The notes below the pieces were generated by a model that was not told where the DNA came from, searched no databases, and saw only the letters and a program-made list of their open reading frames with translations. Of a stretch of 64,000 nucleotides of DNA, positions 1 through 64,000 are shown piece by piece. Position 1 is the first letter of the stretch, and every line of letters begins with the position of its first letter. This DNA comes from Clostridiales bacterium (GTDB taxonomy: Bacteria > Bacillota > Clostridia > Christensenellales > UBA1242): contig CAKJZJ010000006.1 in assembly GCA_918292005.1 (NCBI GenBank), positions 1 to 64,000 on the forward strand. Direction: 5' to 3'. A program made the translations under genes and the position numbers.

Positions 1-59
1 AGTCACTTATATACTCACAAGTAAAGACAAGTAAAAGGGAAATTATTTTTTAAAAATCG

Positions 60-88
60 TTGACAAGTCTAGTATTTTCTATTATACT
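60..88 (+). promoter_or_regulatory. promoter of tRNA-Glu
   Basis: TTGACA at 60-65 and TATACT at 83-88 are separated by 17 bases, a near-consensus housekeeping promoter. The predicted start is near 95, about 25 bases before the mature tRNA. Confidence 0.8.
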
Positions 89-118
89 AGCATTGTCGAA
101 TTTGAGATTTTTATATTT

Positions 119-193
119 GGTCCCATGGTCAAGAGGTTAAGACATCGCCCTTTCACGGCGGTAACAGGGGTTCGATTCCCCTTGGGACTACCA
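119..193 (+). tRNA. tRNA-Glu (UUC)
   Basis: The sequence folds as a cloverleaf. The acceptor strand GGTCCCA (119-125) pairs with TGGGACT (183-189) with a G-U first pair. The anticodon loop CTTTCAC gives anticodon UUC for glutamate. The T loop is TTCGATT, and CCA is encoded at 191-193. A strong promoter lies upstream and a terminator follows 7 bases after the CCA end, so it looks like a single-gene transcript. Its last 21 bases recur 186 bases downstream as part of a direct repeat. Confidence 0.97.
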
Positions 194-309
194 AAAAATA
201 AAGCCCGAAAGGGCTTTTTTTGTACCAAGAGGAATCGGTGTCTATAAGACACAGCACCAAAGGTGCATAACCCTTAGTTACCCGCAGAGCGCTAACAGGG
301 GTACTCGCC
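173..309. repeat. direct repeat unit 1 (tRNA-Glu 3' end, terminator and structured element)
   Basis: These 137 bases recur at 359-495 with five substitutions (244, 259, 266, 274, 287) and no gaps. The unit holds the last 21 bases of tRNA-Glu including CCA, the terminator hairpin, and about 88 bases with three further hairpins. The hairpins are GTGTCT/AGACAC (238-252), GCACC/GGTGC (254-266), and a longer one pairing 270-280 with 293-302. The 5-base segments at 222-226 (GTACC) and 300-304 (GGTAC) are also complementary. An ORF reading antisense through the block is a by-product of the tRNA sequence, not a gene. Confidence 0.9.
201..222 (+). terminator. terminator after tRNA-Glu
   Basis: The hairpin AAAGCCC-GAAA-GGGCTTT is followed by a T-run, a typical intrinsic terminator. 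An identical copy lies at 387-408 in the second repeat unit. Confidence 0.85.
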
Positions 310-358
310 ATGAAAGTAGGGCAAAGGAGAAGCGAGATATACTCAAGAATCGTATAGA

Positions 359-495
359 CGATTCCCCTTGGGACTACCAAAAAATAAAGCCCGAAAGGGC
401 TTTTTTTGTACCAAGAGGAATCGGTGTCTGTAAGACACAGCACCTAAGGTGTATAACCCCTAGTTACCCGCAAAGCGCTAACAGGGGTACTCGCC
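359..495. repeat. direct repeat unit 2
   Basis: This is the second copy of the 137-base unit, offset 186 bases from the first. It holds only the 3' end of a tRNA-Glu; the 49 bases before it (310-358) do not resemble a tRNA body. All five differences from unit 1 are structure-neutral. Positions 430, 445 and 473 are in loops. Position 452 turns a G-C pair into G-U, and 460 turns a U-G pair into C-G. It could be a tandem duplication, an att-like scar of an element that used the tRNA 3' end, or a copy of a dispersed palindromic element. Confidence 0.88.
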
Positions 496-505
496 GAATT
501 AAAAA

Positions 506-532
506 CAAAAAAACTACTGCGAATGCAGTAGT
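506..532 (-). terminator. terminator of tRNA-Met
   Basis: On the minus strand ACTACTGC-ATTC-GCAGTAGT (513-532) is followed by seven T (506-512). It lies about 60 bases after the tRNA 3' end. Confidence 0.85.
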
Positions 533-592
533 AACATAAAACTATGTTTTAGAGAAAAGCATATTAAAAGGGGAATAAATTGCTATTCTCAA

Positions 593-669
593 TGGTAGCG
601 GCGGTGGGATTCGAACCTACGACCTTTCGGGTATGAACCGAATGCTATAACCAACTAAGCTACGCCGCC
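593..669 (-). tRNA. tRNA-Met (CAU), elongator type
   Basis: The minus strand gives a 77-base cloverleaf. The acceptor GGCGGCG is fully paired, the anticodon stem is TTCGG/CCGAA with loop TTCATAC (anticodon CAU), the T loop is TTCGAAT, and CCA is encoded. The paired first base and the lack of three consecutive G-C pairs in the anticodon stem mark it as elongator rather than initiator. A CAU anticodon could also be a lysidine-modified tRNA-Ile, but the GGCGG acceptor fits Met. Confidence 0.93.
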
Positions 670-684
670 AAATATCACTTTTAT

Positions 685-713
685 ATGCTACATTAGTTTT
701 GTATGTTTGTCAA
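685..713 (-). promoter_or_regulatory. promoter of elongator tRNA-Met
   Basis: On the minus strand TTGACA (708-713) is followed after 17 bases by TAGCAT (685-690). The -35 is perfect and the -10 weaker. The predicted start lies a few bases before the tRNA. Confidence 0.6.
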
Positions 714-861
714 GAGAATGTGTAAAAATTTTTAAAAATATTAATCCCCATATTGTGCCTATTTTTTTATTTTTGCTTTGATGTGTTTTGGATAATTATA
801 TTTGATTTTTTGTTTTTATTTTTCTCTTTTTTTGCACAAATCAAATTTCCAAGCGAAGAAC

Positions 862-885
862 AAAAAAAAGCACCTAAAATGGTGC
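862..885 (-). terminator. terminator of tRNA-fMet
   Basis: On the minus strand GCACC-ATTTTA-GGTGC (870-885) is followed by eight T (862-869), 4 bases after the CCA end of the initiator tRNA. Confidence 0.85.
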
Positions 886-889
886 AAAA

Positions 890-967
890 TGGTAGCGGGG
901 GTGGGATTTGAACCACACGACCTTCGGGTTATGAGCCCGACGAGCGACCGAGCTGCTCCTCCCCGCG
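890..967 (-). tRNA. initiator tRNA-fMet (CAU), with an extra base in the T stem
   Basis: The minus strand has initiator hallmarks: an unpaired first base (C1 opposite U72), a 6-bp acceptor after it, an anticodon stem ending in GGG/CCC, loop CTCATAA, and encoded CCA. It is 78 bases long rather than the usual 77. The T stem reads GTGTGG against CCCAC, which pairs as five base pairs only if one U is bulged. The rest is standard. Whether the extra base is real or a sequencing or assembly error cannot be told here. Confidence 0.93.
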
Positions 968-1000
968 ACGAACTTTGTTTGTTTCCAAACTTCAGTAAGA

Positions 1001-1030
1001 ATTATACTACTAAAAAAATTAGTTTGTCAA
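1001..1030 (-). promoter_or_regulatory. promoter of initiator tRNA
   Basis: On the minus strand TTGACA (1025-1030), an 18-base spacer and TATAAT (1001-1006) form a near-consensus promoter about 33 bases upstream of the tRNA. Confidence 0.8.
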
Positions 1031-1067
1031 TACTTATTTTTAAATTTTATGGTTGAATCTATGGCAA

Positions 1068-1084
1068 ATGTCAAAAATTGACAT
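1068..1084 (-). terminator. hairpin after divIC, possible weak terminator
   Basis: ATGTCAA and TTGACAT form a perfect 7-bp stem with a 3-base loop just after the divIC stop. No long T-run follows on the minus strand, so termination is uncertain. Confidence 0.3.
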
Positions 1085-1086
1085 TC

Positions 1087-1368
1087 TTAGTTGCCTGTAT
1101 ACCAGGTCTCGTCTTGTTCTCCCCAGCCCAATACTTCTCTAGCATAGTTTTCTAGGTATTCTTCTCTATTGTTATTGTAATACGTATTGGTTGCATTGTA
1201 ATTGTTTATTTCTGATACCAATTCTGTTTTGTAGTTGTTTAAATTTTTGGATTTTGTCTTTAAATTGGCAATTTTTATCAATTGAAACGCAAGAATAACT
1301 AGCAGAATAAACATGACTGCTACCGTTATTGATGTTATTAATCTAATTACTTTTTCTTTTTTAGCCAT
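1087..1368 (-). CDS. divIC: DivIC/FtsB-family septum formation initiator
   Basis: This is a 93-residue bitopic membrane protein of the divisome that normally pairs with FtsL and DivIB at the division septum. Residues about 9-31 form one hydrophobic membrane segment, followed by a short Asn/Lys-rich helical stretch. The C-terminal motif YLENYAREVLGWGEQDETWY matches the family's conserved end (AREELGM.. type). The start overlaps the stop of yabQ by one base (TAATG), so translation is probably coupled. The order yabP-yabQ-divIC is the same as in Bacillus subtilis, which supports the call more than the weak sequence conservation alone. Confidence 0.85.
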   Translation of the reverse strand: MAKKEKVIRLITSITVAVMFILLVILAFQLIKIANLKTKSKNLNNYKTELVSEINNYNATNTYYNNNREEYLENYAREVLGWGEQDETWYTGN

Positions 1369-1733
1369 TATTTTAAAATTACCTTGCCAATATTACTATT
1401 TTTGAATTTTCCAATAATTCTTACTAGGATATTATACACACTTTTATATCCTTTGGCAAATATTTTTCCCAATGTTATTCTCTCTAGTATGATACCTAAA
1501 GTGTATGCAATTATTAAAAAAGCACGGATTTCTCCTAGATTTATCACATTTACCATGAAAATAAAAAATATTGTGCCTATTGCTGTTAATATTGCATTTG
1601 TTATTATTTCCACAATTTTATTTTTTGTTATTCTACACAATGCTTTTAGTAATCCGTAAATTATACCTAATACAATCCCACAAGAGAGCATTATTAGGAA
1701 CTCTCGCATTTGTAGTACATAAGAAATTTTCAC
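1368..1733 (-). CDS. yabQ: spore cortex biosynthesis protein YabQ
   Basis: This is a 121-residue multi-pass membrane protein with hydrophobic segments near residues 12-32, 46-63 and 68-85 and a basic C-terminal tail. YabQ is a mother-cell membrane protein needed for spore cortex formation. The assignment rests on topology, the MREFL..LSCGIVLGIIYG stretch at the first helix, and its place between yabP and divIC. It is shorter than the B. subtilis protein, as is common in clostridia. The GTG start at 1733 is chosen because AAAAGGA lies 7 bases before it and its first bases overlap the yabP stop (GTGA). An internal ATG at residue 9 is the alternative. Confidence 0.82.
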   Translation of the reverse strand: MKISYVLQMREFLIMLSCGIVLGIIYGLLKALCRITKNKIVEIITNAILTAIGTIFFIFMVNVINLGEIRAFLIIAYTLGIILERITLGKIFAKGYKSVYNILVRIIGKFKNSNIGKVILK

Positions 1734-2005
1734 TTAAACATCCTTTTAAAAAAATTCTGTGTTTTGCCATATTTAATTGTTTCTATGTTTCCATTTGCAA
1801 TTAAAATTCCATTTTCTGTGTCAATTTTTTGAACATGTAGATTATTGCCTAGAATAATTATATTTGTGTCATGTAATTTGGCACTGATTGATGATTCATT
1901 TGAATAATTTATTTCTAATATTCCGTCGAGTTTGATTTCTGAACGTTTGCAAATTGTTAGATTTTCGTCTAAATGTTTTGGCTGTTCTTTTAGTGTTTTT
2001 TCCAT
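1730..2005 (-). CDS. yabP: sporulation protein YabP
   Basis: This is a 91-residue soluble protein of the YabP/YqfC family, small all-beta proteins needed for cortex formation and usually made in the mother cell under sigma-E. The central region (residues about 25-75) is a run of beta strands with the family's pattern of short hydrophobic and polar alternation ending in GNIETIKYG. AAGGAGT lies about 8 bases before the ATG. It is the first gene of yabP-yabQ-divIC with overlapping stops and starts. No convincing sigma-E promoter was identified upstream, and the next gene is transcribed divergently. Confidence 0.85.
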   Translation of the reverse strand: MEKTLKEQPKHLDENLTICKRSEIKLDGILEINYSNESSISAKLHDTNIIILGNNLHVQKIDTENGILIANGNIETIKYGKTQNFFKRMFK

Positions 2006-2110
2006 TATTTTTACTCCTTATTTTTATTAATAATATGCAAAAAACATTAACATTATTACTTGTCTAGTTCGATAGTCCAAATTCAATTTTTGACTATAAA
2101 ATATAAATAG

Positions 2111-2139
2111 TTGAAATAGATGTTTTTTTAGTGTACAAT
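2111..2139 (+). promoter_or_regulatory. promoter of the flippase-like gene
   Basis: TTGAAA (2111-2116), 17 bases, TACAAT (2134-2139). The start is expected near 2146, giving a leader of only about 14 bases. Confidence 0.7.
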
Positions 2140-2159
2140 ATTAAGTAGAGGTTAGATTT

Positions 2160-3260
2160 GTGGATAATATTAATGAAGAAATAAAAAACAAAATGATTGA
2201 TAAAACATTCAGCTCATTTGAGAATTCCATAATAGATGCAAAACAACCTAGAAATAGATTTTTTAATGTATCAATAGTGCTACTAAATATTGCTGTTTTG
2301 ATACTTGCTACATTTTATGTCGCCAGTCAGTATGGATATGTAGAAATTGGCTTAGTATTCAATACATTGGATTATCGGTTTTTATGCATTGCTATAGGAG
2401 TGTATTTCTTGATGCTTATAGTCCAAGTAATTCCATTGGCGATACACATAAAGAAAAAATCGGGTTGCAATATATTTACACGAACATTGTTGGGAGAAAT
2501 TAGTTATAATTACTATCAATGTGTATCAATATACAATGGTTGTGGACTTAAAAAATCGATACTAGACATGACTAGTAAATGTGATAATAAAGAATTGGTT
2601 TTAGATACCAAATATTCACAAAAAATTTACTACGTTATTGCACGGTTTGTATTGCTTGTTTCGTGTGTGATATTGGGTGCAATACTTGTAATGGAACAGA
2701 TGCTAGTATGGTTATGGATCGGTGTTGTATTAATACTGCTAATAATGTTTAGGTTGATACTTAATATTCTGTTCATTAGAAATAGCAAAATAGTAATAGA
2801 TTTTGTAGGTAGAATTTGTAGACTTTTATACAAACTAAAATTGGTAAAAAATATAGATGTTCTTTACAATAAAATTATAGATAGATTTATATTGAATGCC
2901 AGGGCATTTAGACAAGACAAAAAGTTTATCTTCATATCCGTTTTTAGTTTAATATTAAACATACTATTATATGCCATGTTATACTGCTGTGCATTTATGA
3001 TGATTAATAATTTTGTTGCTATTGATTTTATACAGTTGCTCATTGGTGGAGTGATTTTAAAAACAATATTTGATGTATTCCCAACACCAAATGGGACACT
3101 TATTTTTGAGATATTGTTTGTGTTGATGTTTACCAATGTGTACTTAAAACAATACTTGTTTGTAGGCTTAATTATAACTAGATTATTTGTGTATTTTTTG
3201 AATGTTATAATGTATATATTTTTATTACCATTTCAGTGTATTAAAAAAGCAAAAAAGTGA
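2160..3260 (+). CDS. polytopic membrane protein, flippase-like (UPF0104 / LPG synthase TM type)
   Basis: This 366-residue protein has about seven or eight hydrophobic segments (near residues 38-57, 75-98, 156-176, 180-205, 251-277, 285-305, 316-332 and 336-358). The motif FPTPNGTLIFEILFVLMF near residue 307 resembles the conserved P-x-P-G-G..E..F..LF element of the lysylphosphatidylglycerol synthase TM / UPF0104 family. The segment around GEISYNYYQ matches the position of that family's first conserved block. Members move or modify lipids or lipid-linked sugars; the substrate here is unknown. The start is GTG, with AGAGG 8 bases upstream. The stop is TGA. It has its own promoter and a bidirectional terminator. 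Confidence 0.62.
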   Translation: MDNINEEIKNKMIDKTFSSFENSIIDAKQPRNRFFNVSIVLLNIAVLILATFYVASQYGYVEIGLVFNTLDYRFLCIAIGVYFLMLIVQVIPLAIHIKKKSGCNIFTRTLLGEISYNYYQCVSIYNGCGLKKSILDMTSKCDNKELVLDTKYSQKIYYVIARFVLLVSCVILGAILVMEQMLVWLWIGVVLILLIMFRLILNILFIRNSKIVIDFVGRICRLLYKLKLVKNIDVLYNKIIDRFILNARAFRQDKKFIFISVFSLILNILLYAMLYCCAFMMINNFVAIDFIQLLIGGVILKTIFDVFPTPNGTLIFEILFVLMFTNVYLKQYLFVGLIITRLFVYFLNVIMYIFLLPFQCIKKAKK

Positions 3261-3269
3261 TATAAAAAT

Positions 3270-3307
3270 TAATAGACTTCGGGAAGATAAAACGAAGTCT
3301 ATTTTTT
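3270..3307. terminator. bidirectional terminator
   Basis: AATAGACTTCG (3271-3281) pairs with CGAAGTCTATT (3293-3303) and is flanked by A-rich and T-rich runs. It separates two convergent genes and can serve both strands. Confidence 0.85.
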
Positions 3308-3320
3308 AGTAAATGATAAA

Positions 3321-4370
3321 TTAAATTATTGATTTTATATATTCGCTGTATGTTTTGCTGTTAATGTAGTTTTGTTTAATAATGACATAGTCACGATAGT
3401 TATTGTCACAAACGTAAGAATTATTGACAAAAAATATCTTAAATCCATTAGACAATAATAAATCCATTCGCTCATTTTTATTATCAATTTCTCCGAATGG
3501 ATATGCAAATAGTGGTGTCTCTTTTATTGCTAATTTTGTTTCGTTCAGCCATAGTGATAGGTCTTTTGCAAAGTCCAATTCTGGTAGTTCTTTTTGTGAT
3601 ATATATCGATAATTATTACATCCAAATTTCCATCCTAAATTTTTCAATCTATTGATTACATTTGTGACTCTTTTTAATTCCTGTTTGCTACTTGCATATT
3701 GATGGCATGTATTGTATCCTAGTATGCCGTTTTCTCCTGTGCAAAAAATTATTCCTTTTGCATTACCCAGATGAAAGTCGGGGTGTTCTTTCAAATAATT
3801 TTCTAGTATTAAAATAAACTCATTATCATACTGTACTCTATCCTGTATTGATTGCTTTGTGGTGTATGATGCTAGTTCATTATTTCTATCGATTATTATT
3901 TTATCTATCTCGCCACGATTTTGATAACTACTTTTGTATGATACATTATCGAATGTTAAAACAACTGGTTTTTTATTTTTAGGTAGGGCGAGTTTTTGTT
4001 TGTGTACTTGGCCTTCGTTTATTTTGTATATGTTGTCTATATCTACTACTATGTAATCATTTTTGTATAGAGCTTCCAAAAGTTCTTTAAATTCTTCTAC
4101 TGTTAGTTTTTCGTTGTTATTTCCTTGTCGCTCAATTTTTTCTGGAAATGCTATTAGTGTGGTAAAAGACAAGTACTCTATTTCACCCGTGTATTCCACC
4201 ATGTCTTGTTGTTGTGTTGTGTCATTATAATTGCGTGCCTGTATTATATTTCTATTCTGGTCTATTATTAAATGGATGATTGTGATACATAAAACCATAG
4301 TCATTATTATAAAAATCTTTTTAGTAGTATTATGTTGACTTTTTGTCATATATTCTATTTTTATTGTCAT
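3321..4370 (-). CDS. polysaccharide deacetylase-like protein, metal ligands lost
   Basis: This 349-residue protein has an N-terminal membrane anchor (residues about 19-37) and a NodB-like fold outside the membrane. The first NodB motif, normally TFDDG, reads TFDNV at residues 139-143, so the second Asp is Asn142. The second motif, normally an HS-x-x-H type, aligns with GCNNYRY at 250-256, with both His replaced (Asn252, Tyr256). A later block AYPFGE (residues near 295) keeps the family's third motif. The clostridial-type segment GNAKGIIFCTGENGILGYNT is present. Loss of the metal-binding triad argues against ordinary deacetylase activity; a binding or structural role is inferred. The start is uncertain: the first ATG has a poor ribosome site, and Met8 (4349) or Met23 are alternatives. 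Only 11 bases separate it from the divergent gene at 4382. Confidence 0.7.
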   Translation of the reverse strand: MTIKIEYMTKSQHNTTKKIFIIMTMVLCITIIHLIIDQNRNIIQARNYNDTTQQQDMVEYTGEIEYLSFTTLIAFPEKIERQGNNNEKLTVEEFKELLEALYKNDYIVVDIDNIYKINEGQVHKQKLALPKNKKPVVLTFDNVSYKSSYQNRGEIDKIIIDRNNELASYTTKQSIQDRVQYDNEFILILENYLKEHPDFHLGNAKGIIFCTGENGILGYNTCHQYASSKQELKRVTNVINRLKNLGWKFGCNNYRYISQKELPELDFAKDLSLWLNETKLAIKETPLFAYPFGEIDNKNERMDLLLSNGFKIFFVNNSYVCDNNYRDYVIIKQNYINSKTYSEYIKSII

Positions 4371-4381
4371 AAAGGTCTACC

Positions 4382-4729
4382 ATGTTTAATAAATTTATTT
4401 TGTTTGTTATGTTTTGTTTTATAGTAGTTTGTCTGTTTACCATGAGAGATATTACTCTGTATTCTATTCTTATGGATGCTAATATTGATTGTGTTTTTTC
4501 TGATAATATGAATTGTATTGAGTGTGATTTGGATATTTCTACTTTATGTTCTGTGCTTTCTTTAGATAATATTCATTATTGTTATGTGGGTAGCAGTTTG
4601 GTCTGTGAAGGATATACTGCCAAATTACATGATTACAAGGTTGTGAATGGTAAAAAGGTTAATATTCAAATGTCGTATTTTGACGAAAAATTGGTTGTCG
4701 GATATCCACTTATTTACAATTCGTTTTGA
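4382..4729 (+). CDS. small signal-anchored protein, possibly YwmB-like
   Basis: This 115-residue protein has an N-terminal hydrophobic segment (residues 4-22) that may be a signal peptide or membrane anchor. It is rich in Cys (eight, mostly residues 37-75). The C-terminal stretch VNGKKVNIQMSYFDEKLVVG, followed by YPLIYNSF, recalls the end of YwmB-type proteins of clostridial sporulation loci (GKKVNIQ...GTPLI-GSF pattern). It lies directly before spoIIQ, as ywmB-region genes often do. The match is by eye and weak. AAAGG lies 8 bases before the ATG. The stop is TGA. Confidence 0.5.
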   Translation: MFNKFILFVMFCFIVVCLFTMRDITLYSILMDANIDCVFSDNMNCIECDLDISTLCSVLSLDNIHYCYVGSSLVCEGYTAKLHDYKVVNGKKVNIQMSYFDEKLVVGYPLIYNSF

Positions 4730-4734
4730 TGTGT

Positions 4735-4763
4735 GTATAATTCGGATTTTATAGGTAAATTAT
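4735..4763 (+). promoter_or_regulatory. possible sigma-F-type promoter of spoIIQ
   Basis: GTATA at 4735-4739 matches the sigma-F/G -35. GGTAAATTAT at 4754-4763 partly matches the -10 (GGnnAnA..). The spacing is 14 rather than about 16, so this is tentative. spoIIQ is sigma-F-dependent in known spore formers. Confidence 0.3.
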
Positions 4764-4786
4764 TGAATATCGAAGTGGAGGTTTTT

Positions 4787-5368
4787 ATGGAAAATTTGAC
4801 GGTTGTACAGAAGATTAAATTATTTTTTAAAAGGTTTGGATATTTTATTGTTTTAGGTCTTATATTACTTACCCTTGTTATCACATTTGTGTTGATTGGT
4901 GTTAATGCTCGTAATCGTGATGAGATAACAGAGCCTGTTAGTGTGCAGGTGTCGCCGTTTATGCCAGTACTTAATGCATCAATTTATAAAGGCTATTATG
5001 GTGACGAATTAGTTTACAATGAGTCTTTGAAACAATGGGAAACGCATAATGGTATAGATTTTGCTGTTGCTACTGGTAGCAAAGTATATTCTATTTTAGA
5101 TGGCAAAGTTAGCAAAGTTTATTCCAATGTATTAGATGGTACTGTGGTTGTTATTAAACATAATAATGGGCTTGAGAGTTCGTATGGTTCTCTAGATGAG
5201 AATGTGCTGGTAAAGGTGGGTGATGATGTTTCTAGGGGAGAGACTATTGGTGTTGTGTCAAACTCGTCTTCTGCAGAGGCTTCTGCTGGATCTCACTTGC
5301 ATTTTTCTATGACTGACGAGGGTAAAAAAATTGATCCGGCATCTTATCTCAATATTAGTACGAAATAG
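4787..5368 (+). CDS. spoIIQ: stage II sporulation protein Q (LytM/M23 domain)
   Basis: This 193-residue protein has one membrane anchor (residues about 20-42) and a LytM-type M23 peptidase domain outside the membrane. In spore formers SpoIIQ sits in the forespore membrane and docks with SpoIIIAH during engulfment. The zinc ligands are all present: His87 and Asp91 in HNGID, then His170 and His172 in GSHLHF. The site thus looks intact, unlike the degenerate B. subtilis protein and like clostridial SpoIIQ. ATG at 4787 is chosen because GGAGG lies 5 bases upstream; the reading frame opens 18 codons earlier without a good ribosome site. spoIIID lies two genes on. Confidence 0.85.
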   Translation: MENLTVVQKIKLFFKRFGYFIVLGLILLTLVITFVLIGVNARNRDEITEPVSVQVSPFMPVLNASIYKGYYGDELVYNESLKQWETHNGIDFAVATGSKVYSILDGKVSKVYSNVLDGTVVVIKHNNGLESSYGSLDENVLVKVGDDVSRGETIGVVSNSSSAEASAGSHLHFSMTDEGKKIDPASYLNISTK

Positions 5369-5379
5369 TTTTCAATTGC

Positions 5380-5408
5380 TTTACACTTTTTCAAAAAATT
5401 GTTAAAAT
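5380..5408 (+). promoter_or_regulatory. promoter of acpP
   Basis: TTTACA (5380-5385), 17 bases, TAAAAT (5403-5408). An in-frame ATG at 5407 lies inside the -10, which confirms that the gene starts at 5437. Confidence 0.78.
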
Positions 5409-5436
5409 GTATGTATCAAACTTTAGAGGTGAAATT

Positions 5437-5673
5437 ATGTCTTTTGAAAAAGTTAAAAAATTGCTTGCTGAGCAACTTAATATATCAGCAGATACAATTA
5501 CAATGAAAAGTAGAGTTATAGAAGATTTGGGTGCAGATTCATTGGACGTTGTAGAAATGCTTATGATTCTCGAAGATGAGTTTAATGTTACTGTTACTGA
5601 CGAAGAGAGTTTAAAATTAAAAACAGTTGGAGATATCGTTAATCTTATTGATGCTAAAGCTAAAAAGAATTAA
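5437..5673 (+). CDS. acpP: acyl carrier protein
   Basis: This 78-residue acidic helical protein carries acyl chains on a phosphopantetheine arm during fatty acid and phospholipid synthesis. The attachment site is Ser35 in LGADSLDVVEM. The four-helix ACP pattern and length are typical. AGAGGTGA lies 5 bases before the ATG. It stands alone between spoIIQ and spoIIID with its own housekeeping promoter. No fatty acid synthesis genes are nearby, so it could be the general ACP or a specialised one. Confidence 0.93.
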   Translation: MSFEKVKKLLAEQLNISADTITMKSRVIEDLGADSLDVVEMLMILEDEFNVTVTDEESLKLKTVGDIVNLIDAKAKKN

Positions 5674-5754
5674 TTGGCTTTTTTAGGACATCTATTTTGG
5701 ATGAATTATACATTCACAATAGGTGTTTTTTTTGTTGTAATTTTTTATAATTTG

Positions 5755-5783
5755 TCATACTTTGTAGTTTTTTGTCATATCTA
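5755..5783 (+). promoter_or_regulatory. possible sigma-E-type promoter of spoIIID
   Basis: TCATAC (5755-5760) and CATATCTA (5776-5783), 15 bases apart, resemble the sigma-E elements (ATA ... CATACAnT). spoIIID is a sigma-E gene in known spore formers. The match is partial. Confidence 0.3.
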
Positions 5784-5851
5784 TTTATGGGAATAGAGAC
5801 TATATTTCTGGTCCTATTATTACCGAAAATTAATGTTCTTTTGGGGGTAAT

Positions 5852-6106
5852 ATGAGGAGTCGAGAAGAGATATTTGCCATATATATAATAGATGTGGCGT
5901 GTACTATTAGAAAGTGTGCCGAACATTTTGGGTATAGCAAAAGTACTGTACATAATGATTTGTCGAAAAAATTAAAAAATACTAATAAATTTCTGTATTA
6001 CAGGGTGTACAAAATTTTAGATAAAAACTTTGCGGAAAAGCATATCCGTGGTGGAATATCCACCAAATTAAAATACGGTCTTTTGAGAATAAAAAAACAG
6101 TCATAG
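5852..6106 (+). CDS. spoIIID: sporulation transcription factor SpoIIID
   Basis: This 84-residue DNA-binding protein acts in the mother cell to adjust sigma-E and sigma-K gene expression. The helix-turn-helix CAEHFGYSKSTVHNDLSKKL (residues about 24-43) and the C-terminal basic element KHIRGGISTKLKY (near residues 64-76) are the family's two conserved parts, at the expected spacing. GGGGG lies just upstream of the ATG. The stop codon falls inside the loop of the terminator hairpin. With yabP/Q and spoIIQ it shows that a sporulation programme is, or was, present. Confidence 0.94.
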   Translation: MRSREEIFAIYIIDVACTIRKCAEHFGYSKSTVHNDLSKKLKNTNKFLYYRVYKILDKNFAEKHIRGGISTKLKYGLLRIKKQS

Positions 6107-6122
6107 GGTGGGCTGTTTTTTT
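6091..6122 (+). terminator. terminator of spoIIID
   Basis: AACAGTC (6096-6102) pairs with GGCTGTT (6111-6117) with one G-U pair and an 8-base loop, followed by a T-run. The stem overlaps the end of the coding region. Confidence 0.78.
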
Positions 6123-6155
6123 ATTAATAAATGTAGCAATTAGACGATCAATCGT

Positions 6156-6184
6156 TTGACAAATTTTGACAAACTATATAAACT
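6156..6184 (+). promoter_or_regulatory. promoter of the first giant gene
   Basis: TTGACA (6156-6161), 17 bases, TAAACT (6179-6184). A second TTGACA lies at 6166-6171, and an inverted repeat ACGAT-CA-ATCGT (6144-6155) abuts the first -35. The predicted leader is about 115 bases and very AT-rich. Confidence 0.7.
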
Positions 6185-6305
6185 ATTTGTAACTATATAT
6201 ATTTATATATATATTTTTTTAGTAATTTTAATTTTTTGTGTGATAATAGATAGTAAGAATGCACATAAAAAATCCTGTAATTGCTATACAATGGAGAATG
6301 GAAAA

Positions 6306-9300
6306 ATGAAAAAGAAGCTTGCATTATTAATTTTATTTATTGGTTCAATTTTCGGTGCTTTTGCATGTAAGACAGTGCCATATAAAAATATGAAGATTAG
6401 CACTCCACAGATATATGGATATTTTGAAACTATTGATGGGGAGCAGTCGGAGTTTTTTGAGATTAATGATGTCAATTCTTTTGAAAAGTCCCAAGGACAG
6501 ACTCTAGGATGGAAGAATATTGATGATGTTGTTAATCTAGAAATTGCTCAGATTAGCATTAATGGTATGCCAGAATACAGATACGATGCAAAGACTATAA
6601 AAGTGGTCGTATCTGATACTGATAGCAAGACCGATTTGGGTATTGATATTTCTGGTGGCGAAGGCTTTGTATCTACCAAAATAAAGTATTTAGACGGTGG
6701 CGTCACCGAGATAACAGTTCAGCCAGTTTCTCCATTAAAAACAGGTAAAGTTACACTTACTGCTACTACCAAAGAAGGCAATAAGTCATACAATATTGAT
6801 TTAAATATCGATCTCAAATTAAATAGTTTTTCTTTTAAAGAAAATGCTCTAAAAGCCATTGCTAATGGTGGCCAAATAGACCTAAAAAATATAGATGATT
6901 TTATTGAGTTTTATCCTGCCAATACCACTCAGAAAAACATCAAATTTGATATAAGCGTACCAGAGAATGGTATGCAAAATGTCAATGGTACTACGTATAC
7001 TTATGACCATTACATGGGTGATGGCAAATATGGTAAATATGCTAGTATTATAGACAATCATATTTTGAAAACCTACAAAACATATACCGACGGACAATAT
7101 AAGAATGAGGCTATGGATTATCCTATTACCAATGTTAGTGTGGGTTCTTCACAAACTATTGCTACCAAGGTAGTTACTCTTTCTGCTACTTTTACACCTA
7201 AGAGTGGATCTAGGGCTCCAATAGTCGAATATTGTGATATTGAAGTGGTGGATGAGTGTACTAGTGTTGATGTTAAGATGAATAGCCAGACCAATATCAA
7301 TGGCGAAATATCTCTTACTCCAGATGTAAATGGTGTGTATGAGATTGTACTGTTGGACCCTAATTTTAAAGAAGGTATGTTGGGTGTAGATTCGTCTTAT
7401 TACATTCGTAGACAATTACGCTTTGATTTGAGTCCAGAAGTGGAGGGTGAATACAATCCACAGGATTATGAGATTACTTCTGATACCATTTTGGAGACAG
7501 ATAATCAGCCAGTTGTTTTGTCTAGTATTGCACTTAATAGTGATTATGTAGTTCAGGCCCAGAGTAAGGGTGTCTATACTCATAGATTTACCATTAGACA
7601 CATCAAATATCCAGGACTATTTGATAGAGATGTGCTTGTTAAATTTATAGTAAAAAGTATACCTACCAAAATTGGCTTAAATGATGAAGAAATCGTATTG
7701 AATACCATGGGCGATAAGGTTTACACCATATACGATTATTATCCTAGTTGGTCATATGGTACTAGATTTAAAGTTCAATTAAATAGTGACTTCAAATATT
7801 TTGTTTACTTCGATGGCGAAAATGACACAGAAATATTTGATGCAGTGAATCTATATAAAAGTGACGGCTCCTTACAGAGATTTGGATTGATATCTGAGAG
7901 TACAAATGGTGGCATGGATATTGTGTCTGCTACAGGTGAAGGGGAGTGCTCTAGATTTAGGAATGAGAGCTTCTATCTCAGTCATGCTTTGACCACGCTT
8001 CCAGATATTGATATTGGATTGAATGTCGGTGTGGATTTTTCCATGATTGCTGATAGTTATAGTGAAGAATTAGCACAAGAATTCTATACATCTGTGCTTA
8101 CTTTCCCATTCAGAATTAGATTTGAGAATGGTATTAGAAAGATAGCATTTACGAATGCTGAATATCACGTTGATCTAACTAATGATGCATTTGTGGTTGG
8201 TAGTGAAACTGATGGTATCAAATTGTTCGAATTGCCACAGGGACAGACTCGTGAGTCTGCTATTGCTAGCATTACCTACAATGAAGATTTGGTTTCTATT
8301 TATTCTACTGTAGACGAAGACACTAGAATCGCTTCTTTCTACCTAAAAGCCAATGCGAATTTGATTGTAGATAAGACTGTTGTTAGAGTCACTGCAAATA
8401 ATGGTGTTAGTAATTCTGCCGTAGTACACACTTACATTCCTACTGCTTATTATAGAGTTACTCCTGAGACTCCACAATTACCATTAAGTGTAGAAATTAA
8501 TAAATATAGTTCTGCATACTTGTATCATTTGAATGGTAATGTTTTGGATGAAGAAGGTAATCTAAAAGTTGAAGATATCAAAGAAATGAAAGATACCAAT
8601 GGTGTATATAATGATTTCGTTTTGAGTGATAATACGGGTATTGAGTGGGGCAGGTACAATTCTGTTGGTACACTTTATTTGATTAATAATGCACAGCAAG
8701 AAATTCGTTTCTATGACTATAGATTGGGTTATACTGATGATGACTATTTCGATAGACAAATATTCCCTATAGATATTACGAATAATGTCAAGGTTTCATT
8801 CAATTACAATAATTATGTTTCGTATAGAAATGGTGTTTTGACTACTAATGACCGTGTTACTTTGAGCCTAACATCTCCTATTATTATGACAATCAAATAC
8901 ATTGGTGCACATGATGAATTAGATGCTCAAGGTCAGGTTGTTTTAGACGATAATGGTAATCCTACATATGTTCTTTACGAAGAAGTTCATACCATAGATA
9001 TCTACATCTACGATCCACTAGAGGGTGTAGAAGTTACTACTTCCAAACAGGTAGAGATCTACATGAGAGATACTCTTAGTTATTACGACCAAGCATTGTC
9101 CGAGGGTGTTATTAAATCTACATTCGTACCAGACAAAATCAACCTTGGTTCTCAATGGAATGAAATATTCCTAGATGGTGAAGGTGGGGAAGAAAATCCT
9201 GTAAATTCAACTATAAATATGAAAGGTTCACTAGGTGTACCTGTTGAATTATTGTATGATTTTGAGACTACATTGCAGAATGTTATCATGAAAGATGATG

Positions 9301-12300
9301 GCTCTCAATTAATAGTATATTCTGATAGTGGTGCAGAACATTATGAATTGCACTATATGGATTTGTTTGAGGCACAGTGGGAGTCTTATGAATGTTATGT
9401 TGTCGCTAGATTACATGATAATCTAAAAAGTTGGATAGATGAATATTATGGTGGTAGGACTGATGCATTCCTAAAGAATATATTTACCAATGATATCACA
9501 CTTACCATCTATGTATCTATCAGACAATTTGGCAAATTGCAGAATATCAATTCGGTTAATTTTACTGCTAAATATGCAAATAAAATAGGTGGTATTAGAA
9601 TTGATGCAGATAGTGATGGTGTATATTTCGAAGTAAGAAATGGACAAAGTAGGCCAGAGAGTATTACATTGAATTACACTATAGATACTGCCGAAGTAGC
9701 CAATAGAAATATTAGACTATACAATTTTGATACTTCCAGTTATCATGCTACTGTTAGGGTAAATTCTCTAGGTAATGGAGGTACTATTACCATAGTTCCT
9801 ACCAATGTTTGTGGTGAAAACTACCTTACTATAGTTCCAGAAGACAATATTAAAAATATTACCGATAGTGGTGTGGTTTATTACAATCTCAATCTGGTCA
9901 AAACAATCCGTGTGAAAGTTGCCGATGGATCCGAAGCATATCCTTTTGAAATTAGAAATACAGAAGAGTATGCACAGATGCTTCGAGATATTGATAATAA
10001 TCAATTATACTACTATATCGTCACTAGGGATATTAATCTATCGCCACTGAATAATAGCTATAGAAATGGCAGTGCCATCAAGGATATTCCACATGGAGAT
10101 GGGGTAGGTTATTTCTCTCTTAGTGGTAGATTGGATTATTACAATCACGATGGTGTACTGAGTACCAGATATAGCTCGCTATACAATTTAAATATTAATA
10201 TGACCATGAACATTCCAAAATCTAATATTGGTTTGTTCGGTAGTTTTGGCAGTAATGTTACAATCAAATATTTGGGCGTAGCCAATGCTAGTATTAGGGT
10301 AACTATACCTACAGCATATAATAGTGATTTATCTGTTGGTATTCTTGTTGGTAGTTCTGAAAATGCTACGATTATTGGTTGTAAAGTATCTGGTTCAATC
10401 AGAATTAATTCTGAGACTACAACGATATATTCAAGTAAGGCAAGAATTGGTGGTATGATTGGTTATTCCAAAGGAACTACTATCAAAGGTCTACCTGGAG
10501 ATTATGAAAATGGTGTAGTCACTACTGGTAATAATGTAAATTGTAGTCTTGAATTAAACGGCTTGTTAGGAGCTACACAGGTATATGCAGGTGGACTAGT
10601 AGGTTACGCAGATGGTACATACATTGGTAATATTAATGATAATTCACAGGGAATACAGATTTTGTCTGTTATTGCTACATCTAATATTCTTAGTGCCCAT
10701 CTCGGTGGTGTTGTAGGGGGTATGGTAGGAGGTTACATTTGTGATGCAAAAGTATATCCTACAATGAATATTTCTAGCATGTTAGACCATGGGGCTAATG
10801 CAATCATTGCTGGTGGTATTGTTGGCAAAATGGAAAATGCTAGGATATCATCATCTATTGTATATTTTGTTAATATCGGTGAAGAGTATGATTGGAATAA
10901 AAAAGCCAATATTCAAATCAACGTAAATAATAATACGACTACATTCGGTGGACTTGTTGGTCAGATGCTGAATGGTGATAATCTTGCTACCATTGAATAC
11001 TCTTACGTAAGAAGTTTCTATAATTCTATAATATCCAATACATATGCAGGCAATATAGTTGCTAATATTACTAGTGTTGATTCTGCTGTCGGTGGCTTGG
11101 TTGGAAATGTTCAGAGTGGAACAATTACATCTAGTTACTTTAATGCAGATATACTCACACGTAATAATGTGTCTGTTGGTATGCTGGCATCAAAATTTAG
11201 TGGTAAGATCTATAGTAGTTATGCAATAGGAAAGTTGTATACATTTAGTGGTATTTCTAATGATAATGAATTGATGAATTTGGCTGTTGTTGGTGCCAAA
11301 GTACAGGGAATGGGGGTTATCTCTGGACTAACATTTGGTAATAATAATAACGTACAATATTCGGGAATTTACGAGTCTTATGCAATTATTAATGAGAACG
11401 ATTATTACATTCTAAACTCAGGCAATGTAGAATATTTTGAAGGTACAACTATTGGTAATACGAAAACATGGTTTAAAGAAGAGTTGGGCTTTGCTATCAC
11501 AGATGGCGGAAGTACCGAGCCATACCAGTTTGTTAGTGATATTGAGAATCCTGCCAATAATTCTAGATGGTTTATCAATGACAATGCTAATAAAGTTATC
11601 TATTTGGGCAATTCAAAGCCATTCCCTATTATTCTAAAAGGGACTAAGGCTCTATATGATTTGATTCCTACAGGTATGAGTACGCAGATCAATGAACGTC
11701 CTACTCTATTTGATTTGACTTATGCTGGAACAACCCAAGTAATGATGTATTTAAATTCCGATGCTGATGGTAATACTGTTAAGGCTCTTTATGAGATTTC
11801 TGTTGATAAGGCAAATCCTGCAATAAAAATTAAATTAAATGGTACAACAATTATTACCGAATACATTAGAATTGATTTGAATGATTCTATAGAAATATCC
11901 GAAGATAGCGATGGAAATATTATTAAAATTAATGGTAGTAGGATTGAACCACAGAGTGAAGGTGTAGCAATCATTACGGTTCGAAGTTATCTGGATAAAA
12001 CAATCAAATGTGAAATTTTAGTGCAGGTAGTCAAAGGTATTACCGATTTTGAGATAAAGGATACCGATAATAATGCTTTGCGCTATGCTACAACCAATTT
12101 TACAGGATCGGCTGCTACAGTTTGGGTAGATGAGACATCATATTATACTTTATCTACAATCAATAAAATTGATGGTTTCTATTATCCTAGCAATCAAGAT
12201 GTAGGATACATAGTAGAAATATTGGATGTTACAGATCCAGGAGATCCTAGTATCAAGAATGCTAAAATCAAATTAAATAATAAAAATCAATATTGTTTTG

Positions 12301-15300
12301 ATTCGGACGCTCCTACTAATAATGTATTTAGATTAAATGCATCCAATATAACAATGAGTGGATGTGATGTGGGTTTGTTCAAATTGAAATTTACTCCATT
12401 TGCTGTACTTAGTCCAGATATTAATTACACGTCTACATATTATGATGTGAATGGTGGAATGGTTTATTTCAGTGGTATTAAGGTGCTAGATATTAGCCAC
12501 GAATATCTATTCAGGTCGGCTTCTAGAGCAATGTCTATAGAGACCAATATTCCTAATGTAGAATTAACTACTAGGAATACAAGTAGAATAAATATTGCAT
12601 TTGAGACTAGCAATCTGGTATTTACAGAATCAGCAGAACCAAATATAAAAATGATATCACTCATTCAGATCGGCAATAATGAATATGAAGGTATTAGTTT
12701 CTTAGGTAATACGTTTACATTTGAGAATGTTGCATTTGTAGAAAATGGTGGCAGATACTATGCCGATGAGAATAGTGTTCTAGTCAATAATTCTTTAATT
12801 AAAGATTTTGAATATGAATTGATAAATGTATCGTTTAGAACTATTTCGATTGAAAAAACTAATACGAATATTGAAACCAGACTAAATACTTACAAAGTTT
12901 CGTTCGATATTGATATATCTTTTGATAAAGAATATTATAGGCAGAATGCAGATAGGTTTGATTTAAATAATGCTAATTATGATGTTGTATTTACACCTAA
13001 TAGTAATCCAAGTTTAGGGGCTACATGTCGAGTTGATATTAGACCTGCAGAATTAACAGGTATATTTGCAAATTATTATTCCAGAGGCGAAAAACTCTTA
13101 ACGGAAGGCACCGGCGATGCTTATGATATGACAGAGATAGAAGGTATGTATATTGTACCTGGTAGAACTGGTATTTTGAAATTAACCCTAGGTGAAGAGT
13201 TTAATGATAGTAGTTATATTACAATCACAACCAGCAATGATAATATGAATTATCTGCAAATGACTCAATTATATGGAATTATATCTAGTAATGATGAATT
13301 AGGTGATTTGGGTGAAGTAAATAGTTATGGATTGTATGAATATGCTACACGACTAAATTATCCTAATACCTATGGTTTGCAATTGTCGAAGATGTCTATC
13401 AACTATCTTGATAGGAGTTATTTCAATAATACCTATTACGTTCAGATAGATCTTAGCAGAGATTATGGTGATCTAAACACAATTACATTTATTGTTTCTT
13501 CTTACACAAGAGGTTTAAACAATGTCAATACTTTGAAACTTGATAAACGCTTTACGTATAGAATAGCCGAGATACCTATGCTTAATGTAACAATCGCTAA
13601 TGATAATTATGTGGACATGAGTGTGGGTACGGAGAGACCACTTGAGTTTAAATATAGGGGAGTGAATAGTGATCTTAGTTATTCAATTGCATTTGATGGC
13701 ATTGTAAATGAAGATATTTCAGACTATGTATATATTATAGACGATGAGGGTAATAGAACATATAATACGTTATCCATAGATTATATTATGTCTGGTAGAT
13801 TATACTATATTAGACTTGATGTATCAGTCGTATTTAATGATAACAACTTGTTCTTTGATAGATTAGGACACCTAATAACGATTATATTTAGTGTAGAAGA
13901 ATATGTTTACGGTAGGCTAGAACATGCTACTAGCAAGTTGGAAATAAATCCTGTTGAATTTGAAATAGAAGACGTAGTGATTTGTGGTGCAAGTAATGGA
14001 GAGCTTACCATTCTACATGGAGAACGCAAAAATTTCACAGTAAAAATCATATACAAAGATATCGTCATAGGTGATGCTGAATTATTGACAAAATATAATC
14101 AGTATTTGAATATATATTTTGGTTATCAAAGTGAAGAATTGGGTAGAATTGAAGCATTAGAATATAGACTGGCTAATACCTCAGTAAAAGACGAAACAGG
14201 TAATAACCTGGTAGTTAGAGCAAATTATCTCAATGGATATATAGACGAAGATAATTATTCGCTTATTATCGATGGCATGCACAATGGCATTAGGGTAAGT
14301 GATGATAGTATGTCTGTATACGGCAAAAATAATAGACGTCTAGAATTTGAATTCAAATATTTCAAAGGCGTTGTGTTGTCTAATAATACCAGAATTAGAT
14401 TAGAAACTCACTATTATTATGATAATAATGGTAGGATAGTGATTGGTTTTGGTGATGAGAAATATAATTATCCTATTACTAAAGATTTAACAATTATAGT
14501 CAAAGATAATTCCAGATATGATCATCCTATTCCTATTGAAAATCAATTAGATTTACAGAGATATTCTACATCGCAGGGTGGTAACTTCATATTGCTTAAT
14601 AATATTGATTTGTATGATTGGGTACCACAAGATGCTACATTTGATTCGCTAGATGGTAATGGCTATAAGATTACTTTGCATAGTCTAAAGCTAGAGGGAC
14701 TTAGAAGTGGTGATGTAAATATTGGTATATTTAAAACCACATCAGAGACTACTTTGCTTAAAAATATTATTGTTGATGTTTCACCAATGTTAATTGATTC
14801 TGTTGAGATGCTTAATAATATTTCCGTCTCAGAAAATGCAGTAGCGAATGCATATTCATATCCAGCTGATATAGATTTGAGCCTAGTGGCAAAAGTGAAT
14901 TTTGGTATTTTAGTTGGTTCTAATGCAGGTGCTATTACAAATGCTAGAATTATTAATACTGCTATACCAGAGAGCAATAATGCACGCATTTACTTCCATG
15001 TTGTAACAACACAAGGATATATCAATAATGCACTTGCTCAATCTAATATTGGTGGTATTGCTGGTGTAAATACAGAAACTGGTGCTATTACAAATTCCTA
15101 TGTCGGTTTAAATATATCTACAACTACGACAGGAGAAAGTGGTGCATCGGCCACCATTCAAATGATTAGTAGTCCTAGTAAACTAGAATATAATAATACC
15201 AATGATAGTCTATTTGCTGTTAATACATATCCATTCGTATTGGCTGGTGGAAACAATTTGGCAGGTATCACAGCAGTGAATGATGGTATTATTAGTAATA

Positions 15301-18300
15301 CATACAATAAAGGTATGGGACTATACAATACATTCCCATATTCCGAAGATGCCAAGACGGGTGGTTTGGTGGCAACCAATACAGGTAAACTTACCAGTTG
15401 TTATGTTGAAGGCTCTGAGATACAAAATTATAGAGCGTTAGACAATGCCTACAGAATAGAGGCGATTGGTACTATTGGTGGATTGGTTCATACCAATACA
15501 GGTATAATTGAAAATGCATACAGTAATGCATATCTGGAAACACAATCAACCTTTATCGGTGGCTTTGTATATTCTAATTCGGGTATTATTCACAATGCAT
15601 ATTCAACTGCTGTCAATAGAAATAGTCTGGCTACTGGTCAATTTACCGGTGTGAAACGTAGTGTCCTACAAAATACTGGTACATATGAGAATTGTTATTA
15701 TCTAGTAGATAGCAGTCAGAATGAATTGTCTAATGCTGACGAAGATGCTGTGGCAATCGTAGGAAATATGCACGGCAATAATGAAAGCAACTTTGATATA
15801 AAGAAGACATGGAGTGGATTCTCATTCAGTAATGATGTAAATCCAGAAGCCATCTGGACAATAGGTAAGGGACGTACTCCATATATAGCAACTACATTTA
15901 TAGATACAATATCCTTTAGATTGCTTACAGATGTAGAAGTGCTGGAAAATAGCGAAAGTAATGAAACAACTATTCAAGAGAATGCTTCAGCATCATTATA
16001 TAGTTATGAATACAATGGTTTGTATGGGCTAGGCTCGATGCACAATCCATTAATAATTGATACTGCTAAACATTTTATGACATATATTATCATTGAATCA
16101 TCTGATTATGGTTATGGCAATAATAGTCGTAAAATATTTGGTCTAGGTGATGGCTCTGGTAGTGTACTTTATAGTGGTGTAAATTACGTAAGGATAGTTA
16201 ATAATCTTGACTTTAGCAAAATTATTACATCTAATACAGTTACTCAGGATAATGCATATCTGTATGAGACAGTATTTGCTGGAAACTTAGATGGTAATGG
16301 TATGACATTCAGATCTCTGAATATCAATACTGATACCACCAATTTAAAGAACTTTGGTCTATTTGCTCAGATTGGATTGCCTAGCACAGCAGATTCAAAA
16401 AATAATTTAATATATGGTATGCAGCTACCAGTTTCGTCTGAGAAAACAGTTATAAAAAATTTAAGTCTAGAACTTAATTCTTATAAATCTAATGGTAATA
16501 ATAGATCGGGTGTACTTGCAGGTACAATAGTCAATACCAATATTATAAATGTTTCAATCAATGGTAATGGCAATAAGGTAAGTGGTCTCAATATGGCTGG
16601 AGCACTAGCAGGACTCATCTATGCTGATGAAAGTAGTTCTGTATCGCTTATAGATATTACTGTTGAAGATATAGAAGCAGAAGCAACTTATGGTAGCCTA
16701 GGCGGTGCTATTACAGCCTTTACGGGTGTCGAAGATGAATTGTATACTAAATTCAGTATTACTAGCACTATTACAGGCACCACAAAGCTTGATGCACAAT
16801 TTGCTTCATTATATGATGGGATTACAAAATTGGTAAAGGATAATATGGACAATACTCCTAATGTATCCTATGCCGGTGCAGTGGCTGGTGTAATACTTGC
16901 CAATAACTATAAGACAGCACTGGCAATCAAAAATAACACTATCGAATATAGAACAGATGCAGATAGTAATACTATAGACAATATCACAGTACAGGGTGGA
17001 ATAACTATTAGTACTGCAGATAATGCCGGTGGACTATTTGGTTACATTGGCGAAAATACACATGTCAAAAATTCTAGATTTGTTGTATCGGATAGTGGTC
17101 AATTACTAAAGGCGTATAATAATGTTGGTGGTATCGTTGGTGAAAATCACGGCATTATTGAAAAGTGTTCTGTAGCATATGCAGACGATGCTCAAAAAGA
17201 ATTGGATGATACTATCCTATCTACTACAGATGATAGAGTCAGTGGTACAGTAACATTGTTTGATGCTGACACTGATACACCATATTATGTTGTATCTATT
17301 GGTGGTATAGCTGGTTATAGTAGCCGTGGTGTGATTATAGACTGTATGTCTAAAGTCAATGTTGTGAAACCTCTTTCGTATATTGCCGGTGGTGTAATTG
17401 GCCATGCTTCAAATTACAATTATATAGGGTATACGTACACTACAGGGGCAGTTTATGGCAAAAACATTACAGGTGGTGTCATAGGCTTGCACAATGCCGA
17501 AAATATTTCCAATGATTTATCTGATGTGTTGTACATGGAAAAAGTCTTTGCGCTCAATAATTGGAACCTGGTTTCTGATTCATTTGATTATAGAAATGCT
17601 ATTACTAAATCTTTGTATGACAATCAAAAACTTTTATACAAAAATGAAGCGAGTGGTGTAGAAATTACATACGATAATTTCTATATCAAGATGCCAGAAA
17701 TTGGTAATGATGCAGGTGAAGTACAGGTAGATAATCCTGCCGATTCATCCGCAAATACACTTAAAAATTATTACAACCACAATCATAATACTACATATGT
17801 AGGCTCTGTTGTGGGTGAATATTTGGTGACGACTGGCGGTGTATGTCAAACTTATATGGATGATGTTAATCGCACAATGTTTAAATATGATGTACTTGGT
17901 GTTGGTGCCGACGATGCTTTATCTGTTTCATATTTTGCTAGCCAATCTAAAGCAGTTGTTAGTACTACTCTTGGATTTATGAGTACTACGGGTAATAGCG
18001 AGACCTATACTAGAGTAGACAATTATACTACTTCCACATTTGATTTGGATATCGGTGAAGATAATTCAGTTACTCTGTATAGTTATAGAGTAGCATATAC
18101 CGGTGAGAATGAATTGAATGCATATGAGTTTAATATGAGTGATACTACCAAGTATCTAGATAAATTAGCATTTACAAAAAGATTTACCACTCAAGAATAC
18201 ATTGAACAGGTACTAGGTGATTATTATTTTGTAAATGAGAATAATACTCGTACAAGGAATCTATTCAAAAATGTGTTTAATATTAATAGATCTGATGGTG

Positions 18301-21300
18301 GTGTTGGGGATGATGTTGACACAATGTATCACTCTAGTATAGATGAATACAATGAAACTCCAAACAAAGTATGGACTACTAAAGATGTATTGCCTAGATA
18401 TAGTAGTGAAGTAGATAATGCAATAGCAGAGATTAGAAACTTAGAAGAATTAAAGCAAGCATTAAATAGTTCTGCAGAAGGCAAGATTTACTATGTTAAA
18501 CCAGATGTTGCAAATTATACTATTTCGTATACGATTTCTGATGTAGAAAAATTTGTTATGTATAATAATGTAATTAATTCCAGATACATTGGTGAAATAA
18601 AAGATGGTGTAAAACCAACACTCAATTTTGTAATAGAAGATTCAAACAAATTTGCTACTCTATTCAATATGTTAAATGGTGCATCTTTTGATAGTATTAA
18701 TTTTGTATTTACATTTAGTCAAACGACGAATAATATTTTAGGTTCTCATAAATTATCTGATGGATTTGGATTACTTGCCAATGTTATGAATAGTACAACA
18801 ATTCAGGATTGTGAATTTAAATTGGTATTTAGTAATAGTATAATATTTGATTCCAAAGATTCAGGAAATCCTAATAGCATAGTAGAATTTAAACCTAATT
18901 CTGCTGGTTTAGTATTCGGTAGTATTAATAATTGTGTGATTAAAAATACTAAGTTTGAAATAACAATACCTAGTCTAGAAGTTACCAATAATTCAATTAA
19001 TAATTTTGGTATGTTTGCTGGTAGTGTGAATAATTCTACTATCAAAGATAATCAATTCAAACTTAATAATAATGTTGCAATAACAATATCTGATGATACT
19101 ACTGCAGGTGTAAATACTATAGAGCAAAATATTGGTGGAATAATTGGTTATGCTAGGGGATTAAGGTATAGTAATAACGACTTTACTTCTAACACATTTA
19201 ATGTAACTATCAACGACAATTCAACGAATCGTGTAAACAAAAATATTGGTGCACTTATAGGGACTCTCTATAATTCTACTATGTTAGGTGTAAACGAAAC
19301 GATTAATTTTGAATATAATGGAAATGGCCTTAATAGTCTTAATTCATCTGCACTGATAGGTGTTTCTAAAGGTAGCATATTAGATAACATTAATATTGAG
19401 GGTAGTGCACAAGTTGCGAATTATGATCCTCAAGCAGCTATAGATAATATTTGTTATGGCTCAATTGTTGGTAGTGATCTATCCGATACAATGCTAAGTA
19501 ATTCTGGTTCTAATGTTACTACCCAAATAGCTTGTTATGCCTTCAATGTATCAGCAGGTGGATTGATTGGTAAAACAGTTAAATCGGGTAAATTACTAAA
19601 TAGTACATATAATAATGGCAAAATAACGGTAAATAATGGTCAAACTGGTATAGCTAGTACCGAGAATACTCCAGGAAAATCGGTTAACACATATGTAGGT
19701 GGTCTAATTGGATATGTTACTACATCTTTGGATATTGATGGTGTATTCAATACTGGAGATATATACATTAATTATGCAGATAATGCTCTAAACCGTATAT
19801 GTGTAGGTGGTCTAGTAGGCTACTCTACTGGTTACGTAGTAATGAACAATTTCGCTTCTATTGGCGATATAATGATGTCTACAGAGTTTGAAAATACAAT
19901 TGCATATTTGTCGGGTGTATTAGGTCTCAATAGTAGAACATTTACAGGTACTTATGGCTATTCATATACCGAGTTTAAAAAGCACGATGTGGGTGATGAC
20001 TACTTTAGGTATTCGTTTACTCATACAGTGACATCTGCTATTACTAATAATTCTATTACTTCATCTACGAATAATGTCTACTATGCACAAGAATTTGTTG
20101 GTAATAATTATGATAGAGCAGATTATCTATTTGAGACTTTTGCAATAGGTGATTTGTATAATTGTATTTCGTCAGATTCGGCTATTTATAGGTTGATTGA
20201 TGAGAATTATAAGCCGGTAGACGAAAAGGGTAATCTAAAGGAAGATTATACTACACCAATGAGTTCTCATAGGACAGGTAATATCTATTTGCCATTGCCA
20301 AAAGCAATAGAGAGTAAATGCAAGACTTATTCTAGTGAAGGAAATTCAAAATTCAATGTAAAAACAACTAACCAAATTGATTCTAATTATTACAATGTTA
20401 TATTTAATGACACGAGTAATGACACGAGTCTAAGCATTAATAATGTAAAAGCACACACAATCGTTTCTGGACGTACGGGTGCATATGGAAAAAGTATAAT
20501 TACAGGTGGAAATACTGCTTTTGGGATTATTAGTAGTGATGCTGTTGTATCTAATTTGTACATTAAAAATAATTCTTTGTCTACTACAAATAATGGCTTA
20601 ATTACCCATTGTTATGTATATGGTACCACTGAGACTAATATATTATTATCTACTACAAATAATGGTACCATCTATGCTAGTGCTACGGCAGTTGAATATT
20701 TGCCAAATGTTGGTGGACTAACCATGACTGGTCTTGTGAAAACTAATAAAGGCGTCATATCCGATTGTTATTCTATTAGTTTCCCTTATTCTGCAAGTAC
20801 AAATGAAAAAACCAAAGTGAATGGTTTGGTAAACGACAATACCGATGGAACTATACAGAATTCATATTACTATATTGTTCCAGAGGCTATGGATTGTGTG
20901 AGCGAACATGCTATTATACTAGAAAATAACTATAAAGGAACCATTAGTAAGACCGTTGTGGCCAATACTCCAGTTCCTGGATTTGTGGCTAGTAGACGGG
21001 CTATTTGGAGCGAAGGATTTGATGAAAAGATAGGGAATACCCAACTCAAAGGCTTCAAAAATACTTCTGATTCTGGTGTTGTTATGACGATCAAATTGAA
21101 GCTAAAAGACAATAGCGTAGTAACCTATGACGCTGGCAAAGATGTATCAAATATGAAAGACGATATCACAGCCAAATCTGGTTTGGCAGAGACGGATGCT
21201 ACGGATTATCAATTAGATTTCTATAAGAATTCTTTTGAAAAGCCAATATATAGAGTTGTTAAAATCACAACTGGTGACCAATTTATCACATATTTCAGTA

Positions 21301-21845
21301 GTCTAAGAGGCGATATAGTGCCTGTCAATACAATAGTATTGTTGGTTGGGGAAATTAATGTTGATGACATTTCACGTCTACATCCATTCTCTATTCCAGA
21401 TGGTTCTGCTATTATTGGTATTAATGCAATAGTATCGTTTAAAGATGGTGATAATAATGCTGAATTTAGCGAAGAAATCATTAATGCCAATTATGGAATG
21501 ATACTGAATGTTACATTTAAAGACTTTACGATAAGGGGTAATTATTCTATGAATGGTCTTGCTCCAATTCGTAAAAATAATGGCGTGATTGCAAATGTTC
21601 AATTTACCAATTTCAAAGTTATTAGCAATGGGGCATATGGTGGTATTGCTGGATTTATATATGCTAATGGTTCGGATGGTTGTATGTATGGTTGTAAAAT
21701 TCATTTTTATGACATTGTAGGATCTGGTAGTGCCAACTGGATATGCTATCGTAATAATAATAGTAGTTGCACTATTACTAATGGCGTGACTATAGGTACT
21801 GGTAGTAAATCAGGAAGACAATATACTGATTTTGGTGGCTATTAA
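6306..21845 (+). CDS. giant GLUG/beta-helix lipoprotein (5,179 residues)
   Basis: The start at 6306 gives a lipoprotein signal, LALLILFIGSIFGAFAC, with cleavage before Cys; GGAG lies 9 bases upstream. The 50 codons before it are read through the leader. Residues about 25-1200 are beta-rich Ig-like blocks. Residues about 1206-1780 form the first GLUG/beta-helix block, opened by a set-up segment (PFEIRNTEEYAQML...DINLS) and followed by many GGLVGYADG- and GGIVGK-type motifs. Ig-like blocks with a Big2-type unit follow (about 1790-2730). Further helix blocks start near residues 2733, 3238, 4036 and 4981 and run to the C-terminus. There is no LPXTG signal and no recognisable enzyme domain. It is likely an adhesin or surface fibre anchored by lipid in the membrane. 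It is paralogous to the next gene; both carry FYP(A/S)NTT in the N-terminal region. Confidence 0.93.
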   Translation: MKKKLALLILFIGSIFGAFACKTVPYKNMKISTPQIYGYFETIDGEQSEFFEINDVNSFEKSQGQTLGWKNIDDVVNLEIAQISINGMPEYRYDAKTIKVVVSDTDSKTDLGIDISGGEGFVSTKIKYLDGGVTEITVQPVSPLKTGKVTLTATTKEGNKSYNIDLNIDLKLNSFSFKENALKAIANGGQIDLKNIDDFIEFYPANTTQKNIKFDISVPENGMQNVNGTTYTYDHYMGDGKYGKYASIIDNHILKTYKTYTDGQYKNEAMDYPITNVSVGSSQTIATKVVTLSATFTPKSGSRAPIVEYCDIEVVDECTSVDVKMNSQTNINGEISLTPDVNGVYEIVLLDPNFKEGMLGVDSSYYIRRQLRFDLSPEVEGEYNPQDYEITSDTILETDNQPVVLSSIALNSDYVVQAQSKGVYTHRFTIRHIKYPGLFDRDVLVKFIVKSIPTKIGLNDEEIVLNTMGDKVYTIYDYYPSWSYGTRFKVQLNSDFKYFVYFDGENDTEIFDAVNLYKSDGSLQRFGLISESTNGGMDIVSATGEGECSRFRNESFYLSHALTTLPDIDIGLNVGVDFSMIADSYSEELAQEFYTSVLTFPFRIRFENGIRKIAFTNAEYHVDLTNDAFVVGSETDGIKLFELPQGQTRESAIASITYNEDLVSIYSTVDEDTRIASFYLKANANLIVDKTVVRVTANNGVSNSAVVHTYIPTAYYRVTPETPQLPLSVEINKYSSAYLYHLNGNVLDEEGNLKVEDIKEMKDTNGVYNDFVLSDNTGIEWGRYNSVGTLYLINNAQQEIRFYDYRLGYTDDDYFDRQIFPIDITNNVKVSFNYNNYVSYRNGVLTTNDRVTLSLTSPIIMTIKYIGAHDELDAQGQVVLDDNGNPTYVLYEEVHTIDIYIYDPLEGVEVTTSKQVEIYMRDTLSYYDQALSEGVIKSTFVPDKINLGSQWNEIFLDGEGGEENPVNSTINMKGSLGVPVELLYDFETTLQNVIMKDDGSQLIVYSDSGAEHYELHYMDLFEAQWESYECYVVARLHDNLKSWIDEYYGGRTDAFLKNIFTNDITLTIYVSIRQFGKLQNINSVNFTAKYANKIGGIRIDADSDGVYFEVRNGQSRPESITLNYTIDTAEVANRNIRLYNFDTSSYHATVRVNSLGNGGTITIVPTNVCGENYLTIVPEDNIKNITDSGVVYYNLNLVKTIRVKVADGSEAYPFEIRNTEEYAQMLRDIDNNQLYYYIVTRDINLSPLNNSYRNGSAIKDIPHGDGVGYFSLSGRLDYYNHDGVLSTRYSSLYNLNINMTMNIPKSNIGLFGSFGSNVTIKYLGVANASIRVTIPTAYNSDLSVGILVGSSENATIIGCKVSGSIRINSETTTIYSSKARIGGMIGYSKGTTIKGLPGDYENGVVTTGNNVNCSLELNGLLGATQVYAGGLVGYADGTYIGNINDNSQGIQILSVIATSNILSAHLGGVVGGMVGGYICDAKVYPTMNISSMLDHGANAIIAGGIVGKMENARISSSIVYFVNIGEEYDWNKKANIQINVNNNTTTFGGLVGQMLNGDNLATIEYSYVRSFYNSIISNTYAGNIVANITSVDSAVGGLVGNVQSGTITSSYFNADILTRNNVSVGMLASKFSGKIYSSYAIGKLYTFSGISNDNELMNLAVVGAKVQGMGVISGLTFGNNNNVQYSGIYESYAIINENDYYILNSGNVEYFEGTTIGNTKTWFKEELGFAITDGGSTEPYQFVSDIENPANNSRWFINDNANKVIYLGNSKPFPIILKGTKALYDLIPTGMSTQINERPTLFDLTYAGTTQVMMYLNSDADGNTVKALYEISVDKANPAIKIKLNGTTIITEYIRIDLNDSIEISEDSDGNIIKINGSRIEPQSEGVAIITVRSYLDKTIKCEILVQVVKGITDFEIKDTDNNALRYATTNFTGSAATVWVDETSYYTLSTINKIDGFYYPSNQDVGYIVEILDVTDPGDPSIKNAKIKLNNKNQYCFDSDAPTNNVFRLNASNITMSGCDVGLFKLKFTPFAVLSPDINYTSTYYDVNGGMVYFSGIKVLDISHEYLFRSASRAMSIETNIPNVELTTRNTSRINIAFETSNLVFTESAEPNIKMISLIQIGNNEYEGISFLGNTFTFENVAFVENGGRYYADENSVLVNNSLIKDFEYELINVSFRTISIEKTNTNIETRLNTYKVSFDIDISFDKEYYRQNADRFDLNNANYDVVFTPNSNPSLGATCRVDIRPAELTGIFANYYSRGEKLLTEGTGDAYDMTEIEGMYIVPGRTGILKLTLGEEFNDSSYITITTSNDNMNYLQMTQLYGIISSNDELGDLGEVNSYGLYEYATRLNYPNTYGLQLSKMSINYLDRSYFNNTYYVQIDLSRDYGDLNTITFIVSSYTRGLNNVNTLKLDKRFTYRIAEIPMLNVTIANDNYVDMSVGTERPLEFKYRGVNSDLSYSIAFDGIVNEDISDYVYIIDDEGNRTYNTLSIDYIMSGRLYYIRLDVSVVFNDNNLFFDRLGHLITIIFSVEEYVYGRLEHATSKLEINPVEFEIEDVVICGASNGELTILHGERKNFTVKIIYKDIVIGDAELLTKYNQYLNIYFGYQSEELGRIEALEYRLANTSVKDETGNNLVVRANYLNGYIDEDNYSLIIDGMHNGIRVSDDSMSVYGKNNRRLEFEFKYFKGVVLSNNTRIRLETHYYYDNNGRIVIGFGDEKYNYPITKDLTIIVKDNSRYDHPIPIENQLDLQRYSTSQGGNFILLNNIDLYDWVPQDATFDSLDGNGYKITLHSLKLEGLRSGDVNIGIFKTTSETTLLKNIIVDVSPMLIDSVEMLNNISVSENAVANAYSYPADIDLSLVAKVNFGILVGSNAGAITNARIINTAIPESNNARIYFHVVTTQGYINNALAQSNIGGIAGVNTETGAITNSYVGLNISTTTTGESGASATIQMISSPSKLEYNNTNDSLFAVNTYPFVLAGGNNLAGITAVNDGIISNTYNKGMGLYNTFPYSEDAKTGGLVATNTGKLTSCYVEGSEIQNYRALDNAYRIEAIGTIGGLVHTNTGIIENAYSNAYLETQSTFIGGFVYSNSGIIHNAYSTAVNRNSLATGQFTGVKRSVLQNTGTYENCYYLVDSSQNELSNADEDAVAIVGNMHGNNESNFDIKKTWSGFSFSNDVNPEAIWTIGKGRTPYIATTFIDTISFRLLTDVEVLENSESNETTIQENASASLYSYEYNGLYGLGSMHNPLIIDTAKHFMTYIIIESSDYGYGNNSRKIFGLGDGSGSVLYSGVNYVRIVNNLDFSKIITSNTVTQDNAYLYETVFAGNLDGNGMTFRSLNINTDTTNLKNFGLFAQIGLPSTADSKNNLIYGMQLPVSSEKTVIKNLSLELNSYKSNGNNRSGVLAGTIVNTNIINVSINGNGNKVSGLNMAGALAGLIYADESSSVSLIDITVEDIEAEATYGSLGGAITAFTGVEDELYTKFSITSTITGTTKLDAQFASLYDGITKLVKDNMDNTPNVSYAGAVAGVILANNYKTALAIKNNTIEYRTDADSNTIDNITVQGGITISTADNAGGLFGYIGENTHVKNSRFVVSDSGQLLKAYNNVGGIVGENHGIIEKCSVAYADDAQKELDDTILSTTDDRVSGTVTLFDADTDTPYYVVSIGGIAGYSSRGVIIDCMSKVNVVKPLSYIAGGVIGHASNYNYIGYTYTTGAVYGKNITGGVIGLHNAENISNDLSDVLYMEKVFALNNWNLVSDSFDYRNAITKSLYDNQKLLYKNEASGVEITYDNFYIKMPEIGNDAGEVQVDNPADSSANTLKNYYNHNHNTTYVGSVVGEYLVTTGGVCQTYMDDVNRTMFKYDVLGVGADDALSVSYFASQSKAVVSTTLGFMSTTGNSETYTRVDNYTTSTFDLDIGEDNSVTLYSYRVAYTGENELNAYEFNMSDTTKYLDKLAFTKRFTTQEYIEQVLGDYYFVNENNTRTRNLFKNVFNINRSDGGVGDDVDTMYHSSIDEYNETPNKVWTTKDVLPRYSSEVDNAIAEIRNLEELKQALNSSAEGKIYYVKPDVANYTISYTISDVEKFVMYNNVINSRYIGEIKDGVKPTLNFVIEDSNKFATLFNMLNGASFDSINFVFTFSQTTNNILGSHKLSDGFGLLANVMNSTTIQDCEFKLVFSNSIIFDSKDSGNPNSIVEFKPNSAGLVFGSINNCVIKNTKFEITIPSLEVTNNSINNFGMFAGSVNNSTIKDNQFKLNNNVAITISDDTTAGVNTIEQNIGGIIGYARGLRYSNNDFTSNTFNVTINDNSTNRVNKNIGALIGTLYNSTMLGVNETINFEYNGNGLNSLNSSALIGVSKGSILDNINIEGSAQVANYDPQAAIDNICYGSIVGSDLSDTMLSNSGSNVTTQIACYAFNVSAGGLIGKTVKSGKLLNSTYNNGKITVNNGQTGIASTENTPGKSVNTYVGGLIGYVTTSLDIDGVFNTGDIYINYADNALNRICVGGLVGYSTGYVVMNNFASIGDIMMSTEFENTIAYLSGVLGLNSRTFTGTYGYSYTEFKKHDVGDDYFRYSFTHTVTSAITNNSITSSTNNVYYAQEFVGNNYDRADYLFETFAIGDLYNCISSDSAIYRLIDENYKPVDEKGNLKEDYTTPMSSHRTGNIYLPLPKAIESKCKTYSSEGNSKFNVKTTNQIDSNYYNVIFNDTSNDTSLSINNVKAHTIVSGRTGAYGKSIITGGNTAFGIISSDAVVSNLYIKNNSLSTTNNGLITHCYVYGTTETNILLSTTNNGTIYASATAVEYLPNVGGLTMTGLVKTNKGVISDCYSISFPYSASTNEKTKVNGLVNDNTDGTIQNSYYYIVPEAMDCVSEHAIILENNYKGTISKTVVANTPVPGFVASRRAIWSEGFDEKIGNTQLKGFKNTSDSGVVMTIKLKLKDNSVVTYDAGKDVSNMKDDITAKSGLAETDATDYQLDFYKNSFEKPIYRVVKITTGDQFITYFSSLRGDIVPVNTIVLLVGEINVDDISRLHPFSIPDGSAIIGINAIVSFKDGDNNAEFSEEIINANYGMILNVTFKDFTIRGNYSMNGLAPIRKNNGVIANVQFTNFKVISNGAYGGIAGFIYANGSDGCMYGCKIHFYDIVGSGSANWICYRNNNSSCTITNGVTIGTGSKSGRQYTDFGGY

Positions 21846-21853
21846 TAAAAAGC

Positions 21854-21883
21854 AAAAAGCGACTTTATATAGTCGCTTTTTTT
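21854..21883 (+). terminator. terminator of the first giant gene
   Basis: AAAAAGCGACT-TTATAT-AGTCGCTTTTTTT, an 11-bp stem with a T-run, 9 bases after the stop. Confidence 0.92.
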
Positions 21884-21972
21884 GTGCTTGCATAGTAGTT
21901 TGCGTAGTAGTTTTTGGTTGTTTGTCTATTTAAAAATTAATTTAAAAATCTTTTCGCAAGGCTTGTATTTGT

Positions 21973-22001
21973 TTGACTACTTTTGTCACATTATATATAA
22001 T
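21973..22001 (+). promoter_or_regulatory. promoter of the second giant gene
   Basis: TTGACT (21973-21978), 17 bases, TATAAT (21996-22001), close to consensus. It shows that the second giant gene is transcribed on its own. Confidence 0.82.
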
Positions 22002-22079
22002 TTATTAGATATAATTATTTTTATTAAATAAATATTAATAATTATATTTACTCAAAATATTATATGTAGGGTAAAGATT

Positions 22080-25000
22080 ATGAAAAATTGGAAGAAATAT
22101 TTAACTCTTATTATTGTAATGTTTGTGTCTCTAGTAGGCTTTTTTGCTTGCAAGTCGAAAGACGTATATGCAGGTCTAAAAATTGAAATTGTAGGCACTT
22201 CAGATAATATTACGGAGGAGAGTGATGGCGTTTACGCTATTACTTTAGCAGAGAATAACGAAGATAATGTTTTCACTCTTCGTGTTAAAGTTTCGGGGGT
22301 AAATGATAGTGTGTCTTCTTCACTCGATTTTAGTGTGGATGATCCTAGTTTGGTTTACACTGTTAATAGCAAACAGGTGGGTAATAATACTACCGAAGCT
22401 TCGTTTAGGGTAAATAATTCTTCTGCTAATTTGAGCAATAGTACCATAGTGCACATTAGTAGCGAAGGGAATAAATCTATTAGCTTCCAATTGAAGATTA
22501 ATATTCCTATTCGTGACTTTGTGGTTAGAGATAATATTATTCCTGTAGTTAGGGGTGAGCAAACTCAATTAGCTTTATCCGAGAATTATATAGACTTTTA
22601 TCCTAGCAACACTACATATAAAGATTTGAAATTGACAGCTATTCCTATTTCTGGAATGGGTGGAATAAATGATGATGATATTGAGAGAATTAATGATTTG
22701 ATTGCACAGTCTGGCAATTCTACATTGCTAATTCCAGAAGGAACTGCTGTTCAATCGTTTATATTGAATCTAGAATCTAAATACAACGAGAATATTTCAC
22801 ATTCTGCTATAGTAAATGTATTAGATCGTCCAGATGTAACTAAATTCTCTTTGACTCAACAGAAACTTCACGAAGAAGACTATACATTACTTGAGACGAA
22901 TAACAATGAAAATCTATTGACTTTGGTTATTAATAGTGATGCTTATTATAACTATCACCATGCCAAAGTTCAGTTGAATTATGATGGCAATGCAAATGTA
23001 TTTACCAATCCAGTCGATCGTAATTATTATAAATATGATACGGATGGCCATATTGTAGAATTTGGTTCTCCTACTTATTCTGTTTATATTAAAAACCATA
23101 TGACCAATAATTCCGTCTATGTATTAGACGAGAATGGCATTATGAGCAAAACTAGTCCTAATAAAATTGGGGCATTATATAATGATGGTTCCATATTTGG
23201 CACCAATATTGTTACTGCACAGAAGCTAGATCAGGCATCTACGTTTGAGTTTTTCCAAGCATCTAGAGATGGGGAATACGAAGTAACTTTCATTATAGAC
23301 TATGCAGGCTATGAAGGTATGTTTAGGGCTACCGAATATACAATGAAAGTTCAAACCAAAACTTTCCCTAGTTCCATTAAGCTTTTCCGTAGCAAATCGG
23401 AATTGAATGATGTCCAGAATGTTGCCGAAGCAGAAGATTTGCATGATAAACAATTAACACTATATAGCAACGGCCTTGGTACAGAAATTGTTGTAGGTGT
23501 ATGGGGAGACTCTGGTTATCTATCTAGACAGCCTGTTGCTGTTACCGTTGATGATGATAATGTAGATGGTGTTGAATTGCTATGTGGTGGTAAAATCCTT
23601 TCTGGTGATGATAATATTTGTAATAGTGGTGACCTTATTAGCGTACGTAAAGTGGGGGAAACTAATAATACTGTTACCATCAAATTCACCAGTACTATCT
23701 ATAAAGATGTTGTTAGAGAATATGTATTTGACGTTGTAAAAGAGAATACGATTATTACAGCTAATAATACCGAGATTACACTTGATCCAGGTGCATTTAA
23801 TGAACATGTTAATAAAACTATACAGTTGGTTGCTGATGAGTATTTGTCTGTAACCGGTTTACCTTTGGTAGATGGTGTTATTGACTATAGTGTTATGACT
23901 ATTACCGTTGAAGGTGGTATCAATAATAAATACATCAGTGTACCACAATATGACGAAGATGTGGGCGATTGGATTGTTAATGTTTACAATAGTATTGGTA
24001 AGACTCGTATTACATATAGGACACCTAATGGTATAGAAGTAACCAAGGAATTGTCAATATACTATCCAATTAGTGGCGATAATGCACAGTTTGTTAAAAT
24101 GCAGATTACCAATTTCGAAAATGTAAGAATGCCAGGGAAGAAGTTTAAATTTGAAGCTACTTCCACTATTCAATCAACAACTGAGACTGCCAATAAGACA
24201 AAGTTATTGTCCGGTGCTACATACAATTACTATTATTTGTTAGGTGATGGCGCTGATAGTGAATATGTTTATACCAGTCTAGACGGAATACTTTCTGTTG
24301 CTAGACCTACATCATCTAATGAAAATGTGATTACTATTGATAATGCTAGTAGGAGTATTACAGTCAAGGGTTATTCTCCAGATGATGTACTCTTACAGTT
24401 CGCATATACAACACTATATGGGGCAGAACGTGTTACCATATACATTTGCATCAGCGTACAAATAGAAAAAATGATTGATAGTATATCTGTTAGTAAGTAC
24501 CTTATTGATGATATGTACGATGCAGATACCATCTTGCCATATGCCAAGGATAGCGATGGTGTCAGATATTATGATAAATATTGCGTAAAAGAACTCAGTG
24601 TTAGCTTCAATCCTATTACGGCTACTACATCTCCTACAATTGAATGGATACCACTTAATAGTGATGGTGTACCTATGGTAAAACCAAGGAATGAGGATTA
24701 TTATACTTTTGGTACTACTGGTGTCAAGGTGTATGTAGATAGTACTAGTATCAATGGTGAGAGTATTTCATTCCATGTGAATGGTATTCCAACCGATAAT
24801 AAACAGACATCATTTGCTATGAAAATGCTGGTTATGGTTACACAATCCTTCATTTCATCTAGTGGTGTCAAAATTAATAATTATGTTTTGTCTCAAACTA
24901 CTGATATTGTTGTTCATTTGGCAGGTAGGGTAAAAGATATTTCCACCAAACTATTCAATAACTCAATTACATTTGATGTTAGAGATATGGAGTTTGATGC

Positions 25001-28000
25001 TACTAATGAAATTTATATTTCAAATAATGAATCCACATTTGAATATGAACTTACTAGCAAAGATTATAATAATGATGCTCCTGTATTAGATATACTCAAT
25101 AAAGATATCGCTGTTTACTCATCTAGTGATATACTGCACACAATTTACAATGATAATCGTATCAATTTGAAATATTTGAATTCGTCGGCAGATTACATCA
25201 GTTATCCTGTATACAAAGTATACGTGGCTGCTAATGATAGTTTGACGAGAGAATTAGACGGCAATTTCACTATCAGAGATATTTACGAGTATTATAGTAT
25301 TGTTTCGGTTATTACAGTTAAAATTGCCAATGGTAAATCTGTACCTTTCGAAGTAGATTCTTATGAAGATTTGCTTAGAATTGGTAAAGATGAAGAATCT
25401 ATGAGTGCCAATTATGTTTTGACACAGAATATTTATCTAAAAAATCATACTTGGACTCCACTTGGTGGCTACAATTCAGTTTACACAGGTCCATTCGAGG
25501 GAACCCTTGATGGTAAGTTTGAATTGACAGAGGGTGTATATAGACAATTCGGTATCTATAACTTGAAAATTAATATAGATATGTCCAGCGTGCTTCCATC
25601 TGATGATCAGTTGAGAGAATTTAATTATGGATTCTTTGCTGAAATCGGTGAAAATGGTAGAGTGGTAAATTTAAACATTAGCGACATTTACATCAGAGTT
25701 ACTGGTTTTGATAGTTTCCAGAATGGTGTTTATGATAATGTCGGTGTAATTGCAGGTACCAATAAGGGTACTATCCAAAATTGTACAATAGACGATGGCT
25801 CTGTACAGTATATTGATGGCAAACAAAAAATTCAACGTAGGCTGAATGGTGTAGTTGTTGAAGAAAGAAAAGACCAATTCGCTCTTAATAGTTCTTCTAG
25901 TGGTGAAATGAGGGGTATATTCTACAATACCGCATCTATGGATACTTCTTCTACAATTACTAGGGCATTTGTTGGTGGTTTAGTTGGTAAAAACGAGTCA
26001 AATATTTTGTCTAGTAAGGCTGTAACCACAATTATCGCTAGGAATATTGGTTCCAATAAATACCTATACGTTGGTGGTATGGTAGGTTTCAATATTGGAT
26101 CGGTTGAGAATCATAGTTCTTTCGTTCCATCATCAGATAATGATAGCTATGATGTTGTATCTATTATTAATCCACACATGATTACCAGTCTGACTGGAGC
26201 TTACGATATGTACGGAGGCGCTATTGGTATCAATGCGGGGGATATTATTGGTGTTACTGCTAGAACTTTCGTATTTGGTACAGGATATGTAGGTGGACTA
26301 GTTGGTTACAATGTTGGTAGAGTTGAGTCCAATATTACGATTCCTACACTTATTGGTCATAAAGTAACTGGTGGTTTGATAGGTAAATCTTCTTATGGTG
26401 AAGACTCTATATTACCAAATACACTTAGTGGTAGCAATGTTATCAAATCCAATAAAGTTCAATTTATTGATTTTCAGGATTCCGATGATAGATATTCATA
26501 CTTCAATACAGCCATAAAGGGTTATGGTGCCATAGGTGGACTTATTGGTGAGTATTATACCAGATACAATGTTAATGGTCAGGTATTTGTATTTAGCGAG
26601 AATATTGATGGTGAAGATACTGGGGTATTTGCATACAATTCAGTAGCATCATATTACAATGCTCCTGTGGTTACTGCTACATATTCGCGTGATTCGCAGG
26701 CAGGATATTATTATGGCGATATTGTCTCAGATTCTACGTCTGCTATAATTGGTGGCTTGATAGGCCGTGCCGATAATGGTGTACTGGTTGTTCATTCATA
26801 TGTAGATGTCAATATTAGTGGTGATTGTACTATTGGTGGTATAATTGGTTCTGCTGGTGGCATTGTTAGTTTGTTTAATACTGTATTTAATGGTTCAATT
26901 GTGTATAGAAATGATAGTACTATCAAGGCCGGTGCGTTTATTGGTAGTGTAAATGATACTTTCAATACATATGGTTTGGATACATTACAACAAGTTATCA
27001 AATTGGCTTCTGGTGAAAGTGTCGACAGTTTCTTCATTTATAGAGATGCAGCCGATGCAAATCCAAATACCAATAATGTTTCTGTAGTTATAACTGATGA
27101 TAGCAAATATGTAAATGGTTTAGTAATTTCTGGCGCAGGTGAGACATTCACTTTTGGTAACTTTGTATATAGTTATGCCATAATGAGATATAGAAAAGAT
27201 ACAGTGGATGTTATTAATGGCAGTGTATCTTCTGAAAATGGCTACATAAACGAATATATTTCTAACCCAAATAAGATTATTACTCCAAACAATGTTGCAA
27301 CATATGTAACAATTAGATTGCAGGATGAAAATAATATAATATATGGTTCAGAAGCGATTGTTACCAATTATCTAGCATACAATTCATTTGTAGTAGATGG
27401 ATATGCTAGTACCGATCCGATTAATAATGCAAATGTGCTATTTGGTACAAATTATGCAAATAAAATTAGGATTTATATTCCAGGGGATCATGGTGCAGGT
27501 GTTTATATTGATGTTTCCACTGGTGGATTTACTGCTCATAGAACTAATGTAAGTAGTGAATACATCGGTGTGTACCAGTCTGATGAGAATACCGAGAGTG
27601 GTTATGCTGATGGAGATAGAGATGAATTAATCAATTATCTCAAATTTGCTCATACACAGATTAATTCCGGTCTACCACTACCATTCGCAGAAGGTAGAGT
27701 ATATTATAGTGATAGTAAAGATTTTGTGGATTTAATCATTAATTTGCCACCAACTACCATCACAATTGGTGGGGCAGAGTCGATACTTGATCATTCGCGT
27801 ACTAATGATAATGTTTGGACAGCTAATGAGATAGGTGCCCATGATAATTATGTGGATTTAACACCAGTAGAGAATACTATTTATTTCTATGGTTTAGATT
27901 ACAATAGTGGTGCATTTAGCTATGAATACGATAATGATGGCAATGTAATAATTGATTTCAATAATGATGGCATGTATTCTTATCTAGACATTACATATAG

Positions 28001-31000
28001 TGAATGGCTACGTAATGCTATTGCTTCAAAAAATATATATAGCCTATCTGATACGGTAGGTATTGCAGTTTGGCCACCATTCTTACAGAAGGGTATGTTG
28101 GTATTTGAGTCTAGCAATGAAGATATTGCTCAGATTATTATTGTTAATGGTCAATTATCTTTGCAAGTCAAGGGTGTTGGCTCTGTTACATTCTTAGTTT
28201 ATTCTGCATATAATGTCGATAATAAAGCCACATTTACTATTAATATTGTAGATGCTATAGAAGGTTTTGATTTCTATACAGACATGACATATGATCAAAA
28301 AGTAAATGCTGAGAATATTACTATTATTAAAAATGAGTCAACCAATCAGATTATATATGTCGACTTCAATGGTAAATTTGATCATGGTAATGTATATCTA
28401 AATAGTTACAATAAAGTAGACTTATTATTAGATCATCAGGACAATTATGGTATTAGATATTTTGTCATGACCGATAATTCTATACTATTTACAGGCAATA
28501 CTACATGTACTAGTCTTAGAATTAATGGAAAATCATTCTCTAGGATGTATCTGTCTGGTTATGGCAAAGAGGGTTACGCTTTGTATGTTGATGGCAAAGA
28601 TTCTATTGCTATTACCGGTCTAGAAAAACAATCTAATATCAAATTGTTGGCAGTTCCATATATTATCCATAGTAATGGTAATATCACATTCATGTTTGAC
28701 TTCTCAACAAATAGGCCACAGGATGCCATATCTAATAATAGATTGAGTAGGGCAAAAATCCTGACTATAAATGTAATTGATGGTACATATGCTATCAAAA
28801 CTACAGAGTCTCAGGATATTACTCCTTTGAATACAGCCAATATTGATGTTTTGGTTAGCACAGATGATGCTACCAATATGTTGTTCTTTAAAGTTCAATA
28901 TGCAGATCCAAATTTAGGCACTAGTGCTAGAAATGTAACTGTTTATAGCGATATCAATAAAATTAATCCTGCTCAAACTAGTCATAGTCAAGTTACTATT
29001 TATGAAGCAGATGTTAATGGTTATGTAAATGCTGTAGTGGGTAATACATACTATTTTGATGGTATGGAGATGCTACTATATAGTGTAGAAAAATTAGATG
29101 CCAATAATGAAGTAACAAATATTGACGATAATATAAAGAGTATTGTATATCACTTTGCAATAGGTGTAGGTGAGTCTCATCTATTTGATGAAGATCTAGT
29201 AAAAGCATATAATTTTGAATTCTGTACTTTGTCAAAAGTGAATTCTGATACAATCAATTATTTGAAAGCAACGACGTGTGTTAATGTACTACGCCAAGAA
29301 GTAAATAGTTCGATAATAAAGCATTATTCCGGTGTTGATCAATATGTAGAAAATATTGATGCTGTTTACGAGAATACAGATTATTTTGAGTCTAGAACAT
29401 TGGTAGCAGGATATCCAGGAATGCTTCAGGTAAATCTATTCCCACAATATTCTAGTATAGACTATGTGGAATTTACTTCTAACGAAATTAATGGTTATTA
29501 TATTGCTATGGAGCAATTAGTAGCAGTGTATGATTCGTCCAATACATATTTTGATGGATACTACAGAGCATACACAGATACTAGAGAAATCATCAATAAT
29601 GGTAGGGGTATTAGGGTTAAAAAGACTAGTACCATGTATACACAAAATGGTCAGGATATTTACAGTTATAATGGCACATTCTACATTAGAACTGTAGTTC
29701 CTACCATCACATTGGGTACTACCGAATTTACTATTACATATAAGTCTTACTTTAAAGGGGTAGTACAGCCTGAGGGCTCTGGTGAAATTAAAATTATTGT
29801 TGTAAAAAATCCTGCAGTTACTCTTGATGTTGTAGATGATGATAATAAAACCACCAAGGTTGGTGTAGCAACATTTGGTGAGACCATGCAATTAAAATAT
29901 GCTGCTGAGAGAGAAATTGAATGGAATATTAGTGCAAAAGACTCAAATTTTGAAATAGATAATGTCCTTCGTGAATTGAGTCCGGTTATTGTAGATGGTA
30001 ATACTGCTACAATATCTATCAAGAGCATTTCAGAGATAGGTGGTAATTATGCACAGTATGTAGGCAAGGTTGTTACAATCTCTGCTACAGTATCTATGGT
30101 TGTTCAGGGAAGGCTATACTATACTACAGCATCTGTAGATTTAAAACTGGCAGTTATCAAAATTAATGCTATAAAAGTTAATAATGTTGATGAGAATACA
30201 CTCAATTTTGTAGGTGTATACAATCAAACATATGATTTAAAGGTTACAGTGGTAGCCACGTTTGACCATGCGTACGATACTAGTACGAATGGTAGTATTT
30301 CTAGTGCTATTACTGCTCTAGAATACGATTTGTCTACAAGTAATCGTGTATTTAGATGGGTCTCGGGAGATAATGAATACACCTTAGAGACTAAACCATA
30401 TGTCGATTTCTTGATTGGCAAACATAATGATTACTTTACAATCAAAAATAATAAGAAAAATCCACATAGTAAATTTAATGCTTATGCTGAATTTGGACAT
30501 TCAATCATATCTAGTACTGGTAAAAGTTATGAGAAATTTGGTTTGTTCTTAAATCCTTCGACAGTTAATAGCAACATGATTGTTCGTTCTAAAAATCAAC
30601 GTTTTGGTATGCAATTCTCTAGACTATCCAATGAAGAATATCCAGAACCTATATATACTGTTGACGAACTTATAAACATGGAGCAGGGCGGATATTATAT
30701 CTTACTTAATGATTTAACACTTACAGATTGGCGTCCATTAGATACTGCTATTGCATCACTAGATGGTAATGGTTATGTAATAACAATCGGTAGCTTCTTC
30801 GATACTAGGATACAAAAGGCTCAAGAAGATGCCGCAGCTGCTGCAAGTGATGAAGAAGAACAAAATAAAGAATCAGAGATAACCATTGGCTTGTTCTCTA
30901 CAATTTCTGAGAATACTACTATCAAAAACTTAATTATTGAAGTTTTGGCAAGTAGGGAAAATGAAACGAAAGATCAACAAATAACTATAAACTACGATAA

Positions 31001-34000
31001 TGTAACCAATAGAGTGGCCGATCATGACATTCCAATCGCTGATTACGAGAGTGTAAGATTTGGACTGCTTGCTGGTGAGAATAATGGTATTGTTACCAAT
31101 GTTGTCGTTACCAATAATGCTAATGCACAGAGAATAGAACGTAAGAGTATTCTAGCTAGTAGCAATGTGATAGATAATAGTGTCCTAAATAAAGAGACTA
31201 ATAGAAGAACTACAACAATATATCTCAATTATGGTTCTATTACATCTACAGCTGTGAAAAATAGAATTGGTGGATTGGTTGGTGTAAATAATGGATTTAT
31301 ATCAAATAGTTCAGTCAATAATATTACTATCAAAGGTCTAGATTGTGTAGCAGGTTTCGTAGCAGAGAATACCAATACCATCAGTAGTAGTTACTTTGAT
31401 GGTGGACACGTTTATGCACAGGTTTCTGCAGAGAATACTACTACCCTTGGTGCTAGTGCATTTGTATTCAATAATACTGGTAAGATTTATTATAGTTATG
31501 CTACAGGTAGGGCAGTTAATCAGTCCAATAACTTTGATGTTAGCAATATCGACGATTTCTTCGGTACGAGTTATACATTCAAAGATCCTATTAGAAATCT
31601 AGGAAGTGCTGTATATAGTGAGAGTGGAAATGTTACTGGATTTGTCTTTACCAATTCGGGCGTAATAGAAGATAGTTATTCTAATATATTGTTGTTTGGT
31701 AATAATGTTGCAGGATTTGTTCATACAAATAGTGGCGTTATTAGCAATGTATATACTCTATCATCTATTCGTGAATCAAATAGTAATAACCATCCATTCA
31801 TATCACTTTCTAATAATAACTTGACGACCAATAATAGTGGTACTATCAAGAGTGCATATTATCTGAGAGTGGACGATAAAGATATCAATTCTACATTTAA
31901 TAAGACGGGTCATTCAGATAGATACAATATTGATGAGACTCTACAGATAGCATTGCCTATTAGCGTTGCGAAATTAAGTAGTTATAGCACATTTGAATCG
32001 TTTGCATTTAATGCGAATAATGATAATCCTAATGATGATGTGCTACCAGCTATTGATGAAGTAGTGAGATCGGTATGGTTCTATCCACATGCCGAAGTTA
32101 CCGATACAGGTTATTTCAGAAATAAACAATACAATAAAGCTGCTCCAGAATTGGTATCGGCCAACTTAAATAATCTGAGCCTAAAATACTATACTTCGGA
32201 TAATGTGTTCAGTGTACAAGAAAGTGTATATAGTGGATTACTGCAGACTATTCCTCAGATCAAGATATTTAGAAATGATATTGATGTGGACATCACAGAA
32301 GTAAGTCCAGCAAGGCTATGTGCTTTGACCGATAAAGACAGAGATAGTGTTTTATTGGATATGAGAGCATACATTGATTTGAGTGAAGTTAATTCCAATA
32401 TTAAGGCACGTTATGCAAATCTGAATAGTACTATTCTGGATGAGTCAGTTATTACACTGTATAATGTCAATGTATATGTATCAGAAGACGAATACAATAC
32501 GTTGAATGATGATGTTAATGGTATTAGTATCAATGCAATTAAAGATATTCAATCACGAATTTTGAATATGGGTATTGGTGAAAATTATGCTTACATTAGA
32601 GTGATCTATACATTAGGTGATGCTCCTGATCAGATTAATAATTATGAGTATTCTTCTGTTTTAGAGAATTCTAGGGGTATTAGTATTGAATATGGCAATA
32701 GTGTATTAAATCCATACTTAGTAAAAACTTCTAGAGATATTAATGTATTTATTAGACAGACTGATGATGAGGGAAGTAGTTTATTAGAAGATGGCAATAA
32801 TGCAAACTATATCTCAAAGAGTTATTTAAGACTCATTAATGATGTTTCTTACAATAAAACAGATTTAACAGCCAAAACATTTAATATTATATTTACTGGT
32901 TTGTTAGATGGTAATGGCATGCAGATATCCAATCTAAGAATTAATGCTAGTACAACCATATCTTCTAATGCCATAAATAAACAAATCGCATCCAATTATA
33001 GCGAAGATGATTATTACGAATTAAGCGGTCGCGAATATGAAATTTCTGATAATCATGTAACTATAAATGGAGTAACATATACTGTATCTAATGGCAAAGT
33101 GCTGAATGGTACAGTCGAATTTGATGAAAAATATATAATAAAAGACAATAAAGTTCAACTAATTAGAAGTGCTACATCTCTGGGCTTGTTCGCTAAAGTA
33201 ACATCTGGTGGTACGGTAAAAAATATAAAAGTTGGCGTATCCGAAGTTTATGGTACTGGTGTAAATTTTGTCGGTGCGATAGCCGGTCAAGCTATAGATG
33301 CTAGACTATTTAATATTACACTTACTCAAGAGAGTAATGATACGGTAATCTATGGTTACAATATCGTTGGTGGTGTAGTTGGTAGGATTTCTGGTAGATC
33401 TAATGTAGTTAATGTTACATCTGAATTATCAGTTATCTCCAATTATCATAGTGAATATAATTTATTTGATCCAAAGACTAATATTAACCTTAATTTAGGT
33501 GAAAATGGTGTAAATGGTTACAATATGTACATTGAGCCATCTAGGATTGGTGACGTATACACTCCATCTAATTTCAATGTTGTATCAATAGCCGGTGGTA
33601 TTGCAGGCGTAATTGATTTGACTAGGAGTAGTGATGGATCTGAGAATACCGATGGTACAGATGGCTATGGACTAGGGAAAATTAGAAATACTACTGTACA
33701 GAATGGCTTTGAAATTGTGGGAGAGATAGTTGGTGGTCTGTATGGTTATATAGGTCATGATACTGTTGTTTCTCTAGGTAAAGTATTTGTTGATAGTAAT
33801 TCTAAATTAAATGCTACGAGAGTAGCAGGTGGTATTGCTGGTGTACTTAGACACGAGATTGCACGTAGTTATGTTAGCAATATAGAGTCTACACAGGCAG
33901 AAATTGACCAGTCTATTTCACAAATAGTTACCAATACCGAGCAGATATATGGTGACAAAATTAATAGTTCTGGTGCGCATGAGTTCTATGCTGGCAATCC

Positions 34001-37000
34001 ATACTTTATAGGTGGTCTGGTTGGTATTAATCTAGCTGGTACCATTAGAGATTCATATAATAGAGTGGACGTTATCAATCTAAATTCCTGCTATGCTGGT
34101 GGATTGATAGGTCTGAATTATGGTGGAACACTTCACTCTGTTTATACTACTGCAGACGTTTATGCATTCTATGGTATAGGTGGTATTGTTGGTTTGGCTT
34201 CTAAATTGGTGGATGCTGGTACATATAATTCGATTGTGTCCAATGAACAGAATCCTAAAGATCTGGATTACAAATTTATGCTATCCAATTATGATCAAGT
34301 ATATGGTACCTTTACAGACAATGGCAATCTTACATTAAATGTTGAGGGTGTTGTGGCAATGAACCTATGGACACTAGAACATTTGAATACCCGTAGACAT
34401 CATATCAATATAAACGTAGCTAATTGTTATATAGGAACGATTGTAGGTAAATCTACTATTGGGACGCCTATTACTACTAGTGAAGATAGAATATTTGTGG
34501 AGACCATATATTCTATAGTGACATATACATTTGATTCGATTAATGCATATTCATCTAGTTCTTCCAAAAATACATTCAATGAGTTTAGATTAGTTCCAGA
34601 TATTGGTAATATTGCACCTTATGAATGGTGGAATTATGATGGAAGTTTTGTAGTGGACAGTAATACCGGTGAGTATAATACAATACAAGTGGATACTAGT
34701 ATCACCATTACTCAGAATGCAAGTAAAAAATATGAGATAGAGTCTGGCACATATACGTATAGTGGAAATATTGTAGAGTACAAATACGATTCCAATGGAA
34801 ATTCAGATGCAAAAATAACAATTACTAGAAATGCTCATTTCTCAAGAATTAGAGAGTATTCTTCTGTAGTTTCTTTGAATGAGATTTTGAGTAGAATTTA
34901 CATTGCAGACTCTGCTAAAAATATAGATAGTAGATTGGGTGCAAGCAATGTAAACGACTTAGAGAATTGTGAAAGTGGCGAAATTCACTTTGATATTGGT
35001 GAAAACAAAACATTGAATGATGGTAAATATACCACACAACTCATCTATGATACTAATCATTGGGATGAATCTGTTTGGATGGGAATAGGTGTAAATCCAT
35101 CCACACATAGCAAAACTGATGATTATATATTACCATTACATGCTATTAGACTTGATGATAGTGATGTTAATGTTTACACTTATGATGATTTATTAAGGGT
35201 TAATCATTTCCCTAATAGAACATATAAACTTATGAATGATATTGAAGTTCCTGATGGTGCAAAACCTTTGGCTTCCACAGGTAATCCATTCACAGGTAAG
35301 TTGGTTTCTAATGTTACTAATAATGATCATCCTGAGAAATACAAAATTATAATGCACTCTATGTCATCAGGTACATCTCTTGGATTATTCGCAGCAGTGA
35401 AGGGTGCTACGTTTAGCAATTTTGAATTAATTGTTACTCAGCCTCTCACTATCACCACTAGTATTAATGGTGCGACAGCTGCAGGTGCATTATTCGGTTA
35501 TGGTTATTCTAAAGGTTATACACCAGTAGTTATTGATAATGTCAAAGTTACTTACTCAAAAACTAGTCATTTGTGTGAATTTAATAATGGATCTTCTGTA
35601 AATGATGATGGAAAGATTGTGACTGCTGGTAATAATTATTCAGCATCGTATATAGGTGGTCTGGGTGGATATGTAGCATCTGTAATTATGACAAATGTTA
35701 CAGTAGAAGGTACAGATATCTCTGTTGCTGGATATACAGATAATGACCACAATTACAATATGTTTATAGGTGGATTGTTTGGACATGCTGGTATAGGTGG
35801 AGACATATCCACTCCATCAGATGATGTAAATATTATCAATCCTACTATCACACTAGGTGGGGTAGAATTTGCAGCAGGTGGTTATGATACATTGGCTGTA
35901 GGTGGTGCATTCGGTAGAGTTGTTAGCACCAATACAGTTAATAGCAACAATATAAGCAAGTTTAAATTACAATATCCTGTAGTATCAGTTGATATTCGCG
36001 CTCATGAGAATATTCATACTCATAAATCTGAATTTGTAAACTTTGATACCATTGGTATTGGTGCCCTTGCTGGTATTATAGAGGGCTTGCCTGCTGGCAT
36101 TACATTCCAGATTGCAAGTAATAGTGGCGAAAAACTAATCACGAAAAATGGTGTTAATAGTGGTAGTGTCACAGTTAATAATGGTGGTGTATATGCTAGC
36201 TCTACGACTAGTGGACTAGGCAATATTAGTGTAGGCGGTGTATTTGGTCAGATTGGATCTAGAGATAAAGGTAATGTTAGTTTAAGTAATATCCAATACG
36301 ATTTGGCCAGTGTTACATACAATCACAGCAATTCTGCACACCATTTAGATAGTACTATGATTAATAGCGACGTGAATGTAGGTACATTCGCAGGATCAAT
36401 AATATCTTGTAATAGTTCCATATCCAATGTTATTGGTGAAACGATATTGAATTGGACTGCTAGCGAAGCAGATAGTGTTACCCTTAATATTGGTGGTGCG
36501 GTAGGTAAAGTGCTTTCTGGTACTCTAGACCATGTGATTATTTCGCAAAATATTAGTTCGTCTGCTCAAGTGAATTTAGGCGAAAAAACTACAGCTAATA
36601 TTGGTGGTTTGATTGGTAAATATTTGGGTGGTCTTGTAGGAAGAAGTGGTTATAATGGTACAATATCATTAGTTCTTGACAATAATCACAACCTTAATGC
36701 CGAATTAAATGTTGGTGGTATTGCTGGATATGTAAATAATTACGATGCAATATCTCAGGTGTTTGCTTCGGGTAAAATTATAGTTGATGATAATACAAAT
36801 AATTTCGAAGATATTGGTATATCCAATGTCGGTGGTCTTGTTGGATGTGTTTATGATAATGTACATATTAATGATTCATACTCTAGCAATACTATTGATA
36901 TGCTCAATAAATATGGTGCTGTATCTGGTATAATTGGCAGAGTTATAATTAGTAATGCAAATGCAATTATAAATAATGTGAATGATAATATATCTATTAC

Positions 37001-40000
37001 AGACACATATACTATATCCAATATCATTCTCACTCGTACTGCACATCATATGTCGGGAGTGGGTGGTATTGTAGGTATGGCAGTATCTACGGATGGCTAT
37101 GATGTAGAGTCTTATATTATCCAGGATACAGCATACTATCTAGCAGAATTTGTAGTAGATAATAATTCCATTGGTACAGGTTTATCTGTAGAGCAGATGT
37201 TATTCAGTGGTGAGTCATTTATGGCCAATACAAGTTGTTGGTCAGTTGCTGCTAATAAATATCCAATACTATCTTGGATGAATGATGGTTATGGTGAGTA
37301 TATTGATTCTAGATTACAGCCTGAGACTACCGGTGGTATACAGGCAGGTAAAGCATATATACTCACATCACCTATGACTCTAGGCACACTCAATAATAAT
37401 GATATTTATTACAATTTAGGTAGTGCACCTGATGTTAATACTTTACAAATTAATACAATCGATAAATACTCTAGAGTATATGGTATTAGAGTGGGTAATG
37501 CTTCATCCTCATCTGGTATCATTGGCACCAATAATGGTAAAGTAACAGCGACGCAGATAAGTTCAATTACAGCTGGTAATTATATCGCAACCAATAATGG
37601 TATTGATATCAATCCTATGATTTCTTCAGTTGCTAGTGGGGCAAAAGTATATGGTACTCTTGATGGTTATGCTGTCTATGCTAGTGTTAATGGCTTATCT
37701 GGCGTATTTACAGGTAATGGCACTGGTATGGTTATGTTATCTGTTGTAAAAGGTAATGTGAATGCCCTTAATGGTTTGCAAGTTAGGGATAGTTATATCG
37801 ATAATGGTACACAGATTCAATATTATAATAATGCTGGTACCAAACTGGCTCTAATGAGTTATGAAGATGCGACTAATGTATTCAATTTTGATACAGGATT
37901 TGATTTCTATAATGATTGGATAATACTTCCATGTTCTGATACGGATTCGAACGCCGAAAAAGTTAATCGTCACTTTGGTAGGGTATTCCTTAGATGGGAA
38001 TTGAAATTATCTATATCTGAGCTTGGTCATTGGTATAGTGAAGATATAGATATCTATAGTGATAATCAGACAGCATACAAAAATTATGTTTGGAATAATT
38101 ATATTAATGCTAAAGATGTCTTTAATAGTAGTAATATTGTCATAAGAGATAATAGTGTTACTATTAAAACTCCAGCTGGACTTGCGTATTTTGCAAAAGC
38201 AGTTAACCATGGCGAATATAAAGATAAAAATATCACTGTTAGAATATCGCTAGAATCTAGTCAAACATCATTAGATATGGGCAATAAATTATTTACACCT
38301 ATAGGTGGTGCGTTATTGCTTGGACATTACAATAATAATTACTTTGCTGGTACATTTAGTAATGCTAATATCACAAATCTTCTAATACTTACCAATTATA
38401 ATGCAGGATTGTTTGGTACTACTGCTGGTTCGTTTGGAAATATTACTATTTCAAATTCACTTATTCTTACTACTAGTGCATCTTTGGGTGCTCTAGCAGG
38501 TGTAGTCGATCGTGCCAATGGATCAACCAATGGTATTACTGTATCTCATACAGCATTATTACATACTATGCAAAATACAGAAATGGCCTATGTTGGTGGC
38601 GTAATTGGTGAATTAAAATTATCTACATACAACTTATATAATATATCCTTAAGTTCCGGAGATGCTGGTCTACATATTCATAATGGTACTAATGTTGGTG
38701 GTGCTATAGGATATATCACAGACTCCAATGTTGATATTGGTAAAATTGCCAATACTGTAGATGTTTTTGGTCAAGATGCTGTTGGTGGTATTGTAGGATA
38801 TATAGATGATGGATGCCAGGGTACATCTAGTGTCAGCATTCATGTTGCAGAGACTTATAGTTATGCTTCTATTTCATCTCAGTCTTATGCGGGTGGTTTG
38901 ATTGGCTACTGTGCATCGCAAATACAATTCTCTGTATGTTACAATAATAGTGCAGTTGATGGTGAATATTCTGCGGGATTTGTTGGTAAATTTGATAGTG
39001 ATTATATAGCGTTCAATGATTGTTATGTTACTAGAGGTGATGTAACCGATTATAATGGTGATACTAATGCTAAAAACTATAGAAATGAAGCTTACACAAT
39101 CACGAATATGAATGATAGCAATATTACGGGTACTCATATATCTTCATTTGCGAATGTCGAGAATGTACATGCCATAGTATCATTCCATCAGGCATATGCA
39201 TCATTTGCTAGACTCGTTGCAAGCAATTCTGGTAGTCAGATTATTAATCTAGTCAATCAGGGTAGTGTAAGTTATTACAAAACATTCCTATTTGATATAT
39301 CTGTTAGTAACGATGTAGAAATAAATGATAATAATCTAAATAGAATCAATCACTATAAATTGTCAGAGACTAACAATAATATTTTTGACGGTTGGTATTC
39401 TAGATGGACACGTATTTCACAGAAAAACAATAATTATCCATGCTTATTATTTGGCTCAGATGTATTCTGGAGTAGTGATATCGCTCCTAGATTGGTATCC
39501 AATTCTGTCTATGAAGTAAATAGTGTTGAACAACTAGCATATATAGCCGAACAAGTTAATTCCGGTAGGGATTTCTATGCTGGTAAAACAATCAGAGTAG
39601 TGGCTGATGAATTAGATTTTCAGAAAAAATTGTGGAATCCTATAGGTATCAATGAAATTAATAGTTTCCAGGGTACTATGGAATTTATTGGGACTGGTAA
39701 TGGTGTTACAATTATCAATCTGACTACCAATGGTTATTATGATACGAGTGCGACTACTCTTGATCCATTATGGGACAATGTAGGCCTATTCGGTTATACA
39801 AAAAATGCAAAAATTAGTGGTAGGAGTATTACTTTTGAGACATATCAATTAACAGATGAAGAAGGATCTCATATTCTTGGTGCTGGGAATAATATTGCCG
39901 CTTTGATTGGTTGTGCTACCAATACCAATATCGATTTCACTGGTGATATTACAAATAATTTGAGTGTTCAAGGTTGTGGCTCCAATATTGGTGGTATTAT

Positions 40001-43000
40001 AGGTTTGTACCAGATAACTGGTAGTTCTTCTAGTTCTTATACATTCAAATTAACTGGTGGTATGACTAATAATGGTAGAATATCTGGAGATTTGACAGGT
40101 AAAACCATGGATAGTAATTATGTTGCTGGCGTTATTGGTAAGATAGATACATCTAGATATGCTAATTCTGTGACAATAAAAGCAGGTACTCTAGCTAATA
40201 ATGGTGAAGTGTGTCAAGTTTATGGCTATTCTGCAGGTGTAATATCATATATAGATAGTTCTAGCAATGGACTTGTAGTAGAAGTTGATAATATTAGTAG
40301 TGTCTCGAATATTGTTGGTAGAGATGGTTGGAATTACATTGGTGGTTTGATTGCTTATGCAAATGCAAATCTAGTAATTGGTCATGCAGAGTTAAATAAT
40401 AATAATAGTGAAAAAATTTATATTTCTGGTAGTGATAAAAATACTAGAGAGAATATTGGTGCATTACTGGGTTATGCAAAGAGTGTAACAATTAGTAGCG
40501 TAACATTAGACTCCAATACTGTTGAAATCGCTCCTAGGGGAAAAATTTCTGACGCACAAAACAATGCCAATATTGTTAATCAAGAAGTTGCTATTGGTGG
40601 ATTATTTGGTAGAGTAGAGAATGACCTTACATTTAATCTAAGTAGTGACTTTACAGTAGATAAAATTAGATTTAATTGGATTACAGACGAAGTGGCTGCT
40701 ACTAATAAAATTGACTGGAATAATGTTGGTGGTATAGTAGGTAAAGTCGGCAGACTCAGAATCATAGTAACGGGTAGTGATTCGAGAACAATTACCATAT
40801 CCGATAATAATGTCAAGGGTATGGGATATTTGGGTGGTTTTGCTGGATATGTTGGAGAATATCAACAGAGCAACCTTGCAGCAATTACTCTTAATAATGT
40901 AAATGTTACAGAACTACCTGCAGGTAACAAAAACGATTATGCAGGATCTACAACTAACGAATTATATTTCACTAGTGTCGGTGGTGTGTTTGGTTACATT
41001 TCGAAATCTTTCAAACCTGTTTCAACGACTATTCCACCAGTAGAAATTTACAATATTACAACTAATGGTGGTACTATCACTGGTGTAACCAAATACATTG
41101 GTGGTGTATTCGGTAGATTAAATAATGCTCAATTGTATAATGTTTACAATAATAATACTGTCTTAGGTGACGTCGTATCTGCCCAATTTGTTGGTGGTGT
41201 TGCTGGTAGAGTAGGTAGAACGGCAGCATTAGATGTAAATAATGGTGTAATAATTGAAGAAAGTTATAAAAATAGATCGTATCTAACTAGCATTTATAAT
41301 ACCAAGACTGTTACTGGTAGTGTCCGTGTTGGTGGATTGTTCGGTGCTCTATATAATGCAGATGTGGAGAGATATAGTGTTTATGATGTATCTGAGCCTG
41401 AATCTCTAAGGATTGGTTCGGTAGATGGTGTAAATCATGCTAATTATATGGTTGGTGGTGTTATTGGTCATGCATCATACGTATACATTGATAATACTTC
41501 GACACTAAGTGATAATAGTAAATACTCATTCTATGGTAGTCTGTATGGTAATAATCTAGTTGCCGGTATTATTGCTTATGCTCAATATACCAATATTAGA
41601 AGTGCTAGAGTAAATACTGTAGACTTTAAGGTAACAGGAGAAAACACTGATGATTCGCTTGTATTTAGTGATGGATTACCTAGTGCAGGTGGTGTAGTTG
41701 CTTATGCGGTTGGTCTAGATACCATCAATTACATAGATAATATTGATGTGATAGTAACCGAAGTTACACAAATTGCTTACGATACTCCATTTGTTAGATT
41801 TGGTGGTGTCGCTGGTGCAACCGATCATATGATTATCAATGAAGTTTCTGCTAATATTGATGTATCAATTCAGTCGGGAATCTCTCAGGATAATATTAGG
41901 TCCATTGCATTTACTATGCAGAATACATCCAAAAATAGTAACTGGTATGTGAACCATTATGTATTCTATAGTGGTATTTCATTTATATCTGGTGACGAGG
42001 GTAGCAATATTACACTTGCTATGATATATGATTATCAATCCAGTCTAGATGCAGAGCCATTAGATGCAACATTTATCAATATGTCTAATACTGCAGTTTA
42101 TTATAAATCTGGCAATGGTGCAGGTGAGGGCAAGGTAATGTACTATGACCATGGTCTTGCTCAAGGTTTGAAACCAATTGACGACGATATTGATGTATTA
42201 GGTATATTCAATGAGTCTGCTCTTTGGACAGTATCATATGCTAATAGCAAATATTCTTTGACATTTGCTAGTGACATGCAACAACGTGCTAATCGTCTAG
42301 AAATAGCCGATTCTGCAAATAAAAAGGCCGGTTATGATTATGTCTATGTAGTAGATGATAATATTATTGGTGTAAATGATGATAATAGATTCTTGTACTT
42401 ATATTCTGCTATCAATAAACGTTATGATGTTGAAGGGATAGAACAAACAAAAATTTTAATTGATGTAAAAACTAATATCAATAATACCAAAAATACTACA
42501 GATGGATCATTATGGTATCAGAGTCCAATAGGTACATATCATTATCCTATAGGCAAAATTACCATCAAAGGTAATGGTCATTCTATCAGAATGGGTGCTA
42601 AACTTATTCCAGGTAGTAGATTTGGTTCCGATAGTGTTTTATATGATAATTATGGCTTATTTGGTCAGGTTAATGAAAGTTTGAATATTACTGGTTTGAC
42701 GATTAATGGTTCGTCTGCTCTTACTATTGGAGATACCCATGTAACAACATCGGATGTGCGTGATGTACAAAAATCTCTAGGTATTATATCTAGTAGACTT
42801 ACTGGACAAGTAGGTTTAACCAATGTAACTATTAATGCTAATATTGGTATCAGTGATTCCATGTACACTGCGGGAATTGCTGGCTATGTAACAGATAGTG
42901 CTATTACCATGAATGGTGTTACAGTCAATAGTAATATATTTGATGAAGATAACATTGGTACCAATGATAATATATACACAGCTGGATTATTTGCTTATCT

Positions 43001-46000
43001 AAAGGAAAATGTAGATATTGTTTTGATTAGTAATGAATCAAAATATACAGGGACTCTACATGGTCGAAATTTAGCAGCTGGTATTGTGAACCATATGGAT
43101 AAGAGTATCAGTATCGAGGCAAAAAATAATAGCGGAGATACTATTGAAGATAGATTACTTATCAATGATGGTCAAATATATGCTCACGTAGGTGTATCAT
43201 TAACGTCACTTGCTGCTGGTATTGCAGCACAAGTTGTAGGACCTGACATTCTGATTTCCAATGTTCAGAATGGTGAAAATGCCACTATTAATGCAGTAAC
43301 ATCTGCTGGTGTGGTAGGTGTAATAGTAGGTAATCAGTTGGAAATTAGACATAGTACAGTACTTGGCACGATAGGTTCGGCAGATAATACTCAACATGCG
43401 AGTGGCTTTGTAAGTCGCGTATCGTTGACTACAGGTACAGGTGCGGTTGAATTGGTATTTGACGAATGTATCAATCACTCTGCTATCTATTCTCAAGATG
43501 CAGTTGTCGGTGGATTTGTATCATATTCAAGTGGTTTGGGTTCGATTAATTATACTTTCAATAATTGTCTAAATAAATCGAATATTGATAAACTCGCTAT
43601 TGAAGATTCAATCGTAGGTGGTCTAGTTGGTAAACTATCAAATGGCGATATGATCACTATTACGGATTCGCAGTCGGTAGGCAGTCTAAAAGCACAGACT
43701 GTAGGTAGCCTTATAGGTTATGCTCTTATTAGAGACAATATGCCTAATATTTACATTAGTAATGAGATGGCGGAAGATGATTATACCATTGAAGGTGCTA
43801 TTGCGGGTGGACTGATTGGTTGTATAAAGATGTTGACTCCAACTGCCAATCCTAATACACATCAAAATCAATTAGTTATAGATCCATTATTTGATGATGG
43901 TGCAGTGATTGCAACATCGTTTGCTACGACATCAGAGCATATGAGCGTGGTTGGTACAGAATGTGCCGGTGGCATAGTTGGTAAATTTATTGGAAGTACT
44001 GGTGCCACATTTGCATTTACTGATATGACTAATAATGCTACAGTAACATCAAATACTTCTGCAGGTGGACTAGTAGGATCTTCTAGTGTGGTACAATTAT
44101 CATTTACTAATTGTTGTAATACTGGTACAATATCTGCCGACGACAATGTTGGTGGTATAATAGGACATACAATCCAAGATGATATAGTCGAGATTTCATT
44201 CGAGAATACTACAGTATCGGGTAATGTAACAATTACAGATCCAGACGGCTATGCTGGTGGTGTCATTGGTTATACTGACAATGTAAAAATTAGTGGTAAT
44301 GTAGTAGTTTCTGCAGAAATTAATGCTCCTAAGAATGTAGGCGGTGTTGTTGGTTTCGGTGTAAATGATTTGATTTCTATTGAAGCATTAATAACTAGTG
44401 AATTGTCAGGTGAATTTGTTGGTGGCTTGGTTGGTATTGCTGGACCTATGTCAATATCTGAGTCATCTGTATCAGATGCTATGATTAGTGCTGATGCAGA
44501 TGTTGGTTATGCTGGTGGAGCAATTGGTATGTATCATAATAATTTAGGATATGAACAGAATTTCACAGTCGAAAATACTACAATCTCCAATTGCTTTATA
44601 ACAGGTAAATATGTGGCTGGTTTGGTAGGAAAATTGAGTGGTGATACAACTATGATAATTATTACAAACAATACTGTTAGCGATATTACACTCACATCTA
44701 CCAATGGTAATGGTTATGCTGGTGGATTAATAGCCAAATTAGTTGATCAGTATATTTGCAATATTAGGGGGAATACCATTCACAATATTATCTTTATTGC
44801 CACAGACAATACTACGGAAACATTCAAGACCTACTATGGTGTGAATGATTCTATTGTAAATATATTCTGGTACACAGATACGCTTAATTATGTTACAGCA
44901 AATCCTGCTACAGGTGATTCTGGTTATTCCTATCATACATATGCTACATACGGTGGTGGTACAGAGACCAGATCATTATCGTATGGTAAATTTACGGCTT
45001 ATGGATTCGTAATAGGTAATAATCAGAATTATGATGCTAGCAATAATTTGGATACATCATACACCGTCGATATGGACTCTGTAATAAACAATGTACCTAT
45101 CAGTACGGATACGTATTATACTATCAGTATCCCAGGCGAAACGGTCTACAATGCTCCAGCTGTTGACTTGGAACTAGTGTCTAATAGTCCTGAGTACAAT
45201 CTAAATGTATTACAACAAAATTGGTGGTCTACAATATCACAAAGTTCTGCTTCGGCTAAAATGTTATATCGTATAACCAAAGTAGCTAATGACTACTCAC
45301 CAATAGATGTTATTTGTGCCAATCTTCAGGAACAAAGCCCATCAAAGAATGTTGGATTTATGGCAGGTGTTACCGAATATTCAGGCAGCTCACCTACATA
45401 CAATTCCAGTGCTTCTTCGATGCCTTTGTCTTACAGTAGCACAGGTATTAGCAATACACATGTAGAACTTAATGGTAGTTCGGCAGAGATTTATGGTAAA
45501 ATTCTTTCTATCTATGACTCCAATGGTAAAACATTGAGTCAAGATAGAAAGGATATAACCAAATGGGCAATGTACACATTTGTCGGTATTGATGGGAATA
45601 ATAGAAATTCGTCAAATTCAAATTTCGAGTATGAATCGCAACATGTCAACTTCTACACCAGTGACGTGTCTAAATGTAATAATTCGTATGGTGGCATTAG
45701 ATATTATGATTGGAGTGGTACGGGCATTAGATACTATTATATCAACGACATAATAAATGCAGTAAGAAATGGTGCAAAGGGTGGAATATCCAATAAAGAT
45801 CAAGCAATAGCAGCTAATGCATATTGGACTACAGATTGCTGTGGCTTTATTAGAATGGTTTACTTCGCACTAGGTTGTGGTGTTGATGATGGCAATGATA
45901 GCAATACTCTTCATGGTAATGTGGTTAGAAATTATCCAAATGGTAATATTCGCAGATCGATAAATGAAGTCAATGGTAATTTTTATGACAACATTTTACC

Positions 46001-47045
46001 AGGGGATGTAATATATTCAGTTGGATATGATGTTAATCACATTCTCATGTTTACGTACTATGAGAATGGTATTTACCATTTCGTTGACCAGTCCAATCGA
46101 GATAAAGAAGCCACTCTTGAAACGGACAATAATAATACTAAATACATAAAGATCGTAAATGATTCAAGGCATTATTACAATTACACTTCATCTTCAGATA
46201 TGTATTCATCTAGAAATCCTAATAATGTAATGGGTAAGAGCAATAGGGAGTTCTACCCAGATTTCTCAAGTAAGTGTAAATATATCTACGATCAGATAGA
46301 TAGTAGGTATATGGATCTCAGTGAAGAACGTCAGAGAATACTGGAATTCATGATATATACATTTAGCAATATTTCTGCTACTGAGAATGATGGTAGACGT
46401 ACTAAATCCAATTCTAATTACAAATACAATGGCTATGATAACGACATAGATGTAGATGGTGATGGCGAAATTGACTATAGTATATTCAATCTATACTACG
46501 ATGATAATACTGACACATCGGGCAAAACCATTCTAGTAGAAGATGGGATACATTATTATATGGATGGTAGCAAGAATAAATATTGGTATATAAATGATGT
46601 CGTAGATCATATTCGCGAAGGTGTAAGATTGCAAGCAAGTCAAAGTTTGTCTTATTCTAAGGCTGTTGGACTGAATGCCAATTGGTTGACAGATTGTTCT
46701 GGATTTATTAGAATAGCTTACTATTACCTAGGATATGGACTCGTTCTGCGTCCATTCCCAGATACTCAGGGTGTATATGATACTTGTGATAATATAGCAA
46801 ATATTCTACCAGGTGATGTAATATTTGTTAATAGGCATGGTACAGAAGGACAGGGGTCTCACATACTGACATTTACATACTTTGATGGAGAATACTATCA
46901 TGTGATGGATGAGAGTCATCTAGATAGAAAGATGGAACTCCGTACTGATGAAAAGGGACATAAGTATTTAAGTTTCTTGTCAGGGGATACTAGGAAGTAT
47001 TATGATTTCTCGACTCCAGAGCAACTTATGTCATATGCCAAATAA
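22080..47045 (+). CDS. giant GLUG/beta-helix lipoprotein with C-terminal NlpC/P60-like tandem (8,321 residues)
   Basis: This single 25-kb open frame starts with the lipoprotein signal LTLIIVMFVSLVGFFAC. Residues about 25-1080 are Ig-like. A first GLUG/beta-helix block opens near 1085 (PFEVDSYEDLLRIG...YVLTQNIYL). Ig-like blocks follow (about 1640-2850), including a Big2-type unit with FESSNEDIAQI. Further helix blocks open near 2853, 3537, 4357, 5353, 5807 and 6770, each with a similar set-up segment, a GLFG turn and then GG(V/I/L)(V/I)G repeats. The C-terminus (from about 7805) carries two papain-like NlpC/P60-type domains with Cys7920/His7987 and Cys8206/His8261. The N-terminal lipid would hold it at the membrane while the helix blocks reach through the wall. 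An adhesin, wall-remodelling or predatory role is inference. Codon use and base composition match the neighbours, so recent transfer is not evident. Confidence 0.94.
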   Translation: MKNWKKYLTLIIVMFVSLVGFFACKSKDVYAGLKIEIVGTSDNITEESDGVYAITLAENNEDNVFTLRVKVSGVNDSVSSSLDFSVDDPSLVYTVNSKQVGNNTTEASFRVNNSSANLSNSTIVHISSEGNKSISFQLKINIPIRDFVVRDNIIPVVRGEQTQLALSENYIDFYPSNTTYKDLKLTAIPISGMGGINDDDIERINDLIAQSGNSTLLIPEGTAVQSFILNLESKYNENISHSAIVNVLDRPDVTKFSLTQQKLHEEDYTLLETNNNENLLTLVINSDAYYNYHHAKVQLNYDGNANVFTNPVDRNYYKYDTDGHIVEFGSPTYSVYIKNHMTNNSVYVLDENGIMSKTSPNKIGALYNDGSIFGTNIVTAQKLDQASTFEFFQASRDGEYEVTFIIDYAGYEGMFRATEYTMKVQTKTFPSSIKLFRSKSELNDVQNVAEAEDLHDKQLTLYSNGLGTEIVVGVWGDSGYLSRQPVAVTVDDDNVDGVELLCGGKILSGDDNICNSGDLISVRKVGETNNTVTIKFTSTIYKDVVREYVFDVVKENTIITANNTEITLDPGAFNEHVNKTIQLVADEYLSVTGLPLVDGVIDYSVMTITVEGGINNKYISVPQYDEDVGDWIVNVYNSIGKTRITYRTPNGIEVTKELSIYYPISGDNAQFVKMQITNFENVRMPGKKFKFEATSTIQSTTETANKTKLLSGATYNYYYLLGDGADSEYVYTSLDGILSVARPTSSNENVITIDNASRSITVKGYSPDDVLLQFAYTTLYGAERVTIYICISVQIEKMIDSISVSKYLIDDMYDADTILPYAKDSDGVRYYDKYCVKELSVSFNPITATTSPTIEWIPLNSDGVPMVKPRNEDYYTFGTTGVKVYVDSTSINGESISFHVNGIPTDNKQTSFAMKMLVMVTQSFISSSGVKINNYVLSQTTDIVVHLAGRVKDISTKLFNNSITFDVRDMEFDATNEIYISNNESTFEYELTSKDYNNDAPVLDILNKDIAVYSSSDILHTIYNDNRINLKYLNSSADYISYPVYKVYVAANDSLTRELDGNFTIRDIYEYYSIVSVITVKIANGKSVPFEVDSYEDLLRIGKDEESMSANYVLTQNIYLKNHTWTPLGGYNSVYTGPFEGTLDGKFELTEGVYRQFGIYNLKINIDMSSVLPSDDQLREFNYGFFAEIGENGRVVNLNISDIYIRVTGFDSFQNGVYDNVGVIAGTNKGTIQNCTIDDGSVQYIDGKQKIQRRLNGVVVEERKDQFALNSSSSGEMRGIFYNTASMDTSSTITRAFVGGLVGKNESNILSSKAVTTIIARNIGSNKYLYVGGMVGFNIGSVENHSSFVPSSDNDSYDVVSIINPHMITSLTGAYDMYGGAIGINAGDIIGVTARTFVFGTGYVGGLVGYNVGRVESNITIPTLIGHKVTGGLIGKSSYGEDSILPNTLSGSNVIKSNKVQFIDFQDSDDRYSYFNTAIKGYGAIGGLIGEYYTRYNVNGQVFVFSENIDGEDTGVFAYNSVASYYNAPVVTATYSRDSQAGYYYGDIVSDSTSAIIGGLIGRADNGVLVVHSYVDVNISGDCTIGGIIGSAGGIVSLFNTVFNGSIVYRNDSTIKAGAFIGSVNDTFNTYGLDTLQQVIKLASGESVDSFFIYRDAADANPNTNNVSVVITDDSKYVNGLVISGAGETFTFGNFVYSYAIMRYRKDTVDVINGSVSSENGYINEYISNPNKIITPNNVATYVTIRLQDENNIIYGSEAIVTNYLAYNSFVVDGYASTDPINNANVLFGTNYANKIRIYIPGDHGAGVYIDVSTGGFTAHRTNVSSEYIGVYQSDENTESGYADGDRDELINYLKFAHTQINSGLPLPFAEGRVYYSDSKDFVDLIINLPPTTITIGGAESILDHSRTNDNVWTANEIGAHDNYVDLTPVENTIYFYGLDYNSGAFSYEYDNDGNVIIDFNNDGMYSYLDITYSEWLRNAIASKNIYSLSDTVGIAVWPPFLQKGMLVFESSNEDIAQIIIVNGQLSLQVKGVGSVTFLVYSAYNVDNKATFTINIVDAIEGFDFYTDMTYDQKVNAENITIIKNESTNQIIYVDFNGKFDHGNVYLNSYNKVDLLLDHQDNYGIRYFVMTDNSILFTGNTTCTSLRINGKSFSRMYLSGYGKEGYALYVDGKDSIAITGLEKQSNIKLLAVPYIIHSNGNITFMFDFSTNRPQDAISNNRLSRAKILTINVIDGTYAIKTTESQDITPLNTANIDVLVSTDDATNMLFFKVQYADPNLGTSARNVTVYSDINKINPAQTSHSQVTIYEADVNGYVNAVVGNTYYFDGMEMLLYSVEKLDANNEVTNIDDNIKSIVYHFAIGVGESHLFDEDLVKAYNFEFCTLSKVNSDTINYLKATTCVNVLRQEVNSSIIKHYSGVDQYVENIDAVYENTDYFESRTLVAGYPGMLQVNLFPQYSSIDYVEFTSNEINGYYIAMEQLVAVYDSSNTYFDGYYRAYTDTREIINNGRGIRVKKTSTMYTQNGQDIYSYNGTFYIRTVVPTITLGTTEFTITYKSYFKGVVQPEGSGEIKIIVVKNPAVTLDVVDDDNKTTKVGVATFGETMQLKYAAEREIEWNISAKDSNFEIDNVLRELSPVIVDGNTATISIKSISEIGGNYAQYVGKVVTISATVSMVVQGRLYYTTASVDLKLAVIKINAIKVNNVDENTLNFVGVYNQTYDLKVTVVATFDHAYDTSTNGSISSAITALEYDLSTSNRVFRWVSGDNEYTLETKPYVDFLIGKHNDYFTIKNNKKNPHSKFNAYAEFGHSIISSTGKSYEKFGLFLNPSTVNSNMIVRSKNQRFGMQFSRLSNEEYPEPIYTVDELINMEQGGYYILLNDLTLTDWRPLDTAIASLDGNGYVITIGSFFDTRIQKAQEDAAAAASDEEEQNKESEITIGLFSTISENTTIKNLIIEVLASRENETKDQQITINYDNVTNRVADHDIPIADYESVRFGLLAGENNGIVTNVVVTNNANAQRIERKSILASSNVIDNSVLNKETNRRTTTIYLNYGSITSTAVKNRIGGLVGVNNGFISNSSVNNITIKGLDCVAGFVAENTNTISSSYFDGGHVYAQVSAENTTTLGASAFVFNNTGKIYYSYATGRAVNQSNNFDVSNIDDFFGTSYTFKDPIRNLGSAVYSESGNVTGFVFTNSGVIEDSYSNILLFGNNVAGFVHTNSGVISNVYTLSSIRESNSNNHPFISLSNNNLTTNNSGTIKSAYYLRVDDKDINSTFNKTGHSDRYNIDETLQIALPISVAKLSSYSTFESFAFNANNDNPNDDVLPAIDEVVRSVWFYPHAEVTDTGYFRNKQYNKAAPELVSANLNNLSLKYYTSDNVFSVQESVYSGLLQTIPQIKIFRNDIDVDITEVSPARLCALTDKDRDSVLLDMRAYIDLSEVNSNIKARYANLNSTILDESVITLYNVNVYVSEDEYNTLNDDVNGISINAIKDIQSRILNMGIGENYAYIRVIYTLGDAPDQINNYEYSSVLENSRGISIEYGNSVLNPYLVKTSRDINVFIRQTDDEGSSLLEDGNNANYISKSYLRLINDVSYNKTDLTAKTFNIIFTGLLDGNGMQISNLRINASTTISSNAINKQIASNYSEDDYYELSGREYEISDNHVTINGVTYTVSNGKVLNGTVEFDEKYIIKDNKVQLIRSATSLGLFAKVTSGGTVKNIKVGVSEVYGTGVNFVGAIAGQAIDARLFNITLTQESNDTVIYGYNIVGGVVGRISGRSNVVNVTSELSVISNYHSEYNLFDPKTNINLNLGENGVNGYNMYIEPSRIGDVYTPSNFNVVSIAGGIAGVIDLTRSSDGSENTDGTDGYGLGKIRNTTVQNGFEIVGEIVGGLYGYIGHDTVVSLGKVFVDSNSKLNATRVAGGIAGVLRHEIARSYVSNIESTQAEIDQSISQIVTNTEQIYGDKINSSGAHEFYAGNPYFIGGLVGINLAGTIRDSYNRVDVINLNSCYAGGLIGLNYGGTLHSVYTTADVYAFYGIGGIVGLASKLVDAGTYNSIVSNEQNPKDLDYKFMLSNYDQVYGTFTDNGNLTLNVEGVVAMNLWTLEHLNTRRHHININVANCYIGTIVGKSTIGTPITTSEDRIFVETIYSIVTYTFDSINAYSSSSSKNTFNEFRLVPDIGNIAPYEWWNYDGSFVVDSNTGEYNTIQVDTSITITQNASKKYEIESGTYTYSGNIVEYKYDSNGNSDAKITITRNAHFSRIREYSSVVSLNEILSRIYIADSAKNIDSRLGASNVNDLENCESGEIHFDIGENKTLNDGKYTTQLIYDTNHWDESVWMGIGVNPSTHSKTDDYILPLHAIRLDDSDVNVYTYDDLLRVNHFPNRTYKLMNDIEVPDGAKPLASTGNPFTGKLVSNVTNNDHPEKYKIIMHSMSSGTSLGLFAAVKGATFSNFELIVTQPLTITTSINGATAAGALFGYGYSKGYTPVVIDNVKVTYSKTSHLCEFNNGSSVNDDGKIVTAGNNYSASYIGGLGGYVASVIMTNVTVEGTDISVAGYTDNDHNYNMFIGGLFGHAGIGGDISTPSDDVNIINPTITLGGVEFAAGGYDTLAVGGAFGRVVSTNTVNSNNISKFKLQYPVVSVDIRAHENIHTHKSEFVNFDTIGIGALAGIIEGLPAGITFQIASNSGEKLITKNGVNSGSVTVNNGGVYASSTTSGLGNISVGGVFGQIGSRDKGNVSLSNIQYDLASVTYNHSNSAHHLDSTMINSDVNVGTFAGSIISCNSSISNVIGETILNWTASEADSVTLNIGGAVGKVLSGTLDHVIISQNISSSAQVNLGEKTTANIGGLIGKYLGGLVGRSGYNGTISLVLDNNHNLNAELNVGGIAGYVNNYDAISQVFASGKIIVDDNTNNFEDIGISNVGGLVGCVYDNVHINDSYSSNTIDMLNKYGAVSGIIGRVIISNANAIINNVNDNISITDTYTISNIILTRTAHHMSGVGGIVGMAVSTDGYDVESYIIQDTAYYLAEFVVDNNSIGTGLSVEQMLFSGESFMANTSCWSVAANKYPILSWMNDGYGEYIDSRLQPETTGGIQAGKAYILTSPMTLGTLNNNDIYYNLGSAPDVNTLQINTIDKYSRVYGIRVGNASSSSGIIGTNNGKVTATQISSITAGNYIATNNGIDINPMISSVASGAKVYGTLDGYAVYASVNGLSGVFTGNGTGMVMLSVVKGNVNALNGLQVRDSYIDNGTQIQYYNNAGTKLALMSYEDATNVFNFDTGFDFYNDWIILPCSDTDSNAEKVNRHFGRVFLRWELKLSISELGHWYSEDIDIYSDNQTAYKNYVWNNYINAKDVFNSSNIVIRDNSVTIKTPAGLAYFAKAVNHGEYKDKNITVRISLESSQTSLDMGNKLFTPIGGALLLGHYNNNYFAGTFSNANITNLLILTNYNAGLFGTTAGSFGNITISNSLILTTSASLGALAGVVDRANGSTNGITVSHTALLHTMQNTEMAYVGGVIGELKLSTYNLYNISLSSGDAGLHIHNGTNVGGAIGYITDSNVDIGKIANTVDVFGQDAVGGIVGYIDDGCQGTSSVSIHVAETYSYASISSQSYAGGLIGYCASQIQFSVCYNNSAVDGEYSAGFVGKFDSDYIAFNDCYVTRGDVTDYNGDTNAKNYRNEAYTITNMNDSNITGTHISSFANVENVHAIVSFHQAYASFARLVASNSGSQIINLVNQGSVSYYKTFLFDISVSNDVEINDNNLNRINHYKLSETNNNIFDGWYSRWTRISQKNNNYPCLLFGSDVFWSSDIAPRLVSNSVYEVNSVEQLAYIAEQVNSGRDFYAGKTIRVVADELDFQKKLWNPIGINEINSFQGTMEFIGTGNGVTIINLTTNGYYDTSATTLDPLWDNVGLFGYTKNAKISGRSITFETYQLTDEEGSHILGAGNNIAALIGCATNTNIDFTGDITNNLSVQGCGSNIGGIIGLYQITGSSSSSYTFKLTGGMTNNGRISGDLTGKTMDSNYVAGVIGKIDTSRYANSVTIKAGTLANNGEVCQVYGYSAGVISYIDSSSNGLVVEVDNISSVSNIVGRDGWNYIGGLIAYANANLVIGHAELNNNNSEKIYISGSDKNTRENIGALLGYAKSVTISSVTLDSNTVEIAPRGKISDAQNNANIVNQEVAIGGLFGRVENDLTFNLSSDFTVDKIRFNWITDEVAATNKIDWNNVGGIVGKVGRLRIIVTGSDSRTITISDNNVKGMGYLGGFAGYVGEYQQSNLAAITLNNVNVTELPAGNKNDYAGSTTNELYFTSVGGVFGYISKSFKPVSTTIPPVEIYNITTNGGTITGVTKYIGGVFGRLNNAQLYNVYNNNTVLGDVVSAQFVGGVAGRVGRTAALDVNNGVIIEESYKNRSYLTSIYNTKTVTGSVRVGGLFGALYNADVERYSVYDVSEPESLRIGSVDGVNHANYMVGGVIGHASYVYIDNTSTLSDNSKYSFYGSLYGNNLVAGIIAYAQYTNIRSARVNTVDFKVTGENTDDSLVFSDGLPSAGGVVAYAVGLDTINYIDNIDVIVTEVTQIAYDTPFVRFGGVAGATDHMIINEVSANIDVSIQSGISQDNIRSIAFTMQNTSKNSNWYVNHYVFYSGISFISGDEGSNITLAMIYDYQSSLDAEPLDATFINMSNTAVYYKSGNGAGEGKVMYYDHGLAQGLKPIDDDIDVLGIFNESALWTVSYANSKYSLTFASDMQQRANRLEIADSANKKAGYDYVYVVDDNIIGVNDDNRFLYLYSAINKRYDVEGIEQTKILIDVKTNINNTKNTTDGSLWYQSPIGTYHYPIGKITIKGNGHSIRMGAKLIPGSRFGSDSVLYDNYGLFGQVNESLNITGLTINGSSALTIGDTHVTTSDVRDVQKSLGIISSRLTGQVGLTNVTINANIGISDSMYTAGIAGYVTDSAITMNGVTVNSNIFDEDNIGTNDNIYTAGLFAYLKENVDIVLISNESKYTGTLHGRNLAAGIVNHMDKSISIEAKNNSGDTIEDRLLINDGQIYAHVGVSLTSLAAGIAAQVVGPDILISNVQNGENATINAVTSAGVVGVIVGNQLEIRHSTVLGTIGSADNTQHASGFVSRVSLTTGTGAVELVFDECINHSAIYSQDAVVGGFVSYSSGLGSINYTFNNCLNKSNIDKLAIEDSIVGGLVGKLSNGDMITITDSQSVGSLKAQTVGSLIGYALIRDNMPNIYISNEMAEDDYTIEGAIAGGLIGCIKMLTPTANPNTHQNQLVIDPLFDDGAVIATSFATTSEHMSVVGTECAGGIVGKFIGSTGATFAFTDMTNNATVTSNTSAGGLVGSSSVVQLSFTNCCNTGTISADDNVGGIIGHTIQDDIVEISFENTTVSGNVTITDPDGYAGGVIGYTDNVKISGNVVVSAEINAPKNVGGVVGFGVNDLISIEALITSELSGEFVGGLVGIAGPMSISESSVSDAMISADADVGYAGGAIGMYHNNLGYEQNFTVENTTISNCFITGKYVAGLVGKLSGDTTMIIITNNTVSDITLTSTNGNGYAGGLIAKLVDQYICNIRGNTIHNIIFIATDNTTETFKTYYGVNDSIVNIFWYTDTLNYVTANPATGDSGYSYHTYATYGGGTETRSLSYGKFTAYGFVIGNNQNYDASNNLDTSYTVDMDSVINNVPISTDTYYTISIPGETVYNAPAVDLELVSNSPEYNLNVLQQNWWSTISQSSASAKMLYRITKVANDYSPIDVICANLQEQSPSKNVGFMAGVTEYSGSSPTYNSSASSMPLSYSSTGISNTHVELNGSSAEIYGKILSIYDSNGKTLSQDRKDITKWAMYTFVGIDGNNRNSSNSNFEYESQHVNFYTSDVSKCNNSYGGIRYYDWSGTGIRYYYINDIINAVRNGAKGGISNKDQAIAANAYWTTDCCGFIRMVYFALGCGVDDGNDSNTLHGNVVRNYPNGNIRRSINEVNGNFYDNILPGDVIYSVGYDVNHILMFTYYENGIYHFVDQSNRDKEATLETDNNNTKYIKIVNDSRHYYNYTSSSDMYSSRNPNNVMGKSNREFYPDFSSKCKYIYDQIDSRYMDLSEERQRILEFMIYTFSNISATENDGRRTKSNSNYKYNGYDNDIDVDGDGEIDYSIFNLYYDDNTDTSGKTILVEDGIHYYMDGSKNKYWYINDVVDHIREGVRLQASQSLSYSKAVGLNANWLTDCSGFIRIAYYYLGYGLVLRPFPDTQGVYDTCDNIANILPGDVIFVNRHGTEGQGSHILTFTYFDGEYYHVMDESHLDRKMELRTDEKGHKYLSFLSGDTRKYYDFSTPEQLMSYAK
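45500..47042 (+). other. tandem NlpC/P60-like peptidase domains at the end of the second giant protein
   Basis: Two related units follow each other. Each has YINDVV-type and NA(Y/N)W segments, then TDC(C/S)GFIR with the catalytic Cys (7920 and 8206), then LPGDVI, then a His in NHILMF or SHILTF (7987 and 8261), then a YH-x-(V/M)-D-type element. DCSGF, GDV and H-I are the signature blocks of NlpC/P60 and related CHAP-type amidases, which cut cell-wall peptides. The first copy has CC instead of CS after the Asp. Both triads look usable; activity is not shown. Confidence 0.8.
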
Positions 47046-47075
47046 GAAAAAAGAAGGCAACTGCCTTCTTTTTTT
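47046..47075 (+). terminator. terminator of the second giant gene
   Basis: AAAGAAGGC-AACT-GCCTTCTTT with a long T-run directly after the stop codon. Confidence 0.92.
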
Positions 47076-47164
47076 GTGTTTATTGTGTGTTTTTACTGTG
47101 CATAATTTGATTATTTCGTTATAAAAAAAAACAACAATTCTTTAATATTTTTATAAAAAAAGAA

Positions 47165-47193
47165 TTGACACAGAAAAATATTTATGATAGAAT
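47165..47193 (+). promoter_or_regulatory. promoter of rpoB-rpoC
   Basis: TTGACA (47165-47170), 17 bases, TAGAAT (47188-47193). The predicted start is near 47200, which gives a leader of about 150 bases. Confidence 0.85.
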
Positions 47194-47199
47194 CACAGA

Positions 47200-47349
47200 T
47201 GCAAAGTATTGTTTATACGTGTGTAAACAATAGATTTGTAGGATATCTTATGTCATTAATATATACGAAAATGTATCTTTTGGCAAACGATTTTCTACAT
47301 GTTTTACAATTTAATAATTATCAAAATTGTTTCAAGGAGAATTAACCTA
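47200..47349 (+). promoter_or_regulatory. rpoB leader with two hairpins
   Basis: The stretch 47046-47349 has no gene. Besides the terminator and promoter it holds a perfect 8-bp hairpin ATTGTTTA/TAAACAAT (47208-47231) at the predicted 5' end. A 7-bp hairpin ACAATTT/AAATTGT (47306-47330) ends a few bases before the ribosome site. The second could affect access to that site; no known regulator motif was recognised. Confidence 0.5.
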
Positions 47350-50300
47350 ATGTTAAATACTGCAGACATCAAAAAGGTAAAGTATGGCAACAATATCCGT
47401 TATACTTTCGGTAAATCAAAAGAAGCAGAGATGCCTTATTTGCTTGAAATCCAGAAGGATTCATATCAAAAATTTATTAAGGACGGAATAGGTGAAGCCT
47501 TGAGAGAATTTTCTCCTATCACAGACTATGCTGGTAAAGCAGAAGTCTATTTTTTAGGCTATACACTAGAAGATCATCCAAAGTTATCTAAGGCTGAGAC
47601 CAAAAGAAAAGGTGGTCACTATAGCGTAGCACTCAAGGTAAATGTTAGACTAGTTATCAAAGAAACTGGCGAAGCTATTGAACAAGAAGTATATTTGGGT
47701 GATGTACCATACATGACTGAAGCAGGTACATTCATTTTTAATGGTATAGAAAGAGTTATAGTTTCTCAGATAGTTAGAAGCCCTAGTGTTTATTATTCCA
47801 AAAAGGTAGACAAGACTGGTAGAGATATCTATTCTTGTACTTTGAATCCTAAGAGGGGTAGTTGGCTAGAAATAGAGCAAAAAGAGAAAGAGCCTAATCA
47901 GTTGAAAGTATGTTTGGATAAGGGTGGTAAAATTTCTCTTGGTATATTCCTAAAGTGTTTCGGATTGACTAGAGATATGATTCTTGATTGCTTTGGTGAT
48001 GATGAAATCATGAAAGCAACATTGGATAAAGATGCTTACGAGACACAACATGATGCATTGATTGAATTGTCTAGAAAAACTAGACCTAGCGAAATTCCTA
48101 GTGCCGAGGCTACCAAACAATTTATTTTCTCACAATTCTTCAGCACACAATTCTACAATCTTGGTGAAGTAGGTAGGTTTAAAATTGATAAAAAACTTGC
48201 TCTTGCAAATAGATTGGTAGGTTTGACTGCTGCAGAAGATATCAAGGATAAAAAGAATGTTATCGTTGCTGCTGGTCAGGTTATTACTAAAGAACAGGCT
48301 TATCAGATTCAACATTGCGGTATTAATAGTGCTTGGGTGCTAGTTGATGGTAAGAGACATAAAATATATGGTAATAATAGAGTAAGACTAAGTGAAGTAA
48401 TTAAATGTAATGAAAAAGAATTAGGTATTACTCAACAAGTTTATTATCCTGTACTTGCTGACATCTTGAAAGAATACAAAACTAAAGAAGAAAGAATAGA
48501 GGCTATTAGAGCCAATGCAGAAAATCTAGTTGGTAGTACACTTACTATTGATGATATTTTGGCTACAGTTGGCTATTTCTTGGACTTAAATGCTGGTATT
48601 GGCGAAATAGACAATATTGACCATCTATGCAATAGAAGAATCAAAGGTGCTGGTGAATTGCTCCAAGATGCATTCAGAAGTGGTATGAATAAACTATCTA
48701 ATGCAGTAAAAGAGACTTTGCAGTCACATGATTTGAATGATATTTCTCCTGCACAAGTAGTTAATGCTAGACCTATCAATCGTGCATTCAAAGACTTCCT
48801 TGCTAGCCACCAATTGAGCCAATTAATGGATGAAATGAATCCACTAAGTTCACTTGCACAGAAACGTAGACTTTCTGCCGTAGGTCCAGGTGGTATTAAA
48901 AAGGATAGAGCAACAGACGAAGTCAGAGATATTCACCATAGTCACTATGGTAGAATATGCGTTATTGAGACACCAGAAGGTGGCAATATCGGTCTTATTA
49001 ACTCACTGTCTAGTTTCGCTAGAGTAAATGAATATGGATTTATAGAGACTGCTTATAGGGTAGTAGATAAGGCTAAGGGTGTAGTTACCAATGAAGTAGT
49101 ATACCTAATGGCTGATGAAGATGAAAATTGCTATATTGCACAGGCTATTGAGCCATTAAATCCAGACGGCAGTTTTGTAAATAAGAGAATTATTTGTAGA
49201 TATAAAGATACAGTGCTAGAAGTAGATAGTTCTATGGTTGACTACGTAGATGTATCTCCTAGACAATTGATATCTGTACCTACATCACTTATACCATTCC
49301 TAGAGAATGATGATACAGCGAGAGCCCTAATGGGTGCGAACATGCAACGTCAGGCAGTTCCACTAATTAGAACCGAAGCACCTATTGTTGGTACTGGTAT
49401 GGAGCATAAGATTGCTCTGGACAACTGTGCAATAATCGTTGCTAAAAATAGTGGTACAGTATCTTATGTGGATTCCAATTCCATCGAAGTAGCACTAGAT
49501 GACGGCTCTGTAGATAAATATGAATTAATTAAATTTTCCAAGACCAACCAAGAGTCTTGCGTCAATCAAAAACCTATTGTTAAAAAAGGTCAAAAAGTTA
49601 AAAAGGGAGAAACCCTTGCAGATGGTTATTCTACATCTGGTGGTGAATTATCTCTTGGTAAAAATATGCTCATAGCATTTATGAACTGGGAAGGTTACAA
49701 CTACGAAGATGCTATCCTATTATCCGAGAGATTGGTTAAAGAAGATGTATATACTTCTATTACTCTAAAGGAAGAAGAAGTAAAATGTAGAACAACCAAA
49801 CTTGGTGATGAAGAATTCACTAGGGATATACCAAACTTGGGTGAAGATGCACTTAAAAATCTAGATGAAAATGGTATCATTAGAATCGGTGCAGAAGTAA
49901 AACCAGGGGATATATTGGTAGGTAAAGTTACACCTAAGGGTGAGACAGAGCCAACTCCAGAAGAAAGATTGCTTCGTGCTATATTTGGTGAGAAGGCTAG
50001 AGACGTAAAAGATACTTCATTACGTGTACCACATGGTATCAATGGTGTAGTAGTAGATATTCAGGTATTCTCTAGAAAGAATAAAGATGAATTAGAGACC
50101 GGCGTAAATCAGATGGTTAGAGTAACCATTGCTCAAAAGAGAAAAATAAGTGTCGGCGATAAGATGGCTGGACGTCATGGTAACAAGGGTATTGTTTCTA
50201 GGATTTTGCCAGTAGAAGATATGCCATTTATGGCTAATGGTCAGCCTATTGATATCGTCCTAAATCCACTAGGTATTCCTAGCCGTATGAATGTAGGTCA

Positions 50301-51051
50301 GGTTCTAGAAGTTCATTTGGGATTAGTAGCAAAAGCACTCGGTATCAAGATTGCGACACCTGTATTTGATGGTGTAAAAGAGCAAGATATTAGAGATTTG
50401 CTAGTTGAAAATAATTTCCCAGAGAATGGCAAGATTCAATTATATGATGGTAGAACAGGTGAGCCTTTTGAAAATCCTGTTACAGTTGGTTATATGTACT
50501 ATATCAAACTAGAGCACATGGTCAACGATAAGATGCATGCTAGATCTACTGGTCCTTACGCATATGTTACACAGCAACCTTTGGGTGGTAAAGCAATGTT
50601 CGGTGGTCAGAGATTTGGTGAAATGGAAGTTTGGGCACTGGAAGCATATGGTGCATCTAAATTACTACAAGAAATGTTAACTGTAAAATCAGATGATACT
50701 GAGGGTAGACTTGCTACATACAAAGCAATTGTAGAGGGATTACCATTACCAGAGCCAGGTATGCCAGAATCATTCAAGGTACTCATCAAAGAATTGCAGG
50801 GCTTAGGACTCGATATTCAACTTCTTAATGCTCAGAATAAAGAATTCTCACTTAGCGATCTTAATTCCGACACTATTGAGACATTCGCTGAAGCAACCAA
50901 ACCTAGAGAAGAAGTTAAAGATATTGAACTTGAATTTGAGAATAATACAGATGCAGATCAAGCACTTGAAGAAGATTTGGAAAGTGATGAAGATTTCGAT
51001 AATATATTCAATGAATCAGAACTTTTTGATGATGATTTTGATGAGGAATAA
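47350..51051 (+). CDS. rpoB: RNA polymerase beta subunit
   Basis: This 1,233-residue catalytic subunit of RNA polymerase is at the length usual in Firmicutes. The rifampicin region reads [20 protein letters not shown], followed by AVGPGG (residues about 490-515), then [20 protein letters not shown]. The residue matching E. coli His526 is Gln504 here. The C-terminal part has [20 protein letters not shown], followed by AYGA, and then a strongly acidic tail. ATG at 47350 is chosen because AAGGAG lies about 10 bases upstream; the frame opens 17 codons earlier. rpoC follows after 11 bases. rplJ-rplL, usually just upstream, are absent; the giant gene is there instead. Confidence 0.98.
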
Positions 51052-51062
51052 AGGAGAAAATA

Positions 51063-54000
51063 ATGTTTGAATTAAATAACCTAGCATCAGTAAAAATAGG
51101 TATAGCATCTCCAGAGAAAATAAGAGAATGGAGTTATGGCGAAGTTACCAAGAGTGAAACAATCAACTATCGTACACATAAGCCAGAGACTTCTGGTCTG
51201 CTTTGTGAAAGGATTTTTGGACCAAAAAAGAATTGGGAATGCCATTGTGGTAAATATAAAAGAATTAGACATAAAGGCATTATTTGTGATAAATGTGGTG
51301 TAGAAGTAACAAAGAGTAGCGTTAGACGTGAGAGAATGGGACATATAGAGCTTGCTACTCCAGTTGCTCACATTTGGTTCCTACAGAGTATCCCATCTAG
51401 AATAGGTATTTTGCTCAATCTCAATAGCAGACAATTGGATAAAATTGTATATTATGTTAGTTACGTTGTATTAGATCCAGGTAAAACCAATTTTACCAAA
51501 AAACAATTAATATCCGATATAGAATATAGAGAAGCAATTGAACAATTTGGTTATGATAGCTTCAGAGCCGGAATGGGTGGTGAGGCTATTAAGGAATTGC
51601 TCAGTGAGATTGACCTAGAAAAAGAATATACTGAACTCAAAGAACAGATTGCCAAAGCAACTAAAGGCAATAAAAAATTAAAATCAAAGAGATTGGAAGT
51701 TATCGAATCATTCAGACGTAGTGGCAATAGACCAGAGTGGATGGTTATGGATGTTATTCCAGTTATCCCACCAGATATTCGTCCTATGATTCAATTGGAT
51801 GGTGGTAGATTTGCTACTTCCGATATCAACGATCTCTATAGAAGAATCATTAATAGAAATAATAGATTAAAGAAATTCATATCTATCGGTGCTCCAGAAG
51901 TAATCGTTAGAAATGAAAAGAGAATGCTACAGGAAGCTGTAGATGCTCTAATTGAGAATGGTAAAAAGGGTAAGGCTGTTCAAGGCCCTAAACAAAGGGA
52001 ATTGAAATCACTTACTGCTAGCCTAAAAGGTAAACCAGGTAGATTCAGACAGAACCTACTCGGAAAGAGAGTAGACTACTCTGGTCGTTCTGTTATTGTC
52101 GTTGGTCCTGAACTAAAAATGTACCAATGTGGACTACCTAAAGAAATGGCACTAGAACTATTCAAACCATTTATTATGAGAAAATTGGTTGAGAGAAATC
52201 TTTCACTCAATTTCAAAACTGCAAAAAGAGTAATAGAGAAACAAAAACCAGTCGTTTGGGACTTACTAGAAGAAGTAATTAAAGACCATCCAGTTCTATT
52301 AAACCGTGCTCCATCACTTCATAGACTATCTATCCAAGCGTTCGAGCCAGTACTAGTAGAGGGTAGAGCAATCAAATTACATCCACTTGTTTGTGGTGGC
52401 TTCAATGCCGACTTCGATGGTGACCAGATGTCTGTTCACGTACCACTTAGCCCAGAGGCTGTTGCCGAAGCAAGAATTTTAATGCTTGCTAGCAATAACG
52501 TTCTTAAACCAGCAGATAGTTGTCCTATCGTTACTCCTACACAGGATATGGTTTTGGGCTCATATTATCTAACTATTGTAAAAGAGAATGCCAAAGGTGC
52601 AGGTAAGTATTTCGTAAGTGAAGATGAAGTACTGATGGCATATCAAAATAAAATCATAGAATTACAGGCTCCTATATCTGTTAGAAGAACTGTAGAATTC
52701 GAAGGAAAACCTGTTACACGTAGGGTAGAGACTACAGCAGGTAAGATTATTTTCAATAAGAATATTCCACAGAATATTGGCTTTATTGATAGAACAAAAC
52801 CAGAAAATATAGGTAAATACGAGATAGATTTCTTGGTAACCAAAAAGAAATTGGACTTGATTATTCGTCAATGTTTCAATGCCTTAGGTACTACCGAAAC
52901 TGTTAAAATGCTTGACCATATCAAAGAGATGGGTTACAAGTATTCTACTATTGGTGCTATTACCATTAATGTGTTCGATATGCAGATACCAGAAGAAAAG
53001 AAAACTTTGGTTGCTGATGTAGAGGCACAAATAGCTGAAAATGAAAAATATTTCAGACGTGGTTTGATTACCGAAAATGAAAAATTAGATATGAATATCA
53101 AACTTTGGAAAGATGTTACCAAAAAACTCGAAGGTTTGGTTATCAAAAAGATGGATGTACTCAATCCTGTTAGAATGATGGCTGAGTCTGGAGCCCGTGG
53201 TAATGCTGGTCAGGTATTACAGTTGTGTGGCATGAGAGGTATTATGGCTAATACTTCTGGTAGAAAGGTTGATATTCCAGTTAAATCAAATTTCCGTCTA
53301 GGTCTTACACCACTAGAGTATTTCATTTCATCTCGTGGTGGTAGAAAAGGTCTTGCCGATAAGGTTCTAAAGACTGCCGACTCTGGTTATTTGACTAGAA
53401 GACTAGAAGCAGTTGCTCAAGAAGTTATCATTTCTCAGGAAGATTGCTTCCATGAGAATGGTGAAAAAGTAAAGGGTATGGTTGTTACCGCTATTAGTAA
53501 AGATGGTACACCAGTATGTTCATTACAACAGAGAATCATTGGTAGATATACTGTTGATGATGTTTTGGATCCAAAAACCAAAAAAGTTATTGTTCCTGCT
53601 GATACTATGGTTACACCAGCAATGGCACAGGCTGTAGTAGATGCTGGTGTAGAGAAAGTTAATATTCGTACAGCACTTACATGTAGGGCAAAACATGGCA
53701 TTTGCGCTAAATGTTATGGTAAAAATATGTCTAATAATAAGATTGTTCCATTAGGTGAGCCTGTAGGTATCATCGCTGCTCAGTCAATCGGTGAGCCAGG
53801 TACACAGCTTACAATGAGAACATTCCACACGGGTGGTGTTGCGAATGCTGCCGATATTACTCAAGGTCTTCCTAGAGTTGCTGAAATATTCGAAGCTAGA
53901 AAACCTAAGGGTGTTGCTACCATTTCCGAAGTTGCAGGTAAGGTAGTTCTAAAAGAAATGGCTGCACAGAATAAAGAAGGTGGCAAATATTACGAAGTAA

Positions 54001-54671
54001 TCGTTAAAAATCCAGATGGTGATGGTAAATACATTATTCCATTCGGTGTAGTGCTCAAAGTTAAAAATGGTGATATGGTAGATGCTGGTACAGTTCTTAC
54101 TGAAGGTTCTATATATCCTAATGATTTCTTGAGAACTAGGGGTGTAAATGAAGTTCAGAATTATCTATTAAACGAAGTTCTAGCAACATATTCATCTCAG
54201 GGTGTTGAATTGAATACCAAACACGTAGAGATTATTATCCGTCAGATGCTTAAAAATGTTAAAGTTGAAGATAGTGGTGATACAGACATGTTGGTTGGTG
54301 ACATTGTTGATCACTTCCAATTCGAAGCAGAGAATGATAAAATTGTTCAAGAGGGTGGTAGACCTGCTACTGCCAAGAGATTGGTTCAAGGTATTACCAA
54401 GGCTTCTCTAAGCAATCCATCATTCCTAGCTGCAGCATCATTCCAGGAAACTTCTAGAGTTCTTACCGATGCTTCTGTAAAGGGTAAGGTGGATCATCTT
54501 GTTAGTCTAAAAGAAAATCTAATGATTGGTAAACAGATACCTGCAGGTACTGGATACAAAGATATTAAAGATTTGGATTTTAGAGATACTAGAGAAGAAA
54601 TTAGAGAAATTGCTTCTATGGATGAAGAAACAACCAAACTATTTGCAGACAATAACGAAGATATTATTTAA
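51063..54671 (+). CDS. rpoC: RNA polymerase beta' subunit
   Basis: This 1,202-residue catalytic subunit binds the active-site Mg2+ through NADFDGD, within the block [20 protein letters not shown]. The N-terminal zinc site is formed by [20 protein letters not shown] (residues about 60-79) and the second by the [13 protein letters not shown] cluster with an upstream Cys. The bridge-helix and trigger-loop region includes [23 protein letters not shown] overlaps the rpoB stop region, so the two are cotranscribed. A strong terminator follows. Confidence 0.98.
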
Positions 54672-54679
54672 TATTTTTA

Positions 54680-54722
54680 TTCCCAATTAGCCGTACTATT
54701 TGGCTTTATTGGGAATTTTTTT
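54680..54722 (+). terminator. terminator of rpoBC
   Basis: TTCCCAAT (54680-54687) pairs with ATTGGGAA (54708-54715), with an inner AGCC/GGCT stem, then seven T. Confidence 0.9.
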
Positions 54723-54772
54723 AATATTTTGCATAATAGTGATAATATTTTTAATTATTTTTGAAATTAGTA

Positions 54773-54801
54773 TTTACAAATAATCATTTTTATTATATAA
54801 T
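54773..54801 (+). promoter_or_regulatory. promoter of the gene at 54922
   Basis: TTTACA (54773-54778), 17 bases, TATAAT (54796-54801), near consensus. Confidence 0.82.
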
Positions 54802-54818
54802 ATGTATGTAATTAGATG

Positions 54819-54860
54819 ATTGCATGAACAATTGGTGGTTGTTCGTGGTGGAAATGCAAT
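54819..54860 (+). promoter_or_regulatory. structured leader hairpin
   Basis: ATTGCAT (54819-54825) pairs perfectly with ATGCAAT (54854-54860) and encloses GAACAA/TTGTTC (54826-54831 with 54839-54844). The leader runs about 115 bases to the start codon at 54922, long for a small gene. It matches no riboswitch class recognised by eye. Confidence 0.5.
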
Positions 54861-54921
54861 GCTCTATAATGGGAAAGTGAAAGCTTTAATTGGGGGATTA
54901 ATAACTCAAAGGAGAATTATT

Positions 54922-55224
54922 ATGAACACAAGCGAAGTCGAAAGTATTGTATATAGAAAGAGAGTTGGAAACACCTTTAATATTCTTACTAATGATAATG
55001 ATACCAATATTAAAGGTAGGACTATTGCTAATGATGGTACAACATACAAAGTTGTAGAGAGAAATGGCAAGAAATATCTAGAGTTGGATATGGTTGGCAA
55101 TCCACATTTAAAAAAGGCTGCTAGATATGTTTGTGATAGACTAGAGCGAGATGGATTAACACCTAAAGCTGAGGCAAGTGTTGTGCATGCAATACCTGCT
55201 GCAGAGGTTGTTAGAGAAGCATAA
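54922..55224 (+). CDS. hypothetical protein, 100 residues
   Basis: Not recognised. The protein is basic and mixed alpha/beta. Residues about 10-55 look like a small beta barrel or SH3-like unit (GNTFNILTNDND...GTTYKVVERNGKKYLELDM), followed by a helical C-terminal part (HLKKAARYVCDRLERDG) and an Ala/Val-rich tail. It has no signal or membrane segment. ATG at 54922 is chosen because AAAGGAG lies 8 bases before it; a longer frame from 54820 runs through the leader hairpin. It has its own strong promoter, long leader and terminator, which suggests good expression. Confidence 0.8.
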   Translation: MNTSEVESIVYRKRVGNTFNILTNDNDTNIKGRTIANDGTTYKVVERNGKKYLELDMVGNPHLKKAARYVCDRLERDGLTPKAEASVVHAIPAAEVVREA

Positions 55225-55227
55225 TAA

Positions 55228-55254
55228 ATAAGGCACTATTTAGTGTCTTTTTTA
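55228..55254 (+). terminator. terminator of the gene at 54922
   Basis: AAGGCACT-ATTT-AGTGTCTT with a T-run, 5 bases after the stop. Confidence 0.82.
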
Positions 55255-55333
55255 TTTGTTTTTTTGATAATTATTTGTTTTTTTGTCTGTAATGTGTTAG
55301 ATTATTGTTAGAATGCAATAATGAGGTAAATGT

Positions 55334-56326
55334 ATGTCAAAAGGATTAAAAATCACATTGATTGTTGTGTCGATTGTATTGGTGATAGTATTAGCATCAT
55401 TTAGTGTTTATTTTTTCTGGCCATGGAATAAAGATTTTTTCGATGAAGCCAATGTTGAATTTAAAATTCCAGGACTGGATACTTCATTTTGTCCACAAGG
55501 ATTTACCAGAATTGAAGGTCGCAATAAATACCTAATATCCGGCTATATGAGTGATAATTCTGCATCAAGAGTATACGTGGTAGATGGCGAAAGTGGCAAT
55601 ATTGAGAAATATTTCATGTTGCAATACGGAGAAGATAGAACATTTGCAGGTCATGCTGGTGGTATTTGCTCGGCTGGTAGTACCATTTGGATTGCTTCAG
55701 AAGGTCGTTGTTATAGATTTTTGCTTACTGGTGTTGACAATGTGCAAAATGGGGAAAAAGTGACAATTATAGATGATTTTGATGCTCTGTGTGGCGCAGA
55801 TTATATATTTGCAGATGGTGGATATCTGTGGGTAGGTGAGTTTTATAAAAAAGGCAAATATGAAACTGATGAAAATCATCACATTAGTGTTGCCAATGGT
55901 CAAACCAATCACTCTATAGTATATGGTTTTCAGATATCTGAGAATAATAAATATGGTTTATTGTCCCAAATACCAGGCAAAGCAATGTCGGTTAGAGACT
56001 TGGTACAGGGGATACAGATTAATGTTGATGGCAAAATTATTGTATCCACTTCGTATGGTTTAAATGACTCAGTCATTTATAAATACGATTCAGTATTGAG
56101 TCATGAAGCGAATGATACTTATAGGGTAGGACTATATGAAATTCCTATTTGGTATCTGGATGATGAAGTCCTGTTATCTTCTAGAACTATTCCTGCTATG
56201 TCTGAAGAAATTGTGATTAATAATGACCTAGTATATATCTTATTTGAGTCGGGTTGTCGCAAGAACAGAACATTTGTTAGAAAAAAGATGAATAATGTAT
56301 ATAGTTTACCTATTTCTTCGATTTAG
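55334..56326 (+). CDS. membrane-anchored beta-propeller-like protein of unknown function
   Basis: This 330-residue protein has an N-terminal membrane segment (residues about 6-29, ending in FFWPW) and a long extracellular beta-rich part. Repeated strand patterns such as CPQGFTRIEGRNKYLISGYM, RVYVVDGESGNIEKY, GHAGGICSAGSTIWIASEG and GADYIFADGGYLWVGEF suggest a propeller fold like that of the phytase/SMP-30 type families. No catalytic set was recognised. GAGG lies about 7 bases before the ATG, and an extended -10 (TGTTAGAAT, 55306-55314) lies just upstream. It could be a ligand-binding or lactonase-like surface protein. Confidence 0.7.
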   Translation: MSKGLKITLIVVSIVLVIVLASFSVYFFWPWNKDFFDEANVEFKIPGLDTSFCPQGFTRIEGRNKYLISGYMSDNSASRVYVVDGESGNIEKYFMLQYGEDRTFAGHAGGICSAGSTIWIASEGRCYRFLLTGVDNVQNGEKVTIIDDFDALCGADYIFADGGYLWVGEFYKKGKYETDENHHISVANGQTNHSIVYGFQISENNKYGLLSQIPGKAMSVRDLVQGIQINVDGKIIVSTSYGLNDSVIYKYDSVLSHEANDTYRVGLYEIPIWYLDDEVLLSSRTIPAMSEEIVINNDLVYILFESGCRKNRTFVRKKMNNVYSLPISSI

Positions 56327-56378
56327 TCTTAGTTGGTTCTAATAGGCGACAAATTGTCATAAAATAAAAGAAAAAAAT

Positions 56379-56407
56379 TTTACAATAAGTGATTTTTGTG
56401 TTAGAAT
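56379..56407 (+). promoter_or_regulatory. promoter of the HicB-like gene
   Basis: TTTACA (56379-56384), 17 bases, TAGAAT (56402-56407) with an extended TG element. Confidence 0.78.
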
Positions 56408-56444
56408 AAGAAAAACGTGATTAATGATTATTGAGTGAGAGATT

Positions 56445-56723
56445 ATGAAAAAATACACATATCCAGCCGTTTTATACTACGATGATGATGATAAATGTTA
56501 TATTATAGCAATGTTCGATTTGGGACTAGTGACCAATGGAGACACTGTCGAGATGGCTCACAATAATGCTAGAGCAATGCTTGACTCGTATCTAGAATGT
56601 GCATTTGCTTTTGATTGTGAGATTCCCGAACCTAGTACGTTTGAGATAGTATCCAGAACTCATCCAAAAGAAATTTGTGTACTTATAGAGTCCACTCTTA
56701 ATGATAAAAATAAAGCAGTATAA
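56445..56723 (+). CDS. HicB-family antitoxin-like protein, orphan
   Basis: This 92-residue protein has a HicB N-terminal domain: YPAVLYYDDDDKCYIIAMFD, then LGLVTNGDTVEMAHNNAR, then a helix MLDSYLECAF and the closing P-EPS element. HicB normally binds and inhibits the HicA RNase. There is no HicA-sized gene on either side, and the C-terminal DNA-binding domain found in many HicB proteins is missing. It has a promoter of its own and a terminator, so it is a stand-alone unit that may have another partner or act as a general small regulator. Confidence 0.78.
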   Translation: MKKYTYPAVLYYDDDDKCYIIAMFDLGLVTNGDTVEMAHNNARAMLDSYLECAFAFDCEIPEPSTFEIVSRTHPKEICVLIESTLNDKNKAV

Positions 56724-56724
56724 T

Positions 56725-56752
56725 AAAATTAGCATTTTGCTAATTTTTTTTG
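56725..56752 (+). terminator. terminator of the HicB-like gene
   Basis: AAATTAGCA-TTT-TGCTAATTT followed by T residues, directly after the stop. Confidence 0.85.
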
Positions 56753-56782
56753 TTTTTTATCTAAAAACATTTATATTAGGTA

Positions 56783-56817
56783 TTGAATTTGTGATTTATT
56801 TATGATAGACTATCATA
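56783..56817 (+). promoter_or_regulatory. promoter with overlapping palindromic operator
   Basis: TTGAAT (56783-56788), 17 bases, TAGACT (56806-56811). A perfect inverted repeat TATGATAG-A-CTATCATA covers 56801-56817 and thus the -10. A dimeric repressor bound there would block transcription. No regulator gene is adjacent. Confidence 0.6.
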
Positions 56818-56840
56818 ATTTATAGGGTATGGGGTGTATT

Positions 56841-57110
56841 ATGGTAGATGATCGTGAGAAATTTCCAGTTGATGATGAACTGAAAAAAATGATTCGTGAA
56901 GAAGAATTGGCTAGAGAAGAAAAATCAAGAGCAGAGGAAGAAAGACGCAAACAGGAGAAACTACGTCTAGAAGAGGAAGAAAGACGCAAACAAGAAAATC
57001 TGTATAGGAAAATGGTTGCTAGAGATTTACGCGCTGCTTGCACTCATGCTGGTGTTGTACCTTTTGATTCAATTCCTGTAGATGATCATGATGATTATAT
57101 GGGTATGTAA
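56841..57110 (+). CDS. small charged helical protein, unknown
   Basis: Not recognised. The protein has 89 residues. Residues about 14-60 form one long Glu/Arg/Lys-rich helix, probably a coiled coil, containing an imperfect 13-residue repeat (EEERRKQEKLRLE then EEERRKQENLYRK) that is also a 39-base DNA repeat (56934 and 56973). The C-terminal part (ARDLRAACTHAGVVPFDSIP) ends in an Asp/His-rich stretch. ATG at 56841 is favoured by GGGGTG 4 bases upstream; the frame opens four codons earlier. It has no signal or membrane segment. Confidence 0.75.
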   Translation: MVDDREKFPVDDELKKMIREEELAREEKSRAEEERRKQEKLRLEEEERRKQENLYRKMVARDLRAACTHAGVVPFDSIPVDDHDDYMGM

Positions 57111-57122
57111 TGTAATTTTTTG

Positions 57123-57149
57123 AGATAGTGTTAGGCACTATCTTTTTTG
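57123..57149 (+). terminator. terminator of the gene at 56841
   Basis: GATAGTG-TTAGG-CACTATC with a T-run. Confidence 0.88.
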
Positions 57150-57228
57150 TTTTTTTGAATTAAATATATTATTAGTAATACGTTAAAATTTATTGTTAAT
57201 AATTAGGTATTAAAAATGATAAAAAATG

Positions 57229-57257
57229 TTGACATTGGGGTTTATATTTGTTAAACT
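57229..57257 (+). promoter_or_regulatory. promoter of the rpsL operon
   Basis: TTGACA (57229-57234), 17 bases, TAAACT (57252-57257) with an extended TG at 57249-57250. The predicted start is near 57264. Confidence 0.85.
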
Positions 57258-57263
57258 ATACAA

Positions 57264-57456
57264 CGTATTATAGTAAACTGAATGAAATATGTTCATTTAG
57301 TAGTTTTTGATTGTTTCTACGGTGTGAATGAAATGATTAGAAACTGTCCCACGCTAGAATATGTAGTGGATTTCACTAGTGTGCCATGTGGGATTTCCCT
57401 GTAGGTAATGCAAAGGGTTGAATGCGATTACTTACTAATAAATTTAGGAGGACAAA
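57264..57456 (+). promoter_or_regulatory. long structured leader of rpsL-rpsG-fusA-tuf
   Basis: The 346-base gap between genes ends with about 190 bases of leader rich in paired segments. They are ACTGAATGAA/TTCATTTAGT (57277-57301), GTTTCTA/TAGAAAC (57313-57344), TCCCAC/GTGGGA (57347-57393) enclosing TAGTG/CACTA (57364-57378), and a weaker GTAAT/ATTAC pair before the ribosome site. This is the layout expected of an autoregulated ribosomal protein leader. No described class was recognised by eye. Confidence 0.6.
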
Positions 57457-57828
57457 ATGCCAACAATTTCACAATTAGTTAAAGAAGGTAGAAAACAAGT
57501 TGCAGTTAAATCAAAAACTCCTATCCTAGATGAAAATCCTCAGAAGAGAGGTGTTTGTTTGAGTGTTACTACTACATCTCCAAAGAAACCAAACTCTGCT
57601 TTGAGAAAGATTTGTAGGGTAAAACTATCCAATGGACAGGAAGGTACTGTTTACATTCCTGGCGAAGGTCACAATTTACAAGAGCATAGTGTTGTTCTTA
57701 TCCGTGGCGGAAGGGTTAGAGATTTGCCAGGTGTTCGTTATCATGTAATTCGTGGAACACTTGATACTGCCGGTGTAGCAAAAAGAAAACAGGCTAGATC
57801 GAAATATGGTGCCAAAAAAGGCAAATAA
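57457..57828 (+). CDS. rpsL: ribosomal protein S12
   Basis: This 123-residue protein of the 30S decoding centre keeps [11 protein letters not shown] at the start, [14 protein letters not shown] with Lys43, the [16 protein letters not shown] block, and [18 protein letters not shown]. The residue at position 88 is Arg (GGRVRDLPG) where most bacteria have Lys. AGGAGG lies 6 bases before the ATG. It is the first gene of the str operon, behind a structured leader. Confidence 0.98.
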
Positions 57829-57886
57829 TTAATAAAATTTTGTGAGCATTAGCTCATATCTTAAAAATATAATAAGGAGAAAAAAT

Positions 57887-58357
57887 ATGCCAAGAAGAGG
57901 TGGTGTACGCAAAAGAGATGTATTGCCTGATTTCGTGTATAATAGCAAGATTGTTACTAAACTTATCAATCAAGTAATGCTAGACGGCAAAAAGGCAACT
58001 GCAGAAGGAATTGTGTACGGTTCATTTGATATAATCAAAGAAAAATTAAGCGTAGAACCAGATAAGTACTTCCTTCAAGCATTGGAAAATCTAAAACCAT
58101 TACTAGAGACCAAGGCTAGAAGAGTGGGTGGTAGTAACTACCAGGTACCTATCGAAGTATCTCCAGCTAGACAGCAGACTCTTGCTATTAGATGGTTAGT
58201 TACTTACGCTAGAAAGAGAAATGAAAAGAGCATGGAGCTCAAACTCGCGAATGAAATAATGGATGCTTACAATAGTACAGGTGGAGCATACAAGAAGAAA
58301 GACGATACTCATAAGATTGCTGAAAGTAATAAGGCTTTCGCACATTATCGTTGGTAA
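57887..58357 (+). CDS. rpsG: ribosomal protein S7
   Basis: This 156-residue protein binds and organises the 3' domain of 16S rRNA. It begins [15 protein letters not shown] and keeps [25 protein letters not shown] and AHYRW at the end. ATG at 57887 is chosen because AAGGAG lies 7 bases upstream; the frame opens 15 codons earlier with no ribosome site. It follows rpsL after 58 bases. Confidence 0.97.
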
Positions 58358-58373
58358 TTAAGGAGAAATAATT

Positions 58374-60452
58374 ATGCCAAGAAAGACTCCGCTAGAAAGA
58401 TTAAGAAACGTAGGAATTATGGCACACATAGATGCCGGCAAAACTACGACTACAGAGAGAATACTTTTCTATACTGGTAAAACCCATAAATTAGGTGAGG
58501 TTCACGAAGGTGAAGCTACTATGGACTGGATGGCACAGGAACAAGAGAGAGGTATTACAATTACTAGTGCTGCAACTACATGTATGTGGAAAGATCATCA
58601 GATCAATATCATCGATACTCCAGGACACGTTGACTTTACAGTAGAAGTTAATAGATCCCTAAAAGTTCTAGATGGTGCAGTTGCTGTATTTAGTGCAAGA
58701 GCAGGTGTTGAGGCTCAGTCTGAGACCAACTGGAGACTTGCTGATAAATATAACGTACCTAGAATGGCTTACGTTAATAAAATGGATATCAATGACGCAA
58801 ATTTTGAAAGAGTTATTGAGAGCATGAAGACTAGATTAAAAGCTAATGCCATTGCAATTCAATTACCTATTGGTGAGGCTGACGAATTCAAGGGAATTAT
58901 TGACCTAGTTGAAATGAATGCTACTATGTATAAAGATGACCTCGGACAACAATTTGATGTAATTGATATTCCTGCTGAATATAAAGATAAAGCAGAAAAA
59001 ATGAGAGCAGAATTGGTAGAAGTTGCTGCCGAACAAGATGATGCACTTATGGAGAAATATTTCGAGACTGGTGAATTGACGGTCCCAGAGATAAAGAAAG
59101 GTATTCGTTTGGGTACTATCTCTGGTAAAATCAATCCAGTAGTTTGTGGTACATCATTCAAAAACAAAGGTATTCAAAAATTACTTGATGCTATAGTAGA
59201 TTATATGCCAGCACCTACAGATATCGAAGCTATTAGGGGTACAAAGCCTAATACAGATATCGAAGAAGATAGACATAGTTCTGATACAGAACCATTTGCA
59301 GGTCTTGCATTCAAAATTATGACAGATCCTTATGTAGGAAGACTTACATTCTTTAGAATTTATTCTGGTGTGCTTACTGCTGGTAGTTACGTATACAATA
59401 GTTGCAAGGATAAAAAAGAAAGAATTGGTAGACTTATTAGAATGCACGCAAATCATCGTGAAGAAATCGAAGAAGCATATGCTGGTGAGATTATCGCTAT
59501 CGTTGGTTTGAAAGATACTACTACAGGTGATACACTTTGTGCAGAAAATAAGCCAATCGTTCTAGAAAGTATGGATTTCCCAGAGCCAGTTATTAGAGTT
59601 GCTATTGAGCCTAAAACCAAACAGGATCAAGAAAAAATGATTATAGCACTCGTAAAACTAGCAGAAGAAGATCCAACATTCAAAACATATACTGATCAAG
59701 AAACTGGTCAAACAATCATCGCTGGTATGGGTGAGCTTCACCTTGAAATAATTGTTGATAGACTCAAAAGGGAATTTAAGGTAGATGCCAATGTTGGTGC
59801 TCCACAAGTTGCTTATAGAGAGACTATTAGAAAAGAAGTTGAAGTAGAAGGTAAGTATATTAAACAATCCGGTGGTCGTGGACAATATGGTCACTGTTGG
59901 GTTAAACTTACTCCATTACAACCAGGCGAAGGTTATAAATTCGAAAACAAAATCGTTGGTGGTGCTATTCCTAAGGAATATATCCCAGCAATCGACGCAG
60001 GTATTCAAGAGGCAAAACAGAATGGTGTGCTTGCCGGATTTGAAACTGTAGACTTTATGGTTACGCTTTTTGATGGTTCTTATCACGATGTAGACTCATC
60101 AGAAATGGCATATAAAATTGCAGGTTCTCTTGCTTTCAAGGAGGGTGCTAGAAAGGCTGATCCAGTACTTCTAGAGCCAATCATGAAAGTAGAGGTGGAA
60201 ACACCTGATGATTATCTAGGCGACGTTATGGGCAATATTACCCGTCGTCGTGGAGTGCTCAGTGGAACAGATTTGCGTAACGGTACTCAAGTTATCCATG
60301 CTGACATACCATTAGGAGAAATGTTTGGTTATGCTACAGATCTTCGTGGTTTGACACAAGGACGTGGAACCTTCAGTATGGAATTCTCTCATTATCTAGA
60401 GGTTCCAAAAAATATTGCCGATAAAGTTATTGGCGAAAATAAAAAAGGCTAA
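58374..60452 (+). CDS. fusA: elongation factor G
   Basis: This 692-residue translocation GTPase has G1 [10 protein letters not shown], switch [11 protein letters not shown] and G4 NKMD in the first 140 residues. Domain IV includes RGQYGHCWV. The C-terminal part contains MGNITRRRG and ends in a Lys-rich tail. AAGGAG lies 8 bases before the ATG, 16 bases after rpsG. Confidence 0.98.
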
Positions 60453-60486
60453 TTTTTAATAAATTTAATAGGAGGATATTTTAAAA

Positions 60487-61689
60487 ATGGCAAAAGCAAA
60501 ATTTGAAAGAACTAAGCCTCACGTTAACGTAGGTACAATCGGACACGTTGACCACGGCAAAACAACTCTTACTGCTGCTATCACAATGACACTAGCTGCT
60601 CAGGGCAAGGCACTTGCAATGGACTATGGTGCTATTGATAAAGCTCCAGAAGAGAGAGCAAGAGGTATTACAATTAATACCGCACACGTTGAATACGAGA
60701 CAGACAAAAGACACTATGCACACGTTGACTGTCCAGGACACGCTGACTATGTTAAAAACATGATCACTGGTGCTGCTCAGATGGACGGTGCTATCCTAGT
60801 TGTTGCTGCAACTGATGGTCCAATGCCTCAGACAAGAGAGCACATCCTTCTTGCTAGACAAGTTGGTGTTCCTTACATCGTAGTATTCATGAATAAAACC
60901 GACCAAGTTAATGACCCTGAACTTCTTGAATTAGTTGAGATGGAAATCAGAGATTTGTTAACAGAGTATGGATTCCCTGGAGATACTACTCCAATTATCA
61001 AAGGTTCCGCTTTAAAGGCTCTAGAGGCTGCTAAAGATGGTAAAGTTGATGATCCTGCATGTGCATGCATCAACGAACTTATGGAAGCTCTTGATACTTA
61101 CATTCCTGAACCACAAAGAGATACAGATAAACCATTCCTAATGCCAGTTGAAGATGTATTCACAATTACTGGTCGTGGTACTGTTGCTACTGGTAGAGTA
61201 GAGAGAGGTACTGTAAAAGTTGGTGATACAGTTGAAATCGTTGGTATGGGTTCAAAGCTTACAACAGTTATTACTGGTGTTGAAATGTTCAGAAAGATGC
61301 TTGATCAGGCTCAAGCAGGCGATAACGTTGGTCTACTACTACGTGGTATTCAGAGAAACGAAATCGAAAGAGGACAAGTTCTTGCTAAACCTGCTTCTAT
61401 TCATCCACATACTCACTTCACTTCAGAAGTATATGTATTGAAGAAAGAAGAGGGTGGTCGTCATACTCCATTCTTCAATGGTTACAGACCACAATTCTAT
61501 TTCAGAACAACTGATGTTACTGGTACTATCGAATTGCCAGAAGGCGTTGAAATGGTTATGCCAGGTGATAACGTTAGAATGACTATCAAACTTATCACTC
61601 CAATCGCTATCGAGCAAGGTTTGAGATTCGCTATCCGTGAGGGTGGTAGAACAGTTGGTTCCGGTGTTGTTAGCTCAATCATCGAGTAA
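60487..61689 (+). CDS. tuf: elongation factor Tu
   Basis: This 400-residue GTPase delivers aminoacyl-tRNA to the ribosome. G1 is GHVDHGKT, switch [22 protein letters not shown] and G4 NKTD. Domain 2 has [18 protein letters not shown] lies 11 bases before the ATG, a rather long spacing. Its base composition is somewhat more GC-rich than its neighbours, as expected of the most highly expressed gene. It is the last gene of the operon. Confidence 0.98.
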
Positions 61690-61698
61690 TTACATCTA

Positions 61699-61728
61699 TA
61701 AAAAAGAAGTCGTATGACTTCTTTTTTT
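61699..61728 (+). terminator. terminator of the rpsL-tuf operon
   Basis: AAAAAAGAAGTC-GTAT-GACTTCTTTTTTT, 10 bases after the tuf stop. Confidence 0.92.
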
Positions 61729-61946
61729 GTGCTTCTTTATGGTACTATGCAAAAAATATTTTTATAGCTATATTTAGGATTTTTTATGATATTTGCATAG
61801 TTTCAAAAAACGCAATTTTATTCGATTGGAATAATTCATGATGTATATTTTCTGTTTTTAATGCACATCAAAAATTAAGAAATTTAATTTATTATTCGTT
61901 TTTCTTTTTTAGTCCTATATGATATAATTTACTTAGAGGTAATAAT

Positions 61947-63470
61947 ATGGTAGAAGATGGTGGATTGACAAGGAAAATTACTCAGGATGATTTTGTTACT
62001 GAGAAAATTGACGTTATCAAAAATAAACTATTAGGCTCTTATGATGATGAAGGGCATTATTTCTTGTCCAGACCTATCATTGAAGAGTTGCTTAAGTTAA
62101 ACAAATTAAAGAAAACATCTTTTGGCAATTCGATTTTTTGTGTAGGAACTTTACTAGGATATGGTGAGATAGTTTTTGAAGTTTCGTTCAATAAAAAGAC
62201 CAATGATGGTAAAAATGCCAAGGCTACTCTGTATGTTTTGGAAGGTGTTGATAAAATTAATGGCTACCTTCAAAATACTCTAAAAACCAAATTAGCTGAA
62301 TATGTTAGTGATGTTTCTAATTTTATGGAAGAAGCATACAAGTATTTTCGTGTAGTATTGAAACAAGAAGAAGTTGATGACGATGATGCCGATGAGGGGA
62401 GAGAGCGTAAAGTCGTTGACGACGATAAACTTGATGCTAGTTTTATTCTCGCAAAAAAGCAGTTTTCTATATTTTTAGATAAACTTTTGGACGAAAAATT
62501 TTTAGATGCTTACGGCAAATATTTTTCGTTTAGATTGTCTGCTTTGACCAAACTTAATAATGAATTTAGCAATACCATATTGGATAGTTTCAATTCTCAA
62601 TATAAACTCATCGAGAATACTTTTTTGCAAGAAAAGAATTATAAAATGTTGAATGAATTGCTTGATAAATGTATTGAAGAAGTTTCTGGGACAAATGAGC
62701 AATTTATAGCACAAGAAAAAGAATTTAATGACAAAACTAAACCTGCTCTAGATTCGTTTATTGAGAGTTACAATAAACTTAGTGACAAATATGAATCAAA
62801 AGCACTAAATATGTTGGAAAAATCTGATAGGGCAAGAGTAAAAGAAATGATAGACAAAGATTCATTGGTGGCTTCGGATACTCCTGTTCAAGATTATGAG
62901 AATATACGTGATTCTGTGGAAGAATTGGCCCAATTGGATACAGCTAAAACGGAAAAAGACTCCGATTCACTTGCTTATAGATTAACTCAGGATATCGAGC
63001 AAAAACAAAAAACCACACCAGAAGAGCCTAAACTTGAGCCTAAGAAACCTGAGCCTGAAGTGGCAAAAGAAGAGCCTAAACCAACATCTGTGGTTGAACA
63101 GTATATGTCTAGCAAGAATGATACTGTGGCTGAAGATAATACTCATGCAGCAGGTGGTTATTCTTCTGCCCAGTCGCTGAAAGATAGATTGAGTAGAATT
63201 GGGAAATATAAAGAGCAGACAGAAGATGAACATGATTGGGAAGAAGAGCAAGAAACTCCTACTTCTGATGATAAAATGGGCAATATATTCGATTTCTTCT
63301 CTCAACGTAGGTCAGAATTGGACGATCAAGTATCTAAGAACCTAAGTAATAGATATGACGAGTTTAATCAGGCTAGCGCAGAAACTGGTGATGATATGAC
63401 CGATTATTTTAGACAGAAGAAAAAGGGCGAGAGTACTGCAACTAAAAATGATTATGAAAGAGATATGTAA
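61947..63470 (+). CDS. unknown cytoplasmic coiled-coil protein, 507 residues
   Basis: Not recognised. There is no signal or membrane segment. Residues 1-130 are mixed alpha/beta. An acidic insert (EEVDDDDADEGRE) near 140-152 is followed by long helices (about 160-340) with coiled-coil character. Residues about 345-450 are disordered, with a Pro/Glu/Lys stretch (PEEPKLEPKKPEPEVAKEEP). A short helical end around NIFDFFSQRRSELDDQVSKN closes the protein. This architecture suggests a scaffold or adaptor. AGAGG lies just before the ATG, and a TATAAT (61923-61928) without a clear -35 lies upstream. It sits alone between tuf and rpmG. Confidence 0.85.
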   Translation: MVEDGGLTRKITQDDFVTEKIDVIKNKLLGSYDDEGHYFLSRPIIEELLKLNKLKKTSFGNSIFCVGTLLGYGEIVFEVSFNKKTNDGKNAKATLYVLEGVDKINGYLQNTLKTKLAEYVSDVSNFMEEAYKYFRVVLKQEEVDDDDADEGRERKVVDDDKLDASFILAKKQFSIFLDKLLDEKFLDAYGKYFSFRLSALTKLNNEFSNTILDSFNSQYKLIENTFLQEKNYKMLNELLDKCIEEVSGTNEQFIAQEKEFNDKTKPALDSFIESYNKLSDKYESKALNMLEKSDRARVKEMIDKDSLVASDTPVQDYENIRDSVEELAQLDTAKTEKDSDSLAYRLTQDIEQKQKTTPEEPKLEPKKPEPEVAKEEPKPTSVVEQYMSSKNDTVAEDNTHAAGGYSSAQSLKDRLSRIGKYKEQTEDEHDWEEEQETPTSDDKMGNIFDFFSQRRSELDDQVSKNLSNRYDEFNQASAETGDDMTDYFRQKKKGESTATKNDYERDM

Positions 63471-63499
63471 AATGGACTAGGACTACTAGTCCATTTTTT
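63470..63499 (+). terminator. terminator of the gene at 61947
   Basis: ATGGACTAG-GACTA-CTAGTCCAT followed by six T, directly after the stop. Confidence 0.9.
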
Positions 63500-63543
63500 C
63501 TGTATCTTTCTGCAAAGTTGTATAAAAATTTTCAGAAAAACAC

Positions 63544-63572
63544 TTGATTTTTTGAGCATAATATTATATATT
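63544..63572 (+). promoter_or_regulatory. upstream promoter P1 of rpmG
   Basis: TTGATT (63544-63549), 17 bases, TATATT (63567-63572). The predicted start is near 63579, just ahead of a terminator-like hairpin. Confidence 0.6.
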
Positions 63573-63587
63573 ATATAAGGTAGTAAG

Positions 63588-63617
63588 TAGAGTTAAGCGT
63601 GAAAGACTCTATTTTTT
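63588..63617 (+). terminator. terminator-like hairpin between two rpmG promoters
   Basis: TAGAGT (63588-63593) pairs with ACTCTA (63606-63611) around a 12-base loop and is followed by six T. A transcript from P1 would end after about 40 bases unless the hairpin is overcome. Attenuation or a tiny RNA is possible. Confidence 0.5.
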
Positions 63618-63629
63618 ATTGCATTGGCA

Positions 63630-63658
63630 TTGACAATGTATATTAACTATGTTAAAAT
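63630..63658 (+). promoter_or_regulatory. downstream promoter P2 of rpmG
   Basis: TTGACA (63630-63635), 17 bases, TAAAAT (63653-63658), near consensus. The start is expected near 63665. Confidence 0.82.
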
Positions 63659-63692
63659 TTACTGGCTAAGTAAGATAGCAAGGAGAAAAATT

Positions 63693-63842
63693 ATGAGAGA
63701 CAATATTATCATCGCTTGTACAGAATGCAAACAGAGAAACTACGATAGTCAAAAGAACAAAAAGAACGATCCAGATAGAATCGAAGTAAAGAAATATTGT
63801 AAATTCTGCAAAAAGCACACAGTTCATAAAGAAACCAAATAA
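63693..63842 (+). CDS. rpmG: ribosomal protein L33 (zinc-binding form)
   Basis: This 49-residue protein of the 50S subunit has two CxxC pairs (CTEC at residues 9-12, CKFC near 36-39), the zinc ribbon of the C+ form. It has the usual IACTECK start and ends [15 protein letters not shown] lies 7 bases before the ATG; the open frame extends upstream but without a ribosome site. A second gene, probably secE, follows after 19 bases, the classic rpmG-secE pairing. Confidence 0.95.
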
Positions 63843-63861
63843 TTATATAAGGAATTGTAAA

Positions 63862-64000
63862 ATGGCAAAAAATAAAAAAATGTCTGAAAATGAAGATGTT
63901 GAAATTATTGAACCAGACACCCAAGAAGAAAATGTAGAAGTTGAAAATGTAGAAGAAACAACTGCTACCGAGGAAACTCCTAAGGGTAAAAAGAAGAATA
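63862..64000 (+). CDS. secE: probable preprotein translocase subunit SecE, 5' part only
   Basis: The gene runs off the window after 46 codons. What is visible is an acidic N-terminal extension (MAKNKKMSENEDVEIIEPDT and then Glu/Val-rich repeats) turning basic at GKKKN. Many clostridial SecE proteins have such an extension before the membrane helix. The call rests mainly on its place just after rpmG, with AAGGA 9 bases before the ATG. The membrane part that would prove it lies outside. Confidence 0.55.
   Translation, partial: MAKNKKMSENEDVEIIEPDTQEENVEVENVEETTATEETPKGKKKN

Follow-up and report, generated by a model that had tools for sequence, protein, structure and literature searches.

The 64,000 nt window (the whole stretch of DNA that was analysed) raises the question of why a bacterium would carry two putative wall-cutting domains at the far end of an 8,321 aa lipoprotein, and of whose wall they might cut. 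The gene for this lipoprotein, giant 2, is the longest in the window and lies between a second giant gene and rpoB. The features of the locus are:

4733..5368, + strand: M23 endopeptidase-type membrane protein, upstream of the giant pair
6156..21845, + strand: giant 1, listed at 5,229 aa, with weak similarity to giant 2 and no NlpC-type motif
21973..22001, + strand: promoter-like site upstream of giant 2 (TTGACT-17-TATAAT, 11 of 12), of a kind no more frequent in the stretch around giant 2 than in shuffles
22080..47045, + strand: giant 2, lipoprotein gene, 8,321 aa, with signal peptide and lipobox C24, a long region, putative beta-helix-like blocks and a C-terminal NlpC/P60 pair
22080..22151, + strand: signal peptide and lipobox of giant 2, C24 and A23 identical in 6/6 congeneric giants compared
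43575..44771, + strand: last regular GGxxG repeat block of giant 2, possibly beta-helix-like (low-confidence model), period about 30 aa, preceding the NlpC tip
45471..46259, + strand: NlpC/P60-like unit 1, residues 7798-8060, with C7920, H7987, D8003 and the CCGF variant
46311..47042, + strand: NlpC/P60-like unit 2, residues 8078-8321, with C8206, H8261, D8277 and the canonical DCSGF
47046..47075, + strand: terminator-like hairpin, directly 3' of the giant 2 stop codon
47299..51051, + strand: rpoB, downstream neighbour of giant 2

The true start of giant 1 is probably downstream of the listed TTG, and the similarity between the two giants of the source genome is weak (best E 8.7e-25). Each giant is followed by a terminator-like hairpin, and in a genome of 1.2 Mb the pair (6156-47045, before rpoB) takes up about 40 kb. 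There is no immunity gene adjoining the NlpC tip at the locus, the hairpin and then rpoB being downstream. An M23-like ORF is also present upstream of the giant pair in five congeners, as judged by eye. Elsewhere in the window, a 330 aa protein (55334-56326) with an N-terminal hydrophobic stretch has no Pfam match at E <= 0.001, and similar ORFs were seen by eye after rpoC in G002, G005, G006, and G009. A 349 aa protein on the opposite strand (3321-4370, -), with no Pfam match over the cut-off, contains VVLTFDN, which we take to be reminiscent of polysaccharide deacetylases.

Orthologues of giant 2, of 8,022-8,749 aa, are present in five congeners. A core of about 5,000 aa (about residues 1850-6880) is conserved among them at 29-37% identity, and the last ~1,400 residues diverge. 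In all five of the six giants for which the contig extends far enough, rpoB follows the giant (source, G002, G005, G006, G009); the contig of G012 ends before rpoB, and G012 is absent from the rpoB tree. Conservation of the core, the invariance of Cys24 in 6/6 giants, and the 5/5 linkage to rpoB together support giant 2 as a real gene. Elsewhere in the family, rpoB also follows the giant in G020, G035, and G028; in these three and in G002, G005, G006, and G009 the gene was identified from its sequence and aligned. It is not directly downstream of the other giants whose ends were fetched, for example in congeners G004, G007, and G010. Genes other than rpoB follow the fetched giants of G004 and G007 (L095, G004:C2:81382-82263, -; L096, G007:C12:79556-80260, +) and include ORFs ending in L.N.EEE.LL...YQNK.AYA, perhaps reminiscent of wall amidases.

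Using a 1,600-residue piece of the core (E <= 1e-5), matches were found in 27 of 60 relatives: 12/13 in the genus, own genome included, 15/23 in the rest of the family, and 0/24 in other families of the order, which is 27 of the 36 family genomes. As in the source genome, a second giant precedes the giant 2 orthologue in the five congeners, ranging from 4,615 aa (G002, interrupted) to 5,409 aa. The interruption in G002 (G002:C7:219732-235598; L054, L055) is an in-frame stop that splits the giant 1 frame into one piece of 4,615 aa and another of about 672 aa; it is either genuine or the result of misassembly.

The initial annotation placed the enzyme pair about 8,000 residues from the lipid anchor, and 7,896 residues do separate the lipobox Cys from the first catalytic Cys. 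Giant 2 has the features of a bacterial lipoprotein, with a signal peptide ending in the lipobox Cys and the lipoprotein signal peptidase LspA encoded in the genome (E 1.7e-32). The residue at -3 of the lipobox is Phe in giant 2, which is atypical. As the genome has LspA and two penicillin-binding transpeptidase matches, a lipid anchor and a cell wall of its own are to be expected.

The long region between this anchor and the tip has no Pfam match over the cut-off. It was described as containing several helix blocks; these are at best beta-helix-like. There are 67 GGxxG-type motifs in giant 2, with a median spacing of 37, whereas 200 shuffles gave 5.1 on average and never more than 12; this pattern has the look of beta-helical GLUG-type proteins. 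It is mainly from the GGxxG pattern and from GLUG matches on 6/29 giant tips of the family (best E 6.7e-17) that a beta-helix might at best be proposed. The structure model of one GGxxG stalk block, made from a single sequence, is poor (pLDDT 44.1), and the top Foldseek hits with this model are mostly parallel beta-helix by name, none being significant (best E 0.31). Ig-like domains in the stalk are suggested by a single Big_13 match below the cut-off; this and the Invasin_D3, Glug, DUF1131, and fungal MCSS matches in the stalk were dropped, all being below the cut-off. The second half of a two-row stalk alignment is apparently misaligned and was excluded.

Two related units, each carrying TDC(C/S)GF, LPGDVI and (N/S)HI, are present in the last ~520 residues of giant 2, as originally reported. 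Unit 1 has TDCCGF at residue 7918 (45831), LPGDVI at 7973, and NHI with H7987, and unit 2 has TDCSGF at residue 8204 (46689), LPGDVI at 8243, and SHI with H8261. There are exactly two occurrences each of TDC[CS]GF, LPGDVI, and [NS]HIL.FTY across all six frames of the window, and these motifs were seen in 0, 2, and 0, respectively, of 2,000 residue shuffles of giant 2. The units share 30% identity over 256 columns (E 2.3e-32), with no family assignment for the first ~125 residues of each.

When the C-terminal 534 aa are searched against Pfam, the match is to NlpC/P60 (PF00877, 33.3 bits, E 5.2e-8, cut-off 23), which bears out the family originally named; the CHAP and transglutaminase-like families offered beside it fall away, neither profile matching the tip at E <= 1. 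Unit 2 scores 22.4 bits when cut out alone, just below the cut-off of 23, and 23.7 bits in the genome search, above it, while unit 1 alone is below it in both (15.2 and 16.7 bits). A profile of units 1 and 2 together with the single unit of G002, compared by hhalign with one built from 13 ordinary NlpC/P60 domains of the order, gives a probability of 93.3% (E 2.8e-7) over 60 columns spanning Cys to His; the 13 were chosen by the authors, one per genome, from 49 places, the rest being left out. The Cys, His, and Asp are invariant in unit 1, unit 2, the unit of G002, and a 283 aa protein of G227. The third residue of the catalytic series is Asp in both units and in 2/13 of the ordinary domains, most of which have His. 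These sequence comparisons support the assignment of the last ~520 residues as tandem NlpC/P60-type domains.

Other searches with the tip gave no NCBIfam match, a weak PHROGs match between unit 2 and a minor tail protein (E 0.0017), and a weak CARF match of unit 1 in PADLOC (E 0.0053). The MORN, EF-hand, Inovirus, and EFP matches were dropped as below the Pfam cut-off, and Elk-1, the sole match of the unit profile among PDB sequences (E 0.11), was taken as chance.

Built from a three-row alignment, the AlphaFold2 model of unit 2 has low confidence (mean pLDDT 49.7; block means of 45 around the Cys and 57 around the His). In this low-confidence model a helix begins at Cys129 and a strand at His184, and such starts are expected of a papain-like fold. 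Foldseek with the same model places the E. coli Gsp amidase, a Cys amidase, at all of ranks 1-8, although these matches are non-significant (E 0.03-0.1, best 0.032, none <= 0.001; TM-score 0.27-0.30, rmsd 7-8).

The stalk is widespread in the family, while the enzyme at its end is rare. With the unit profile (E <= 0.001), 4 of 309 family genomes match: the source, with two units on its giant, G002, with one unit on its giant, G227, and G009. Giants with an NlpC tip are found in the source and G002 only. The 283 aa protein of G227 (L066, 1075-1926) is separate, has an N-terminal hydrophobic stretch and the same TDC.GF, His, and DQS pattern, and from its sequence is a possible stand-alone relative of the tip. 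The match in G009 (L067, 754-1779) is a separate, ordinary NlpC protein of 341 aa, off the giant, with IIHAQ at the third position, and is the sole NlpC/P60 match in that genome. Wider draws gave 4/396 genomes in the order (A3 profile, E <= 0.001) and 3/391 in the class (E <= 1e-4), source included in each, the other matches being open frames of 247-1,278 aa. BLAST of the 534 aa tip against 60 relatives found only itself, the profile search finding more, and in a pattern scan of genome contigs 1 of 80 pattern matches was confirmed, this being the record of G002. Nothing credible was found among viral contigs, searched with the unit profile, or among phages and plasmids, searched with unit 2 only.

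Four congeners with the same giant carry no NlpC tip on it, leaving NlpC on 2/6 of the giants compared. In a Pfam scan of 29 giant ends (up to 600 aa), NlpC/P60 was found on 2 (source and G002), GLUG on 6, and Listeria-Bacteroides repeats on 1; the remaining matches are single, weak, and without clear meaning, and there is no other convincing enzyme or toxin domain on these tips. In the six-row tree of the giants, G012 and G002 are sisters (100/100), and G012 aligns with G002 to G002 residue 8280, beyond which only G002 has the NlpC unit. This contrast within one genus means that the tip has been gained or lost there, in either direction. The ends of the giants diverge gradually as well as by an added unit. 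The rpoB and giant-core trees disagree on the source species, which is outside the other four by rpoB (83/94) and with G002 and G012 by the giant core (87/92).

The best explanation, to which a probability of roughly 0.55 is given, is that giant 2 is a putative outward-facing peptidoglycan hydrolase, anchored at the cell surface and borne on a very long stalk. It would be exported, lipidated at Cys24, and kept on the outer face of the membrane, where a long and largely beta-rich chain, with beta-helix-like blocks, would form the stalk. The last ~520 residues would be two cysteine hydrolase domains of NlpC/P60 type (Cys-His-Asp), putatively active. If extended, the stalk might measure roughly 100 nm or longer, as estimated from general beta-helix dimensions and not from a model. 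The monoderm wall is 20-40 nm thick, and an extended stalk would be longer than this, so the tip would be outside the wall of its own cell, although it could instead fold back or run within the wall. The target would most likely be the peptidoglycan of neighbours, or released wall fragments.

A less likely alternative is that the two NlpC units act on the wall of the producing cell itself, cutting it at division, for instance, or opening it for the stalk. NlpC/P60 enzymes are often autolysins, the lipid anchor holds the enzyme on the producing cell, and with rpoB downstream there is no adjoining immunity gene, all of which favours such a role. Against this, units 1 and 2 are the sole PF00877 matches (E <= 0.01) in the source genome, and only 3/36 family genomes, some of them incomplete, have any match, while the giants of four congeners are without the tip. 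The rarity of PF00877 and the tipless giants would suggest that wall passage and division are independent of the tip. The M23 protein is probably the likelier housekeeping enzyme, and the absence of PF00877 from 33/36 family genomes, with this M23-type protein nearby, suggests that the domain is unneeded for ordinary growth in the family and probably accessory in role. It is for this reason that outward action is preferred over self-remodelling.

It is unlikely that a papain-like fold has been reused here as a binding module or for another amidase or acyl-transfer job, such as linking the tip covalently to glycoprotein or wall peptides. The top fold-search match, weak as it is, is to Gsp amidase and not to a wall hydrolase, the third residue is Asp, unit 1 has CCGF, and no LysM or SH3 wall-binding domain was found in giant 2, which would all suit such reuse. 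The fact that the pair scores over the NLPC_P60 cut-off and retains Cys, His, and Asp in both units counts against such reuse, and against a pure binding role in particular. A polymorphic-toxin-like weapon, its tips exchanged for competition and its immunity genes elsewhere, would fit the conserved stalk with a variable end and has a precedent in the NlpC/P60 toxin domains with C, H, and D described in the available part of PMC3482391, but it is improbable given that the locus has no immunity gene, that NlpC/P60 is on only 2/29 tips with no other convincing enzyme domain, that no processing domain was found in giant 2, and that the ends also diverge gradually.

If the outward-facing hydrolase is correct, a gut bacterium with a reduced genome gives over about 40 kb of its 1.2 Mb to a pair of giant surface proteins, one of which bears the genome's sole NlpC/P60 domains at its distal end, where wall cutting could be aimed outward with the enzyme still tethered. 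A broader and more doubtful proposal is that, in this family of small-genome gut Clostridia, paired lipoprotein stalks of ~5,000-9,000 residues may be a surface platform with ends that vary by species, here perhaps a wall-cutting lance, kept tethered, for killing neighbours or feeding on them by contact. The role of giant surface proteins in reduced genomes is poorly understood, according to the accessible part of PMC10066038. Close relatives that share this stalk, some bearing the enzyme and others lacking it, offer a natural comparison for that role.

The initial annotation was aware of no description of this architecture. A literature search, with most subscription papers and all bioRxiv preprints outside its scope, found no giant lipoprotein with an NlpC/P60 tip, and to that extent the claim stands; it does not extend to NlpC/P60 domains on long polymorphic toxins, which are published (PMC3482391). 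The giant ORFs of Omnitrophota are likewise very large, poorly conserved proteins of reduced genomes, but have many transmembrane helices or adhesin domains and belong to another phylum, with 'nlpc' unmentioned in the part of PMC10066038 available. The giant membrane proteins of Vampirococcus are linked to attachment in the available text of PMC8080830, and NlpC and GLUG are unmentioned in that of PMC11573180. The terms 'NlpC' and 'giant protein' both occur in PMC12419801. In Apilactobacillus kunkeei, from the accessible portion of PMC12863079, Giant1-5 are consecutive giant genes of 3,000-8,000 aa in a 1.5 Mb Gram-positive genome, and Giant1-4 have a beta-solenoid domain, both of which recall the present locus. 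Their shared C-terminal domain, unlike the tip of giant 2, resembles wall-binding SH3b, and the same portion does not mention 'nlpc', 'peptidase', or 'lipoprotein'.

The Tox-NLPC/P60 domains of polymorphic toxins, with C, H, and D, are predicted to degrade the walls of target cells and are similarly carried on long, often repeat-bearing proteins; in the part of PMC3482391 that was available these are from Bacteroidetes and delta-proteobacteria, with RHS repeats and T6SS, PVC, or TcdB/TcaC-type delivery. Giant 2, in contrast, is a lipoprotein of Clostridia with other repeats, two units, and no adjoining immunity gene. With the NlpC/P60 cysteine endopeptidases themselves (PF00877) the tip has in common DC(S/C)GF, GD(V/L)I, and His, arranged in that order, the pair scoring over the cut-off. 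The units of giant 2 differ from these in the Asp as third residue, the long unassigned N-terminal extension, the tandem arrangement, and the location at the end of an 8,321 aa lipoprotein. The enzyme family is a known one, but its position is unusual: it caps a giant, uncharacterised stalk found widely within one family.
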